Part shown: in pieces, positions 1 through 64,000 of the stretch
Position numbering within the stretch: the first letter of the stretch is position 1
Layout of the letters: each line of letters begins with the position of its first letter
Assembly (NCBI GenBank): GCA_015146655.1
Contig: VKHL01000131.1
Coordinates: 17,451 to 81,450 of the forward strand
Direction: 5' to 3'
Source of the DNA: Ochromonas danica
Taxonomy: Eukaryota > Sar > Chrysophyceae > Chromulinales > Chromulinaceae
DNA: 64,000 nucleotides
Position numbers and translations under genes: made by a program
Notes under the pieces: model-generated
What the model saw: only the letters and a program-made list of their open reading frames with translations
The model's database searches: none
Told to the model about the DNA's origin: nothing

Positions 1-282
1 GCTGCTGCTGTGTCTTCTCTTCCATCAGAGTCATTACCGCAGCATCCTCGCACAGAGTTTATTGTGATGAAGAAGCCCAAGGCGGGGTCAGCTTACAGTG
101 GCTTGGACTACTGTCTCCTTGTGCTGAACGTGCTGGCCTTCTTGGGTATTCTCTCTGCCATACTCACCTTATTCCTACTCTACTTGCGTCACTCCTGTAG
201 GATGGCTCCTCTAGAGGCAGTCAGCTATTACAATGCAGGAGGCAGTCTACATGCTCTCTTTGGAAGACTGTGTGTGCGATGA
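1..282 (+). CDS. C-terminal end of an unidentified membrane protein (partial)
   Basis: The reading frame is already open at base 1 and ends with TGA at 280-282, so only the last 93 residues are seen. A strongly hydrophobic stretch of about 24 residues (LLVLNVLAFLGILSAILTLF and neighbours) lies about 40 residues from the end. It is preceded by a basic segment (MKKPKAG) and followed by Arg/His, which fits a single transmembrane helix. The short tail has no motif I recognise. The gene lies upstream of, and on the same strand as, the HspBP1 homologue. AATAAA at 340-345 could serve its 3' end processing. Family not identified; that it is coding rests on the composition and the clean TM helix. Confidence 0.5.
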   Translation, partial: AAAVSSLPSESLPQHPRTEFIVMKKPKAGSAYSGLDYCLLVLNVLAFLGILSAILTLFLLYLRHSCRMAPLEAVSYYNAGGSLHALFGRLCVR

Positions 283-604
283 GAGAGAGCAGATGAGGCT
301 TTCTTATGAGAGATGAATCTACTATTCACAATTAAGTCTAATAAAGTTTCTTCATTTTCTTGGTTGTGGTCCGAGGTGCTAGTCAATAACCAGCAGGTGT
401 AACATGTGCTGCGGCTGTAAGTCATCCCCAAAGTGCCAGATTTGGCTTCTGGGTCTTCTGGAAGGTTCTGTCTCTGTCTCTCTCTCATCCAATCGAATTG
501 AATAGTCAGCCTGTCCGCACATTCATTTGGTTTAGGCGCTCTAGCGTATTGCTCACACAAGCGCTCTTTCTTCCAGTTCCTTTTCAAGTAGTAATCGTTT
601 GATA
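283..604. other. Intergenic, no gene seen
   Basis: About 320 bases between the partial membrane protein and the HspBP1 homologue. It contains an AATAAA hexamer (340-345), 58 bases after the upstream stop, and a pyrimidine-rich tract ending TTCCAG (about 565-575) just before the next start. That tract could be promoter sequence or a 5' UTR splice acceptor. No other coding signal is seen. Confidence 0.5.
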
Positions 605-1764
605 ATGAGTGCTCCCCAATGGCTGGGCTTGCTGAGATGGTCTCTGGCCTATCAAGACGGGACCCAAACCTCTCAATTCAACCAACTCTCTGAGCAGGAT
701 CGAGAATGGCTGGGGAGTGTTTTGAAGGAAGTGGTCAAGGATGAAGCAGAGCGTATGAATGAGATCATTCTCTCTTTGCAAGAGAAGCACCAAAGCGGGG
801 CTTTTCAGTCGCAACAAACTGAAGCCTTCAGTTTACTCGAAGAGCTGCAGGATATCATCGAGCAGGTGGACATGGCGGAGATCTTTGCCAAGTTCCATGG
901 AAGCAGACTGCTGCTGCTCCTTCTGGAGGACAAGATAGCCGTGCCTCTTACAGTTCGCAAGCAGGCCGCGGTCGTCCTCGCCACTTTGACACAAAACAAT
1001 CTTGTCGTGCAAGACAGCCTTGCAAAGCAGGATGTTTTGGAGAGACTGATGGCAGTCTTCCTGGAGGCTCAGGATGTTTCCCTCTGCTTGAAGGTGAGAT
1101 GAACCTGTTCTCCCATCCCATTTCAACTCAACCTCACCCTCACCCTTTCTCTCCTCCTCCGGAACAGGTTCACTATGCAGTGTCTTGCTTGGTGCGAGGC
1201 CACGCTCTCTTGGAAGAGAAGTTCTTCCAGTCCTTCTTCCTGTCCTATCTTAGTCATATTGCTAGTCTCCCCGATCACTTGTCTTTATTCCACAAGGCCT
1301 TCTTCCTGTCTTCCTCGTTGATTTCCTCTGATACGGCGACGGCGGACCGTGTTGAGAGGATGGTGGACCTGCTGTTGCCGCTGGTTGTGCGACAGCCAAG
1401 CAAAGACATCTTGCTCACCCTCTTGCACACGGCCTATGGGTATGATCACTGTCATCAGAGCCCCTTCAAGGAGAGGCTCGAAGCGCTCTTCCTGCAGGAA
1501 GGTGATAGTAGTGAGTTGGGAGAAGCTTTGGAGGAAGTCAGGCAGTGCTTCGAAAGCCCTTGCACTGCTTGGTACCCAAATCCCGAGGCAGCACGACGAC
1601 TGAACGAACTGCGACAACAACAAGCGCAATCGTCAGAAAGCCAGATAACAGGAGATGTTGGATCGTTGGCATTAGTTGCGCCACCATCATCGGTCTCGCT
1701 TCTTCCTGCCAACAACAGCAATGATAATGAGGGAGATAGTGTCCCTGCTGCATTATCGCAGTGA
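605..1764 (+). CDS. HSPBP1: HspBP1/Fes1-type Hsp70 nucleotide exchange factor
   Basis: Two exons, 605-1093 and 1168-1764, joined in phase 0 across a 74-base GTGAGA...CAG intron; 361 residues. The start is the ATG at 605 (MSAPQWLGLLRWS). The N-terminus, LLRWSLAYQDG followed by LSEQDREWL, matches the Fes1/HspBP1 opening (LLKW-S, then SEE-R-WL). The rest is helical armadillo-type repeat: LLEELQDIIEQVDMAEIF, VRKQAAVVLATLTQNN, and after the splice VHYAVSCLVRGHALLEEKFF, equivalent to the ISCLVR repeat of human HspBP1. Family members are cytosolic or ER proteins that clamp the Hsp70 nucleotide-binding domain and release ADP. There is no signal peptide, so a cytosolic role is inferred. The last 60 residues are low-complexity and probably disordered. 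Length is close to human HspBP1 (about 360). Confidence 0.85.
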
Positions 1765-2427
1765 TTTCTTACGATGATGCAGTGACACGATTCTTTGCAT
1801 TAGGATGAGATGCACCTGTTGGCTGATACTTCTACCTCTTAGCTTTGTCCTGCGAAGTGACCCCTGTATCTTCGATGAGTACTAGGATATTAGATCGAAG
1901 CATGATTAAGGGGAAATGGTAACAAGAGCAGTAGCAGCACTAGCAAATTCGTACTCTGTTGAGTTCTCCATTCTATCAATGAAACCTTCGTGGCTGTCTT
2001 CAGTAGACAGCAGTGTCTATGTAACAAGTCTTAATTCGCGCTCTTGTCTTCGCTTGAAACTGTAACTAGTTACTCTTAATTACACAGTGTGATGGGTATT
2101 GATAGCAATTTCGATTCGTGTGGAAACGAGACCATAAAGCCCATCATGAAGCGGTTCCAGGCCATGGCGTCGTAGACCTTTTCAGGCCATTTTACTTGTA
2201 CAGTAGTGTGGACGACCAGTCTACGGGAAAGAGGAAAGTATGAAAACCAGGGTTTCAACTCTCAACTCCTTGTGAAATCCTGATTGCTGCTATTATTGTT
2301 TTCCCGCGCCAGTGAACCTCTCTCCACACCAACCAAAAACCAAAGTTGACCAAGAGGCCATTTCTCTCTGGCAACCTTCACTACAAACACCTGCTTGCTC
2401 GGTCTTAAGCTGTTGAATTAGTTGATC
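1765..2427. other. Intergenic, no gene seen
   Basis: About 660 bases between the HspBP1 and NOP53 homologues, transcribed in the same direction. No reading frame with family resemblance or RNA gene is apparent. The last 100 bases before the NOP53 start are pyrimidine- and CAACC-rich, as in other presumed promoters here. Confidence 0.5.
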
Positions 2428-3597
2428 ATGTCAAAGAAGCGTCAGCGCCGAATCCAAGAGACAAATGCGCTCTATGAAGAGAGTGTCCATGCCCAAGCAG
2501 ACGGACTGGGTCGCCGAGACGACGCAGATCTCTTCGTGGTTGACCGCGAAGGTAGCAAACGCGCTCGAAGAAAGATACAGGATGAAGTTTTGCCCAAGAA
2601 GGAGGGCACCTATCTGTCGGCCTCCGACAAGGCCGTTCTCAAGAAGATCCAGCAGCAGCAACATGGGAAGCAGATCTCGCCTTCATCTTCCTCCTCTGTA
2701 CTTCCTCGCCATGCTACGGGCAAGGTGTCGTCGCCCCTCGAAGATCTCTGGGCTACTGAATCTGTCCCAGCTTCTGCCGCAACCTCCTCTACCACTGCAA
2801 TTGTTAGTGTGCAAGCTGGAGGAGAAGGAAGCAGAAGGACGAAGCAAGCAGTGGCTGCGGGCAATCGCAAGTTGAAAAAGCCGCTACCTGGACAATCTTA
2901 CCATCCCAGCCAAGCAGCTCATCAAGATGTCCTAGCCGAGGCTCTCGCCAATGAGCTCAGACGACAGGCGCAAGAGAAGGACAACGAGAAGGTGGACCTC
3001 AAAGCCATCCTCGCTGACAGCCGCGCGGTCACTCATCTTTTCCTCAATGACAGTCACGACGACAGCGACGATGATGAGCAAGAGGAGGATGGTGATAAGG
3101 AAGAAGAGCATAGCGACAGCAATAGGAAGGAGAAAGTGCGGCCCAGTAAGCTCACCAGAGCTCAACGCAATCGCCAACAACAGTTGCGCTCACAGGCTGC
3201 GCATCTGGTCAAGAAGAAGAGAGAAGCTCGTCTCTTAGCCTCCATTGACCAGGTCAAACAAATTAACCGATTGATTGATCAAGAAGAGGCTAAGCGAGAG
3301 CAAGAACATGCGCTGCGCCAACTACAAGCCTCTTCGTCGTCCTCCTCCACTAGTGGGGGTAGTGGAGCTGCTGTCTTAGATGTGAACCAAGTTCCTCTGA
3401 GTGATGAACTGCATGGTAGTCTTCGCCTCGTCAAGGCGAAGGGCGTACCACTGCGCGATGCTGTGCAGTCTCTCATCTCATCCGGACAGGCCAACAGCCA
3501 ACAGCGTTTGGGCCGCTTGAAGCGCGCACATCCTCACAAGGGCAAGAAGATTAAGTGGGTGGCCAAGTATAAGTACGGCCAAGCGAGTGAGAGGTAG
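2428..3597 (+). CDS. NOP53: Ribosome biogenesis protein NOP53 (GLTSCR2 family)
   Basis: Single exon, 389 residues, ATG at 2428 (MSKKRQRRI). It is very rich in Lys/Arg/Gln/Glu with an acidic Asp/Glu block around residues 208-235, typical of nucleolar factors. The C-terminus matches the NOP53 signature: VPLSDELHGSLRLVKAKG, then a basic RLGRLKRAHPHKGKKIKW segment, as in the SDEL-SLR...KFKRKYK ending of animal and yeast NOP53. Residues 35-39 are LFVVD, fitting the arch-interacting motif (LFxxD) with which yeast Nop53 docks the Mtr4 helicase of the nuclear exosome during 27S/7S pre-rRNA processing. The predicted role is 60S pre-ribosome maturation in the nucleolus. The gene converges on DRC8 with 243 bases between the stops. 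Confidence 0.85.
   Translation: MSKKRQRRIQETNALYEESVHAQADGLGRRDDADLFVVDREGSKRARRKIQDEVLPKKEGTYLSASDKAVLKKIQQQQHGKQISPSSSSSVLPRHATGKVSSPLEDLWATESVPASAATSSTTAIVSVQAGGEGSRRTKQAVAAGNRKLKKPLPGQSYHPSQAAHQDVLAEALANELRRQAQEKDNEKVDLKAILADSRAVTHLFLNDSHDDSDDDEQEEDGDKEEEHSDSNRKEKVRPSKLTRAQRNRQQQLRSQAAHLVKKKREARLLASIDQVKQINRLIDQEEAKREQEHALRQLQASSSSSSTSGGSGAAVLDVNQVPLSDELHGSLRLVKAKGVPLRDAVQSLISSGQANSQQRLGRLKRAHPHKGKKIKWVAKYKYGQASER
2530..2544 (+). other. Arch-interacting motif (LFxxD) codons within NOP53
   Basis: Codons 35-39 encode Leu-Phe-Val-Val-Asp. In yeast, Nop53 and Utp18 carry LFxxD motifs that bind the arch (KOW) domain of Mtr4. The position near the N-terminus in an otherwise low-complexity region matches yeast. 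Binding is inferred from the motif alone. Confidence 0.6.
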
Positions 3598-3840
3598 CGT
3601 CTTGTTGGAATGGTTGTTGTGATAGCCGAGGAGGAATGATAGATGATAGTGATGATGTAACTAATTGATCAATCTCTTGCTACTCCCCGCGTCACTCCAT
3701 AGGTTTCTTATTTTCATTCACAGTGTTTATAGCATGGTGTTAGCAGTCATCTAGTGAGAAGCAAAGAGATGGAGTTATTATTGTTAGAAATCATATATGT
3801 GCATATTTTCAGAGTGACGTTCTATAAGCTGCTGCCCCAG

Positions 3841-4338
3841 CTATGTACTCTGCCAGGTCTGGCTGTTCTTCATGAGCATAGCCACGTAGTCCTCGTAGTA
3901 GATGTTGCCCGTCTCGGGGTCCTTCGCCACAAGGAGGAAGGCCTCCATCTCCTTGGGGCGGAAGGGCGTGCCTCTTGTTGTCATGACTTCCTCGAGGAAT
4001 TCTGCAGAGAGGTAGCCCTGGTTCTCACTGTCCAGCGCTCTGAAGGCCTGGAGGAGGACATCCCCGGAGTCAGGCGCACACTCCTTGGTAGCCAGTAGGT
4101 TCTTAACTTTCTTTTCGAACTTATCGTAACTAATGAAGCCAGTGGGCTCCTCGTCTTGCATTTGAGGCAGCAGGTCCAGGACGAGCGAGCGCTCGGTGGG
4201 AAAGACCCCCAGAGAGCGCATTACCGTGCCCACCTCTTCCTGGATAATGGCATCCGCCTTGTCCTTGTCAAACAAGTCAAAGGCTTCCCGAATACGGGCT
4301 TCAGTCTGCTCGATCCATTCTTGAGATTTCGTCTCCAT
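3841..4338 (-). CDS. DRC8: Dynein regulatory complex subunit 8 (EFCAB2/DRC8), EF-hand protein
   Basis: Single exon, 165 residues, close to human EFCAB2 in length. It is calmodulin-like with degenerate EF-hands. The segments IREAFDLFDKDKADAI, VGTVMRSLGVFPTE, EEPTGFISYDKFEKKV and DVLLQAFRALDSENQGYL line up block by block with EFCAB2 (IGTIIRSLG-PTE, EEEPTGYIRFEKF, DVLLRAFEVLD--GFL). The first loop (DKDKADAIIQEE) lacks the Gly usual at its sixth position, and the last (DPETGNIYYEDY) is the closest to a Ca-binding consensus. DRC8 sits in the nexin-dynein regulatory complex of motile 9+2 axonemes, so the organism should build motile flagella. It is head-to-head with the 738-aa protein, starts 232 bases apart, so the two may share a promoter. 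Confidence 0.87.
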   Translation of the reverse strand: METKSQEWIEQTEARIREAFDLFDKDKADAIIQEEVGTVMRSLGVFPTERSLVLDLLPQMQDEEPTGFISYDKFEKKVKNLLATKECAPDSGDVLLQAFRALDSENQGYLSAEFLEEVMTTRGTPFRPKEMEAFLLVAKDPETGNIYYEDYVAMLMKNSQTWQST

Positions 4339-4570
4339 CTGAAGACGTTCGTTAGTTCTTGTGTTGGAGAAAAACTGAAAACAGGGTTTGAAGAGGGAGA
4401 AGCTGGAGTTATAAACAATAAACTACTACATTCTTGGGACGCCCGTTTCGACAACATCTTCCGATTCGGGCATTTTCATCGTCCAAAACTCGCATATTGC
4501 CTCTACAAAAGTCTCACCTGGACCTCGGCCACTTCAACGCATTCATTCAATCGAGGAAAATAAAAGCGAA
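4339..4570. promoter_or_regulatory. Putative bidirectional promoter (DRC8 / 738-aa protein)
   Basis: 232 bases separate the divergent start codons at 4338 (minus) and 4571 (plus). No TATA consensus stands out. The tract next to the plus start is CATTCATTCAATCGAGG. The call rests only on geometry. Confidence 0.4.
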
Positions 4571-6886
4571 ATGGCCCTCTCCTCTTCTGCTCTTCTTAAT
4601 TCCCCGTCTCCCTCTGCTACCCCGTGCTCTCTTGCTTCTCCCCTTCTTCCCTCTGCCCCTGCTGTTCCTGATGGGACTTATCCTCAAGTCATTCTCTTCA
4701 ATGACGCCCAAGTCTTCTGGAGGTGTCGCACAACAATTGAGCTGGTGATGGTGGAGCACCACCTCCCAGACAGCTTCACAGTCTTGGAGGTCATTGCCTA
4801 CGACCCTCTTCTTCAAGATGAAGCGCCTCGTCTCTATCTTGAGGTTAATGCGTTGGAAGCTAGTCTGCAGCCAGCCCTACTCTCTCAACTCCAGCGAGAA
4901 GAACTGAAAACAAAGTCATTGGGTGGTATCTTTCAGTCTGAAGATCGATCTCATGTCCTATTGCAGGACCTGAAGATCGACTTTGTGCTAACTCGACTTC
5001 ATCTCAATACTAAGAACCAGAACAACGTGGAGAAGTTAAAGCAGTTGCTCACTGAGAAAGAGAGTCAATGGGGTATCTCCATGATTACTCATTTTAATGA
5101 CGTTAAGGATCCCGAGACGGGGCAATTAAAGATATTATTGCCTGAAAAGCCTCCAATGCTATTGCCTGCTGTGGTCAATCACTCTTCGAAGAGGTGAGCG
5201 GTGACTACGCAATTCCCTTGCTGATAACTGATGAATTACTTGCTAGTCACCCTGCCACTCACACTATCATTGTTGCTTACTGTCTGTGTTAGGAGTGAGC
5301 ATAGCTGGCTGCTGGTGAAGAAGTTATTGAAAGTGCCAAAGAATTTCCATTTGAGACGATCATCATCTCACGACAGCAATGGCGATCACATGCCAACTCT
5401 CTTCACTGTGCACTCCTCCTCCTCTGCATCCATGGATAGCGGTGCTACATTAGTAGTTGACACGACCAACCGCGGAGTGATGGTGGATAACTCAATCTCC
5501 TCCTCTCTGTCTCCTATTCATGAGATAAATTTAAGAGGGGAGAGGAAGTTGCCGCCACAGCCCACCTCTTCCTCCGCTTTCTCACACTCTGCTGATGCTG
5601 CCTACTCTACCCCTTTGGTTGCTTTATCATCACTGGATACTTCCTTTCTGCCCATGGGGGCGGTGCCGAGCATGCCTGCCACCCCGATGATTGCTGGCGG
5701 TGGTGGCCGTCCTCTTGCCATCAACACCAACGCTTTTTTCAATCATTTCCACCTCCTCCCCACACACGATGACAATGCTGCTAGCTCTGTGCCATTACTC
5801 ACTGATGCTACCTACACCACCAGTGTGGATAATCAGCAACACAAAGTGGAAGGACATGGCAGTGCTATTCGCCTCTTCCCTCTACATCGTCGCAGTCCCA
5901 AGACCAACGACCTCAGTCTTGACGGCAACAGATCTCCTTCAGAGACTAGAGGAGGGGAGAGGAAGATATTAAGCTTCTTGAACACGATCTTCCATTCTTC
6001 TAATTCGCCCAAGGCCCAGGATAGTCATGCGAGTCGAGAAGAAGGGGTCGCTCCTCTCAAACCATTGCACGGCATTCTCAAGACTCCACAGAGCTCTAGC
6101 TTGCCTTCAGGTAGTGCTAGCATGAGGGGGCGATCTTCCAGCTCTCCAGCTCTTCCTCGTGCAAGTACTCCTCTCAGTGTGAAAGGGGGCAAAGAGGGCG
6201 CTTCCGCCAGTACTGCCTCTCCTTCACCCTCTTTGCCTCTGAGCCACCCTAACACACCTTTGGAAGGCAGTAGATCAAGTATAAGGAGCGTCCTCCTCCC
6301 ACCCTTATCTCCTCCATCACAGCAATCATCCGTAACTACTACGACCAGTACGACCACTAATGCAACCACCGCCACTCCTGCTGCCGCTCCATATACTTTC
6401 GCTCGTTGTCAAGCTACCTATTACCACAATCTTCACTCCGACCACAAGAAAAACTTCCAGCAACGCCTGCAGCGAATGAGAAGTGTACGCGGTCGTCTGC
6501 TGGTGGGTAATGAGCTGGAGGATACAGGGGAGGTGTCAAAGTGGGACGAACAGCAAGAGGATCAAGGGAAGAACAAAGAGCATTCCTGTTCCTCCTCCAC
6601 CTCCTATCATTCCGAGGATCCATCCCCGCCCACAAGACTATCCCTGGAAAAGGAGGATAGTGATGATAGTGGCAGCGACAGTGAGAGGTGCCCTACAAGG
6701 AAATATTTTGACACCAGCGCATTGCATCAATCTCAGCTGTCCGATCAAGACTCTTCTTCAGTAGCCTCTTCCTCTTCAACTTATGTGACTCATCAATCTC
6801 CTCCGCCTTTGCTCACTCAAGGCAGTCTGCAGAAACTCCACTCTTTTGTATCCCTAGTGGCCCAGCGAGCTTCCATGAAAAACTAA
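4571..6886 (+). CDS. Uncharacterised 738-aa protein, conserved-looking head and disordered Ser-rich tail
   Basis: Two exons, 4571-5193 and 5293-6886, joined in phase 2 (AG|G, Arg) across a 99-base GTGAGC...TTAG intron. I do not recognise the family. After a short Ser/Pro leader, residues 36-170 look like a folded domain: VILFNDAQVFWRCRTTIELV, then LEVIAYDP, EAPRLYLEVNAL, and ISMITHFNDVKDPETG. The FWR...LEVIAYDP...APRLYL arrangement suggests a small beta-rich domain. From about residue 225 onward the protein is a long Ser/Thr/Pro/His low-complexity tail with acidic patches and no TM helix. Its divergent pairing with DRC8 raises, but does not prove, a flagellar role. An in-frame ATG at 5231 inside the intron could give a shorter form, but the spliced form is favoured because both exons carry coding composition. 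Confidence 0.65.
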
Positions 6887-8154
6887 GGAATCCGTCCATT
6901 AAATTGTCGGGATCGACAAATATTTGCTCCTTTGCTCTATCCTTCCGAACTTCTACTTTCTGTTATGTTTTATCAAGTGGTTATCAGCACACTACACTAC
7001 TTCCGTTATAATTATTGTATATAATGCATGCTATAATATTACACCACACTACACTCTATACCATACCATATCAATGCTGCATATGCTATCTACATATTCT
7101 CCAACAATTGCGCATACGCGCGTTGAGATATGATGCTGCCGATATCAACCAGTTACAATAAATTGTTGCTGTTGTTGCATCCATGGCGCTTGTTGGGTTT
7201 TAGTATATTGTTTTGATTGCTATTATTGCTGTTCCTTCTCCTGCTTGCGATTTTGATTTTTACCATAAAGTTGGCCCTCTGTGGCAGCTGTTTAAATGAC
7301 TATTTTTGATGCTGATTTCTCTATCATCTGGTCTTGTTGGGCAAATCGTTCATCTGCATCCATGTATTTCACCTCTATTTTGTGGATGGATGGGGACTAA
7401 CGATCCTCCCTTTATCTGTCTTTTGTGATGACATCGTAACATTGTGTTATGTTTGATCCTTCTGTTCTTATTAAATCCTTTCTGTGTGTGGGCAGTGAAG
7501 TGCGAACTACTCTGTGGAGCTGGGGACTGGGATCTATCTTGTGTTGCCTCCATTGGGTCAACTGGGTATATCCGCTGCTCTGCGTGGTCAAAACTCAACA
7601 TGTTTGCCCCGCTTTTGCTTTAGTCGTAGTTATTTTTAACCAAAAGTAGTTATTTTTAACCAAAACAAAGATTCTTATCACTCTTCCTCTCTGTTGCTGA
7701 ATGTCATAAGGAGCTTTTGCTTCGCTTCACACAACAGTCACCCAATGCCTTTGTCTATTTTACTCAAGCTCGGAAAGCCAAGTACAGATGGTCAACATGG
7801 TTGCCCTAAATTTTGTTAGCACGAAACACCACAAACCTCATAACGATCACAATCCAAACTGAGGCGTGTGCGTAAATTGTAAATGTTCAGACTTGATAGG
7901 TTTCTCTCTCATAGCGCATCTCTCATAGCACTACACTTTTAACCTTCACCTAACTGTTAGAATCTTTTGAGTCGGAGCACGATCCATTTTGCGTTTAGAC
8001 TGCAGTACCGGTACCTGTTTACTAGTACTGTACTGCCGGCTGTAGTATTTTGCGGGCTATATTACTGTTTTGCGTGTGAATGTAGTTGTGGTGGCCAGCC
8101 AAGAAAGTTCTCATCAATCAACACATCATCACAGACTTCCAGCACCAATTGGAC
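6887..8154. other. Intergenic, one 20-bp tandem duplication
   Basis: About 1.27 kb, AT-rich, between the 738-aa protein and HGH1. No credible exon. At 7626-7664 a 20-base unit (GTAGTTATTTTTAACCAAAA) occurs twice in tandem. The 6920-7100 stretch is dense in TATA/CACTAC motifs and is probably 3' flank. Confidence 0.5.
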
Positions 8155-9451
8155 ATGAGCGACGTGCTGGATATCAACGTGGAGGAGATCCTCAATGGAT
8201 TTCGTTCCATCCAAGGCAATGATCAACGCCTTCTCCTATTAGAGCTTCTTGCCAACGTTCTCGCCCAACAAGAGGAGAATCAGGAGAAACAGGAACAGCA
8301 GCAACAGGAGCCCAAAGAAGGGCAAGAGCATCAGCAGGAGCAGGAGCGAGAACAAGAGCAGAATAACGTGGGCCTGGATGATGCCACGGCTTCCCAGCTC
8401 TTCTCTACCATTCTCTCCTTCCTAGACAATGGCATCCTCTCTGAGAAGCGACAGGCGCTGCGCAAGAAGCTGCTGCAGACCGCCTTTATCGTTTTAACCA
8501 ATGCTACGAAATCGCAGCATCTGGCTGAGCTCTTTTACTCGGTGGCCCAACTCGCTTCTCCCACAGCCGCGTGCTACACCTACCTCGACACCTTCTTGGC
8601 ATACAACCCACAGCTCGAGTTGCAGGAGGAGGAGGAGGAGGAGGAAGGGCAGATAGAAGAAGAGGATGAGTGGCAACACGTGGGATCTCTAGTCTGCAAT
8701 CTCTGTCAGGTGGAAGAGGGCAGGAAGATCTTCTTGAAGATGAGCGATGACCGAATGTCTCTGTTGGTCAATCAGATCAGATCCAAGTCTCTCTATCGCC
8801 GCCGAGGTGCTATTGGAGCTATCCGAAGGTGAGGGAGAAAAGAAGAAGAGGGTGCTTGTCTGTCCAAAGCTAATCGACTGCTTCTGTGTGTGTACGAGTA
8901 GTTGTCTCTTCGACCCCAGCTGCCATTGGTGGGTAGTAGAGGAGTTGAACATTGTGCCTTGCTTGTGTTTGCCTCTCGTCGTGGGGCCAGCCTTCTCAGA
9001 AAAGGTAAGTTCTCTTGGTGTTGCTGAGTCTGTCTATCTCTATCTATCGTGCTTATGGTGCGTGATCGGGTAGGATATGGATGGCATGGATCCTCGACTC
9101 TGGCTGCAAGCCTCTTCTTCGTCATCGCCTGCCAAGCCTCTCGAACGCAACCCTGAAATCCAAAAGATGCTATTGGACTGCCTCCTCCTGCTTTGCCAGA
9201 GCCGTCGCATGCGCGAGAGACTAAGGCAGAAGAAAGTCTACCCCATCCTGCGTAACCTTGATCTTATCATCGAAGAAGACCAGGAGGCGATCAGTCTCGT
9301 CATCCTCGATGTTGTCAACTTCCTCATAGGTGATGAGGATCCTTATGAGATGGCTGAGGAGAAGAGGAAGGAGCAGGAAGAGGAAGAGAAGAAAGGAAAG
9401 CAGCTAGAAACAGCGACAGCAATAACACAACTTGAAGGGGAAGTAAGGTAG
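8155..9451 (+). CDS. HGH1: HGH1 homologue (eEF2 folding factor, DUF383/DUF384)
   Basis: Three exons, 8155-8828, 8902-9004 and 9074-9451; 384 residues. The first join is phase 2 (AG|T, Ser) and the second phase 0. The start is the ATG at 8155 (MSDVLDINVEEIL). Diagnostic HGH1 blocks are HVGSLVCNLCQVEEGRKIF, then across intron 1 RRRGAIGAIRSCLFD (the family's GGVAGTLRNC-FD), ELNIVPCLCLPLVVGPAFSE (ILPFLLLPL-GPEE--E), and in exon 3 EIQKMLLDCLLLLCQSR and VYPILRNLDL (the family's RGVYPILREL). Yeast Hgh1 is an armadillo-repeat adaptor that brings nascent eEF2 to the TRiC/CCT chaperonin. A 60-residue Gln/Glu insertion (about residues 38-75) and Glu runs are lineage-specific low complexity. Cytosolic. 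Confidence 0.87.
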
Positions 9452-9603
9452 TGTCTAGCTAGCATCTGTATATTTATATCTGCACCAAATCTGCCAGTAT
9501 CTCACTCTTCTAGTTAAATCGCACGCACCACAATAATAGATGACAACTTCCTCCAAAAGCAGAAGCGAATCAGAACAGGAAAACTGACTTGAGCTATCAG
9601 ACG

Positions 9604-11813
9604 ATGTGGGACCTCAACATGTTTTTCTATGAAATCCGCCTGACCTTCTCAATTTTCCTCTTCCTCCTCCTGCTCTATGCGATGAGAGCTGTGGACATCT
9701 ATCTTCTGGGAATGATGCAGCGCGTGGGAGGAAAAATTCTGAAAGTCCCTGTCCTGATCGAGGAAGTGCTTTTCACTTTCCCCAGCAAGGTCGTGATCAA
9801 AGGGGTACACGTGCAGCCCCCGCCCCAAGAAGTGGACAATCGCTGGGAGTGGGAGGACATCATCACCGTGGACGAAGTGCACGTGCATTTTCAGTTCCAT
9901 ATTGCTCTGTGGTTTTTCGTGCTCTCTTTTGGGGAACTGGGTGTTGTACAGCGTGTGGAGGTAGTGGGGTTGCGCTTCTTCGTTGAAGGTCATCGACCCT
10001 CGCCACACCAAGACACCGTCTACAACGTCTCTCTGTTGGGCGGTGGTGAGACGCTATCTCTTCCCCTCTTCAAACCCATGTGTGTGCTGACTGCGCTGTG
10101 ATTATCTATGCTGCTGACAGGGAAGAGAAGCAAGCCTCAACATGGCGTTAGCAGTGGATCAGGAGATGAGGGTCGGGCACTTCTCTATGGCAAGATGGAG
10201 GCTGTTGATAACTACTTTGTCCCACCTGGCGACGATCATTCTAAGGATGACGGTAACGATGGTTCTAAGGAACCTCATTGTTCCGGGGAATCATCAATTG
10301 TCGCCCCTGCTCCGACCCCAGCCCGCTCGAGTGGAAGTGGTAATCACAGTGGGCTGTGGAAGCATTGGCGCGCTACCACCTCTCAAGCAGTGTCTCATTT
10401 TGGCCAACGTCTCCATCGAGAAGCCAGTCAGTTCCACCAGTCTGTCCAACAAGAGGGATTCTACCAGGCGACCAAAAAGAAGATCTCCAATATCTATCAG
10501 CACACCAAGCAGTCGATAGAGTTATCCGTCAAAGAGCATATTAAGGCAATCCATTGCAAGCTTTGTGGACAAGAGCCCACGACCTGCTTGGCAGGAGAGC
10601 CTCGGCTGATATGCGAGAAGATGGTCTTCGACGTCATTGAAGTGCACATGCTTCGCGCACTACCTGTGCAGATCAGACATCTCGAAGATAAACCTTTGAC
10701 AGTGCGGCAGATCGAGTTTGATCACTTGGGGTATGAGGGATTGACTGTTCATCCTCTCCTGGCAGTTGTCACTTCTTCTTCCTTGTCGCCATCTTCTCTC
10801 CACCGTGACGATGCAAATCATAATGATTACGAGAAGCATGTTTCTGCTCCAGTGCAGGTTTCCTTCGGCGATATAACTGAGGGACAGATTATTGCCAAGG
10901 TATCTTCTCCTCACCCACACAAGGTGGACAAGAGGCATTCTTTTACCTCCACAATCGCTGCCTCATCATTATCATCATCTTCTTCTTCATCTTCCACTTC
11001 ATTGTCACCATCTTCCACTCCGCTAGCGGCTGCTGCGGTAGCGGCGGCAGTGGCGTGCACCTCCTCGCATTCGTATGCCTCAGCTGATGACGAAGAAGTG
11101 ACTGCTCAACATTCTCTCTCTGACAGTCGACTGAGTGTTCAGACAGATCTGTGCTCGATATCATATGGACAGAGAGTTTCGTCTTCTGACGAGGTGCTGA
11201 CCTTGAAGGAAGTTCTTGAGCAGGACAACAATAATAACAGCATCAAAAGCATCAAAGGAGAGGGCAGTGGACGTATGTCTCTTCATAATCCTAGAGGAGC
11301 GAAAGAGAGACTGATTTTGGACTACTCTTCGGTTGATTTCTACTCCTCGGGACTGCATGTCATGTTGCTGAAGTACAGGTTTGAACAGCAACTGCTCTTG
11401 GCTCTTTATCAAGGCAATGCAGGTAATTACTGTCTCATCATCATCACATCTTTGCTACCTTATTGTCTTACTAACCCTCTTGTGCTCCATTACCAGGTCG
11501 CGTGATTATGGACATCCTGAATATAACACATTGGAACATCTCGGCTAGCTTCGGTAGCAGCCGAAAGCATGACCATCATCAAGATGCGCACGACGCTTCT
11601 GCACATGGAAGTCATGGGCATTCCCATCCTTCGTCAAGTGACCTTCATCCTGCTCGGCACAGCCCTTTCGTCAAGGCTAAGGATGGAGAGGAGTCGCAGT
11701 CGTTCCGTGAAGGGAAGAGTCGGCGTGAAGGCGGCCCTGTCACAGTTGCCACTGCCATCGCCCATCATCGAGAAGATGTGTTTACTTATTCCAACCCGTT
11801 ATTCCTGGATTGA
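9604..11813 (+). CDS. Uncharacterised membrane-anchored 686-aa protein
   Basis: Three exons, 9604-10045, 10121-11422 and 11497-11813; both joins are phase 1 and keep Gly codons intact, giving exactly 686 residues. Residues 10-30 (LTFSIFLFLLLLYAMRAVDI) form an N-terminal membrane anchor. Next comes a beta-rich segment, VPVLIEEVLFTFPSKVVIKGVHVQPPP ... ITVDEVHVHFQFHIALWFF ... RVEVVGLRFFVEG, whose alternating pattern resembles the start of long beta-groove lipid-transfer-like proteins (AsmA/Mdm31/VPS13-type); that likeness is only an impression. Later structured pieces are FDVIEVHMLRALPVQI and LALYQGNAGRVIMDILNITHWNI, separated by Ser/His-rich linkers. The last residues (FTYSNPLFLD) lie in the left arm of a long hairpin, so the present C-terminus may have been created by that element. 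Function not assigned. Confidence 0.6.
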
Positions 11814-11999
11814 GCAACAGTTCTTTGAGAGATCCTACCATTCCCTATCGCATCTCACTCGCAGGCAAGGCTCTTGCCATGAGATGCGATAGGATCTCCT
11901 CTCTAAGAGCTGTTGTTCAATCTAGGATAATGGGTTGGAATAAGAGGCAAGAGCAGACAAAAAAGGAGTTGCATGACAGTTAGGCTACTCCTCTTTGTC
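11786..11999. repeat. Long imperfect inverted repeat (hairpin), followed by a second smaller hairpin
   Basis: The arm at about 11786-11857 (CTTATTCCAACCCGTTATTC..) is the imperfect reverse complement of about 11878-11946 (..GGATAATGGGTTGGAATAAG), with a short centre that itself pairs (GGCAAG/CTTGCC). Immediately after, 11955-11968 (GACAAAAAAGGAGT) pairs with about 11987-11999 (ACTCCTCTTTGTC). The left arm contains the last codons and stop of the 686-aa gene. It could be a foldback MITE, an inverted duplication of the gene's end, or a hairpin RNA source. Confidence 0.7.
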
Positions 12000-14521
12000 C
12001 CTTGAAGTGAAGCCATACAGAAATGGTAAGTCTACTATGGATAGACAGAAGATGATTCATTCATTATCCCTTAAACCAGGCAGTCCAGTGAACACTATCC
12101 TGATGACCTCCACCATGCCAGACGAAGAAGAGCAAACGAGACAAATCGTTGTATGGCTGAAGAAGTATTTGCCTTGCCCAATGTCCTTGCTTCCAACAGA
12201 TCATTTTCTCGCTCCTTTCTCAATGATAAGATGCTTGATGTGTTTGAACTCCGCAGCCTCAGAGGAGTCTGTCCGGGCTACCCCAGCAACCATTAATCAA
12301 AATATGGGTCGAGTCCACCTCGCTAGATGGGATATATGCATGTGTTTAAAACCACCGAAGAGCCTTCAACTTGTCCTTGCCTTATCCTTGGCATTCATAT
12401 TCGCACAGTTATCAGATGGTAACAGCTTGGCCAAATCCACTTTTCCATCGGAGCATGCAGCATGCAAGGGAGTTGTTCCATCCTGGGAGCACCAAGATCA
12501 ATATAGCCTTTATCAAGTACTCAGCAGCATTATCCACAATAACAGAACAATAAATCACTTCGGACTTCATTGTATCGCGTAACACTTGCCCATAGCATAA
12601 GACCGCATTGCCAGAATATCATCCATCATGCTTACCATACAAATAATAGAAACATTCAGTCGTAAATATTAGAGGCACACAACATTCCTAAACCCCTAAC
12701 GTTCAGCATTCTAACAACATCATATCATCGTCATTATTGTCCCATCCACTGTGACCACAGTTCTGCGTTATATCGAGACATTCATCGGACCGTAGCACAG
12801 TAACACCTTGACTTCTAAACGACTTCTTCACTTCAAATTCAATGGCAAGGTCTGCAGTTGCACGCGGGAAAAAACTAAGGCAGAGAAATGTTGCCGATGC
12901 TGCTTCCATCAGGCTAAAGGATTTACTTTCATGTCCAGCAATTGAATGAGCAGGGCAATTGACAAACGATCCAGGTAGTAAAGTCCCCACCCAGTTTCAA
13001 TCATGTACTGACTGATGCTGATAAAATGACATGATTGGTTACACAGTTTGAGCTACAACCACACGATAAGCGCGGAGGCTTTACTACAGTCATCCACTGT
13101 AAATCTGGATTGTCAATTGCATCCCTAATCATTACAACATTTTAACGAAGCTGACTTTCCCAAGCAAGTTAGAGGAACCACCATTATTGTGTTCTTTTCC
13201 GTCGTTCACTGGCCAATCATGCCACATTGTTTCCACTCAGCAAGTAGAAGATAGCTGATGCGAGGAGCTTATGTGGTTGTTGTTGTGAATATCGACGACC
13301 ATGTCATACCATATCCATGGAGCTGCAGCCACAGCCTTCTTCAGCACACTGTTTACACCATGGAGATGAGGATGATTCTTAAGTACCTGTACTACACAAT
13401 AAAAACAACGCAAACACTTTCAATTACCGATACAACATCATGAATAATACGAACGCTTCGCTACTGACTAATTACGATTGCTATTTTCCTATATCCTTAG
13501 ATGTCAAGGTTAAGATATATATGTCATCGATCTTCTTCAAAAGGAAACTCCTCCTTGGTGGCCTCCGAGGTGGTAATGTTGCCAAATCTGAATACCTTTG
13601 GGATCCGACTCACAAAACTCCGTTAAGTTCCCTCCTTCAAGCAAAGATAGATGGCAACAATGGTGCTTTGGCGTGTTCGGAAAGAGAGCACATCGCAGAG
13701 AAGCTGCTACGATGTACATACAGGATCCAACCGACAAAGCTGTCGGCACGAGCAAGCAACTCCATATCTGTGAGGAAATCCACAAAGAAGGGTTTGCGAT
13801 TAACGTCCTTGCGGTCTCGACCTTAGTAAAGGTCTAAGACAGAGTGAAGGGGTGACGGATTTTTTTTGACAAATCGGATTTTCTGACGTCTGTGGAATTA
13901 ACGGAAGCTGCCGAATTGTATAGGGAGACCAAATTGTGTAGGTAGTCCAAGTTGTATAGGGGCGAGACTCGCAATCATGTACAGTATTGAGTAACATCTC
14001 CGGATCTATACACGGCCATCCAGGAATGGATTGGAGTTGGCTGACTTAACATGGAACGAGTTTTACCAGCAGCGAAGTCTTCCCCCACTGCACGAAGACC
14101 AAGTAACTTCTCGAGTTTGAGACCAAGATCACTTTGGTGGAGGTGTGGACATTGATCGACAAACTTTGGAACCAAATGTTAGTTGAGGGATTTAGAATGC
14201 AATTTGTGATCATATAAGAGTATCTTAGTTTAGTTCATTATTATTAGTACATCCATATCTGCAACTATTGGCTGAGCTGGATATTAAGTACTTCGACAAG
14301 ATATGTCCTAAGATGTAATGTAAAACTAAGATGTAGCAATGTAATGTTGAAGTCATTTATCATGTTTTCAACACCAGCACATCTTTATCATACGCGCAAA
14401 GACAGAAAATATCAAACTACTCCTACTATAGATGACACCTTGTTTTCTTTTCTTAACTCCTAAGTTTCCAGTGCCCCCAATATGATAAGACACAAATCCT
14501 GTAGTGGTTGATATTTTCAAC
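11814..14521. other. Gene-poor region with possible transposon debris
   Basis: About 2.7 kb between the 686-aa gene and the GH172 gene. After the hairpins (to 11999), several open frames of 60-195 codons exist on both strands, but none begins and ends sensibly or shows sustained coding composition. The best lead is a frameshifted minus-strand stretch at 12395-12588 resembling a hAT transposase core. Around 13900-13965 a short motif (TATAGGG / ATTGTGTAGG / GTTGTATAGG) recurs three times. Confidence 0.4.
12395..12588 (-). pseudogene. Possible decayed hAT-type transposase fragment
   Basis: Read on the minus strand, one frame gives QVLRDTMKSEVIYCSVIVDN then AAEYLIKA. After a +1 shift the next frame gives IDLGAPRMEQLPCMLHAPM. 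Together the pieces resemble the hAT core, in which a (T/V)DNAxN motif is followed about 20 residues later by an (L/I)PCxxH block. Both pieces are flanked by stops, and no intact transposase surrounds them. The assignment relies on two short motifs and one assumed frameshift, so it is tentative. The other strand carries a 195-codon open frame without an early ATG that I regard as accidental. Confidence 0.3.
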
Positions 14522-16346
14522 CTAATCGCAAGCCTCACCCGTGGGATTTCCTTTCGAGCGCTGCTGGAGAACATTATCCCCGAAATAGACAACATTCGCC
14601 ATTCGACCATTAGGGTGAGCATGAGCATGAGCATGAGCATGAGCATTGTTATGCTGCAGATGCAGTCCAAAGAGGAAAGCTCTACTATTGGTGTTGTCTG
14701 CATTGGAAAACTGAACCAGAAACTCATTCTGTCCTACAACCATTGCGCTACTATTCACACGGAAAGTATGATAGCCACTGAGCGTTTCAAGCCCAGTATA
14801 CGCCTGTTGGCCATTGATGTATAACACCAAAGGATCATCATGAGATACGAAGAGACTCATGCTACTCAACTGTTCAGCCTGTTTGACAACGTAATGACCT
14901 CTTGCCCAGACAAAGCAATCTTTGGGATAGCCTTCATTGGTTGCAAATCTGAAAAAATATTCTCCAACGCTGAGAAAACCAAACGTCGGAGCAAGCCTAC
15001 GATAAGAAGTGTCGACTCCTTCAATACGACCAATCGATGTAGCCAATTCGCTAAATGGAAAGACATATGAAATATTCCACTCGGTCACGAAACCTGTCGG
15101 AGGCGGGACTGTGAAATCTTCACTGGCATCTTCGCCTAATCGCTGTGCCAATGGAGGAAGTCGCTTACTGCTTGCCAGAGCTGGTCCACGTTGATACCAA
15201 TACATCACAGACTGTGTGAAATCCTGCAACACACCATATTCAAAGCTGAAGTCGGATGCGAAGGGCAACTGAAACTCTTCGGTGAAAAATCTGTAAGCTG
15301 AGAAGTGGTTGCTATTGTCTCCGTACAAGAAACCCCAATCAGGAAAGTTATGATTTTTCTCAAACCAGCACGAAGTTCCGAAGAAATCTTCACCTCCTGT
15401 GCCCTTTAAAACACGAGGATTTGTGGAAGGATCCATCAAAATCACTTCAGCACCATTATGAAACCACAAATCACGTCCATCTAGGATAGTCAGACCAAAG
15501 GTTAAGCCCAACAAATAACCACTGCCACGAGCATGGCCGATGTGATAGGAACGTTTGAACTCATGTGGTTGACCATGCGGTTTCAACTGGCGACGGTCTT
15601 CCATTCGATAGCTTGCGTGAAAACGAAGTGGCTCTGGGAAAGGACAACGCGGATCATACATGTCATAGCTGATCTGAGACCACACACGCATCTTGATATC
15701 TCTGGGATCCTCGTTGATCAAGGTGAACTTGATTCTCTTCGCAAAAGGAAGCGGTGCCACCAGAGTGAAGGCACCGTTCTCCGAGATTTTGAACAAGTTG
15801 TTGTCTGCGCCATAACCAGAAAAGGTATTGCCCCACAAATCATCGTGATCATGATAGATCCCGAAGAAGGCACCTAGAGGTGCTTCCACGGCAGGAGTAG
15901 GCGAGTCATCATAGTAGATGCGCAACACCATCATCATGGAGTCCTTCGTGCGAACACAGTGCTTAGGACGACCTGGTGAAGCACCCATGCCAGTTACTAA
16001 CCAGAACAGTCTGTTTACAAGCAGAGAGGAAACCGGAGGAGGTCAACTAGGATGAGGAAACCGAGAAGTGAAAGGAGACGTACTTTACACAACCTGGCCC
16101 TTCTATATCAGCCAGCACAGTCTCTTGTGTTCTGGAAATACATGATCGAAATGCGATCTTATTGGGGACGCGAAGTTTGGGTAAGGTCAGCATGCCATGG
16201 TAGGAGGTCACAGTTTCTGTACTGGGACAGATGGAGGAGTTCCTCAAACTGCTGTCTAGATTAGAATAGACAACTAGTGGAAGAAGAGTGAGAAGAAGAC
16301 CAAATAAGCCAACTCTACCACCAAAGGTGACAGAGAAGAACATCAT
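14522..16346 (-). CDS. Secreted DUF2961 / GH172-family protein
   Basis: Two exons on the minus strand, 16346-16084 and 16010-14522, joined in phase 2 (AA|A, Lys) across a 73-base GTACGT...ACAG intron; 583 residues. Residues 1-28 are a signal peptide (MMFFSVTFGGRVGLFGLLLT..). The core is DUF2961: ADIEGPGCVK|LFWLVTG across the splice, VLRIYYDDSPTPAVEAPLGA, GSGYLLGLTFG, HNGAEVILMD, and GTGGEDFFG at residues 291-299, the GTGxED(Y/F)F signature expected near the active site. GH172 enzymes act on fructofuranosyl or arabinofuranosyl linkages; the substrate here is unknown. A C-terminal beta domain (SLFVSHDDPLVLYINGQ) looks carbohydrate-binding. Near the end is a six-fold Ala-His/Pro repeat encoded by TGAGCA units (14616-14646). 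It is extracellular or vacuolar by inference. Confidence 0.8.
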
Positions 16347-17447
16347 GATGAAAGCGCAAATTGTGACGACAGGAACAGAGTCGAGCTACTGAGAGGACTC
16401 TTATTTTGGCGGTTAAGAACTCGGAAAACACGGCTTGAAATCCGGAAATCGTTCACCAACGGATTTTGTGCTGAAAACCCGGATGCAAAAATTGGGTTTT
16501 ACGGTTTTACTCATCAATTAACAGTTACTTATCAATTATCAATATGCTGGAGCTGTTATTGTTGTCCATGGGTCCATGCCATACCCCTTCATAAATCTTA
16601 CTCATCATGGTTAATTTTGTTCTTGTCCGAATTTGACAAACAGTGCCATATCGTAGTGTCTCTCTGCCCCAGCACAAAGCGGTGGCACAGAAGATTGGTA
16701 GAGTTGTAGAGCAAGAAAGAACGATGAGTGTGGAGCGCTATTTTCTGGTTGGTGGATAATGGTGATGGTAGTCTCAACCCCCAACAGCTCTGTCTCAGAC
16801 ACTATTACCTTCTCCATTGAGATCAATCTCCAGCCAGACCAGGATGTGAGGACTGGCCAGAAGAAGCCTTCACTTTCCGTCTAGAGCCGCTCTATGGAGT
16901 GGAGGAGGATATAGAGGACGGCTTCGTTGATGTGGCGACTTGATCTACACTCTCAGAAACAAAAGTGTATGTTAAGAGGAAGAGATGAATGGGGAACGTT
17001 GTGGAGTGGACGGGAGAGACCTCTTAGGTCGCCAGCGCATGGCTATGTTTGACGCTGTGGGCAAGAGACTTGATGTTCTGGCGTGATTGTTCTTTCTAAC
17101 TCCATCTAGGTCTCTTCTGACATTCACATGAGAAAGAGATGATGAGTGTGCTGCATGGTAAAAAATGTCGTCATCTTTTGGTATCACCATCGTATAGATT
17201 GTTGGAGACATCATGTTAGGATGACATGTACTAGAGTCTTGTGCCATGCTTCTGCACTATAGAATGGAACTTTTCTCTTCGTGTTTTGGATAACAAGACC
17301 TCTTATTTGCAAATCGTGGAATGTAAACTAACAAAGAAGAGTCTTAACGTGGTATCATTTTACGATTAGACTATGGGTGATTTAATGGCCATGTGATTTC
17401 CGTCTGAGATAGATAATTGCAATACAATCGTAGCGATGATTTGTATA
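16347..17447. other. Intergenic, with a possible broken coding remnant
   Basis: About 1.1 kb between the start of the GH172 gene and the end of the FkbM gene. Most of it shows nothing. A coding-like stretch at 16768-16943 (plus) needs one frameshift and is listed separately. Confidence 0.4.
16768..16943 (+). pseudogene. Possible frameshifted gene remnant
   Basis: One frame reads VVSTPNSSVSDTITFSIEI then NLQPDQD. At about 16840 the -1 frame continues PGCEDWPEEAFTFRLEPLYG followed by VEEDIEDGFVDVAT and a stop at 16941. Both halves have the amphipathic, C/G-ending-codon look of real coding sequence in this neighbourhood, and neither has a start or an upstream exon. It may be a fragment of a beta-sandwich extracellular domain, or chance. 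Confidence 0.25.
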
Positions 17448-18743
17448 TCATTTTAATTCCACTCTAGCAAGAATCTTGTTATCAGCCATTCTCCGAACCA
17501 CAAGATCTTGTACTGCCTTATGCCAGATGTCATTCCTTTGGAAGCACATCACATTAGACCATTGATGAAATTCATACTTCTCATGCCAACAATTTCCTGT
17601 TATCTTCCAAAGACGACCTTGTCCTTGAAAGTAACAGTCAAAGTCATAGGCATGTAAAGAAGCTGAAACCTTAGCCAATGCAATCTCATTCCAAGGATAT
17701 CTGTTGTGATATTCAAAGATCACGACACGAACATTGTGCATCTCAAAGAGTTGTCGACAACCTAAGAGAGCTTTAGCATCATATCCTTCCACATCAATCA
17801 TCAAAATGTCAATAAGGTAATGCTTTCGGCCCGAGGAAGCAACTGAATTATTGGATTTTAATGCATTTAACTTGAGATTATGATGATGATGCATATAAGT
17901 GGCATGCTTGACAAGGAATGATTGGGTCAAGGAATCAATGGTCCAAGCAGGGACAATTTTGCTTTTGCGATCACCTGCATGAACAATACTACAAGTCTCA
18001 GCACCAAAGTCACAACTGGCCACAGTGATGTTTCCAATGTGATCTGAGACAGCACCATAGAGGGTAAAGACTCTGGTATGAATCATTGGATGTGTCTTAT
18101 TGAGAGGATTGGCTGTCGCGATAACCTTATCAAACAATGTTGGTACGTGTTCGACACTGACAATGTTTAATTCTGCACCAATCATAGTGAGGGTATAAGG
18201 ATGCTTTGGATAGGAGACGTTTGAAGGAGGAAATTTGATTCCACAGTCATTACAAACCCCACAACAATGAGTAGTATGCTTCAATGGACACATTTCATCT
18301 CTCCATTTTGTCGCCGTCACATTCATCCAAGGTGCGAACACATCTAACCAAATAGCGAAATTATAGCCTTTATTAAATCCCACATTCATGAATATTTTAT
18401 CTGAATAAGGATCAGTCCTCATCATGATAGGTAGCCAATCTTCCGCAGGACAACTGGATTCATCTCGTTGTAAATCAATAAATCGATTAGCAATGAGAGC
18501 AGCTGTCTCATTGCTACAGCTTAAGAAGCCATCCTGATGGATCTTGTTATAGGAAGGAGAGATCTTCATGGTAGTCTTTGTAGTAGTAGCAGTAGCGGAT
18601 GGGTGACTAGCAGCAGTCTCTCTGTCATTGTGTTGGTGAAGAGGAAGGGGCTCCACGGAGTTGTTGTCATTGTTGCCTTGACAAAGAACAATGATGATAG
18701 TCCAAATCGTAATTAGCAAGACAATCATCGAATAGTACCCCAT
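17448..18743 (-). CDS. FkbM-family (Methyltransf_21) SAM-dependent methyltransferase, membrane-anchored
   Basis: Single exon, 431 residues, ATG at 18743. Residues 5-21 (SMIVLLITIWTIIIVLC) are an uncleaved signal anchor, so a type II Golgi or ER orientation is likely. A disordered Thr/His/Ser stem follows. The FkbM fold is marked by the SAM-binding start IFMNVGFNKGYNFAIWLD, the glycine here being followed by FNKG as in the family's DVGANxG, and by the later DILMIDVEGYDAKALLG strand that characterises FkbM (IDVEGxExxxLxG). VVIFEYHNRYPW follows. A cysteine-rich insertion (CPLKHTTHCCGVCNDCGIKF) suggests disulphides or metal binding. Family members O-methylate sugars or polyketides; the substrate here is unknown, a glycan being likely given the topology. 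Codon use is AT-rich, unlike the 1-12 kb genes. Confidence 0.78.
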   Translation of the reverse strand: MGYYSMIVLLITIWTIIIVLCQGNNDNNSVEPLPLHQHNDRETAASHPSATATTTKTTMKISPSYNKIHQDGFLSCSNETAALIANRFIDLQRDESSCPAEDWLPIMMRTDPYSDKIFMNVGFNKGYNFAIWLDVFAPWMNVTATKWRDEMCPLKHTTHCCGVCNDCGIKFPPSNVSYPKHPYTLTMIGAELNIVSVEHVPTLFDKVIATANPLNKTHPMIHTRVFTLYGAVSDHIGNITVASCDFGAETCSIVHAGDRKSKIVPAWTIDSLTQSFLVKHATYMHHHHNLKLNALKSNNSVASSGRKHYLIDILMIDVEGYDAKALLGCRQLFEMHNVRVVIFEYHNRYPWNEIALAKVSASLHAYDFDCYFQGQGRLWKITGNCWHEKYEFHQWSNVMCFQRNDIWHKAVQDLVVRRMADNKILARVELK

Positions 18744-19296
18744 ATGGAATTCAACTGGGAAGGAAGAAAGATAAAAGTGAATCTGGGTTATCTAAAAGCT
18801 ATAATTGATATATTTATTTATATCAATTATAGTTTTATTTAGATATTTGTATTTACTGTACGGTGTACGGTGCAATCCATGGGAAACAATCTGGCGTTTC
18901 AAACCTCGCATTAATCGAGTTGAAACACACTTTGCTCTATTAGAAAGTTCACTATTTCATGGAAAAGGGGCACTATTAAAACCCCTACTTTATGCCATTG
19001 AACATCTACTTTATGGAGAATAAAGTCCAAGTCCTACCCTCCCTCTCTGCTCTCAGTGCAGTGGCAGTTTGTCTGTCAAAGTCACAGCAACAACAACAAC
19101 TTCTTCTTATCATCGATATCATTAGATCTATCAATCAATCTTCCTCTCTCTCACACAGAGAAAATAAATAATATAAACAATAATAATAATAATAATCTAA
19201 TAATAATAATAATATTAATATAAATAGTAATAAATCAGGAGTGAGTGAGTTTCTTCTTCTTATCTTCTCCTGTGATTTTATCAAGAAAACACAAAC
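18744..19296. promoter_or_regulatory. Divergent intergenic region FkbM/formin with palindrome and AAT repeats
   Basis: The 553 bases lie between divergent starts. A perfect 14-bp inverted repeat (CTATAATTGATATA, loop TTTATT, TATATCAATTATAG) occupies 18799-18832, 56 bases upstream of the FkbM start. AT-rich trinucleotide repeats (AAT/ATT) fill 19163-19232, just upstream of the formin ATG. A 72-codon frame at 18805-19023 has no family resemblance. Confidence 0.5.
18799..18832. repeat. Perfect 14-bp inverted repeat
   Basis: Arms 18799-18812 and 18819-18832 are exact reverse complements with a 6-base loop. All are A/T-rich. It could be an operator-like site or merely a cruciform-prone AT tract upstream of the FkbM gene. 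Confidence 0.8.
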
Positions 19297-22200
19297 ATGT
19301 CCAACAACAACAATAACAACCAAAATAATAAACCAAAATACACTAAACTTCCATCATCTAAACCTCTCCGACCCTCTCCTTCCTCCTCCTCCTATCAAGC
19401 TGATAACAACAACACAGTGAGATTAAATCCTCCTTCAGCATCGGATAGTCAACCTCGACCTCCTGCTAGTACAATTGAAAAACTCTATGCTGACATTCTA
19501 GACGAAACCTTAACACCACCAGATGTTCGAAGTCGACTCATTGAATCTCAAACTTTAGAACAAAAATGGGCTTTTGTGAAAGTTCATCGCCATTCCGGTG
19601 AAAAACTACAAAATTGGACTGAAAAGGAGACTTCACTTCTTCACACGATTGAACATTCTATGAAACCTGATATCCTTTCAGTCCTTAACTTAAAGGTGTT
19701 ACTATCATCAGCTAATCGTGACTTTATGACATCTTTCTTACAAGAACGAGGTGCTTCTATTCTCATCTTAATTATACTTCGTACAGTCAATAAGAAAGCT
19801 AACACTACTAACACAGTTGATGTAGCTTTCTTATATGAAGTGTTACTCTGTTGTAAGTTAGTAATGAACAATGCCATGGGTATGAAAGGTATCTTAGATG
19901 TACCTGGTTCATTAGATGCCATGGCATTATGTCTATCCTTTGATCATAAACCATTAGCTCTATTAGTCTTAGAGATCTTATCAGCTAGCTGTTATAGTGA
20001 ATCCTCCACAGAGTTAGTGTTACATGGTATTGAATTATTAGGTAACAAACATCGTGTAGCACCGTTTACATCTATTAATCAAGCTCTGTTAGAAGAGGAT
20101 ATTGAAGTGAAGACAGCCATTATGCAGTTTATTAATTCTATTATCATAGGAGGTGATTTAGAGACTTACGATGAGTTAAGGAAAGCATTAGATAGTGTGT
20201 ATTTCTTTTATTCTTGTCAACAAGCTAAAGAACAAGTTGTGAAAGAGTTATCAAGTATTGAAGATTTACAATCTGTTTCAGCACCTGTGTTAATGAAATA
20301 TGCACAGTTTAGCTTAAGAGAAGGTGGAGCAGGAGGAGGTGGTGGTGGAGCAGGAGGAGGAGGGGTACCAGGGTTAGGCCCTCAACATCCACCAAAGCGT
20401 GTGATTAATATGGGTAAGCTAGAACCTGGTCGTAATCTGATTGCTTTCAAAGGTGTTCGGAAAAGTGCTATGCGTGGTGGTACTACTGGAGGAGGAGGAG
20501 GAGGTGGTGGTTCTTCAACGAATGTATTAGCTCCACCAGGTGCAGAGGCGTCACCTCGACTATTGGGTCAGTTTGACAGAAGTCGTACTCAAGGTATAGG
20601 AGGAGGTGGTGGAGGTGGAGGAGGAGGAGGAGAGACTTCACCTCGACTACTTAGTCCGTTTGATAGAAGTCGTACCCAAGGTTTAGGAGGAGGAGGAGGT
20701 GAGGCACCACCACGACTATTGGGTCAACATGACAGAAGTCGTACTCAAGGTGGAGGAGGAGGTGGTGGTGGAGGAGGAGGAGGAGGAGGGAAAGGTCCCT
20801 ATGTAGCAGTCGATGTAGCCAATCGTCTACAAGCACGAGAAGGACTAACACAAGAGTATTGCCATGATGGATGGATCCAAGTGGTCGTGCTAGAACAGTC
20901 AACTACCGCTTGTTGCTTTGGTAGCGGTAGTGTTAGACCTTTCTTAAGAGACCGTTGGTGTGTATTAGATGGGGAAGTGTTGAAGTTATACCCTATCCAA
21001 CCTATTGGTAGTAATGGTAAGAAGATGAAAGGTAGTAGTGCACACACTCCTCCTCCTCCTGCTGCTAGTACCACGCAAGGTAATAATAAGGTACCGTCAT
21101 TACCAGCACCGAATGAAGAGGTAATCAATCAAATGACAGAAGAACGATCAGTGCTAGTAAGTGATATTAAAGATCTAAGACGATCCGTGAGTGACAGTCA
21201 CATGGTACACCTCTCTCAAAAATACCACTTCCCTGTGTTCGAGGTAGTGACAAGTCAGGAAGTGTTCTCTATCGCTTGTCGTAGTCAAGAAGAGGTAGAA
21301 GGCTGGTTATTGTCATTACAAGCAGCAAGAGATCAGATCGTTATTATGAAGTCATCGTACTACCTTCATCCTTGCTATTTAGACTTGAAAGATGCGATGT
21401 TAGTCTCGAAGAGGTTCTTCATGTTATTAGAACAATATGATACCTTAACAAAGGAGATTAAAGAACAGTTGTTAGAACAGTCATCATCGATGGATGATGA
21501 TGGAGGAGGAGGTGGTGGAGGAGGAGGAGGAGGAGGGGATGGTATAGGTGGTGGTAGTACATCTTCTACTAACATGACATCGTATCTACGAGGGTTAGAT
21601 ATTAACAATCTAGACGCTGTGTTTCAATATCTATCACATGAAGTGGTAGCATCCGGTAAAATGCCATTATTATTAAATCTATTGCAAGAGTTATTAGTCA
21701 TACCATGTGATGCGATTGGTCGATGGGAAGCTATCATACGTGGTATACGTAATTTACGACGTGTTCATACCAGATTAACAATGGCACAACAACAACAACA
21801 GCAACAACAACAAAATGGCAATAATGGTAATATTGGCAATATTGGCAAAAGTGGCAATATTGGCAAAAGTGGTAATAATGGTCAAAGTATGTATGGTGGA
21901 GATATGATGAATGCTGGTGGTGGTAATGTTAACGTTAATATAGCGTTAGAGAATGCATTTAATGATCGTAGTTTAATTGATCTATTAGAAAAGAAGAATG
22001 AAGATGAAGGATTATCATCAGGTTACTATCAAATGTCAAAACTAGCCATTGACTTAATGAAACTGAAAGAAGAGAAATTCAGTTTACAAGAAAGTTTACA
22101 ACAGGTAGTACAAGAGAAACAAGAATTAATGAATCAACAAGATAATCAAACTATGATAAGACTATTACAACAAAAGGAAGAAGAGGTAATGGAATGTAAA

Positions 22201-25200
22201 CGACTCATTAATGAATATCTTGCTACAATGGAATTACATGAGAAGCAAGTGTTAACATTACGTCAACGATGTAGTCAATATGAACAAGAATTACAACAAC
22301 AAGCTGCTAACATAGCAGCAGGAGGCGGAGGAGGAGGAGCAGGTGGTGGTGGTAAAGGTAGTGGCGAGGTAGTGGTAGCAGAGGTAGATCCGCGGTATGA
22401 GAAGTTTGTGAAGATGAAGAAGATGTTACCTGAAGGAGCAGTTAGACAAAAGATGGCCTTGGAAGGCTTTACTCCACAAGAGATTGATGCCTTCATAGCC
22501 AATGGACCTCCTACTACTGCTACCTCTGCTACCGCCACTACCTCGAACACTACCTCGTCTACCACTACCTCGGTAGTGGACGATGAGAAATATGCTAAAT
22601 ATGTGAAAATGAAGAAGATGTTACCTGAAGGAGCTATCAGACAGAAGATGTCATTAGATGGATTAACTCAACAAGAGATTGACATCTTCTTTGGTGTTAT
22701 ACCTCCTCCTCCTCCTCCTACCACCACTACCTCGGTAGTGGACGATGAGAAATATGCTAAATATGTGAAGATGAAGAAGATGTTACCTGAGGGGGCTATC
22801 AGACAGAAGATGATGATGGATGGGTTAAGTCAACAGGATATTGACGTGTTCTTCGGTGTAGCTACTACCACTACCTCGAACACTACCTCTGGTAGTAGTA
22901 GTGGTAGTGGTAGTGGACCTGCACCACCACCAGCGTTATCCTCTCAACAAGCTATACGATATAACAAATATGAGAAGTTGTTAAAGAAAGCACTCAGCGC
23001 TACCACTGCTACCACTGCTAGCACTACCTCAGCTGCACAAGGTAGTGGTAGTGGTAGCAGTGGTATAGAAGGAGTATTAAGTGGTCTAGAGAAACAGCTA
23101 TCTGAAGATGATAATCTATCAGAAGAGGATAAGAAACTCTTCTTAGCTCATCTACGCCATCATGCTACCACTGCCACCACTACATCGAAACAAGGTAGTG
23201 CTGGCAGTGCTACAGCTAATAAGACAGCAGCAGCAGGAGCTACTAATACAACGATATTACGTGTCAAACTAAAGAATCTGTTCTGGAATAAGCTAACCGC
23301 TACAGAGATTAGTCATACCTTGTTTAATCGACTAGTAACGATTGAATTGACTGAAACACAGAAGATCTTCCTGGAGACATGGTTTGCTAGTAAGTCTATT
23401 AATGCTAGTACTACTAACAAGACGAATGATGGGGTATCAAATGGGAAAAGACGAAATAGTAGTCTAGCAGGAGGAGGAGGTGGTGGTGGAGCAGGAGGAG
23501 GAGGAGGAGATGGTAGTAGTGGTTCAGCAAAGTTAATCTCAGTATTAGATAGTAAACGCTTACAGAATGTCTTGATTATTTTAGGTAAACTACGTCGTAG
23601 TCCAGAGGAAATGATTGATTTAATCTGGCAGTTAGATGTTAATCAGTTAACATTAGACTTAACATCTATTATTACGACTGCATTACCTACACCAGAAGAG
23701 GTACAAGCTGTCTCATCCTATACAGAAGAAACAGCACGTAATAGTCTAGAATCAGCTAGTCGATTCATCTTTTATCTTACACGTATACCACGTCTAACAA
23801 TAAGGTTAACATGTCATGAGGTGATGTTAACCTGGACATCTCAAGCGAAGACTTTAATAGCACAATTTCAATGTTATCATAGTGCTTATCATGACTTACA
23901 AGATGAAGCTTTAACAAAGGCATTTCATAGTTTATTTGCTTTCATATTAAGTATTGGTAACTATCTTAATCAAGGTAGTTCCTTTGGACAAGCGAAAGGT
24001 ATACGAATGGATACGTTAGAGAAGATTACAGCGTTAAAGACTTCATCTCCATTACCTGTTGATGATGGTCTGCTAGCTAGCTTGAAGGTGAATGAAGAGG
24101 TAATGGAGAAGTTACGAGTTTGTCTTCCACCGGGAGCATCTTTAATACATGCGTTAGCTTGGATGATTATGAACAGTCAGGAGATGATTGGTAGTGGTAG
24201 TGGTAGTAGTTCAACGGCTAGTACTAGTCCTACTCCTACCACTACCTCGAACGCTCCCTCTAAACCTACCAAGCCAGCTACCACTACCTCGAACACTACC
24301 TCGAACACTAACACAGCAGCGTTATCATTATCATTATTAAATCATTGTAAACTCTTCTTACTCTCTCCTTCTTCTTATCAATCTCTCCTCATCGTATCAG
24401 AAATGAGTTATGATCAATTAAGACAAGAAGTCTCTAACTTAACAACTAGTCATAATCTAGTCAAACAAGAATATCTGATACATAAAGAGAATAAACTACC
24501 TTTACTATTAGATCATAAGAAAGCAATTGATAAGAATAGTTTGAAATTAGCTAATCCTTTATATAAAAAATGTAAAAATTTCTGTCAAGAAAGTGAAAAG
24601 ATTATGGCAAGAGTGAATAAAGAGAATTTACAATTAGAACAAGAAATGGATACTTTATTAACTTCTTTTGGTGAGCCACCATTAGTTGTACCTACTACTA
24701 CTACTAACACTACTGCTGCTGCTACTACCTCTACTAACACTACCTCTACCAAGGTAGTGACTGGTGATGCTAACACTACTGTAAGTAGTGCTGCTGCAGG
24801 AGGTAGTGGTAGTAGTGGAAGTAGTAGTGGTGGAGGTGGTGGTGATCGTGTGAAAGGGTATTTCAAACTCTTAGCATCCTTCTTGAAAGCTCTTTCTAAA
24901 GCACATGAAGAGAATATGAAACGTGAAGAATTCTTATTAACAATGAATGCTAACCGTCAGAAGAAAGCAGCCGCTGCAGCAGCACAAGCACAGGCAGCAG
25001 CGACGGTAACGGTTGTACCTCAGCCTACCAAACCAGCGGTAGCAGCAGGAGCAGAACGTCCTGCACTACTTCGTAATCGTATGGCTAGTACAAGAAATGA
25101 AGAAACAACACCAGTAGATAATATATTTGGAAGATTTCATTCTTTACAAACTGAACAAAATGAAGAAGTTTTGAATAACTATCGAATGAAACTCAGGTAT

Positions 25201-25532
25201 GTTAGTCACAGTATATCGTATGTTGGATAAGTAGTTGATTTGGGAGGTGCTAATACTATACTGTGTGTGTGTCTGTGTGTGTGTGTGTGTGTGTGTCTGT
25301 GTCTGTGTGTGTGTGTCTGTGTCTGTGTAGTTGTCGACAACGAAGTACACGAGCAGATAGTGCAAGTATGGCAAGCTACTTGATACAGAATGGTATGATG
25401 ACCAGTGCTAACCCTACGCCACCACCTGCTACTACCACTACCAAACCTACTACTACCACTACCAAGCCTGCGGTTACTACTGCTCCTCGTATCTTGGGAC
25501 GTCCCCCTTTTCGTGTTCCTACTTCTGCCTAG
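19297..25532 (+). CDS. Formin with GBD/FH3-like region, PH domain, triple LPEGAxRQKM motif and FH2
   Basis: Two exons, 19297-25196 and 25331-25532, joined in phase 2 (AG|T, Ser); 2,033 residues. Residues about 60-340 are helical and GBD/FH3-like (LNLKVLLSSANRDFMTSFL.., FLYEVLLCCKLVMNNAMG). A PH domain spans about 525-685 (WIQVVVLEQ, FLRDRWCVLDGEVLKLYPI, a 60-residue insert, then FEVVTSQEVFSIACRS and VEGWLLSLQAARDQ). Another helical block at 765-825 (VFQYLSHEVVASGKMPLLLN) looks like a continuation of the FH3 armadillo region. A coiled coil follows (about 910-1010). Three copies of KYxKxxKMKKMLPEGAxRQKM lie at about 1033, 1095 and 1150. FH2 runs about 1316-1890, with LKNLFWNKL, LISVLDSKRLQNVLIILGKL and GNYLNQGSSFGQAKGIRMDT. 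There is no long FH1, only IPPPPPP near 1137. Formins nucleate and elongate actin filaments. Poly-Gly runs and Thr/Asn tracts reflect trinucleotide expansion. Confidence 0.88.
25261..25328 (+). repeat. (TG)n tract inside the formin intron
   Basis: A TGTGTGTCTG... run fills the second half of the intron and ends directly at the TAG acceptor (25328-25330). No separate pyrimidine tract is present. Confidence 0.9.
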
Positions 25533-27125
25533 AAGACTAACTAACTAATGGTAACCCTCAACCTAGATGGAGAGGAAGAAGGACATGATACTACATCATC
25601 ATCATCATAACTAACTACACTAACTAACTACACTAACTAACTACATTAACTACACTAACTAACTACACTAACTACATTCACTGTACTAACTAACTACACT
25701 AACTAACTACATTAACTACACTAACTAACTACACTAACTACATTCACTGTACTAACTAACTACACTAACTAACTACACTAACTATATTAACTACATCAAC
25801 TACATTAACTATACTAACTACATTAACTATATTAACTATATAATATCTATTAATAAGTCTGTTTTCATAATATCTGCTTCTGCTATCACTGCTGTTTGTT
25901 AACTAGTTGGTGTAAGTGATGGAATGATGTTGAGTGACGTTTGATGATATTTTTTGGTTTTTTGGTTTAATTGAATTAATTTTCGTAATGCGTTACCCTC
26001 TTCTTCTTCTTCACTACTAACCTCACATTACCACAATACTACTTCTATCTCTTCAAGCTTAGTGGATGTGATGTAGACTAGTCAGACTTTGTGTGGTGGC
26101 GCTAATTGACAACTCTGTACACGGGAAGTTAACATAACATGTGAACTTAAACACTGTGTTCGAAAATTCGGGAATTCGAATGTTCGTGTGCATACAGTAG
26201 TCCAGTCGACAAAAATACCGACACCCCAAAACAGCCCTGCTGACTGCTGACTGCTGACATTTAGACTTTATTTTAGACTTTGCTAAATCTATAGCTTGAC
26301 AGAAGTGTGGGGCGTGCACAGAACTGTGGGGCACTTCGGCTTTGTTCACAATAATATAAGAGTTATAACTCAATAAAAACTGGTTTGATAAAAAACGGCC
26401 ACCAGAAGTGCTGCTGGGGGGTGTTTGCGTTTTTTCCGAACCCTTAAAATAAGATTTAAATCACCCACATCCCTTTCCCAAAAGTCTCATATTGTCCTTC
26501 TGTGCATGCCCCACTATAGAAACGCTAAGTTTTGGGACTGACTACTCGTGCGAGGTTTGTCCTAGAGATGATCACCTAGTGTATGTAGTGTTATTATATT
26601 GCAAATCAATCATTCTACACTAACAAACAATAACACAACTAAGTTAATAAGATAATAACATTGAAGAAATGGCGCTTTTTAAGTTTAAGTTGTTACACGA
26701 TGGCAATGCAATGAATGGCAGGCAATGCAGAACCAAAAGGTGGGAAGGTCACTAGACAACAGACTGCAGCTAAAATCTAACGAACACATTCCTTCCTTCC
26801 TCTTGTTTAGTTAGATAGAACAGAAGACAGAGAGAGTTTGAAATAGAGAATGAGCGAAGAAGGTTGATAATGGCGGCACTACTGACGTCTAAGTTAGACT
26901 TGAAGGAGGAGGGGGAGGAGGAGGTTTAGCAGGGTTAGGATAGGGTAGAGGTAGTGGGAAAACAAACAAATCATCACAAGAAATCTATCTCTCCTCCACC
27001 AAACACACTAACATAACACACTCCATGAGGAGGAGGATATCACAGTAAGTGTAGAATAATGGATAACAGAGAGTTTTAACACTCAACTATATCATGTGTG
27101 TGTCAGTGAGTGAGTGAATGTGTAT
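25533..27125. other. Intergenic, minisatellite then unannotated sequence
   Basis: The first 300 bases are the CTAACTAA minisatellite (separate entry). From 25860 to 27125 I see no gene. A 7-base TGCTGAC unit is tandemly repeated near 26240-26262. An AT-rich stretch precedes the end of the translocator gene, which is transcribed towards this region. Confidence 0.45.
25608..25850. repeat. CTAACTA(A/C) minisatellite with 66-bp higher-order period
   Basis: Short units TAACTACAC and TAACTAACTA vary in a fixed order ending ATTCACTGTAC. The marker CTGTAC occurs at 25681 and 25747, a period of 66 bases, with an almost identical intervening sequence. After 25770 the array decays into CTACATTAACTATA variants. 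It lies 75 bases downstream of the formin stop. Confidence 0.9.
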
Positions 27126-28444
27126 TTAGTGCTTGGCAGCACCTTTCTTAGCGTACTGCTTCTTAGCCAAAGAGTAAAGCAAAGTACCCAACACAGCCAC
27201 ACCAGAGCCAATACCACCTATCAAGGTCATAGGGGTACGGAAGACGATGCAAGATGCAACAATGATGACAACACGCTTCAATGTGTTCGCCACAGAGTGA
27301 GTGACAGGAGAGAGTCTGTCGAGAGCAAGGAAAGATGCCTCATTGTAGATATAGAAGGTGAGACCAGAAAGAAGAGAGTAGATGAGAACTTCCTTGCCCT
27401 TGCCAGCCGCGGTGACGAGGTCATAGACAGTCTTGAAGTCCTTGAGATCGAAGATAGCAACCAAAGGAAGAGTGCTGATCAAAGCAAGAATAGTCACCAC
27501 AGAGTAGAAGTTCTGAGGACCCAAAGCCTTGGCCCAAGGCTTACCCAAGACACCCTTAGAGACGACATTCTTGAAAGCTGCAGCCTGGTTAGCAGCAGAG
27601 GCGGCAATGAGAGCAGTCCAAGTGAAGGAAAGCTCCTTAAGAGATGCTAAGCCAACACCTCCAATAATAGGGATGAGAGCAGCATAGACCATAGGATGAT
27701 CAATATCCTTGAGTAACAAGGCATTAGTAGCAGCAGCGAAAACAGGTTCACCAGCCTTAACAATCTGACCGAAAGAGACAGCTCCAGCACCAAGAGCTAA
27801 GACAGAGAAAGCATGAGCTAAGGCAGCCCAAACACCCACAGGGGTCAACTCCTTCCAGTTCTCAGAGGTCATCTTAGGAGCCTGACGCAAACCAGTGAGC
27901 CAGAGAGGGAGAACAAAGACAACACCAACCAACAACTGGAAAGCAGACAAAGCCCAGTGTAAGTTTGATCCACCAGCAGCATTCTTGCCAAGAGCAATGC
28001 ATGCCTTCTTGTTATAGATGTTGTCTAGGAAAAAGGTCAAGCATTGTTATTAGAAAGAGTCCATCAAAAGCATTAAATCAAGTGTATCTATAACTCACAA
28101 TAGATGTTGCCAAGATACCACACAGCCAAGTAGACGACAAGCTTGGTGTTGTCATTCCAGATGGCACTTAAGAAGGACTTCTTCTCTGGGGTGCTAACAG
28201 AGCTAGAAGAAGAAGCAGCAGCAACCATCTCACCACCCAGGGCACCATCAGCTTGATGAGATGAGAGAGGCATGGAGCGGTAGTAGGGCATGACATTCTC
28301 GGTATGCTGAGAGATGGGGGATGACTTGGTGAGAGGACGAAGAGCATTCTGATAGCGGCCATTGCTCATGGGCTTCTCCAAAGAGAAGGCATTAGCAGCT
28401 ACGGCAGAAGCTAGGATGAGGATGATATGAGTGAGCTTGACCAT
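27126..28444 (-). CDS. TPT: Plastid triose-phosphate/phosphate translocator (TPT/DMT family)
   Basis: Two exons on the minus strand, 28444-28099 and 28024-27126, joined in phase 1 (T|AC, Tyr) so that GNIYYNIYNKKA matches the family's WYxLNxxYNIxNKK helix; 414 residues. Residues 1-19 are a signal peptide ending ASAVAANA, followed by Phe20-Ser-Leu. This is the stramenopile ASAFAP-type site that directs proteins through the ER into a secondary plastid. A Ser-rich transit segment follows. The membrane domain has about eight to ten helices with VSFGQIVKAGEPVFAA (the family's HVIKSxEPFF) and NTLKRVVIIVASCIVFRTP (the C-terminal NTxKR motif carrying the substrate-binding Lys-Arg). The gene product should exchange phosphorylated C3 compounds (or PEP/hexose-P) for phosphate across a plastid membrane. 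Which of the four membranes is not decidable here. Confidence 0.9.
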
Positions 28445-29424
28445 TTCTTACTATAATTCCATGACACAATAAGAGAGAGAGAGGAGGAGGTGAGAAGGAA
28501 TTCTCAAGGATGACGGAGGATATTCAAATAAATGAAGGAAGATCCAGAACACTTACAATAATATGGGATATGAACAATATTGATTATTGTTGCTTTTTGT
28601 AGTAGTAGAAGTTGTTGTTATATTGTGTGTGGTTAAGATTGACTAGGACTAACTGACAACGGTCTGTCTATTTGTCTGTCTACTTCTGCTTCTTCTTCGT
28701 TGTTGTTGTTGTTCTTTATGGCCAGGAGAGCGGCAGGTGGTCTAGGCTAGCATACGATACGCTGTCGTCGTCGTTGAGGTTGAAAGCTTTGGCTCGCTTC
28801 TTCTTCTTCTTCGCTCACCCACCCACTCTCACTGTCTGCCCTCTGTGTGCAACGATGCACACACTGTCTTTGGCACTGCTGACGTCTGCAACAATGACTG
28901 ACGCACTCACACTCACAGCGCTGACACAGCAGAACAACTGACACACACACAACACTCGCTGAAAAACCAGCAGAACAACAACAAACAGACAGACAGACAG
29001 AATTAAGTTCACATCCCCGAAAATACAAGAGCCAAAAACATGATTTAAAACTGCATAAAAGGAGTTTGACAACATGAAAACCCTTCACTTCAAAGCAGCA
29101 AAGAGAAAGTCGAAATGATTGAGATAGAAGAAAGTATAGTTTGTTGTGAAAGTTGGAGGTTAGAAAGCCTCTTTTGAGAGTTTTAGGTCTACGCCTCATC
29201 ATCATGAAGAAGTTGTATGATGATGACAAATGTTAATGACGTGGTGATGATGCCATATGATGTCATGTAATGGTGTTGGCGATTGCAAATGAACGAAAGG
29301 AGAAGCCGAAGATAACTGACATGGCGACTAGTTAACTTAGTTTGGAAAAGAGGGCAGGCAGTTCGGAGTTGCTGCTATATTGTAGATTATGTAGCTATTA
29401 TCCATCATCCCAGCATAAAGAGGG
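28445..29424. other. Intergenic between translocator start and end of P450-1
   Basis: About 980 bases. No exon is supported. Open frames at 28672-28941 (plus) and 28747-29229 (minus) overlap each other in repetitive TTCTTC/GTTGTT and CACTCAC sequence and look accidental. It probably contains the translocator promoter. Confidence 0.45.
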
Positions 29425-30341
29425 TTACATCACAGGTACAGGGGGGAAGGGCGATGGTCGAGCACGAGGCTTTATTTTCATCATTAGTCCATTCTCCGTA
29501 TGAATAGTAGCTCCTAACACAAAGAACAGAAGTCACAGTCAAGACCCAACAGATGAGAAGCACAAAGAGGATTGGGTTTTACCTGTTCGCATACCCACTT
29601 TATCGACAGGAATGGCAAGCTCAAGATCAAAGCGTTGCAAGATCAAAGCAATGCAAGTAATCGACTCCATAAATGCAAAGGTATCTCCAACACATTTACG
29701 AGATCCACCACCAAAGGGCAGGAATGCGTAATTGGCATTCACTTCATTGGGATAGAGTTGTTTATGAAGAACACTGAAGGAAGAGAATCCTTCCCAACCA
29801 ATATTCTCTGCATCTTCCTCTTTCAATTGCGTCTGTTGTTGTGGTTTCGCGGCGGCGGCGGCTTCATTGGTGGTGGCAGTTTGGTGATGGACAGGACATC
29901 CTGCCGCTGAACTCTCCGAGGAATGAATAGGACATTTCTTCTTCTCCTCCGCTGGACCACTCACAGAGGAGCCTTTGTTACCTTCTTCTTCATTCCCTTT
30001 ATAATAAGCAAAGGCACCTGGAGAGCGATCTTTCAAGAATCTGTCTGGATTGAAGACATCAGGTTCATCCCAAAGTAAAGGTGATCGATGCATATTGTAA
30101 GTGGACAAGAAGATGTCTGTTCCTTTAGGAACATAGATGACATCATTTCCACTTTGCTCTGCTGTCTTGCCGTTGTAAAGATGTTGATTGTGATAGTTTG
30201 GTAAGACATCATCTTCCAAAGCACGACGAATGAGTAAAGGAGGTTCGGGATAGAGTCGCAAGGTCTCTGCTAAACATAAACGAATTGTTGGCAAGCGCAT
30301 GACATCGTCATAGGTTGGCAAACGACCCTATGACATATAAC

Positions 30342-30388
<47 letters not shown>

Positions 30389-31437
30389 CAAGCTCACAGT
30401 TGATAGATAGAGAGATAAAGACAAGTGTAATCTAACCTGCAAGACATTATCAATCTCATCTTGTACACGATAATACCATGTTTTGTTCTTAGCCAATTCG
30501 AAAAATGTCCAAGTCAAGACAGCTGCTGTTGTTTCATGTCCAGCTACAAGCATTGTCATGAGATCATCACGTAGTTGATGTGAAGAAGCATCCTCTCCTC
30601 GCATATCCACGAGAAAGCGTAATAGAGAAGGATATTGACGAGCATCTGGATGACTCTACAGGACATCATCACATCATATCAAATCATGAGCTGAGCTTAG
30701 CACCCACAACGACCAAATCTCAAGGTTATTCTTACCTGTCGAGCATCTTCTGTTGCCTTCTCCACACGTTTCTCCCAATCATCTACATCACCTAATTGTT
30801 GACTAGCAAAAGCTTTCTCAATTAACTCATCCAACACTTCATTCAACATCTTCATATTATCTTCAAACTCCTTCAATTGTGGGAACAGTCGATTAGCGAA
30901 AGGTAAAGACCAATAAGGAATAAAGGATGTAGAACGATGTTCTGCTTCTTGTAAAGCACGATAGACAGCTTTTACAATGGGTGACGTACGAGCCACAGAA
31001 TTAAACTCATAGTTAAACACTGCCTTGCCTAATCATCAAATCACAGTGTATGACTCTCACAGTTAGTACATGTCTTTCTCTCAGCATTCATTCATTCTCC
31101 ACTTACCAATAACATCCAGTGAGACGGAACAAAACTCTGTCTCCATATTAATCGAACCATCTGCTCTTTGTATTTCTTGTAATTTACGAAGAAGAGGAAT
31201 ATTACAATCTACAAAGAGTGACATCTACAAAAACAACAAAATAGAATCGTTTGAATCTGTTATGATGATTGTAACAATAGGTCTAATAGAGTATATTATG
31301 TCACTAACCATAGAGTTCAGCCATGCTCGATGAAAGCCTGGAACAATAGCCTTGCGACGAACTTTCCACGTCTCTGGATCAGCTGGAATCAATCCTTTAC
31401 CCATGATTGGCTTCAAAATCTCAGCTAGAATACCTAT

Positions 31438-31474
<37 letters not shown>

Positions 31475-32303
31475 GAAGCAGAGACAGTGTCAACACAAGA
31501 TATCTTGTCATTCTTAGCTCATCATCATTCTTATCATTACCTTTATCATAGCGTAATGGCTTCTCCTTCAAAATATGTTTTGCCATAACAGGATCAGAAA
31601 TGACAAGAAATGACTTTGGACCAAATGCTAATTTGAAAACAGGTCCATATTGTTGATAATAACCTTGTAATAGAAGGAATAAAGGACCTCCAGCTAATTC
31701 AGCTAAATTACCATCCAAGATACGTGCTAAGAAATGAAAGAAATTACCACGAAAGGTATTAACACCTTGTACCATGGGAGCACCATCTAATGACTTGATT
31801 AGACCAAATTGTTGGAATAAATTGGATGCAAGAATTCTCCATCCATCCCATGGATAGACGACAGGTGTGTCCTCTGGATTACGATATTCTGGTCTCCATA
31901 GTGTCATTCGTAATGGTGAGAAGGATGGACCTTCTTCGAAGAATCTTCTTGCACGTTCTAATTGCCAATCAAATCCACTTTGATATCCTTCCCATGCTTC
32001 TTCAATGACTGGTTGACTAGCATCAACATAAGGAGCATGAATCTCATTTGGTAGAAGAGGTTCACGACGTTTTTTCAACATTGTTGTTGTTGTTGTGGTG
32101 GTGGTTGTAACTTGTTCCTCTTGTACTACTTTCATTTGTAATCGATGAAAGAGTATATTAGTTTTAGGAGATAGATAACTACTCCTTGGTCTCCATCCTT
32201 TTGCATGAAACCAAGTCAATTGACAAAAGATGTAGATTATGATATAGAGATGGTAATGATGGTAACGATGATTATGACGTGAACCTTGTAGTAAAGAATG
32301 CAT
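29425..32303 (-). CDS. CYP97: CYP97-like cytochrome P450 (carotenoid ring hydroxylase), copy 1
   Basis: Seven exons on the minus strand: 32303-31541, 31433-31309, 31224-31107, 31028-30736, 30655-30437, 30327-29583, 29513-29425; 783 residues, all joins in frame. P450 landmarks are the I-helix [12 protein letters not shown] (471-482), the K-helix [16 protein letters not shown] (ExxR at 527-530), the PERF-like FNPDRF, and the heme loop [11 protein letters not shown] (Cys718) followed by VGDTFAFME. The combination of [15 protein letters not shown] and FGGGxRKCVGDxFAxME is characteristic of CYP97 (LUT1/LUT5), which hydroxylate carotene rings in plastids. The N-terminus has a hydrophobic segment ([14 protein letters not shown]), compatible with entry to the ER and plastid. 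A roughly 70-residue insertion before the heme loop carries two Cys-Pro motifs (KCPIH, GCPVH) absent from copy 2. Intron 1 and intron 5 end in TG repeats. Confidence 0.88.
30343..30385 (-). repeat. (TG)n tract in intron 5 of P450-1
   Basis: The CA run on the plus strand is a TG run in the transcript. It sits within 20 bases of the 3' splice site at 30328-30329. Confidence 0.9.
31441..31470 (-). repeat. (TG)n tract in intron 1 of P450-1
   Basis: A 30-base TG run in the transcript, ending 6 bases before the 3' splice AG (31434-31435). Confidence 0.9.
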
Positions 32304-33345
32304 CAAAAAATCAAATTATTTATGCAATTTTTAGCACTAATACAAGCAAAAGCAAAAGCAAGAATAGACACCAATAGAATTGGATTGTCGTGGAAGGGGG
32401 TAGTAGTAGTAGAATCAGAATAATACGAATTTAACTGATTCTTTGAAATTCAACTCTATCCAATGTCAAGCAAGACAGAGAGAATAAGATAGACTGACTA
32501 GAGGAGAGTTGCAATGCAAGCAATAGACTAGACTAGTAGCAGCAGACAGGGAGAGACAGGGGCGAGAGAGGAAGAAGTTGCAGTCTTGTTGGTGTTGATT
32601 GCAATTGGACGTTCTAAGATTGGACTGCATCATGGACCACACCGGCCACTTCCCTCCTGGGGGAGACTTAATAGTCGGTATTTACTTGTTTGACAGGTGA
32701 GATGATGGGGTTTTCTAATTCCGTCTGCTCACTCAGACACACACACTTGTGACTCACTCACTCAGTGGAAGGAGGGAGAAAGGGTTGGTTGATAGGTTGG
32801 TGTAGACAATGTGGCATGTCAGTTCAGTTTCCAAACAGAAATTAGATATAGATATAGTCTGTTTTGGGAATTGAAAGAAGCTTTGGATTATATAAATAGA
32901 ATGGTAATTAAATTACAATAACTAGCTAGACTAATATGCATTACGATAGGTGATAGAGCTAGCTAGTTCCTAATCCAACCTAACCTTCTAATTCATCTAT
33001 TATAGTAATTGATGTTAATAATCCATAGAAGCATATATATCAGATGTAGCTATAGTAAGGAGGGTTTTCATCAAACAAAGTACGAGTTAAAACTCTGAAA
33101 AGATGAGATTTGACCTGTCCGTCCATGCCATGCATACCATGCCTCAGCGCCTCTTTGTCTCCATTGAGGTTGACATTGCCAGGTTGCTCCAAATCCTTTC
33201 CCTTTGCCTGCCATTGCCTTTGCTTGCCTTTGCTTGCCTTGCCTTGCAACTGCTTCTTCCTTTGCCTTGCAAGCCTTGCAAAAATCCACTGCAAGGATAT
33301 CTTCTTCTCTATTAATCTATTATTATCATAATAACAACGACAATA
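32304..33345. promoter_or_regulatory. Shared upstream region of the divergent P450 pair
   Basis: About 1.04 kb between the ATGs of the two head-to-head CYP97-like genes. It contains a TTGCCTTTGCTTGCC-type repetitive tract at 33206-33285, close to the copy 2 start, and CACACACTTGTGACTCACTCACTC at about 32740. No exon is supported. Open frames over 33040-33423 are products of the repetitive tract. Co-regulation, for example by light, is a guess from geometry. Confidence 0.45.
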
Positions 33346-34053
33346 ATGTTTCTTCTTCCTTTTGCTTTCTTCATTGTCATTGTAATTGTTTGCAAGGCAT
33401 TTCAATTGCCACAACAACAACAACTACTACTACCAAGAATAACAACAACTACTACTACAAAGATCTTTCAACAACAACAACAACGACGACAAAGATGTCA
33501 AACTAAAATGGAAATCTTTGAAGGAAATCCTTTTGGTTTAAAAGTTTGGAATACAGTCTGGAAGCTTCCATTCCTCCAACACAGTGAACCAGGTATCTCC
33601 CCTACTGCCTTCGGAGATGCTGCACAAGTTATCAAACATAATATCTTACAAATCTATGGAAATGAAACAAGTTATGATGGTGCACCAATAGCACAAGGTG
33701 AAATTGATGGTTTATTAGAAGGTTCATTATATTTAGGATTAAAAGAATATCAAGAACGTGTAAGTCCCCACATGCACACTGACACTGACATAGACGCATA
33801 CACACACTGTACTGTGTCTCTCTTGGTAGTTGATTACTAATGAATGCCTTTGTAATGCTTTGGTTTGGTTTGTTTTGGTTTAGTTTGGTTCGTTCTATAA
33901 GCTAGTCTTTGGTCCAAAATCATTTATTGTGATTTCTGATCCTGCTGCTGTACGACATATTTTACGTGATACTTTCCGCTTCTATGACAAGGTAGGTAAC
34001 CATCACCATCACCATCATCATTATTCGCTATAGAAGACATCATGCTAACCGCG

Positions 34054-34111
<58 letters not shown>

Positions 34112-35737
34112 CATAGGGAGTGTTAGCAGAGATTTTAAAACCCATTATGGGTAAAGGACTTATTCCTGCTGATCCTGAAACATGGAGAATACGTAAGAAG
34201 GCAATTGCACCAGGATTTCATCGTGCTTGGTATAATGCCATGTGTAAGACATTTACTAACTGTATGGAACCTTTATATAATAAACTTGCTCGAGCTTCTG
34301 AGACTGGTGAAGTTATTAATATGGAGATTGAGTTTTGCTCTGTCTCCTTGGACATTATTGGTAAGACGACCCCATAGACTATAATGGTAACTTCTTCATT
34401 TGTCATCATTATGTTTGAATGCTATGATATGATACTAGGCAAGGCTGTCTTTAATTATGAGTTTGGTTCTGTTACTAATGAATCACCTGTTGTACGAGCT
34501 GTCTACTCTGCTCTCAAAGAGGTTAGTCATCGATGATGATGATCTAGTCGATCTAGTATGATGACTGATATCTTGTGGTAATGTGTTTGCTCCTATAGGC
34601 GGAGCATCGTTCGATGATTCCTTTCCCTTATTGGGATCTTCCCTTTGCTAATCAATTAGTACCACGTTTACGTAAATTTAATGCTGATTTGAAGATCTTA
34701 AATGATGTCCTTAATAAACTCATTGAAGAGGCATTACTCTCTGCTAATAAAGGCGATGCTGAGGTACAGTATATATACACTACACACTTACCCTTTCTCC
34801 TTCTACCTACTGTACCTTATCAGAGAGCAATAGCTAACATATCCTTTGTTATACTCATATATATCAGGAGCTAGAGAATCGTGACTATGAGACGATGGCT
34901 AATCCATCTCTCTTACGCTTTCTTGTTGATATGAGAGGAGAAGATGTTACGTCACATCAACTACGTGATGATCTCATGACAATGCTTGTAGCTGGACATG
35001 AAACAACAGCAGCTGTCTTAAATTGGGCACTATTTGAAATTGTACAACAACCTGAATTACTCAAGAAGTTAAGGAAAGAAATTGATGAAGTCTTTGGTCC
35101 TTATGATGCTAATCAAACAACGATGAAGACAGACTATATCATGCGTATTGATGATATGATGAAGTTACCATTAACTCGTATGTGTTTAACAGAATCATTA
35201 CGTATGTATCCTGAACCACCATTATTAATTCGACGTGCTTTAGTTGATCATGAAATTCCTATTAACCCCAAGAAGATGAAAGTGAATCCTTATGGTGTAG
35301 AGAAGTTAAAGATTATGCGAGGAGCTGATCTTTTCATTTCATTATATAATATACATCGTTCAGAAGAATATTGGAAAGATCCTAATACTTTTAATCCTGA
35401 ACGTTTCTATGAAAATGTTATACCAAAAGAGATTGATCAGACAGAGAAAGAAGAAACAACATGGCATGGTTATCAAGTTAATCCAAGTATCTTCACGAGT
35501 GCATTATATCCTAATGAAGTACATGCTGATTATGCTTTCTTACCATTTGGTGCAGGTGCAAGAAAATGTGTTGGTGATCAATTTGCTTTCATGGAAGCTA
35601 CTATCATCTTATCTAACTTGATTCGTAACTTTGATTTCGAGTTTGCTATTGATCCGAAAGAAGTGGGTACTTTTACAGGAGCAACGATTCATACTCGTAA
35701 TGGATTACCATTTCGTATTCATCGTCGTAAGGCTTGA
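33346..35737 (+). CDS. CYP97: CYP97-like cytochrome P450 (carotenoid ring hydroxylase), copy 2
   Basis: Six exons: 33346-33759, 33884-33991, 34117-34360, 34439-34521, 34599-34763, 34868-35737; 627 residues, all joins in frame. Residues 1-17 are a signal peptide followed by CKA^FQLP, which fits the Phe-containing plastid cleavage site. Landmarks are [12 protein letters not shown] (380-391), [16 protein letters not shown] (ExxR at 447-450), NPERF, and [11 protein letters not shown] (Cys572) VGDQFAFME. It is clearly paralogous to copy 1: [20 protein letters not shown] in copy 1 against [19 protein letters not shown] here, and the endings TGATIHT(E/R)NGL. It lacks the Cys-Pro insertion of copy 1. 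Predicted role is hydroxylation of carotenoid rings on the route to xanthophylls. CYP97 enzymes are about 500-600 residues, so this copy is close to normal length. Confidence 0.9.
34055..34109 (+). repeat. (TG)n tract in intron 2 of P450-2
   Basis: A 55-base TG run ending 7 bases before the TAG acceptor (34114-34116). It lies in the intron that corresponds in position to intron 1 of copy 1. Confidence 0.95.
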
Positions 35738-36466
35738 AGAAGTAATGAATGAATGAGGAAGAAGTGGTAGGGTAGTAGTAGTAATGAAGTTACGCAAGGT
35801 AATACAATGAATTGGGTATGATAGAATAGTTTTGATTGTTAAGATTTTAATTGATTAGCAATGGGGAGAAATCAATTCCGAGTTGTTGTTTTTTGTTAAC
35901 TAGACTAGACTAGACTAGACTAGACTAGTTAGTCTAATAGCAAAACAATGGTATCTATTCATGTATGTACAGTATACAACTCTCTATTACTACACCATCA
36001 TTGTAAAACATACTACTAGTACATGATATAACTATACTAAGTACAAGTAGTACTAGTACTGTATATACTGTATATCATGTAAAACATACTACATGATATA
36101 CTAGCTAGCACATGTACTAGACTAGTACTGTATGTACAGTATATGTATATCATGTAAAACATACTACATGATATAACTAGTACATGTACTAGACTAGAAC
36201 TGTATATGTATATCATGTAAAACATACTAGTCTACATGATATACTAGCTAGTACATGTACAAGTAGTACTAGACTAGTGCTCTATGTACAGTATGTATAT
36301 CATGTAGTAGTCTGTTGTTCGAGGAAGTAAACAGATTAGTTAATGTCCATTGACTACGAGTATATACAATCAATATAGACTACCGATAGTACGATTAGGA
36401 TTAAACTAGAACTATTATGTCGAATAGTCTAGCTTAGTTAGTATCCAAAAAAATCGAGTTAGAAGG
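35738..36466. other. Intergenic, dominated by palindromic minisatellite
   Basis: About 730 bases between the ends of P450-2 and the EF-hand gene (convergent). An ACTAG run (ACTAGACTAGACTAG..) at 35900-35930 and the array at 36003-36310 occupy most of it. No gene is seen. Confidence 0.6.
36003..36310. repeat. Minisatellite whose units are themselves palindromes
   Basis: The motif TATCATGTAAAACATACTAC with ATGATATA recurs at about 36003, 36076, 36151, 36214 and 36299 (spacing 63-85 bases). Each unit folds on itself (TATCATGTA pairs with TACATGATA). Units are joined by CTAGTAC/ACATGTACTAG blocks that are also palindromic. It lies between convergent genes. Confidence 0.85.
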
Positions 36467-37663
36467 TTATACTGTAGGCTTGTTGGTCAAGCTGAGTGTT
36501 GCTTGAGTAGTACGAGTACTTGTTACAGCAGGAAGATGATGATGATGATGTGTAGAGCGAATCTTAGCGAGAGGTAGATGACTAATAGTACTAGCAATGA
36601 CATCATTTCTATGAACTATAATACAAGGCGGAGGAGGCGACATCATTGTCATTTTGGTCACATGTTGTTGTTGTTGTTGTTCATTAATAGGTGCAAGTGT
36701 TCGTTTAGCTTTTAATAATGCTGCTGCTTCTCTTGCACGTTGTAATTCACGTTTTTTACGTTCATGTAATACATTTCCATTTAATACTTGCCATTGTTTA
36801 TCAGCAGTAGTACCACTACCACTACCACCACCACTACTACTACCACTACCTTCTTCAAGTCCAACGTCCATAAAGTAGTTAATCGAATAGAGTTGTTTTA
36901 AAGCATCAATCTTCTCATTAGAAGAAAGATGATCATTAAATACATTTTTAGCTAATCGTTGACGACGTAATTGTGTAGCAAATTGTATAAAAGCAGCTTG
37001 TAGACGATGACTAACTTGAGCAATCTTCTCTACACTACCACTACTACCACTACCACTACCGTTGTTACCGTTATTGTTACCGTTATTGTCATTAGATCGT
37101 GTAGCAGTGACAGCTGCTAAGAACTCAACAAAGTCAACAACACCATTATGATTAACATCCATTGATCGAAAGAAATTAGTAATTGCTTTTGTATCTTGTG
37201 CACTATAACATTTCCCACCAATCTCAGGACAAGCATCGGATACAAATTTAACTGCTTGTTTTAATTCTGTTAGATCAATTTCACCTGATTGATCCACATC
37301 AATATTGTCAAAGAGTTGTTTGAGTTGAATAGCTATACCAGGCATAATATGTCTAGGAATAGCAACACTATTTTTTGGACGTCTTTTATTCATCCAACGT
37401 GTTGTATCAGAGTCCATAGAAGAGATGTATTTCATTACCTCATTGGTGAGAAGAGGAGGGTAGTTGTTGTTGCCTGTAGTAGCAGTAGTAGTAGTAGTAG
37501 CAGTGGGTAGTGTGGTGATTGAAGATGAAGATGATGATGAGGTAGTAGTTGTAGTTGTTGTAGTTATTGTACTATTATGACCAATTCCTTCACCTTCTTC
37601 ATCTTCATTTTCATCGTCTAGTTTCAGTTTAGAAAGCTTACTGTTAACATGAGTTCTATTCAT
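36467..37663 (-). CDS. EF-hand calcium-binding protein, two canonical EF-hands, function unknown
   Basis: Single exon, 398 residues, ATG at 37663. Two adjacent EF-hands are complete: loop 1 DVDQSGEIDLTE (residues 122-133) and loop 2 DVNHNGVVDFVE (169-180), both with ligands at positions 1, 3, 5, 9 and 12 and the central Gly. Flanking helices are IQLKQLFDNI and TKAITNFFRSM. The N-terminal 70 residues are Thr/Ser low complexity. The C-terminal half contains VSHRLQAAFIQFATQLRRQRL (amphipathic, basic, possibly a target-binding helix) and Gly/Ser repeats. No kinase, membrane or signal sequence. It is probably a calcium sensor or buffer. CAN, ACC and TTG trinucleotide repeats account for the homopolymer runs. 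Confidence 0.75.
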   Translation of the reverse strand: MNRTHVNSKLSKLKLDDENEDEEGEGIGHNSTITTTTTTTTSSSSSSSITTLPTATTTTTATTGNNNYPPLLTNEVMKYISSMDSDTTRWMNKRRPKNSVAIPRHIMPGIAIQLKQLFDNIDVDQSGEIDLTELKQAVKFVSDACPEIGGKCYSAQDTKAITNFFRSMDVNHNGVVDFVEFLAAVTATRSNDNNGNNNGNNGSGSGSSGSVEKIAQVSHRLQAAFIQFATQLRRQRLAKNVFNDHLSSNEKIDALKQLYSINYFMDVGLEEGSGSSSGGGSGSGTTADKQWQVLNGNVLHERKKRELQRAREAAALLKAKRTLAPINEQQQQQHVTKMTMMSPPPPCIIVHRNDVIASTISHLPLAKIRSTHHHHHLPAVTSTRTTQATLSLTNKPTV

Positions 37664-37742
37664 TCATCTATTTGTTTTATATTTAGAAGTAAAAGTGTCT
37701 GTGAGATTGATTGAATGGGAATTGTAGTGGTTCCAGAGGAAG

Positions 37743-37978
37743 AGTTTTCTTATAGAGTTAGTCTAGTTTAAACCTTGAAAATACTAGTTTATCTCTCTGG
37801 AAGTGCTTGCTTGCTGTGGTGAGGGTTTTATTGCAGAGTTAGTCTAGTTTAACTTATGAAAATGTTAGTTTATCTGTGTGAGCTGCTGCTGTCTGGCTGG
37901 GAGTGGTTGGGTGGTGGTTCAAAAGGGAGTTTTATCACAGAGTTAGTCTAGTTTAAACTATGAAAATACTAGTTTACC
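37743..37978. repeat. Three-copy direct repeat between EF-hand and F-box genes
   Basis: A roughly 50-base unit, GAGTTTTAT..CAGAGTTAGTCTAGTTTAAA followed by TGAAAATACTAGTTTA, occurs with core starts at 37755, 37836 and 37940. Spacers between copies differ. The third copy contains the ATG at 37960 that opens the downstream frame, so this repeat lies in the promoter or 5' leader of the F-box gene. Confidence 0.85.
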
Positions 37979-38025
37979 CCCCCGTTTGTGTCAAAAGATC
38001 CAACACATTAATTGACAAGGAAAAG

Positions 38026-39843
38026 ATGAAAACAACAACAACAACGACAACAACGACAACAACGACAACGACAAGATTATTAGGATTAAGTCGTGATATT
38101 CTTCACTATATCTTACAAGAGTGGTTAGAATGGAAAGACATCTCCCAATGGGATCTTGCTTGTCTAGGAAATAATTGTCGTGGGGAATGGTTAGCAATCT
38201 TGGATGGACTGATTGTCCCTCTCTTACCACTTTCCCATGATAGTGACCACCCAGAAGAAGTCAAGACAAAAGTAGAATATTCTTGGACACTTCAACGTAA
38301 AATCTTTCCACGTGAATATCCACTTTGTCTATCCAAATTAGATGCTGCTTTACTTCCTATTGTAAACCTACAAGATGAACGAGCATTTACAACTATTCGA
38401 TCTGTTGCTATCTGTCGTACTTTGTCTATCTTTCAGAATATTAACTATGCAGAGGATTGGCAAGTGAAAATCAGTCATTTTCTATCTCGTTGTGTTAATA
38501 TTGAAAAATTACGATTAACAAGTTTTATTCTAAATCATGAACTAGTACAACTTATCTTTAATGATCATGTACCACCATTGAAGACTATTGAGTTAATCCA
38601 TTCTGATCTCTTACTAACTAATTTTAATCATTTACTTTCCAAACATATTACAACGTTAAGACAGTTGACTATTAAAGGGAATTGTTTCAGTGTGGATCGA
38701 GCCGTGGAGTTTCTTCATCAACACTCTATACGCCTCACTTCACTTCATATCTATTGTGCTGACTCTCTTGGTCCCACTGAACAGTTGCTATTGGCTTATC
38801 TTTCTGCTAATGGAAAGGACTTGAAATACTTAGCTATTGAGAACAGCTTTGTCAGCAAAAGACCCACACATAATGTCCTCGTCTCTATTCTACAATATTG
38901 CCCACATCTCGAGTCCTTAACCTTTCGACTTGGCCCCGAGGAAGAGGTAGAATCAATACGTTGCTATGAGCTATATCAGACAGCATCAAGACTCCGTGAT
39001 ATTTCATGTGAAATGTTCTCCATCCATGTGAATGAGAAGAAAGGTATTGTCCGCTTTGAAGGTGTCTATTCCGCCGATGAAGATCACACAAAGTCATTAC
39101 TACATGTATTGAAAGAAGGTTATCTATTAGCAATGAAAGGAGATCAAACCGAAATATCAAACAATGAGCTAACGAATATCATAGAGAAACTAGGTCCTTA
39201 TCTTGTGTCATTCGAGGAGTTTGCTGTTGAAATGAATGACGATCTGGTCGAGAAGATAATGCAGACTTGTCCTCGTTTACATACCCTGGTTTTTACCCTG
39301 ATCGACGAGGGTATCATCACTGACAGAGCATTGCAGGCAATCGCTAATCATGGTTCCAACATGAAAGATCTGGAGATTGTTGGTGAGAATAAAGTACTTT
39401 GGAGCGATGAAGCGGTAAGTAACATGATTGGATCATGTAGCTCTCTCGTCTCGCTGTCCATTCCTTTTGTGGGATACCAAACTGTCAAGGCTCTTGTAAG
39501 TTTGCCTAAGCTGCAGAACTTTGATCTCAGTTCATCGAATTGGAATGTTGACAAGATCTTGCAAGCGTTTTTGGAAGAAAAAGTGAAATGGCCAAACACT
39601 TTCCGTCATGGGAGTGTCTTCATGGTTGTAGAAGGATATCATGAAATGGGTGGATTGAATATTTTTACATCTGATTTTCGATCTCCTTTTGATTTGGAAT
39701 GCTATCGATTGAATAGTATGGATGACAATGTTGTCTACCTCACTGTACAAGATGTGGCTGTGGAATGGTTTACCTTGCCTACGGACAGAATGACTGTATT
39801 TAAGGATGATGAGGACGAGGACGAAGAGGAGGAGGAAGTATGA
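38026..39843 (+). CDS. F-box/LRR-like protein
   Basis: Single exon. The frame is open from ATG 37960, but I choose ATG 38026 (605 residues) because the upstream ATG lies in the repeated promoter unit. After a poly-Thr run, LSRDILHYILQEWLEWKDISQWDLA is F-box-like (LP.EIL..IL.yL...dl....lv). The rest, about residues 100-570, has degenerate leucine-rich repeats: NIEKLRLTSFILNH, LRQLTIKGNCF, LTSLHIYCAD, LKYLAIENSFV, LESLTFRLG, LHTLVFTLID, MKDLEIVGE, LVSLSIPFVG, LQNFDLSSSN. The C-terminus is acidic (DDEDEDEEEEEV). By family it may be a substrate receptor of an SCF ubiquitin ligase, but the F-box match is weak and the target unknown. Confidence 0.6.
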   Translation: MKTTTTTTTTTTTTTTRLLGLSRDILHYILQEWLEWKDISQWDLACLGNNCRGEWLAILDGLIVPLLPLSHDSDHPEEVKTKVEYSWTLQRKIFPREYPLCLSKLDAALLPIVNLQDERAFTTIRSVAICRTLSIFQNINYAEDWQVKISHFLSRCVNIEKLRLTSFILNHELVQLIFNDHVPPLKTIELIHSDLLLTNFNHLLSKHITTLRQLTIKGNCFSVDRAVEFLHQHSIRLTSLHIYCADSLGPTEQLLLAYLSANGKDLKYLAIENSFVSKRPTHNVLVSILQYCPHLESLTFRLGPEEEVESIRCYELYQTASRLRDISCEMFSIHVNEKKGIVRFEGVYSADEDHTKSLLHVLKEGYLLAMKGDQTEISNNELTNIIEKLGPYLVSFEEFAVEMNDDLVEKIMQTCPRLHTLVFTLIDEGIITDRALQAIANHGSNMKDLEIVGENKVLWSDEAVSNMIGSCSSLVSLSIPFVGYQTVKALVSLPKLQNFDLSSSNWNVDKILQAFLEEKVKWPNTFRHGSVFMVVEGYHEMGGLNIFTSDFRSPFDLECYRLNSMDDNVVYLTVQDVAVEWFTLPTDRMTVFKDDEDEDEEEEEV

Positions 39844-40977
39844 TTCTGTATGTTAATTGGTTTGTGAGATAGTGTTGTGTGCATTTGTGATGATCCCAGT
39901 AAACACGTTTGGTTAACCAGCTGGAGAGATTGGTGGACACTACACAGACTCACTCATCACCTCATGACGGCAAGATTAGACTAGACTAATGACCACCAAG
40001 AAGTACCCAGTAGTCTATTACCTCGTGTCGTGTGAATTGATAGCAATACTGCTGTAAAGCTTAACGCTAACCATATCCATTGATATTCACAACTGGTGAT
40101 GAGCACAAGTCATTCTTGTGACGTCAGCAAATGATCATCAGTCATCACTCATTTCCGATTTCCATTGCTACTCACTTCTCCTCCACTCACTCCTCTCATG
40201 ACGACTTAAGTTAACATCCCCAAGCCTTTAGACACACGCACGCGCTTCTGTTTGTGATGTTGAAGGTCCCGGTTCCGTCCATCTTGCATGTTCAACTTGA
40301 ACTTCTCCACCGACTCCTTCCAACGCGTTTCTTCATGTGAAAAGTCTTCCTTTATACGGAAAAGTCATCCAAGGTCTAGATTCTAGCCCTCTGGAGTTGA
40401 AGTCCCCCCCACCGCGTACGTACCTCTGTGGAGAGGGAAGTACGTACGCCAAGGCAGCAAAACATCGTTTGAGTCGCTTGGAACTTGGGATAGTGACGAG
40501 GATCAAAGGAAAGTACGACCATTTTAAGTACCGTATCGTTGAATTGGGATTGATTAAAAGCAAGCTACCTTTCATATAGGATATGTTATCATCAGAGTAA
40601 AAAAGAAGAATTTGATTGAAGAAATTTTATATTAAAAAAAAAACGAAAATTGTTTTGACGAACCTTTTGTGGAGTGGATTTTTTGTTTGTCTAAAGAATA
40701 AAAGAAAAGAAAAAATCCTATAAGCAATAAAGAGGACAAAGCAATAAAACAAAGCAAACAAGAAGTCATTCTTGTATTAATACCAACAAGGTTCATTCTA
40801 TATTTTCCCCCTTCTGGAACAAACACACACACTCTCTCTCTCTATTGCCTGACGGGAAGAAAAGGAAAGGTAGTAAGAGTCATCACCAAGAAGAACCGAC
40901 GAGTCCATTGCCCTCCACTACTACTACTACCACTACCAATCAATCGAACTTGTTGATTCTATCATTTAAAGAAGAAC
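39844..40977. other. Intergenic between F-box and bZIP-PAS genes
   Basis: About 1.13 kb. Contains a 10-bp perfect hairpin (40414-40449) and A/T-rich tracts at 40600-40760. Overlapping open frames on both strands over 40333-40579 share the same bases and neither looks coding. The 130 bases before the bZIP start hold CT and CTACTAC repeats. Confidence 0.5.
40414..40449. repeat. GC-rich hairpin, 10-bp perfect arms
   Basis: GCGTACGTAC (40414-40423) and GTACGTACGC (40440-40449) are exact reverse complements around a 16-base loop. Each arm also contains the palindrome GTACGTAC or CGTACG. The role is unknown. Confidence 0.8.
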
Positions 40978-43390
40978 ATGATTCCCACCATGTTTGTCAA
41001 GGAACATCCTTATGCACGTTATGCCTCTATGGCTCTCCCTCCTGCTGCAGGAAGTCATCACCATCATCATCCACATCCTCATCATGTCGGAGTTGGTCCA
41101 CCAACGGTTCATCTTCGTCCAGGAGAATATCCTGGTGTACATCATGATGCACAAGGACTACTTGCTGTCTCACACAGTGCTTTAGAGATTCCACCTAATG
41201 CTAATATTGATGCCATCTTACAAGTTCATCGAAGAAAAATGTTAAGACGAGCTGCTAATCGACGATCAGCTCAACTCTCTCGTGCACGAAAGAAGGTAAA
41301 CTAAACTAAGCTATGCTAACACTGTATAGAGTGAAATGTGATTGATTGACTGAATGCTATGTGTTGTTACCACTGTTAACTAGGCACATTTAGAAGATTT
41401 GAAAGCGGAGAATAGTCGATTACAACGACTAGTGGATGTATTAGATTCACAACCAGAGTTAATATTCTGTGTTACATCACAAGGAAGGATAACCTATGTT
41501 TCAGAACGAACGATTAACTTTATCAAGATTATTGGTAGGCAAATCAATATCATCATTCTTCTTTTTCTTCTTCTTCTCTCTTAAACTGTTATGAGTCATT
41601 GAACGTGAATTAATGAGGTTTTGAGTATTCTTGTATATCTATCTATATAGGTTTGTCATACTTACACTCTGATGTACACATGTGGTGCATGTTGTGTACT
41701 GTGTCTGTGTGATATATGGTATATCTGTATGTATGTGTGTATGTATCTTTCTCTCTCTCTCTCCCTGTCTGACTATACAAGCCAAGTAGCTACTGTAACT
41801 CGATCTGATCCATTGTATTGCTTCTTGTGCTTCTTCCAGGAGAGGATAGTGATGAAGATCCCGTTCACCTCTCACAGATCTTAGCGAAAGAGTCTGTGGA
41901 TAGTGTACTAGATGCCATTGCAAGACTTAAAGTGATGTCTTCTAATAAGACAACAGAGAATGACCTTAACCTTTTGTTTTCTGTCAAGGTAAGAGCCAAT
42001 GATGATACTACCATCACTACTACCAACAATCCAACAACAACGACAACAACAAGAAGACTAACGACAATGACAATGGATCCGTTGTTGTTATCGCAGGAGG
42101 TGTTCTTTCAAGATGCTTCAGGACAGCAGGTTATGGGTTATTTGAGATGCTCTAAAGTTCATCGTAGAACTACTTTCCAAGAACTTGCTAACTCGGTTGT
42201 CAATGGTAATGGTGCCTCGGTAGGAGGAGGTAATAGTGATGATCCATCAACTGTTGCTATGTCCACCTCATACCATTCTCTCCCACCCGCTAAGAAAGCA
42301 AAGACCAGACCAGGTAGTAGTATTAATGGCAATGGTGGTGGTAGTAGTAGCAGTCAATTCCACCACCATCAACATCAACAGCATATTTTGGGATTACCAA
42401 TTGCTCCAACACCATGTCCTTCTCTTGCCTCGGAAAGTGCCAAACTGGATCCTAATAACGACAATATGGATGTGGTATCTAATGGTAATAGTCTATCCAA
42501 TGGTGGTACTGGTACTGGTGAGAATGGTAGTAGTAGTAATGCAGATTGGAATCTCTCCAATTTCAAGTTATTAACAGATTGTGTGTCTTCCTTGACAAAA
42601 GAAGATCTTCTTTCTATTCCTCCCAAGGCTATTGTTGCTGCTCATAATGGTCATGGTAATGGTCAACTGAGTAATGCAGATAGTAATGATAATAACTCGA
42701 CTGCTAATAGCACATCGAATAGTGGAAGTGGTGGGAATACTGCAGTCAATAGTAAGAAGTATCATAAGACATCATCTTCCAAGAGTATAAGTAGTAGTGC
42801 TGGAACTTCTTATGGTGCAGGAGTCGTTGTTGGTGTTGGTGGTGAGAATAGTGTGACCACTATGTTGAACGACTCCATCACTAGCAGTAGTGGTAGTAAC
42901 AACGGCTATGATGATGATGATGAGTTTGTCTGTGTCATCCGTACAGCTGATGAATACTTCTCACCACATCGATCAGAACAAGATTTGCGTATGTTCTCAG
43001 TTCTCTCACCAGCTTCTATTGCAGCACATGATCTTATTATGCGTCAACAACATCATCAACAACAGCGTGGTGGACAAGGAGGAGTAACAAGTAACAATGG
43101 TGATGTAGACTGTCGTCAAAGCTCACCTCATGATTCAGATTCCAGTGGAGGTAAGTCCATATCATGACTAGACAGACGTTTCCAACACACATCTAATAAT
43201 CATGTATCAACAACTGTTGGTGAGATTAGTAGCCAAGCATACGTTGAGCTCTGTGACAAGTACAAGTGGGAGTGGTAGTTTCTCAGGTCAGACGACAAAG
43301 AATAATGGTACTTCCTCAGAGACTGGTTCAGAAGATGCTATGAATGAGAATGAAAATGATAACGAAACTGGCGAGACGGACTCGAATTGA
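40978..43390 (+). CDS. bZIP-PAS transcription factor
   Basis: Four exons: 40978-41295, 41384-41534, 41840-43150, 43230-43390; 646 residues (the last acceptor could be 3 bases later). The basic region RRKMLRRAANRRSAQLSRARK carries the bZIP Asn-x7-Arg signature (NRRSAQLSR). The zipper continues across intron 1 as AHLEDLKAENSRLQRLVDVL. A PAS domain starts at once: DSQPELIFCVTSQGRITYVS, HLSQILAKESVDSVLDAIAR, and FFQDASGQQVMGYLRCSKVH. It is not an aureochrome: the flavin-binding Cys motif of LOV (NCRFLQ) is absent. The remaining two thirds is Asn/Ser/Gly-rich with a second short block (EFVCVIRTADEYFSPHRSEQ). Predicted nuclear DNA-binding dimer whose PAS may sense a ligand or partner. A His-rich N-terminus precedes the basic region. 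Confidence 0.85.
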
Positions 43391-44163
43391 TCGGATCAGA
43401 TCAACAACAAAGTGTTATTTTGTCTGTGTGCTTCTTCTTCTTCTTCTTCTTCTTCTTCTTCTTCTCTTGTATCTTAGCAATAACAACAACTTGTGTATAT
43501 ATTGGAAAAGTAGAACCTTCCGATTTTATGCTGTGTGTGTATTGACTTGGACAGTTTGGTTTTACATAAAAACTCATCATTGTGTTGTGGTTTGATGTCA
43601 TCATACATTTGTAAGAGAGAATGAGAGAGACCGAGAGAGATTGATTCTATGAAGGGGAAAGCGACAGAATATGTTTGCTCAACCGACTGACTGAGTGAGT
43701 GAGAACATAGTAGTCATTGTTATGACTAGTAGATAGTCTACATAGGCTATGTGGTGTGTTTATCTTCACTGTACTGTGGACGAGGCAGATGTGTTACTGC
43801 ACTGTAGTGTTTGTGGGAGGATAGCATTGTTGTATACTATCGGTGTTTTGACTTGTCTCTCTCTATCTCTCTCTTATCATGTGGCACAAACCATATCCAC
43901 CTACCCTGCTGCATTAACTCTATATACTACACCTCGACGCCTACTACTGTATCTACAGTATTATCATCTCTAGATACTTATCTTTGATGTGATGTGTGAA
44001 ACAAACAAACAAACAAACACTTCACTTGCATTCTTCTGCTAGAAGAACCTATAAGCACAACTAACCACACAATATAGATATAGATAGTGGTTTGTGATAC
44101 TAGTCTACCTCTACCGAGTCACCATTACTAAAGTGTGTAGCGGGAGAGCAACGAGGATAAGCC

Positions 44164-44310
44164 ATTAGACGACTTTTGGCATCGTAAGATATGAGATTAA
44201 ACTTCGATAATGTACCTTTCAGTCTCCCATACCAGCAATTAGACGACTTTTGGCATCGTAAGATATGAGATTAAACTTCAATAATGTACCTTTCAGTCTC
44301 CCATACCAAC
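44164..44310. repeat. Near-perfect tandem duplication, 74-bp unit
   Basis: ATTAGACGACTTTTGGCATC begins at 44164 and again at 44238. The two 74-base units differ at one central position (CTTCGATA vs CTTCAATA) and at their ends. The high identity suggests a recent duplication. Confidence 0.95.
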
Positions 44311-45537
44311 CCTCAAGAATCAACGAAATCAACACGTATGACTTTGCCCCAGTGACCACTACCACCAGCAGCAAGAGGAAGGTCAGACTTGCTCAGTGAG
44401 TTCAAATGGATTGAAAACTAAGTCGTGCTGATGTTCGCGTGGCTGGCTGGCTGGCTGGCTACTCGTCGAGAGATTCGTCAAGTTTGTTGTGTTGTTGTAT
44501 GCAATCTGACGCAAGCAATTGAAACACAAACACAGATGGAGAAGATCAGCAGAGACAACCAGAACAGAGGATCAACTTGATCAGCTTGAAAGTGTTGTTT
44601 TTATGACATAGACTATTCCCGATACACGGTGAATACAGACATTATTCACCCACCCTGTTGTCGAACCACACTGGAGGAGTTGATGTCACATGTCACTGCC
44701 ATACTCCTGCTGGTGCGTGTGGGTGGGTGGGTGGATGATGCACCCACTATCATCCTCTCCCTTGCTCCTCATGAGCAGAGATATCGAGACATGAGAATAG
44801 GAAAGTGCTACAACTTACCAATGCTCATGATTGGTCATAACAATGAGTCAGTCGTTGGCATTCAGTGGAGCAGTAGTTAACCATTCTACAACATTCCCGG
44901 GAGGAGGGGGGGGGGTCAGGCAGCAGATACAGTACTAGCAGTTTGAAAGGCAATACTGACCTCATTGTGAATGTCACTACCACTACCACCACTACCACTA
45001 CCACTACTATCACCATTACTACTAATACTGGATGGTCTAGATGATCTCTCTAATTACCCAACACACTCTCTTCCATTATCATCTTCTTGACTTCCTTCTC
45101 TAGTGTTTTCACTATGTTGATGAGTTACAGTATCCATGAGACTATCTTCTTCATTGAACCTCTTGTACCTGGTCCAAACCACACCAAATCAATCGGTCAG
45201 AGACGAGGTTTTAGTGTGAGTTACAAAGGCACACCTGCTGTTAACTCAGTTACATTATGTGAAAGAGTTCATTTTCGTTCGGGTTTTCGGTCAGATCAAA
45301 TGCTCGACAGTGGAGAACAAGCGATCACTCATAGTAACCCCGTTGATAAGACTAGGATCATGATTATGATCATGACTATGGCCAGAGATGTATGGAATAC
45401 AATAGTGCAGATCCTCAACAACAATAAGTGATAGTTCTTGTGTTATAGGGAATTAGATCGATTGATGTCCATTGGATCCATATTGTCAAGTTAATCAAAA
45501 GGGATCATGTGCTTTTAGTTTTCTTCTCTAGTTAGTC

Positions 45538-45540
<3 letters not shown>

Positions 45541-45575
<35 letters not shown>
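45541..45575. repeat. (AC)n microsatellite
   Basis: A 35-base uninterrupted AC run outside any recognised gene. It contrasts with the TG runs that sit inside introns elsewhere in the window. Confidence 0.95.
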
Positions 45576-45577
<2 letters not shown>

Positions 45578-47359
45578 CCCTTGTCTCTTGGAACACTAAC
45601 ACCAACACTAACAGAAGTCACAGGGTTGGACTACACACTGAGAGAGTCTCTTGGTTTGTTTCAAAGCACAACTATTTCATCTCAATCCAAAGTAGCAGTA
45701 ATGCTAAAGTTACACTTACACTTACCAACCAGTAATTTAACGTTTTTGAAGAAAGTGGAAGATATGTTCATGTCAGAGATCTGATGGATTCCCATATTGA
45801 TGATCAACTGAAGAGAGGCAAAGCAACAACTGAATGGTCATTTGAATGGTCATTTGAATGGTCATCATCAAAACAGACCAAACACTCGTCCTCAGTGTTC
45901 ACAGTGTGTATAGAGGGGACTGGTTCATCTCCCTCTCTTGTTCCTCCTCGCCATGGTCGTCATCCTCTCTACATGTGTTTGAAGTGAGGAAGACTGCATA
46001 ATTTCCATTACAGCCTGTCGCATCTGTTCAATACAAGATCCTGTACTAACAGAAGACAAAGCTTCTACTGTCAATCCCCTCCCCACCCCCTTTGCAACTA
46101 ATCCAAGAGATAAGGATAAGGTGATGATCTCTCAAGCACTCCTCCTCTTCCACTACTGACTGACCACAGCGATCACTCTGTCAGCCAGCCAATCGAATAG
46201 TGATTCCCACAATATGACCCATATACTAGTATGTACTAGACTACAGGCATTAGTCGAGATGACATATTGTTGGTACTATGATTGACCCCTTAGAATAATA
46301 CGATTGATCTCTTTGACTACCGGTACTTGCTCGTTGTCATCATCATAGGATTGGGAACGTTCTGATTTCAGCTGTATTTGGTGGTGATTATAATGCCTTC
46401 AACTGCATTATTAACTAACATAGATAGACACAGTGTCACCCAGCTGGTCTCTGTCAACACTACTATTAGAGCTTGCAGTGTAGAGAAGGTACTGCTTCTT
46501 CACAAGGTACAGTACTTTCTAGACCAATCTTGAAGTGTCACTTCCAAGACAAAACCAAAGAAGATCGCCGCCCGAAATATGGCCAAATCATCAATTCGTC
46601 CTGGCCTGATCTGCCACAGGTCAACGAATCAAATTAATGGAGTATGGATAGACTTCGATGATAATAAGAGATGAAAAGTCACAGCAATGGTGTCTTAAGG
46701 TGCTTAATATAGACAACTATTCCCACTATTTACAAGGTTCCTCACAGCAAAGCTAAAACTTTCAATGGGTGAAATTTAATGGAGCCTGTTCAAACCCCTT
46801 CTACAACATCACTTTTTGTAACCTTGGAAGACCAGTTGATTATTCTCTTTTTAATATATGGTTTGCGTTATAATGTAGTGTTTTCTTTTCTTCTCCATGA
46901 ACTCTTTATTGAAAGAACATTAGTTCATTCTATAATCACGACAAAACAAAAATAGCTAAAATAGTCTGAAACAAATCCACAGCAGCAGCACAGAAAATAG
47001 AAACGAGGGCGAGGAAACCGAAAACTGTTTGTTGCTGTGCCCCGACATTCTTCACAATAACTTTCGAAGGAAAGAGAATCTTATATGAGACCCTTAGTTC
47101 AATCGACGTGAAATTTCAAGAGCAATCCATTTCGATTTGCAGAATGTTCAAAACGTCGAAAACCAACGAGAAAAGCGCCAACTCCAAAAGCGAAACGGCA
47201 GGGAAGGCGTGAAGGTCAAGCACCGGCGTCTGTGTCGTCGCAACGGCTCGTGTCTTCTGCCACAACTGAACAAGCAGAGTTCCAGAGTTGATTGCCTTCA
47301 ATCTCCACATCCCTCTAGACTAACACAACTGAACCTATCCTGCTGCTAACAAAATAGAC

Positions 47360-48292
47360 ATGTTGCGGGCCTCGTTTCTTGTCCTAATCGTTCTACAGCT
47401 TCTAAGGCACTCATTCGCTGACTCATCGGATGCTATGGCGCAATTCAATTCCACGCTAAGGGTAGTGGTGTTCATTCATGTGGCCAAGAAAAACTTCCAC
47501 ACTAGGTTACATGCTTCTAATGTGACCTGGCTAACCAATAGACCCAAATGGGCGGATGTATATTTATTCAACTTGGTTCGGGAGGGAGCTGCTCCGATGC
47601 CGATGGAGACTATTCTGATCGATTCAAACGAACATGGACACAATTCCAATGAACAGTATTTCAAGACACTGAAGATTTTATTTGATCGATACAAGGGAGA
47701 CTCAGCAGCTGCTTTGAAGAACACGTGGTATGTGAAGCTTGACGATGACTCTTATGTACATTGGCCCGCTCTACATGCTGCTTTGTTTAGCGTCTTCAAT
47801 GCATCTGATACTCTTCCAAGACCTCTGTATTATGGAAACTGTGGATGCAAGACCACTCGTAATATTTGTAAGATAGATCCGATGGTCAATTGCACTCTAA
47901 TTTATCAAGTCCCATCCTTCGACTACATCTGCGGAGGTAGCGGGATTCTCCTCAACCATGAGCTTACTCGACGCCTACTAGACTATGAACTATCGGTAGG
48001 TTGTCCATATTCATTGGAGGATATTACGGTGGGTCATTGTATATTGACGATGAGTAAAGGCTCCATAACATGCACCGACAATAGACACAGCTTCCGCTCG
48101 CTGAACAACATTTTCTCCGTGCGACACTACAATCATGTGCGACATGATCCTGCTGTCCTTGGCGAGATTGCTATTTGGGAAACCAGTTACAAGAACGAAG
48201 TATATGACATGCATGAGTTGTGGAGTTATTACTATCCGAAGACACACGCAGTGAACAAAGATCATCAATCAGTGAGCTCTGAAGTGAAATAA
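47360..48292 (+). CDS. GT31/Fringe-like glycosyltransferase
   Basis: Single exon, 310 residues, ATG at 47360. Residues 1-20 (MLRASFLVLIVLQLLRHSFA) are a signal peptide or signal anchor, placing the catalytic domain in the Golgi lumen. WYVKLDDDSYVHWPAL holds the DDD (DxD) motif that binds Mn-UDP-sugar in the Fringe/C1GALT1 branch of GT31 (WFxKxDDDTYV). The acceptor-site block FDYICGGSGILLNHEL corresponds to the family's (Y)xxGGAGYVLSxE. SLEDITVGHCI matches the EDVxxGxCL motif before the C-terminal disulphide region. Four or more Asn-x-Ser/Thr sites and several cysteines fit a secretory enzyme. Donor and acceptor sugars cannot be read from sequence. It is shorter than animal C1GALT1 (about 360) because the stem is short. 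Confidence 0.82.
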   Translation: MLRASFLVLIVLQLLRHSFADSSDAMAQFNSTLRVVVFIHVAKKNFHTRLHASNVTWLTNRPKWADVYLFNLVREGAAPMPMETILIDSNEHGHNSNEQYFKTLKILFDRYKGDSAAALKNTWYVKLDDDSYVHWPALHAALFSVFNASDTLPRPLYYGNCGCKTTRNICKIDPMVNCTLIYQVPSFDYICGGSGILLNHELTRRLLDYELSVGCPYSLEDITVGHCILTMSKGSITCTDNRHSFRSLNNIFSVRHYNHVRHDPAVLGEIAIWETSYKNEVYDMHELWSYYYPKTHAVNKDHQSVSSEVK

Positions 48293-49324
48293 TGGTTGAT
48301 CGTGCGTATCATGATCGGCTCGTGTTTTGCAAGGCCATTAAGGCTTTGCCATTTCCTTCACACTATTGAAAGGCTGAGATTATCACAGCTTACCATTTCT
48401 GTTAGAGAGGGCTGAAAATCCGAAATCCAAAAACTTCTATTCTGCTCCATAGAGCTTATATGCTGCTTGTAAATTATTATGTGAAGGAAAATACGACATT
48501 TTAGTCGGTATTCTGAACTGTTGTGCGTGAATTATTGAGAGAACTATATTAATATTAATTAGTCACAACAAAACAAAACGGAGTGGTTTGAATTGATTTG
48601 AAACTCTTGCTGTCAATTAGATAGAGACATCCTATCCTCTTCATTTGAGAGAGTGCATTTGTATGCAATTGATTTCTATATGTTAGACTAATCAATTCCG
48701 GGAATTGTCATCATCACAACGTCACAACATGTGGCACTACATGTATAGTATATATGTTGCAAACAGCAGATCAGAAGAAGAGGCACGACTTGAACTTTAT
48801 TTTCCATAAAACAGATTTTCGACACCTAAAGTAGGGGTTTTCCAGCGGGTGCTGTGTTACGGGGAAGATTATTATTATTATTTACGTGGGGTTGGTGAAA
48901 AAGTGGGGTGTAGGGTGGTTCCAGGCCCACGCCCAGTGGGCTTAGCAGGCCCTCTCGCCCAGATCTGGGCGCCCCTAGGCCCACAGGCCCAGGCCCAAGG
49001 GCCTGCATTCACCACATAGAAAGCCAGATTACCGGAAAGGCGCCAGATTACCAGATCGGGCCCCACTGTGGAAACGCAGGCCCATGGGCCTGTGGGCGCC
49101 CAAAAGTGGGCGCCCAACCCAAGGGCCCGGGACTGGGCTCAGGGCGCCGAACCACCCTAGTGGGGTGGGGAGGGATTTAGGATTAACGTTAGATTGGTGT
49201 GAAAAACACTGAAAAAGTTCAACAATGATGATATCTTTCAGTTTATCACCTCCCTATAATAATTGAACTCTGCGGTCATAATCAAATACCTTCTTGCCTC
49301 TTAGTATCCTTTCACATCTTAGGA
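48293..49324. other. Intergenic, carries a MITE
   Basis: About 1.03 kb between the glycosyltransferase and lipocalin genes. AT-rich except for the GC-rich MITE at 48911-49159. Otherwise nothing is recognised. Confidence 0.6.
48903..49167. mobile_element. hAT-like non-autonomous element (MITE), 249 bp with 8-bp target duplication
   Basis: The element spans 48911-49159. It begins TAGGGTGGTTC and ends GAACCACCCTA, perfect 11-bp terminal inverted repeats. It is bounded on both sides by the direct repeat GTGGGGTG (48903-48910 and 49160-49167). An 8-bp duplication with T/CAGGG-type termini is the hAT-superfamily pattern. The interior is far more GC-rich than the surroundings and full of GGGCCC, GGCGCC and CCCATGGG palindromes. 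It has no transposase, so an autonomous partner must have mobilised it. The flank is itself G-rich, which slightly weakens the duplication call. Confidence 0.75.
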
Positions 49325-50251
49325 ATGACATCTTTAGTATGGTTTTTACTTGCTTTCGTGGTTATCCTTCAAGTAATTCAAGAAGGAATTCATAGTGAAG
49401 CTAGTCAAACACTTGATGATGCCTTCGCTATCCCTCCAGCCACTGTGGAAGAATTGGATAAGAAGGCCTATCTTGGCAGATGGTAGGCAGACGATACAGA
49501 CCTCCTCACTCACCTTGCTTGACCATTTCCTACAGCTAATACAATGATGGGTGACCTGTGTGTATGTATAATAGGTACCAGGTCTATGCATCCTTGGTGC
49601 CTAATGTAACATTTGAACAGTATGGCTATTGTGTGACGGCGGATTATTATCCAACCAATATTGAAGGTGCAGCTTTTGGAGTCACTAATGCTCAAAGGTG
49701 ATCACCCCCCACCCCCTCCTGTGTTGTATTGCATTTCTAGTTGATTATAGTAACACTTGTTCACTTGTAGACTTTACGGTCCTAAGGGAAAGCTGAGGTC
49801 AGTCAATGGCTATGCTACAGGAACATCTTCTCCTGGGAAATTCCTCATCACTTTCGACACTTCCAATACTAATAATGAAGAAGATTTGACTGAAGTTCAT
49901 GATCATGTATTGAATTTCCAAGATAACAATGATGATAAATCACGACGTGGTCACTACTGGGTAATCGATCTTGGTCCTGTTGTAGATGGTAAATATGATT
50001 GGTCAGTTGTTTCAGTGCCTTTTGGAACTTCTCTGTATATCCTAGCAAGGGATGTTGAGAAATTCCGAAGCCAATACGAGTCTCAAGTATTGGAGGATGT
50101 CAAGAAGAAAGGATTTAAATATCCATTTAACAAGCCTTTACCTACCTATCAATCCAGTGATTGTGACTATGCTCCTCAACCAGAGCCCAGTCTTAGCCCT
50201 TCATCTGCACCTGCCACTTTTGATGACAACTCTGCTACTGGCTCTGACTGA
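49325..50251 (+). CDS. Secreted lipocalin (apolipoprotein D / Blc type)
   Basis: Three exons, 49325-49482, 49575-49697, 49771-50251; both joins phase 2; 253 residues. Residues 1-22 are a signal peptide (MTSLVWFLLAFVVILQV..). The lipocalin first motif, GxW, falls across intron 1 as YLGRW|YQVYAS. This matches the YxGxWYE(I/V) start of ApoD, bacterial Blc and plant temperature-induced lipocalins. Later blocks fit the barrel: NAQRLYGPKGKLRSVNGYA (the N-(C/Y)-L...G..G.A strands), HYWVIDLG and YDWSVVSVPFGTSLYILARD (the Y-W..V-.P-..-YLWILSR third motif). The tail is Pro/Ser-rich. Lipocalins bind small hydrophobic molecules such as oxidised lipids or carotenoids; the ligand here is unknown. It converges on the MAK kinase gene. 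Confidence 0.88.
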
Positions 50252-50621
50252 CACTACTAGTCTAGGTTAACTATACTATACTTGTAAACTATTACAAATA
50301 CTTGTTTCTAATAGGAGAAAGCTTAGTTGACATATCACAACAACTTACATTAGCAAAGGAGAAAGATGCTTCTTTGATTTATTTACACATCGAAAGCTCT
50401 CCTTTTTCCCTTTTATTACATAAAACTCCTCCATGATGAAGATCATTCAACAACAACAAAGAGATAATAAACATGCTATTCAAATCTATCCAGCAGAAAC
50501 TGAGAGAACAAGATAAGCGCACGTGAAGAAGAAGAAGAAGAAGAAAGGTCAAATAGCTTGTAGCCAACCAATCCATGACTTCAATGCCTATGATTGAAGC
50601 AAACTGTACCATCAAGATCAA
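50252..50621. other. Intergenic between convergent lipocalin and kinase genes
   Basis: 370 bases of AT-rich sequence, with no reading frame or RNA gene of note. A (GAA)n run occurs near 50526-50546. Presumably the two 3' UTRs. Confidence 0.6.
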
Positions 50622-53430
50622 TCAGTACTTATGTCGACCAAAGCCTGTTCCCCCACTGAGCTGACTGCCTCCACCTAGGTTGCTATTGTTACCCATATTA
50701 CTACCAGCATTACTGTTGTTGGTGTTATTGTTATTGGTGTTGTTAGTCATCACACCAAACTGAGCAAGACGACCAAATCTTGATGCTCCTGCACCACCAC
50801 CACCTCCTCCTCCTCCGCCACCATAGGCATTTGATCCCATGCCACTATTGTTATTGTTGAAAGCAGACGAAGTACCACCACCACCACCTCCTAATGGCAT
50901 GGCATTAAGATCATGTAGATTGCGTAACAGACTATTCCCTCCTCCTCCTCCTCCTCCCATACCTCCTCCTCCAAAGTTACCCAATGGTCTAGAAGCCATA
51001 GAATTAGTTGTCGAGTTCGTCGAAGGCTGTAGAAAGGAAGACAGGATATCTCCATTACCACCCCCTGCACCACCGCCACCATAACGTGGTGCTGCATTAC
51101 TACCACCCATCCCTCCTCCTGCTCCTCCTCCACCACCACCACCCATGGAAATATTGGTATTGGATTGTATTCCAGGTTGATAACGAGCTTGTTTAGTATA
51201 TCTAAACCATATCAAAACAATGAGAATGAATGAAACAGAAAGAGAATATGAGATTAGATGGTCCTTACCGACTAACTTCATCCATGGCATTGTTAGTGTT
51301 ATTAATACCTCCAAACGTATTGATTGATGATGGATTAGCATTTGCTAAACCACCACTACCATTACCAAGTCCACCACCAGTCTTAGCACTGGTTGTACCT
51401 AAACCTAATAATGAGTTAATCTCTTGTAAACCATATTCATCATGTTGTTCTTCTTCTTTCTTCTTTCCTCCATGATGAGAAGCAGAGATAAGACTTGGTT
51501 GATACTCTCCTCCTCCTGCTAGACCGCTTCCAATTGGATTGTTATTAACAACATTATTGTTGTTGTTGTTATATAAACTTTGCATTGAAACAGGTTCACC
51601 TGCTAATTTCTTTTGAACATATACACCTTGTGTACGTGCTGGTTCAATAATTTCATGTAATAGATTGACTTCTTCAGGAACAATATGGTGATTCCCATTA
51701 TTGTTATTATTATTATCCATGGAGGATGATTGTTCTCTTTGTAAAGCTCGACTTTCTTCCAGTAATTCAGCTTCTGATTTCTGTAAAGGACGACGTGTAA
51801 ATGTCGAAGCAGCTGCTGGGACAGTGACAGTGACAGGACCACTACCACCACCACCACCAGATGTAGCAGATGAAACTTGTTCAGGATTGGATAATGGAGC
51901 AGGTAAAGAGTTATTCACCTAAAGCATATCATCATTAGACCATCTGTTTAGACATGTCAAACAAAGGAGGGTTTATAGTACTTACTTGAAAGAAAGAATA
52001 CTGTAAGACTTGTGAAGCTGTTGGTCGTTGTTGAGGATCATATAATAACAAATCCTATAGACACATACATATGAACGAACAATGAGATCAACAAGGTAAA
52101 CAGACACACACCCAGTACACACACAGACACATGTACACAGACACACACACCCAGTACACACACAGACACATGTACATACACAGACACACAGACACACAGA
52201 CACACAGACACAGACACACACACACACACACAGTACACACCCAGTACACAAACCCAGTACACACACAGACACATGTACACAGACACACACACACACACAC
52301 ACACACAAAACAATGTCATAAAGCTAACCTGTAGAAGTTGTAGTCCTTCAGGCGAAGCATGGGGAACTATCTGTCCCAATGGAGTGGGCACAAACTGTGG
52401 AAAGCGAAATTGCATTTGAGCTGCAAGTTTCATACCTTCTGGCCATGAACGCATGGTAGGAGAGCCTAAAATAGCACAGATCTTATAGATTTCATCTGCT
52501 TCTGATGAACCAGGAAAGAGAGGTCGAAGAGTATACAATTCTGCTAGAATGCCTCCACATGCCCATTGATCAATAGGTGAGTTATAATTAGGAGAACGTA
52601 GTAAGACTTCTGGTGCACGATACCTAATAAGCACAACAATTCATTAACAACAATCACCATCGAGATGAACACACACACACAACACAGTAATAATGGTAAT
52701 GGTAATAGTCTAACCATCTCGTAGAGACATAATCGGTAAATGGTGGTTTTGATCGAATCTCACGTGCCAATCCAAAATCTGCTACTTTAACAATATCTCC
52801 CTTTACTAACATATTTTCTGGTTTAATATCCCGATGGAAAAACCCATGCTTATGCATAAAGGCTAAACCTTGAAAGATCTGATACATGATATTACGAATA
52901 TGTGATTCAGGGAAAAGTCGATCACGTTGTTTCATCAACTCATAAAGATTTCCTTCCATATATTCAAAGACAAAGAAAAGTTCATCATTTTCACGAATAA
53001 CTTCACGAAGTTTGATGATATTTGGATGGTTTAACTTCTTCAAACTCTAATAGCATGACAACAACAGCAACAATAACAACGACAACAACAACAGTAATGT
53101 GTGTTAGTGTGATTTACAATCACTTTAACATCAATTAGATTACCTTGATCTCTCTTAACTGCATACATTCTTCCCAATTATAAAACTTCTTCTTCATTTT
53201 CTTAATAGCCATCTAGATCATTTCCATTCCCAAACAACAACAACAACGACAACAACAACCAGACGATAAGATAAGACAACAAGACTGTTAGTGAGTAATG
53301 AACGACACCATGAGATTTGCCTGAGGGACATAGTCTCACTTACCACTTCTCCACTCTGACGATTTACAGCTTTAAGGACAGATCCATAAGTACCATCACC
53401 CAGTTGTTTGGTGACCTTATAGCGGTTCAT
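50622..53430 (-). CDS. MAK: MAK/ICK/LF4-type (RCK) protein kinase, cilium length regulator family
   Basis: Seven exons on the minus strand: 53430-53344, 53212-53144, 53046-52715, 52623-52329, 52054-51986, 51918-51269, 51201-50622; 693 residues. The kinase domain (residues 4-290) is complete: glycine loop [12 protein letters not shown], Lys33 in [23 protein letters not shown] 123-125, DFG 142-144, activation loop TDY (156-158) then [20 protein letters not shown], and the family's [32 protein letters not shown] and the TDY loop identify the RCK group (human MAK/ICK, Chlamydomonas LF4, worm DYF-5) rather than MAPK or CDK. These kinases restrain flagellar length through intraflagellar transport. 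The C-terminal 400 residues are Gly/Asn/Ser low complexity. Intron 4 is packed with TG-type repeats. Confidence 0.92.
52102..52307 (-). repeat. (TG)n-rich array within kinase intron 4
   Basis: Interrupted CA/CAGTACACAC/CAGACACATGTA repeats on the plus strand (TG in the transcript) fill about three quarters of a 274-base intron. Unlike the other introns, the array starts near the donor and stops about 45 bases short of the acceptor. Confidence 0.9.
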
Positions 53431-54383
53431 CTTGTATGATTTGAATGTTTGTTGATAAAGAGAAGAGAAACAACGGGAAATGAAATGAAATTCAATCCAA
53501 CGAAATTCTGTACTAGTGATTGGAAATATCTACTTCAAAAGGAATGATGATATACGAGTAGTCCAATGGAGGAATAAAGTGATGGTGAATATATATGTAG
53601 AGAGAGAGATCAATAACAATGGAGAGAATGAATGCCTACCAGGGTTTGACCCATTTCTTCTCATGCTCTCTGCCATGGAAAGTCTGATTTCTTGAGTTAA
53701 AACCTTCCTTTTCGAATGACCACAAAACCGCCGTTGTACAAGACATGTAAAAGATTAACTATGAGGTTTAGACAAGGTGTATCGATCTATACAAAAATCT
53801 GACTCTCTTTTGCACATTACTTCATCAGAAGAAAAAAAAAACACTGTAGAAAAAGTTGCCTATATTGTTTATGGAGTGTTATATAATCAATTAAATCGTC
53901 CATCCATCATTTCCCAATCAAACGGGATGGGAATTTGATATCAAAACTCGTCATTATCGACTTCAAAGTCCAATATTGAGTTTTTCAAACCAAACTCACG
54001 GGACTTGTAGTGGAGAAATCGATTTTCTCGACTTTCATTAAACTCGATTAATTTCAAGTGAACCATTTCCTTCAAATTATCAGTTTTCACCCTCAAAAAG
54101 TGAGTTTTGAATCGCTCTACCGAGGAGGTGCAAGTGTAAGTGTGGTGCTGTGCCCCTCTCTGTGTAAGTGAATGGAATCACTCATGGTTCTCATTATTGT
54201 TCCTCTGCCATATTGCTTCGATCTGCTCTGACTTGGTCTCTTGCTCTCATTTCATTTTTATATTGAATTGTTCTTTTAAGTTGGTCATCTGAATTTATTT
54301 GAAAAGAAAGTATCTTTTGTCAGACAACCGAACCATATTCCCACAAAAGCAATCGTATTTTTATGTCATCGAGAGGAGTCATC
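53431..54383. promoter_or_regulatory. Divergent upstream region of kinase and giant NHL protein
   Basis: 953 bases between divergent start codons. AT-rich; no exon or RNA gene is recognised. CGAAACGGGC-type CpG is rare. Presumed promoters of both genes. Confidence 0.4.
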
Positions 54384-57300
54384 ATGACAACTTCTCCCTG
54401 CTGCTTTCATCGTCTTGTTTTCTTCATTTATTTTCTTCTTCTTCTAGGGAAGACTTATGAAGGTCCAGCTGATTCATCATCAGTCTATGGTGGTAACAAT
54501 CCTGTCTTCACGGTGGCGGGGTATACCGATGACACTGTTGACAGACTTGCCAAGAAGATGGATATCCCAGCGAGTGTTGCCTCATTAACCTATCCTACTG
54601 CATTTCATTTTGATGGCCAGGGAAATATCTATATCGCAGATAAGACTGCTATCTGGCTGTATAATGCTAGCACAACTACGATGAGCATCTTCATTGGTGG
54701 TGGTATTGATCAGATTGGGGAAGGAGTAGTAGCCACTGATGTTGCGATAACAGATACTCGAGGAGTAACAGGTGATAGTTATGGAAATATCTATTACAGT
54801 GATTTTGAAAGATGTGTCGTGCGAAAATATGATATTACTCTAGGCAGAGTCTCAACAGTTGTTGGTGTGCTTGATGACTGTAATGATCGTGCACGAAATG
54901 GAGACTTTGTTTTGAGCGACGTTCGGCTTAATCGTCCATGGGGAATCTTTTACTCTGAATTAACCCAATCTCTGTTTATTGCTGTGAGTGCTTCTAACTA
55001 TGTCTTGGAGGTTGATTTCAACGGTGGTGTCGGCACGGCCAGGTTTGTCCTAGGACAATGGTCAAGCACTGGTGGGAACAGTCCAAGTAATGACCTAGCA
55101 CTGTTCACAATAATGAGAAAGCCTATTGCAGTCTTCGTTCGTAAAGATGGGGCTTCCAATACGTTATATTGTGTAGATTCTGGTGGTAACCTAGTCCGCA
55201 CAGTTGCGTTGGGAAGTGGTGCCAATGCCTTCATCGCTATCGGCAAAGCCGGCTCTTCTGGTTCGTCGGGCGCCGATGGACAATCGCCAACAGACACTAG
55301 CATTAACCAACCGATATGCGCAGCTGTGAATTCAGTTGGAGATCTGCTTGTTGTCGAATCTTCCAATATTATTCGTCGAGCATCGGCTTCTGATTCAAAA
55401 GTATATACAATAAGCGACATTGCTGCTTACGTTATAGGATCTAAGATGCCAACATCAACTGTTAATTTCACTACAATATTGGGCTGTGGATTGGATTATG
55501 ATGATAATCTCGTTGTATCCTCGCAAGTCGGCTCTACAATAATCATCTGGAAGATTGTTACACCATCTCTTGATGGTTCGCGAGTGGAGGCTCTTGTGGG
55601 CTACATGGGTGGAGTTACTATTCCAGCTCAGTGGCTACCTTTAAGTACTGGCGGTAATATTGCCATGTGGTCAGATACTCGGAAGAACCTGTACGTGGTT
55701 GATGGTGTTTCTAATGGAGTTCACAAGATTGATACGACTACTAATACATCATCGTACTATGCTGGTGGGTTAATTGGAGGATATGATGGTGGTGGATTGG
55801 CAGCGACATTGAGTAGAATGAATGCTCCCAATCAAATTGTAGGTGATACCCTGGGCAATCTTTATATCTATGATAGCAAGAATGCGATGATTCGAACAGT
55901 CGGAACTGATGGCGCATTGTATGATTTAGCCGGCGGTGGTATTATATATGGAGTGCATGCAATGGCTTATGATTCAAGTCGTAATTGCCTCTATTTGGGG
56001 CGAGAAGGGTTTGCTCAAAAATTAGATATTGCAGGTGATCGGTTAGGGTTATTTTTTACTGCTCAACTGACCCATACTGCTTCGAGCTTTTGGGTGGATT
56101 CATTCTTTAACGTATATGCTACGGATATTCTAACTACCACGTTAGTCCATTATCTCAATATTAGTGGCAACGCAATGAAGAACATTCCGTATTATTCTTC
56201 TCCATTTACGAATAATCCCCTCTGTTGTCCTATCGTGACACTTTGTGGTGATTACCTCAACAATCTCTACATAATGTATGACAACTTCTCTTCTATTATG
56301 ATGATCGACTTTCAGAGTAAGCATACTTCCAACGTCTTCGGAAGCAGTGATAAACAGCTGGCAACAGTAATACCAGGTGAATTTGTACGTCCTACTGCAG
56401 CCATCAAATTCCCAGTTGCATGTTATTCTGACACTCGTTCCAACTCTTTCTACTTCGCTGAAGTTATTGGACAGAATGCAAGAATAAGAGCGCAGTTGAG
56501 AGGTTTTCCTGTTACAGCAAGTCCTTCAATGTCACCAACTAAAAAACCTACACCTCAACCTTCCGTTCGACCATCAGGTCAACCATCAGGACAACCATCT
56601 GCCCAACCTTCTGGTCAACCATCAGGACAACCTTCTAACCATCCTTCAGGTCAGCCTTCCAGCCAGCCGAGTATGGTAACTCCTCCGACTGTTCCATTTA
56701 CCAAGTACATCAAACCGTTGGCAGGGCTACCAACGGATGGACATTTTGGAGATGGAGGTCCTCTACGAGAGACTTTCCTCGAATCTCCTGGTGGCATTTA
56801 TGTAGATACCTTGGGCAATCTATACATAATGGATGTACACCATCTTCGAATAGTGAATGCTACTACTAATTTGATTTCCACTTTAGCTGGGGGAGGCAAT
56901 TCGTCAGAAAGTGAAATCCCTGGGCACCAGATGGAGATTGCCTCAGGTTGGGGAATAACTGGAGATCTGGAAGGAAATATTTACTTTTCCGATCGCACAC
57001 GACATCAAGTCTTTCTTTACAGACCTTCAACTGGCCTGGTTTTAGCCGTCGTGGGAATCAATAGACAGCTTGGATATTCAGGAGACGGAGGTGCTCCTTC
57101 CTCTGCGATGCTCAATGCGCCGTTTGGCCTATTCTATTATGATGTACGCCAGTTGTTATATATTGCAGATACGAGTAACAATGTTATCCGATATGTTGAT
57201 TTTGCGGTGACAAACACCATTGAAACGTTGTCTGTCAATTCAGTCGATCCTTCTTTGGCGACGAGTTTTCTGAATCCAGTGGATGTTTGGGTAGGTACGA

Positions 57301-60300
57301 TGAACGATGTGCTTTATATTGCCGATTCCGGGCAAAGTCGCATTGTCCAGGTTAACCTCGGCAGTAACTACATGATAGTGGTTGCAGGCAATGGCACTAA
57401 TCTGAGGAGCTCGTTGACAAGTCCTGAGTTGTATGCCAGGGAGTTGACAGGGAGTATTGTGGCAACATCCGGTGCTATTCATCGTCCACGTTGTGTTTGC
57501 GGTGATGCATATGGTAATATCTACTTCAGCCAGGTCTTGAATCAAGGCTTCTATCGTGTCAACCTTCCCACAGGTAAATTGACTAGAATAGCGGGAAATC
57601 GGGATAGTGTTCTTCGTATGACAAATGCATCAGCTACAAGTGTTTTGCTTGGAGGGACTGTGTCATCATGCAAAATTGGCGTAAACGGTGATCTGTTCTA
57701 TTTGGACGATGGTCAAGGCAGTACTACAAAAGGTGCTATTTGGAAGATCTTCTCTGCTTCTTTTGCGACCCCGACAAACAAGCGTATAGAAGTATTGCGG
57801 GGTTATGTCAGAGGGGTCAGCTTGCCTTCGACCAGTGTTTCCTTGGGTTGCATTGCGTCTATTTGGGGAGATGATTTGGGACATTCCCTTTACCTCGCTG
57901 ATCCTTGTAGCTCAATCATACATAGAATCCAATTGTCTGATCAGTCTATTTCCATTTATGCTGGGACTGGTGTTCGTCGCAACAGCAAAGATCAATACAA
58001 TAGCACCCAATCGGTGTCCATCACACCTCTCAACCAACCTATGGGAGTTGTGGGCAGTAATATACTAAATGACAAGAAGCTCTATTTCATTGACTATGCC
58101 AGTCATGCTGTCTATTCGATTGACCAAACTATCATGATGCTATCTGTTGTTCTCAATGGTAGCTTTGCTGAATGTGGAGATGTTAATGCTGCGTATAATG
58201 GGAATAGGCTTCTTTGCTATCCATTGGCATTAGCATTGGACGAGGAGCACCATTTCCTCTATGTAGCAGATAGTAGATACCGAGTTCAACGAGTGGATTT
58301 AACTACTTCGACAGTCACTGTCTTGATAGGCAATGGCACTTTGGGTTATCGAGACGGCATCGTACCCTCACCTCTGACATTAGTTGGCAGTCCTGCAGTG
58401 CTTGTTTCTCATGTGAACAGCATGTGGTTCCACAGTCAAAACGGAGAGTCCTTCTTATACTTGTCAGACTATGAGAATCGAGTAGTTCGAAAGGTTGACT
58501 TGCAATCGTTTAATGTCTCCACTGTCCTAGGCAAGGGCCAAGGAAAAGAAAGCATGTTTTACCATGATCGTCTTCAAGCGGGTAATAAGGCATACTTAGC
58601 GGGAATAAGGGGTCTATGCGGTGACCATGCAAGCAATCAGTTGTATCTGCTGGATGATGCCAATCGTACTTTACTGGCTTTACCTTCTGTGAATGCATCT
58701 TATTACATTCAGTTGATAATGGAGTCATCGCCTATTCAAGGCAATGCTGAAAGTGATGATAGTGGCTTGAAATTGGCTTCCGAGGCGTCGATGGGTCAGG
58801 GGCAAGCTTGCTTTGTCAACCATCAAGGAGATCTGTATCTGGGTGATTATGTACCACAATTGAGTTTAGCGAGGGTGAGGGTGGTTTCTGACTTTACTCC
58901 TTCCAGTCAACCTTCGAGTGAACCATCTGCCGAACCTTCGAGTCAGCCCACCGGTCAACCGTCTGGTCAACCCACCCTTGAGCCGTCTGTATCTCCCTCT
59001 CAGCCTAACCTTGCTTCCTCCAGGTTGCTGACAACGGTTGCAGGCTATAAGACTCTTTCAGGACCAACTGATAACAGTGCTATTACTGCGAGCTTCACTA
59101 GCATTGGTGGTGTGTGTATGAATGACCTGGGACACATCTATATTGCAGATGATGTAGTGGTCAAGAAGATCTCCCCAGAGTCCAACTCAATCATCCTCTA
59201 CGCTGGAGGAGGTTCAAATATGGGAACAGCAGGGAGTATAACTGGGACTCCAGTATTTAGTAAGAAATTCGGTAAAATTGGAGGGCTGGCGGTGGATGAA
59301 CAGGATAGGGTCTATGTGTCAGACAACGGTGCTTTTAGTCGTATTTATGTGATCGACCCAACAACAATGTTGGTCTATACCGTTGCAGGTTTGGGGACGG
59401 CAGGATATACAGGAGATAACAATGCCGCCAGTCAGGCTAGGTTGAACAAACCCAGTGGTTTATTTTATCATCGTCCCAGCCATATCCTCTATGTGGCTGA
59501 TGCTGGTAACCACTTGGTCCGTAGTGTGGACTTGAGTACAAGTTTTAATGATGTATCTACAATGGGCTCATCCATTATTAAAACAGTGGTTGGTTCAGAC
59601 GGGGAGATTAGATCGATCTGGGTGTCTGCTGCGGGTGATATCTTCCTAACAGATGCAACACAGTGCTCTGTATATAAGTATAATCGTGGCGGTGATGTTA
59701 TTAACCGAGTGGTAGGGAATGGCACATGTTCATCTTCTGTTATTCCTGCTAACTCTTCTGTTTCAGCAACAAACATTTCCTTACAAACAATAGTGTCGAT
59801 CACAGGCAGTGATGATGAAGGCACTCTTTATGTGAGTCCCAACGATGCCAATGGGCTACGTAGAGTTAACCTTTCTTCTCTCTCAATGGAGCGTGTGACT
59901 GCTTCCTCGGATAGCTTAGTGGTTGGTCATGATCTTCCAGCCATTATTGAGAAGGTGTCTGCTTCGTATTGCTTCTATTATAACAAACGTGAGTCTGGCG
60001 AAATCAATAGTAACAATACAATGATAATTGCTGATACTGTACAAAAGTACATTTGGCGGTATCGTCCCGATACAAGGAAGATGGAAGTAATAACAGGGTT
60101 TGTTGGTGGGCTGTCTGTGCGAGCCAATTCCGTCAATTTGGGTTTAATTGCTGGGATGGCGGTTAATAGAGCAAATGGTGATTTGTACCTGGTAGATGCA
60201 ACTAAAAACTATGCTTATCTGGTTAAGAAGCAGCACTCTGGAACGATGATTTCGATTATGGCTGGTACTGGATTCGCTGGTTACAATGGTGATGACCAAC

Positions 60301-63300
60301 CTGCTTCTTTGGCAGCTCTAAATAACCCGATGAGTATTGTAATAGACGCTCGACAGGGCGATCTCTACATCAGCGAGTCATTAAATAATCGTGTTCGTAA
60401 GATTGATGGGAATACAATGAATATATCTACTGTAATGGGCACTGGATTCTCAACTTGTGATTCCTCCCTAGTAACCTATCGAGGTCCTGCCACTTCTTTG
60501 AATCTGTGCAATCCATTGGGATTAGCTATGGACAGCAGAAAGGGTGTGTTGTATTATAGTGATAGTTCCTATGTAATTCGCAAACTATCGCTGAATAATG
60601 GGACGATTGAGACGATTGCTGGGAATGGTCACAGTGGATATCTTAATGGTGGGTTATTGACAAGCCAGATTGGAAACATCTATTTCATGATGCTTAGTCA
60701 TGATGGGAACTCGATCTACGTCTTCGATGTTGATTACCATTGTGTTCGCTTGGTGGAACTTGTCCAAGATCGCATTACAACTGTTGTTGGTCAATGCGGT
60801 ACTTCAGGCTACAGCGAGGATGGAGTAAGCGCGAGTGTTGCAGTTTTGAAGGCTCCACGAGCTGGTAGTTTGGATGCTGAAGGGAATCTCTACATCTTTA
60901 CCTGGAATGCTGGCGTTCATTATGTTCTGAGAAGTTATTCTCAACGTCTGTATCGTTTTGTTAGCAACAGCGGTGTTTATGGGTTTTCTGGTGACGATCA
61001 ACCGCCTTTATCTTCATTAACTTCCAGTAGTCCAGCCTCTCTTATTGTGGATGGGGATGTATACTTTTCGGAGTATTACGTACAAAGCGGGGATATAACA
61101 ATTGGCAGGGTGCGAAGAACTTATTCTATTGAGCCCACCTCTCTCCCCACCGCACAACCATCATCATTTCCCACCGCATATCCCTCTTCCCAACCTTCCT
61201 CGTCCCCATCAACCAACCCTTCCTCACAACCCAGTACTCGACCCTCGGGCCAGCCTTCTGCTCAACCCTCAGGCCATCCTTCCTCTCACCCATCTTCATC
61301 TCCATCAACTAACCCTTCTTCCCAACCCAGTACTCAACCCTCAGGCCATCCTTCCTCTCACCCATCCTCATCTCCATCAACCACCCCCTCTTCCCAACCC
61401 AGCACTCAACCCTCGGGCCAGCCTTCTGCTCAACCCTCAGGCCATCCTTCCTCTCACCCATCCTCATCTCCATCAACTACCCCCTCTTCCCAACCCAGTA
61501 CTCAACCCTCAGGCCACCCTTCCTCTCACCCATCCTCATCTCCATCAACCACCCCCTCTTCCCAACCCAGTACTCGACCCTCGGGCCAGCCTTCTGCTCA
61601 ACCCTCAGGCCATCCTTCCTCTCACCCATCCTCATCTCCATCAACTACCCCTTCTTCCCAACCCAGTACTCAACCCTCGGGCCAACCTGTTGCTCAACTG
61701 CCCTCTTGCCCATCAACTAACCCTTCTTCCCATCCCAGTTCTGAACCTTCGGGTCAACCTTCTTCGCTGCCATCTTCCTTTACCAAGCCTTCTTGTCTCA
61801 CAAGTTCACCATCTGCTCAATCGTTCCCTCCTTCATTGAACATCCCTTCCATTCAACCTTCATCCTCAGCATCATCTCAGCAGCCTTCAGCTCTGTCGTC
61901 AGCTTATCCAACAAGAGAAGATTCGTCACAACCGTCAAGCAGTGTTTGCTCGCCAACTCGAGGACCCTCTACCTCCATGACAGCGCAGCCCACATCTCCA
62001 ACCCAAGCACCCTCGTTGCATACAACAGCACCAACAAGTTCTCCACAATCAGGAGAGCCTACTTCGTTCTCCTCTCCAAGCTTGGCTCCCAGCACTTCAT
62101 GTCCTATTAGCGAACTGTCTTTGCAGCCAAGCTTTTCTCCTTCTCTTCACCCATCCACATATCAGCCTTCCATTCAACCCAGTGTTAGTCCAGTGGTCCA
62201 ACTTAGCGAGCGTCCTTTTGTGTTTTCTTCTCAGCTCTCCATCTTATCTGCTGTGTTCAGCTGGGATGGCTTGCAAGTCTACGTGACCTTCTCGGCTCCC
62301 ACCAACATGTTGGAGTTATCTTCAGGGATGAGCTTTGTGTGTGACAAGGTCTTCGTGTTCAGCGATGCCAATTCATACACTTGTCTGTGGCGAAATGCAA
62401 GCCAAGCGATCATTCGTGACACTACGAGGAGTTCTCTGTGGGTTGGATCGACGATCCAGTTGGTTGATGTGAAGAATGGCAATGTCTTGAAAATCAGCTG
62501 TTCTTCTGCTATGTCTTGGTCCATCTGTCCGAATACAGTGGTGGATTCCGAGGCCTCTGTAACTATTGCAGGTCCACAGGCTCCTATTCTTCCCTCTATT
62601 GGCTCTTTTGTCACTTCCAGGATAAGTAACTGCAGTTCATGGCAACTGGATTTGTCTGTAGGCAGTGTTGTGACAGGAAATGCTGGGAGGTCATGGAGAA
62701 GTGCGACTTTTCATGTGCAGGGTTTGACCTATAGCTCCAATACATCCGCTATAACAAGAGAACTCTATGCACAATTCGCTGTGCCATCGTCTTTGTTAGT
62801 GATAGGTAGCAATTATCTGACTAGTGGGGAGACCTACTTGGTGAGTGTGACTTTGTGCAATTTCTTGAATGCTTGTGCATCCAGGGAGTTGACGACCACT
62901 GTTTCCGATTCTTCCAACTCTCTTCCCCCTTTTGTCTCGATAACGGGTGGTGATGTATCTCGCAGCATCTTTGTGAGCGAGTCCTTGTTGTTGACGGCGG
63001 ATGCCTACCTCTTGCAGTGTCATGGAAAGACCAGCGCATCGGGGCTTAGCTATCTTTGGCGAATGAAACTAACTTCTTCAGCATCTTGGTTGTCAGTGAG
63101 ATCGCAATCAAAGGACGAGAAGAAGCTTCTTCTTGCTGCTTATTCTCTGTCTGCAGACATGACATATCTGGCCCAAGTGACTGTGAAGGACAAAGTCAGT
63201 TCTCTATCAACCTCGGTCAATGTTTCGATTGCCGTGCGATCAGCTGACTTGGTGGCGGTCATCTCGCTTCCATCTCCTCAGCAAGTGAGGATTGGTTCTA

Positions 63301-64000
63301 GTGGCTTGTTGCTGAATGCATCCTCAAGCTATGACCCTAACACAGTGGGAAAGGTTCCAGCAACTCGATTATCTTTTCTGTGGTCTTGTCGATCTTGGTC
63401 TGCTGTTGGAGGGATTCTGCTGCCTTCTTGCAGTTTGATAGTACAGTCTGCTTCAATGGGTGGCGGCTCATCGTTGGCAACTTCTGCAGTGAAGGTTTCA
63501 GCCACTAATGAGAGCTCAGTTGGGAGCCTCTCTGTTGTAAGTGTGACAGTGTATGATGCTTCCAAGCCCAGTCGAAAGAATAGTACGGCTCGCATGGAAG
63601 TGACAGTGATCGCAAGTGCCGCTCCTTTACTCAGCATGTTTCCATCTCCATCCGATATAGTCTCTTCCTTGGCTTATGTCAATATCGATCGAGAAGTGAC
63701 CCTCACGTCCACAGTGCTTTCTCCTGTCTATCGTTGCAATGCTTCGTGGTCTGTGAATGACCGTAGTTTGGATATTGAGAAGATGATCTCTTCAGCGTAC
63801 CCAAAGAGTGTGCTTGCAAATCACTTGACCTATGTCAATTTGCACTTGTCAGCCTTCTCCTTGGTAGGTGGGTCCACATACACCTTCAGTCTCTCGTGCC
63901 AGACGATATCGGATGCAAGGTCATCAGGAAGGCGCTTGGCAAGCTTAGACACTTCAGTCAATAGCTCTGTCTCCATTCAAGTGTCGACCAACAATCCTCC
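54384..64000 (+). CDS. Giant secreted NHL-propeller / PSxxPS-linker / REJ-like protein (3' end beyond window)
   Basis: From the ATG at 54384 the frame stays open to the last base: 3,205 codons, no stop, no intron. Residues 1-26 are a signal peptide (CCFHRLVFFIYFLLLLG). Three NHL-like beta-propeller regions follow at about 31-710, 773-1502 and 1548-2241. Repeats such as GNIYIAD, LYVADAGNHLVRSVDL and AGYTGDN-A-A-LN-P-G recur, the last being the standard NHL insert loop. Linkers of P-S-x-x tetrads separate them: residues 713-771 (PSGQPSGQPSAQ..), 1504-1546, and a long one at about 2245-2605. The rest (2613-3205) is beta-sandwich-like, including a REJ/PKD-type stretch at 2954-3085 (LLNASSSYDPN ... 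LSFLWSCRSW). REJ proteins often end in a GPS site and membrane helices, which would lie beyond the window. Probable cell-surface or extracellular-matrix protein; the linkers may be heavily glycosylated. Confidence 0.85.
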   Translation, partial: MTTSPCCFHRLVFFIYFLLLLGKTYEGPADSSSVYGGNNPVFTVAGYTDDTVDRLAKKMDIPASVASLTYPTAFHFDGQGNIYIADKTAIWLYNASTTTMSIFIGGGIDQIGEGVVATDVAITDTRGVTGDSYGNIYYSDFERCVVRKYDITLGRVSTVVGVLDDCNDRARNGDFVLSDVRLNRPWGIFYSELTQSLFIAVSASNYVLEVDFNGGVGTARFVLGQWSSTGGNSPSNDLALFTIMRKPIAVFVRKDGASNTLYCVDSGGNLVRTVALGSGANAFIAIGKAGSSGSSGADGQSPTDTSINQPICAAVNSVGDLLVVESSNIIRRASASDSKVYTISDIAAYVIGSKMPTSTVNFTTILGCGLDYDDNLVVSSQVGSTIIIWKIVTPSLDGSRVEALVGYMGGVTIPAQWLPLSTGGNIAMWSDTRKNLYVVDGVSNGVHKIDTTTNTSSYYAGGLIGGYDGGGLAATLSRMNAPNQIVGDTLGNLYIYDSKNAMIRTVGTDGALYDLAGGGIIYGVHAMAYDSSRNCLYLGREGFAQKLDIAGDRLGLFFTAQLTHTASSFWVDSFFNVYATDILTTTLVHYLNISGNAMKNIPYYSSPFTNNPLCCPIVTLCGDYLNNLYIMYDNFSSIMMIDFQSKHTSNVFGSSDKQLATVIPGEFVRPTAAIKFPVACYSDTRSNSFYFAEVIGQNARIRAQLRGFPVTASPSMSPTKKPTPQPSVRPSGQPSGQPSAQPSGQPSGQPSNHPSGQPSSQPSMVTPPTVPFTKYIKPLAGLPTDGHFGDGGPLRETFLESPGGIYVDTLGNLYIMDVHHLRIVNATTNLISTLAGGGNSSESEIPGHQMEIASGWGITGDLEGNIYFSDRTRHQVFLYRPSTGLVLAVVGINRQLGYSGDGGAPSSAMLNAPFGLFYYDVRQLLYIADTSNNVIRYVDFAVTNTIETLSVNSVDPSLATSFLNPVDVWVGTMNDVLYIADSGQSRIVQVNLGSNYMIVVAGNGTNLRSSLTSPELYARELTGSIVATSGAIHRPRCVCGDAYGNIYFSQVLNQGFYRVNLPTGKLTRIAGNRDSVLRMTNASATSVLLGGTVSSCKIGVNGDLFYLDDGQGSTTKGAIWKIFSASFATPTNKRIEVLRGYVRGVSLPSTSVSLGCIASIWGDDLGHSLYLADPCSSIIHRIQLSDQSISIYAGTGVRRNSKDQYNSTQSVSITPLNQPMGVVGSNILNDKKLYFIDYASHAVYSIDQTIMMLSVVLNGSFAECGDVNAAYNGNRLLCYPLALALDEEHHFLYVADSRYRVQRVDLTTSTVTVLIGNGTLGYRDGIVPSPLTLVGSPAVLVSHVNSMWFHSQNGESFLYLSDYENRVVRKVDLQSFNVSTVLGKGQGKESMFYHDRLQAGNKAYLAGIRGLCGDHASNQLYLLDDANRTLLALPSVNASYYIQLIMESSPIQGNAESDDSGLKLASEASMGQGQACFVNHQGDLYLGDYVPQLSLARVRVVSDFTPSSQPSSEPSAEPSSQPTGQPSGQPTLEPSVSPSQPNLASSRLLTTVAGYKTLSGPTDNSAITASFTSIGGVCMNDLGHIYIADDVVVKKISPESNSIILYAGGGSNMGTAGSITGTPVFSKKFGKIGGLAVDEQDRVYVSDNGAFSRIYVIDPTTMLVYTVAGLGTAGYTGDNNAASQARLNKPSGLFYHRPSHILYVADAGNHLVRSVDLSTSFNDVSTMGSSIIKTVVGSDGEIRSIWVSAAGDIFLTDATQCSVYKYNRGGDVINRVVGNGTCSSSVIPANSSVSATNISLQTIVSITGSDDEGTLYVSPNDANGLRRVNLSSLSMERVTASSDSLVVGHDLPAIIEKVSASYCFYYNKRESGEINSNNTMIIADTVQKYIWRYRPDTRKMEVITGFVGGLSVRANSVNLGLIAGMAVNRANGDLYLVDATKNYAYLVKKQHSGTMISIMAGTGFAGYNGDDQPASLAALNNPMSIVIDARQGDLYISESLNNRVRKIDGNTMNISTVMGTGFSTCDSSLVTYRGPATSLNLCNPLGLAMDSRKGVLYYSDSSYVIRKLSLNNGTIETIAGNGHSGYLNGGLLTSQIGNIYFMMLSHDGNSIYVFDVDYHCVRLVELVQDRITTVVGQCGTSGYSEDGVSASVAVLKAPRAGSLDAEGNLYIFTWNAGVHYVLRSYSQRLYRFVSNSGVYGFSGDDQPPLSSLTSSSPASLIVDGDVYFSEYYVQSGDITIGRVRRTYSIEPTSLPTAQPSSFPTAYPSSQPSSSPSTNPSSQPSTRPSGQPSAQPSGHPSSHPSSSPSTNPSSQPSTQPSGHPSSHPSSSPSTTPSSQPSTQPSGQPSAQPSGHPSSHPSSSPSTTPSSQPSTQPSGHPSSHPSSSPSTTPSSQPSTRPSGQPSAQPSGHPSSHPSSSPSTTPSSQPSTQPSGQPVAQLPSCPSTNPSSHPSSEPSGQPSSLPSSFTKPSCLTSSPSAQSFPPSLNIPSIQPSSSASSQQPSALSSAYPTREDSSQPSSSVCSPTRGPSTSMTAQPTSPTQAPSLHTTAPTSSPQSGEPTSFSSPSLAPSTSCPISELSLQPSFSPSLHPSTYQPSIQPSVSPVVQLSERPFVFSSQLSILSAVFSWDGLQVYVTFSAPTNMLELSSGMSFVCDKVFVFSDANSYTCLWRNASQAIIRDTTRSSLWVGSTIQLVDVKNGNVLKISCSSAMSWSICPNTVVDSEASVTIAGPQAPILPSIGSFVTSRISNCSSWQLDLSVGSVVTGNAGRSWRSATFHVQGLTYSSNTSAITRELYAQFAVPSSLLVIGSNYLTSGETYLVSVTLCNFLNACASRELTTTVSDSSNSLPPFVSITGGDVSRSIFVSESLLLTADAYLLQCHGKTSASGLSYLWRMKLTSSASWLSVRSQSKDEKKLLLAAYSLSADMTYLAQVTVKDKVSSLSTSVNVSIAVRSADLVAVISLPSPQQVRIGSSGLLLNASSSYDPNTVGKVPATRLSFLWSCRSWSAVGGILLPSCSLIVQSASMGGGSSLATSAVKVSATNESSVGSLSVVSVTVYDASKPSRKNSTARMEVTVIASAAPLLSMFPSPSDIVSSLAYVNIDREVTLTSTVLSPVYRCNASWSVNDRSLDIEKMISSAYPKSVLANHLTYVNLHLSAFSLVGGSTYTFSLSCQTISDARSSGRRLASLDTSVNSSVSIQVSTNNP
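56520..56696 (+). repeat. PSxx linker 1 of the giant protein
   Basis: Codons 713-771 encode about nine P-S-x-x tetrads (PSGQ, PSAQ, PSNH, PSSQ). It separates the first and second propeller regions. Confidence 0.85.
58893..59022 (+). repeat. PSxx linker 2 of the giant protein
   Basis: Codons 1504-1546 encode PSSQPSSEPSAEPSSQ and similar tetrads between the second and third propeller regions. Confidence 0.85.
61118..62200 (+). repeat. PSxx linker 3 with alternating 96/72-bp DNA repeats
   Basis: About 360 codons of P-S-x-x tetrads. Within it five DNA units follow each other exactly: 61227-61322 (96 bp), 61323-61394 (72), 61395-61490 (96), 61491-61562 (72), 61563-61658 (96). Long and short units differ by one 24-bp insert (GGGCCAGCCTTCTGCTCAAC..), so the true period is 168 bp. 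After 61730 the repeats degenerate. Confidence 0.9.
63240..63640 (+). other. REJ/PKD-like region of the giant protein
   Basis: LLLNASSSYDPN, about 14 further residues and LSFLWSCRSW, then a Cys about 13 residues on, match the (L)DASxSxDPD...LxYxWxC pattern of REJ (receptor for egg jelly) and PKD modules. The assignment is by motif only. Confidence 0.55.

Follow-up and report, generated by a model that had tools for sequence, protein, structure and literature searches.

REJ proteins of the sea urchin have a known role in gamete recognition. Adhesion GPCRs unite a GPS with a 7tm_2 domain, LRP5/6 carry two propellers in tandem, and the teneurins possess a YD-repeat shell together with other teneurin domains. 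The REJ domain is said to define the PKD1/REJ family, whose members have between one and 11 membrane helices, with TM6-11 forming a channel in many of them; further marks of the family are PKD repeats, a GPS domain with its cleavage motif ahead of TM1 and a PLAT domain after TM1; SpREJ10 is without a GPS and PLAT is present in only five of the ten sea-urchin members, as set out in the part of PMC1934368 drawn on here. In the same source the REJ genes of the sea urchin number ten, and REJ-bearing PKD1 proteins of humans four. The described protein that comes nearest to the one reported here is Esi0130_0068 of Ectocarpus, which likewise belongs to the surface of a stramenopile alga and has REJ together with seven (or six) predicted membrane helices. 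Unlike the Ochromonas paralogues described below, this protein, of 1,427 residues with a 976-residue ectodomain, has a reported GPS domain and a match to the polycystin channel; the term NHL has a count of zero in the main text of that paper, and our comparison is with the description (PMC4700764, in part).

Our analysis of an Ochromonas danica locus points, with moderate confidence, to an adhesion or recognition receptor of the cell surface in which evolving propeller heads would be mounted on a conserved transducer of REJ and seven helices, a prediction made from sequence with the membrane end taken from paralogues. A giant multidomain ectodomain, REJ and a multi-pass membrane end are common to this protein and to PKD1/SpREJ, but the latter have 11 helices and lectin domains in place of the seven predicted helices (of the paralogues) and the NHL propellers found here (PMC1934368, in part). 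They differ also in that GPS, PLAT and PKD_channel are unmatched in the Ochromonas paralogue tested; for PKD repeats there is a single, sub-threshold match (14.6 bits against a cut-off of 23.5 in the window protein). The NHL propeller is shared with the teneurins and the teneurin-like protein TLP (9ifo), the best PDB match both by sequence and by the fold of a half-region, but here the propellers are probably paired and REJ and seven helices are added; at E values up to 1, Pfam matched TEN_NHL and NHL in the window protein and no other teneurin domain. Adhesion GPCRs differ in that neither GPS nor the 7tm families are matched in the Ochromonas paralogues tested. Tandem propellers of the LRP5/6 type gave the top-ranked structural match to the 684-residue model, but at a global TM-score of only 0.26 and from a different repeat family. 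Among the open-access papers listed on REJ or NHL in algae, protists and stramenopiles, none has a title or opening of an abstract that sets out the NHL-REJ combination, which is weak evidence of novelty; the words REJ, polycystin, NHL, GPS, egg jelly and PKD are absent from the main text of a study of Phytophthora zoospore membranes (PMC12223298, in part).

The window, meaning the whole 64,000-nucleotide stretch that was analysed, lies at C131:17451-81450 in a 31.19-Mb assembly of 337 contigs. The contig is 81,450 bases long and ends exactly where the window ends, so the receptor frame is cut by the assembly. The original prediction of a single stop-free frame from 54384 to the end of the window is borne out: the frame has no stop through 63998, whether it is counted from ATG 54384 (3205 codons) or from the in-frame upstream ATG 54363, the first (3212 codons), and the window's last codon still belongs to it. 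The N-terminus, MTTSPCCFHRLVFFIYFLLLLG, is the only strong hydrophobic stretch in the window protein, and it is on hydropathy that we call it signal-like. Pfam matches to TEN_NHL (1.7e-25), NHL (1.1e-16) and the PT repeat (2.6e-29) accompany it. With its signal-like start, NHL regions, PSxxPS linkers and REJ (Table 1), the protein thus agrees with the secreted modular protein that had been foreseen. Probably the gene has a single exon and the window frame supplies its N-terminal two thirds; residue 3205 of the window protein is aligned to residue 1725 of the 3,387 in the paralogue C9b, giving a full protein of roughly 4,870 residues by paralogy.

The surroundings of the gene had been described as rich in introns, and the one neighbour that we looked at, a divergently oriented protein kinase gene on the opposite strand about 1 kb upstream of the receptor (window 52041-53429), visibly has several GT...AG introns. 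Elsewhere in the window a formin is encoded in one 1,984-codon frame (19276-25230) with FH2 and Diaphanous GTPase-binding domains and a CCDC53 match between them, and pieces of cytochrome P450 are scattered over 29542-35734 (29542-30327 and, weakly, 31440-32315 on the minus strand; 34838-35734 on the plus strand).

Table 1. Features of the receptor frame, in window positions
Feature	Position	Strand	Evidence
Signal-like N-terminus	54384..54461	+	Single hydrophobic peak; similar start in paralogues C9b and C234
NHL cassette p1, probably double propeller	54492..56504	+	TEN_NHL 36.4 bits; 81% identical to C234 cassette 1
PSxxPS linker 1	56523..56678	+	Tetrad scan; PT repeat
NHL cassette p2, probably double propeller	56706..58892	+	TEN_NHL 47.2 bits, NHL 29 bits
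PSxxPS linker 2	58899..59006	+	DNA comparison with C234 and C9b; tetrad scan
NHL cassette p3, modelled as 12 blades	59019..61133	+	NHL 58.7 bits, TEN_NHL 48.3 bits; AlphaFold models; Foldseek
Long PSxxPS stalk	61134..61781	+	Tetrad scan; PS-rich to about 62270 by eye
REJ domain (PF02010), N-terminal part, runs past contig end	63036..63611	+	42.2 bits, E 5.3e-10, profile 11-199

Each of the three NHL regions, of about 700 residues, passes the TEN_NHL cut-off of 27.1 bits when scored separately. Region 3 (684 residues), folded by AlphaFold from an alignment of the three window regions, was predicted to form 12 four-stranded blades, the twelfth of them incomplete (mean pLDDT 59, pTM 0.46), and its first half by itself (374 residues) formed six such blades (pLDDT 66.5, pTM 0.73). 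When the whole model was submitted to Foldseek the top-ranked match was LRP6 E1E2 (8ffe; E 5.1e-18), which we take to be a propeller tandem; global TM-scores were 0.20-0.46 among the matches listed, and the arrangement of the two halves is therefore not established by them. The first half matched the teneurin-like protein 9ifo best (query TM 0.60, 24% identity), and the designed six-bladed protein Pizza6 at target TM 0.72-0.86 among the matches listed. The propeller fold expected from the sequence is thus supported by modelling, with blades predicted both in region 3 and in its first half. Since region 3 models as 12 blades and its first half as six, each NHL region is probably two six-bladed propellers, making six in the window protein, a reading that extends the region 3 models, built on three sequences, to the other regions. 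Of the "three NHL propellers" originally proposed, the three regions stand, each above the Pfam cut-off, but the propellers themselves are probably twice as many. Weak Pfam matches in region 3 (window 59034-61200) to CATSPERB_2nd (19.0 bits, cut-off 27) and Arylesterase (18.7 bits, cut-off 21.3) are probably due to a shared propeller fold. Relatives of the propeller alignment also occur in bacterial and archaeal genomes, where 305 pattern matches included 158 relatives, the best 80 of which are 25-37% identical over their best segments; 20 pattern matches in viral contigs included no relative.

The presence of PSxxPS linkers between the NHL regions was confirmed by the tetrad scan and the Pfam PT repeat. 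PDB matches of these linkers to the circumsporozoite protein and to OCM3 (9ufe) were set aside as low-complexity similarity and not homology. Taken together, the linkers and the REJ build suggest a stramenopile alga. The region beyond the stalk, described earlier as REJ-like, proved to hold a true REJ domain, found by a six-frame search of the genome at a score well above the cut-off of 25 bits; hmmscan of the window protein and its pieces did not report REJ, though the six-frame search did. The window protein ends at VSTNNP, where the paralogue continues with NNPPTGGRLSVSPSSG. In C9b REJ scores 90.3 and 96.5 bits, the latter over profile positions 16-429 (C9:296418-297713), and in P0003, a paralogue stretch that covers the same region and more, it matches at 1.3e-25 over the same profile positions.

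What lies beyond the contig end was read from paralogues. The REJ-side part of the protein has 29 matches in the genome, and C9b (C9:292185-302348), a frame of 3,387 codons from stop to stop, is 85-86% identical to the window gene across the shared REJ part; its length is uncertain because a 10-N scaffold gap sits in its PS linker. Beyond the homology with the window, C9b has the rest of REJ, an EGF-like cysteine segment (seen by eye and without a Pfam match), a cysteine-rich juxtamembrane region and a membrane part. For the first six members of the alignment, of which two are near-identical, averaged hydropathy has ten runs above 1.3 that resolve into seven segments; this count could be wrong, because the last two hydrophobic segments adjoin. 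The seven predicted helices are followed in the paralogues by a Ser/acidic tail, and the loop between segments 2 and 3 contains invariant cysteines, as would fit an outside loop. A frame that is cut at its own contig end, on C258, may or may not be the 3' part of the window gene.

The original suggestion of a GPS/7TM or channel end outside the window holds in so far as a multi-pass end is predicted by paralogy, but GPS and channel domains are not supported in the paralogue tested. Up to E 10 neither GPS nor PLAT was matched in P0003, PKD_channel was likewise unmatched there, and at E values up to 10 the 7tm families drew no match in P0003 or in eight aligned members. The motif HL[ST], at which GPS cleavage occurs, is absent from the juxtamembrane stretch in all seven paralogues compared, and cleavage-driven signalling as in PKD1 is thus not supported. 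Genome searches for GPS and PLAT gave no matches, but the control genomes were silent too, so these searches do not show absence. Scanned up to E 10, the membrane module in its eight members drew eight Pfam families, each in a single member, the best being DUF4518 (E 0.0022; cut-offs were shown for member 1 only), and a PDB profile search gave one match at chance level (E 0.17). By sequence comparison, then, the module is without a convincing Pfam match and, with the PDB match at chance level, signalling by it would rest on topology. A PKD1-like order of the first five helices, judged against what we take to be the order in PKD1, was considered and set aside: the PDB profile search brought up no chain of PKD1, and the likeness remains one of topology.

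What had been taken for a singular protein turned out to be a member of a large family. Counts of large families are lower bounds here; thus a C9b cassette that is 79% identical to p3 is absent from the list of TEN_NHL matches. REJ occurs in at least 33 open frames, 32 of which have at least 2,000 codons and the longest 7,637, and the membrane module in at least 41 (37 of them with 1,400 codons or more; weaker matches are in many cases partial). Frames of 1,400 codons or more with REJ or the membrane module number at least 50, and occupy 459 kb or about 1.5% of the genome. The two modules are found together in at least 19 frames, six of which also have a TEN_NHL match, that of C280 falling below the cut-off. 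One of the paralogues, C9:244613-263278, is a gapless frame (no N) of 6,221 codons with five NHL cassettes, REJ and the membrane module. Haplotypes or duplication in the assembly may account for some pairs: C144 and C210 have equal REJ scores, and two facing genes at C285:1-17150 share 99.5% of their DNA sequence across the 2,000 codons that were compared, though they differ in the last part of the tail. On the minus strand of C257 (10756-12769) a decayed copy survives as fragments interrupted by many in-frame stops. At C18:243040-256067, also on the minus strand, a 1,444-codon frame of repeats that by eye resemble propeller repeats of the SBBP type overlaps the start of an REJ-7TM frame in a different reading frame; an error in the sequence perhaps splits a single gene here.

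Cassette number varies among the window gene and its close relatives: three in C131 itself, two (p1 and p3) in C234 and one (p3) in C9b, at a dS of 0.19-0.24 in p1 and p3. No counterpart of p2 was found in C234 or C9b, and its best match is the third cassette of the 6,221-codon paralogue (37%). The five cassettes of that paralogue are by best match p1-like (32%), p3-like (31%), p2-like (37%), p3-like (38%) and p2-like (32%). Since all three types are present in this frame, loss in C234 and C9b seems likelier than gain in C131, a polarity that rests on one gene. The DNA of C9b matches bases 1-79 of the C131 frame, the signal-peptide DNA, and resumes at base 4554 (window 58937), while C234 matches up to base 2322 and again from base 4549 (window 58932). 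Both downstream joints are within linker 2; the upstream joints are outside the PS linkers, that of C9b just after the signal peptide and that of C234 past linker 1, at the start of p2. We offer tentatively, as a rather doubtful proposal, that the PSxxPS linkers serve as recombination joints at which as many as about fifty genes with a fixed REJ-7TM transducer would lose, gain or swap double-propeller heads, a combinatorial repertoire from which specificities for self and non-self or for prey might evolve rapidly.

Selection was assessed by pairwise NG86 dN/dS with bootstrap 95% ranges, p2 being left out for want of a close counterpart. The ratio was 0.56 (0.42-0.76) in p1, 0.39 (0.30-0.51) and 0.47 (0.36-0.62) in p3, 0.28 (0.20-0.43) and 0.25 (0.15-0.42) in REJ, 0.11 (0.05-0.20) in the juxtamembrane part and 0.24 (0.17-0.34) in the membrane part; none of these five regions exceeds 1 as a whole, and there is no sign of whole-region positive selection among them. 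Judged by these ratios every whole region compared is constrained, the propeller heads least, with overlapping ranges for p3 and REJ. On a finer scale, and in raw counts, dN exceeds dS in three of 21 overlapping 60-codon blocks of p1 and in single 100-codon blocks elsewhere (0.09/0.07 in the membrane part, for example). Along p1 dS ranges from 0 to 0.39, which suggests conversion between copies.

In the receptor that we propose, Pro/Ser-rich stalks would hold six propellers, and with them their binding surfaces, well away from the cell. When a ligand binds or pulls, REJ and the juxtamembrane region would relay this, as force or as conformational change, to the seven-helix module, whose long internal loops may receive the input and signal. 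Specificity would evolve as propeller cassettes are changed, lost or gained, with the transducer conserved, and the receptor would probably serve to recognise other cells or particles or to adhere to them; prey, a mating partner and self are the main options for its ligand.

That the propellers bind the surface of a partner gamete and that REJ/7TM triggers a fertilisation response is a reading we consider unlikely. The build of REJ and six or seven TM is shared with Esi0130_0068, which is male-gamete-specific, for which gamete recognition has been proposed and whose REJ has positively selected sites (PMC4700764, in part). The lesser constraint on the propellers agrees with such a role, but REJ in the Ochromonas family is without overall positive selection and at least as constrained (0.25-0.28) as the propellers (0.39-0.56), with ranges that partly overlap, and its 32 long frames exceed, in our judgement, what one mating system needs. 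A genome search for HAP2 gave no match, a weak objection as the control was silent too. The size of the family and its variable heads are in keeping with an adhesin by which a mixotrophic alga recognises prey or bacteria, the varied heads sorting particles for uptake, and we hold this to be possible, if somewhat improbable. Phagotrophic mixotrophs are common among algae of this kind, and the organism is a phototroph by its light-harvesting genes, which are many and fit the picture: the family has 47 matches in the genome, several being parts of the same gene. Four of these matches form a tandem array at C224:8673-16382, with equal scores and a spacing of 2,407 bases.

We think it quite unlikely that the protein is a force sensor of the flagellum or cell surface, in which REJ proteins would anchor the surface coat and gate PKD2-like channels distinct from themselves. 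The genome does have four PKD_channel frames of 813-1,424 codons (on C148, C27, C19 and C61), separate from the REJ genes, and human PKD1, when force is applied, unfolds step by step in its REJ part (PMC1934368, in part), but a tether needs no variety of heads. It is very improbable that the gene is a decaying or mis-assembled repeat without function. In favour of this are the C257 copy full of stops and the fact that seven of the 11 family frames inspected (C131, C321, C234, two on C285, C280 and C258) reach a contig end or a large gap; the other four (two on C9, C18 and C65) do not, three of them containing a 10-N gap. Against it are the 3,205 stop-free codons of the window frame, the gapless relative of 6,221 codons and a dN/dS below 1 in each whole region compared, with upper bootstrap bounds of 0.20-0.76.

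Apart from one candidate in a brown alga, REJ receptors have been known chiefly from the kidney and sperm of animals, and the photosynthetic genome described here would give them a second setting. If the protein is the recognition receptor that we favour, its close paralogues, which carry different numbers of heads, may serve as natural variants in which the specificity of the heads can be tested.
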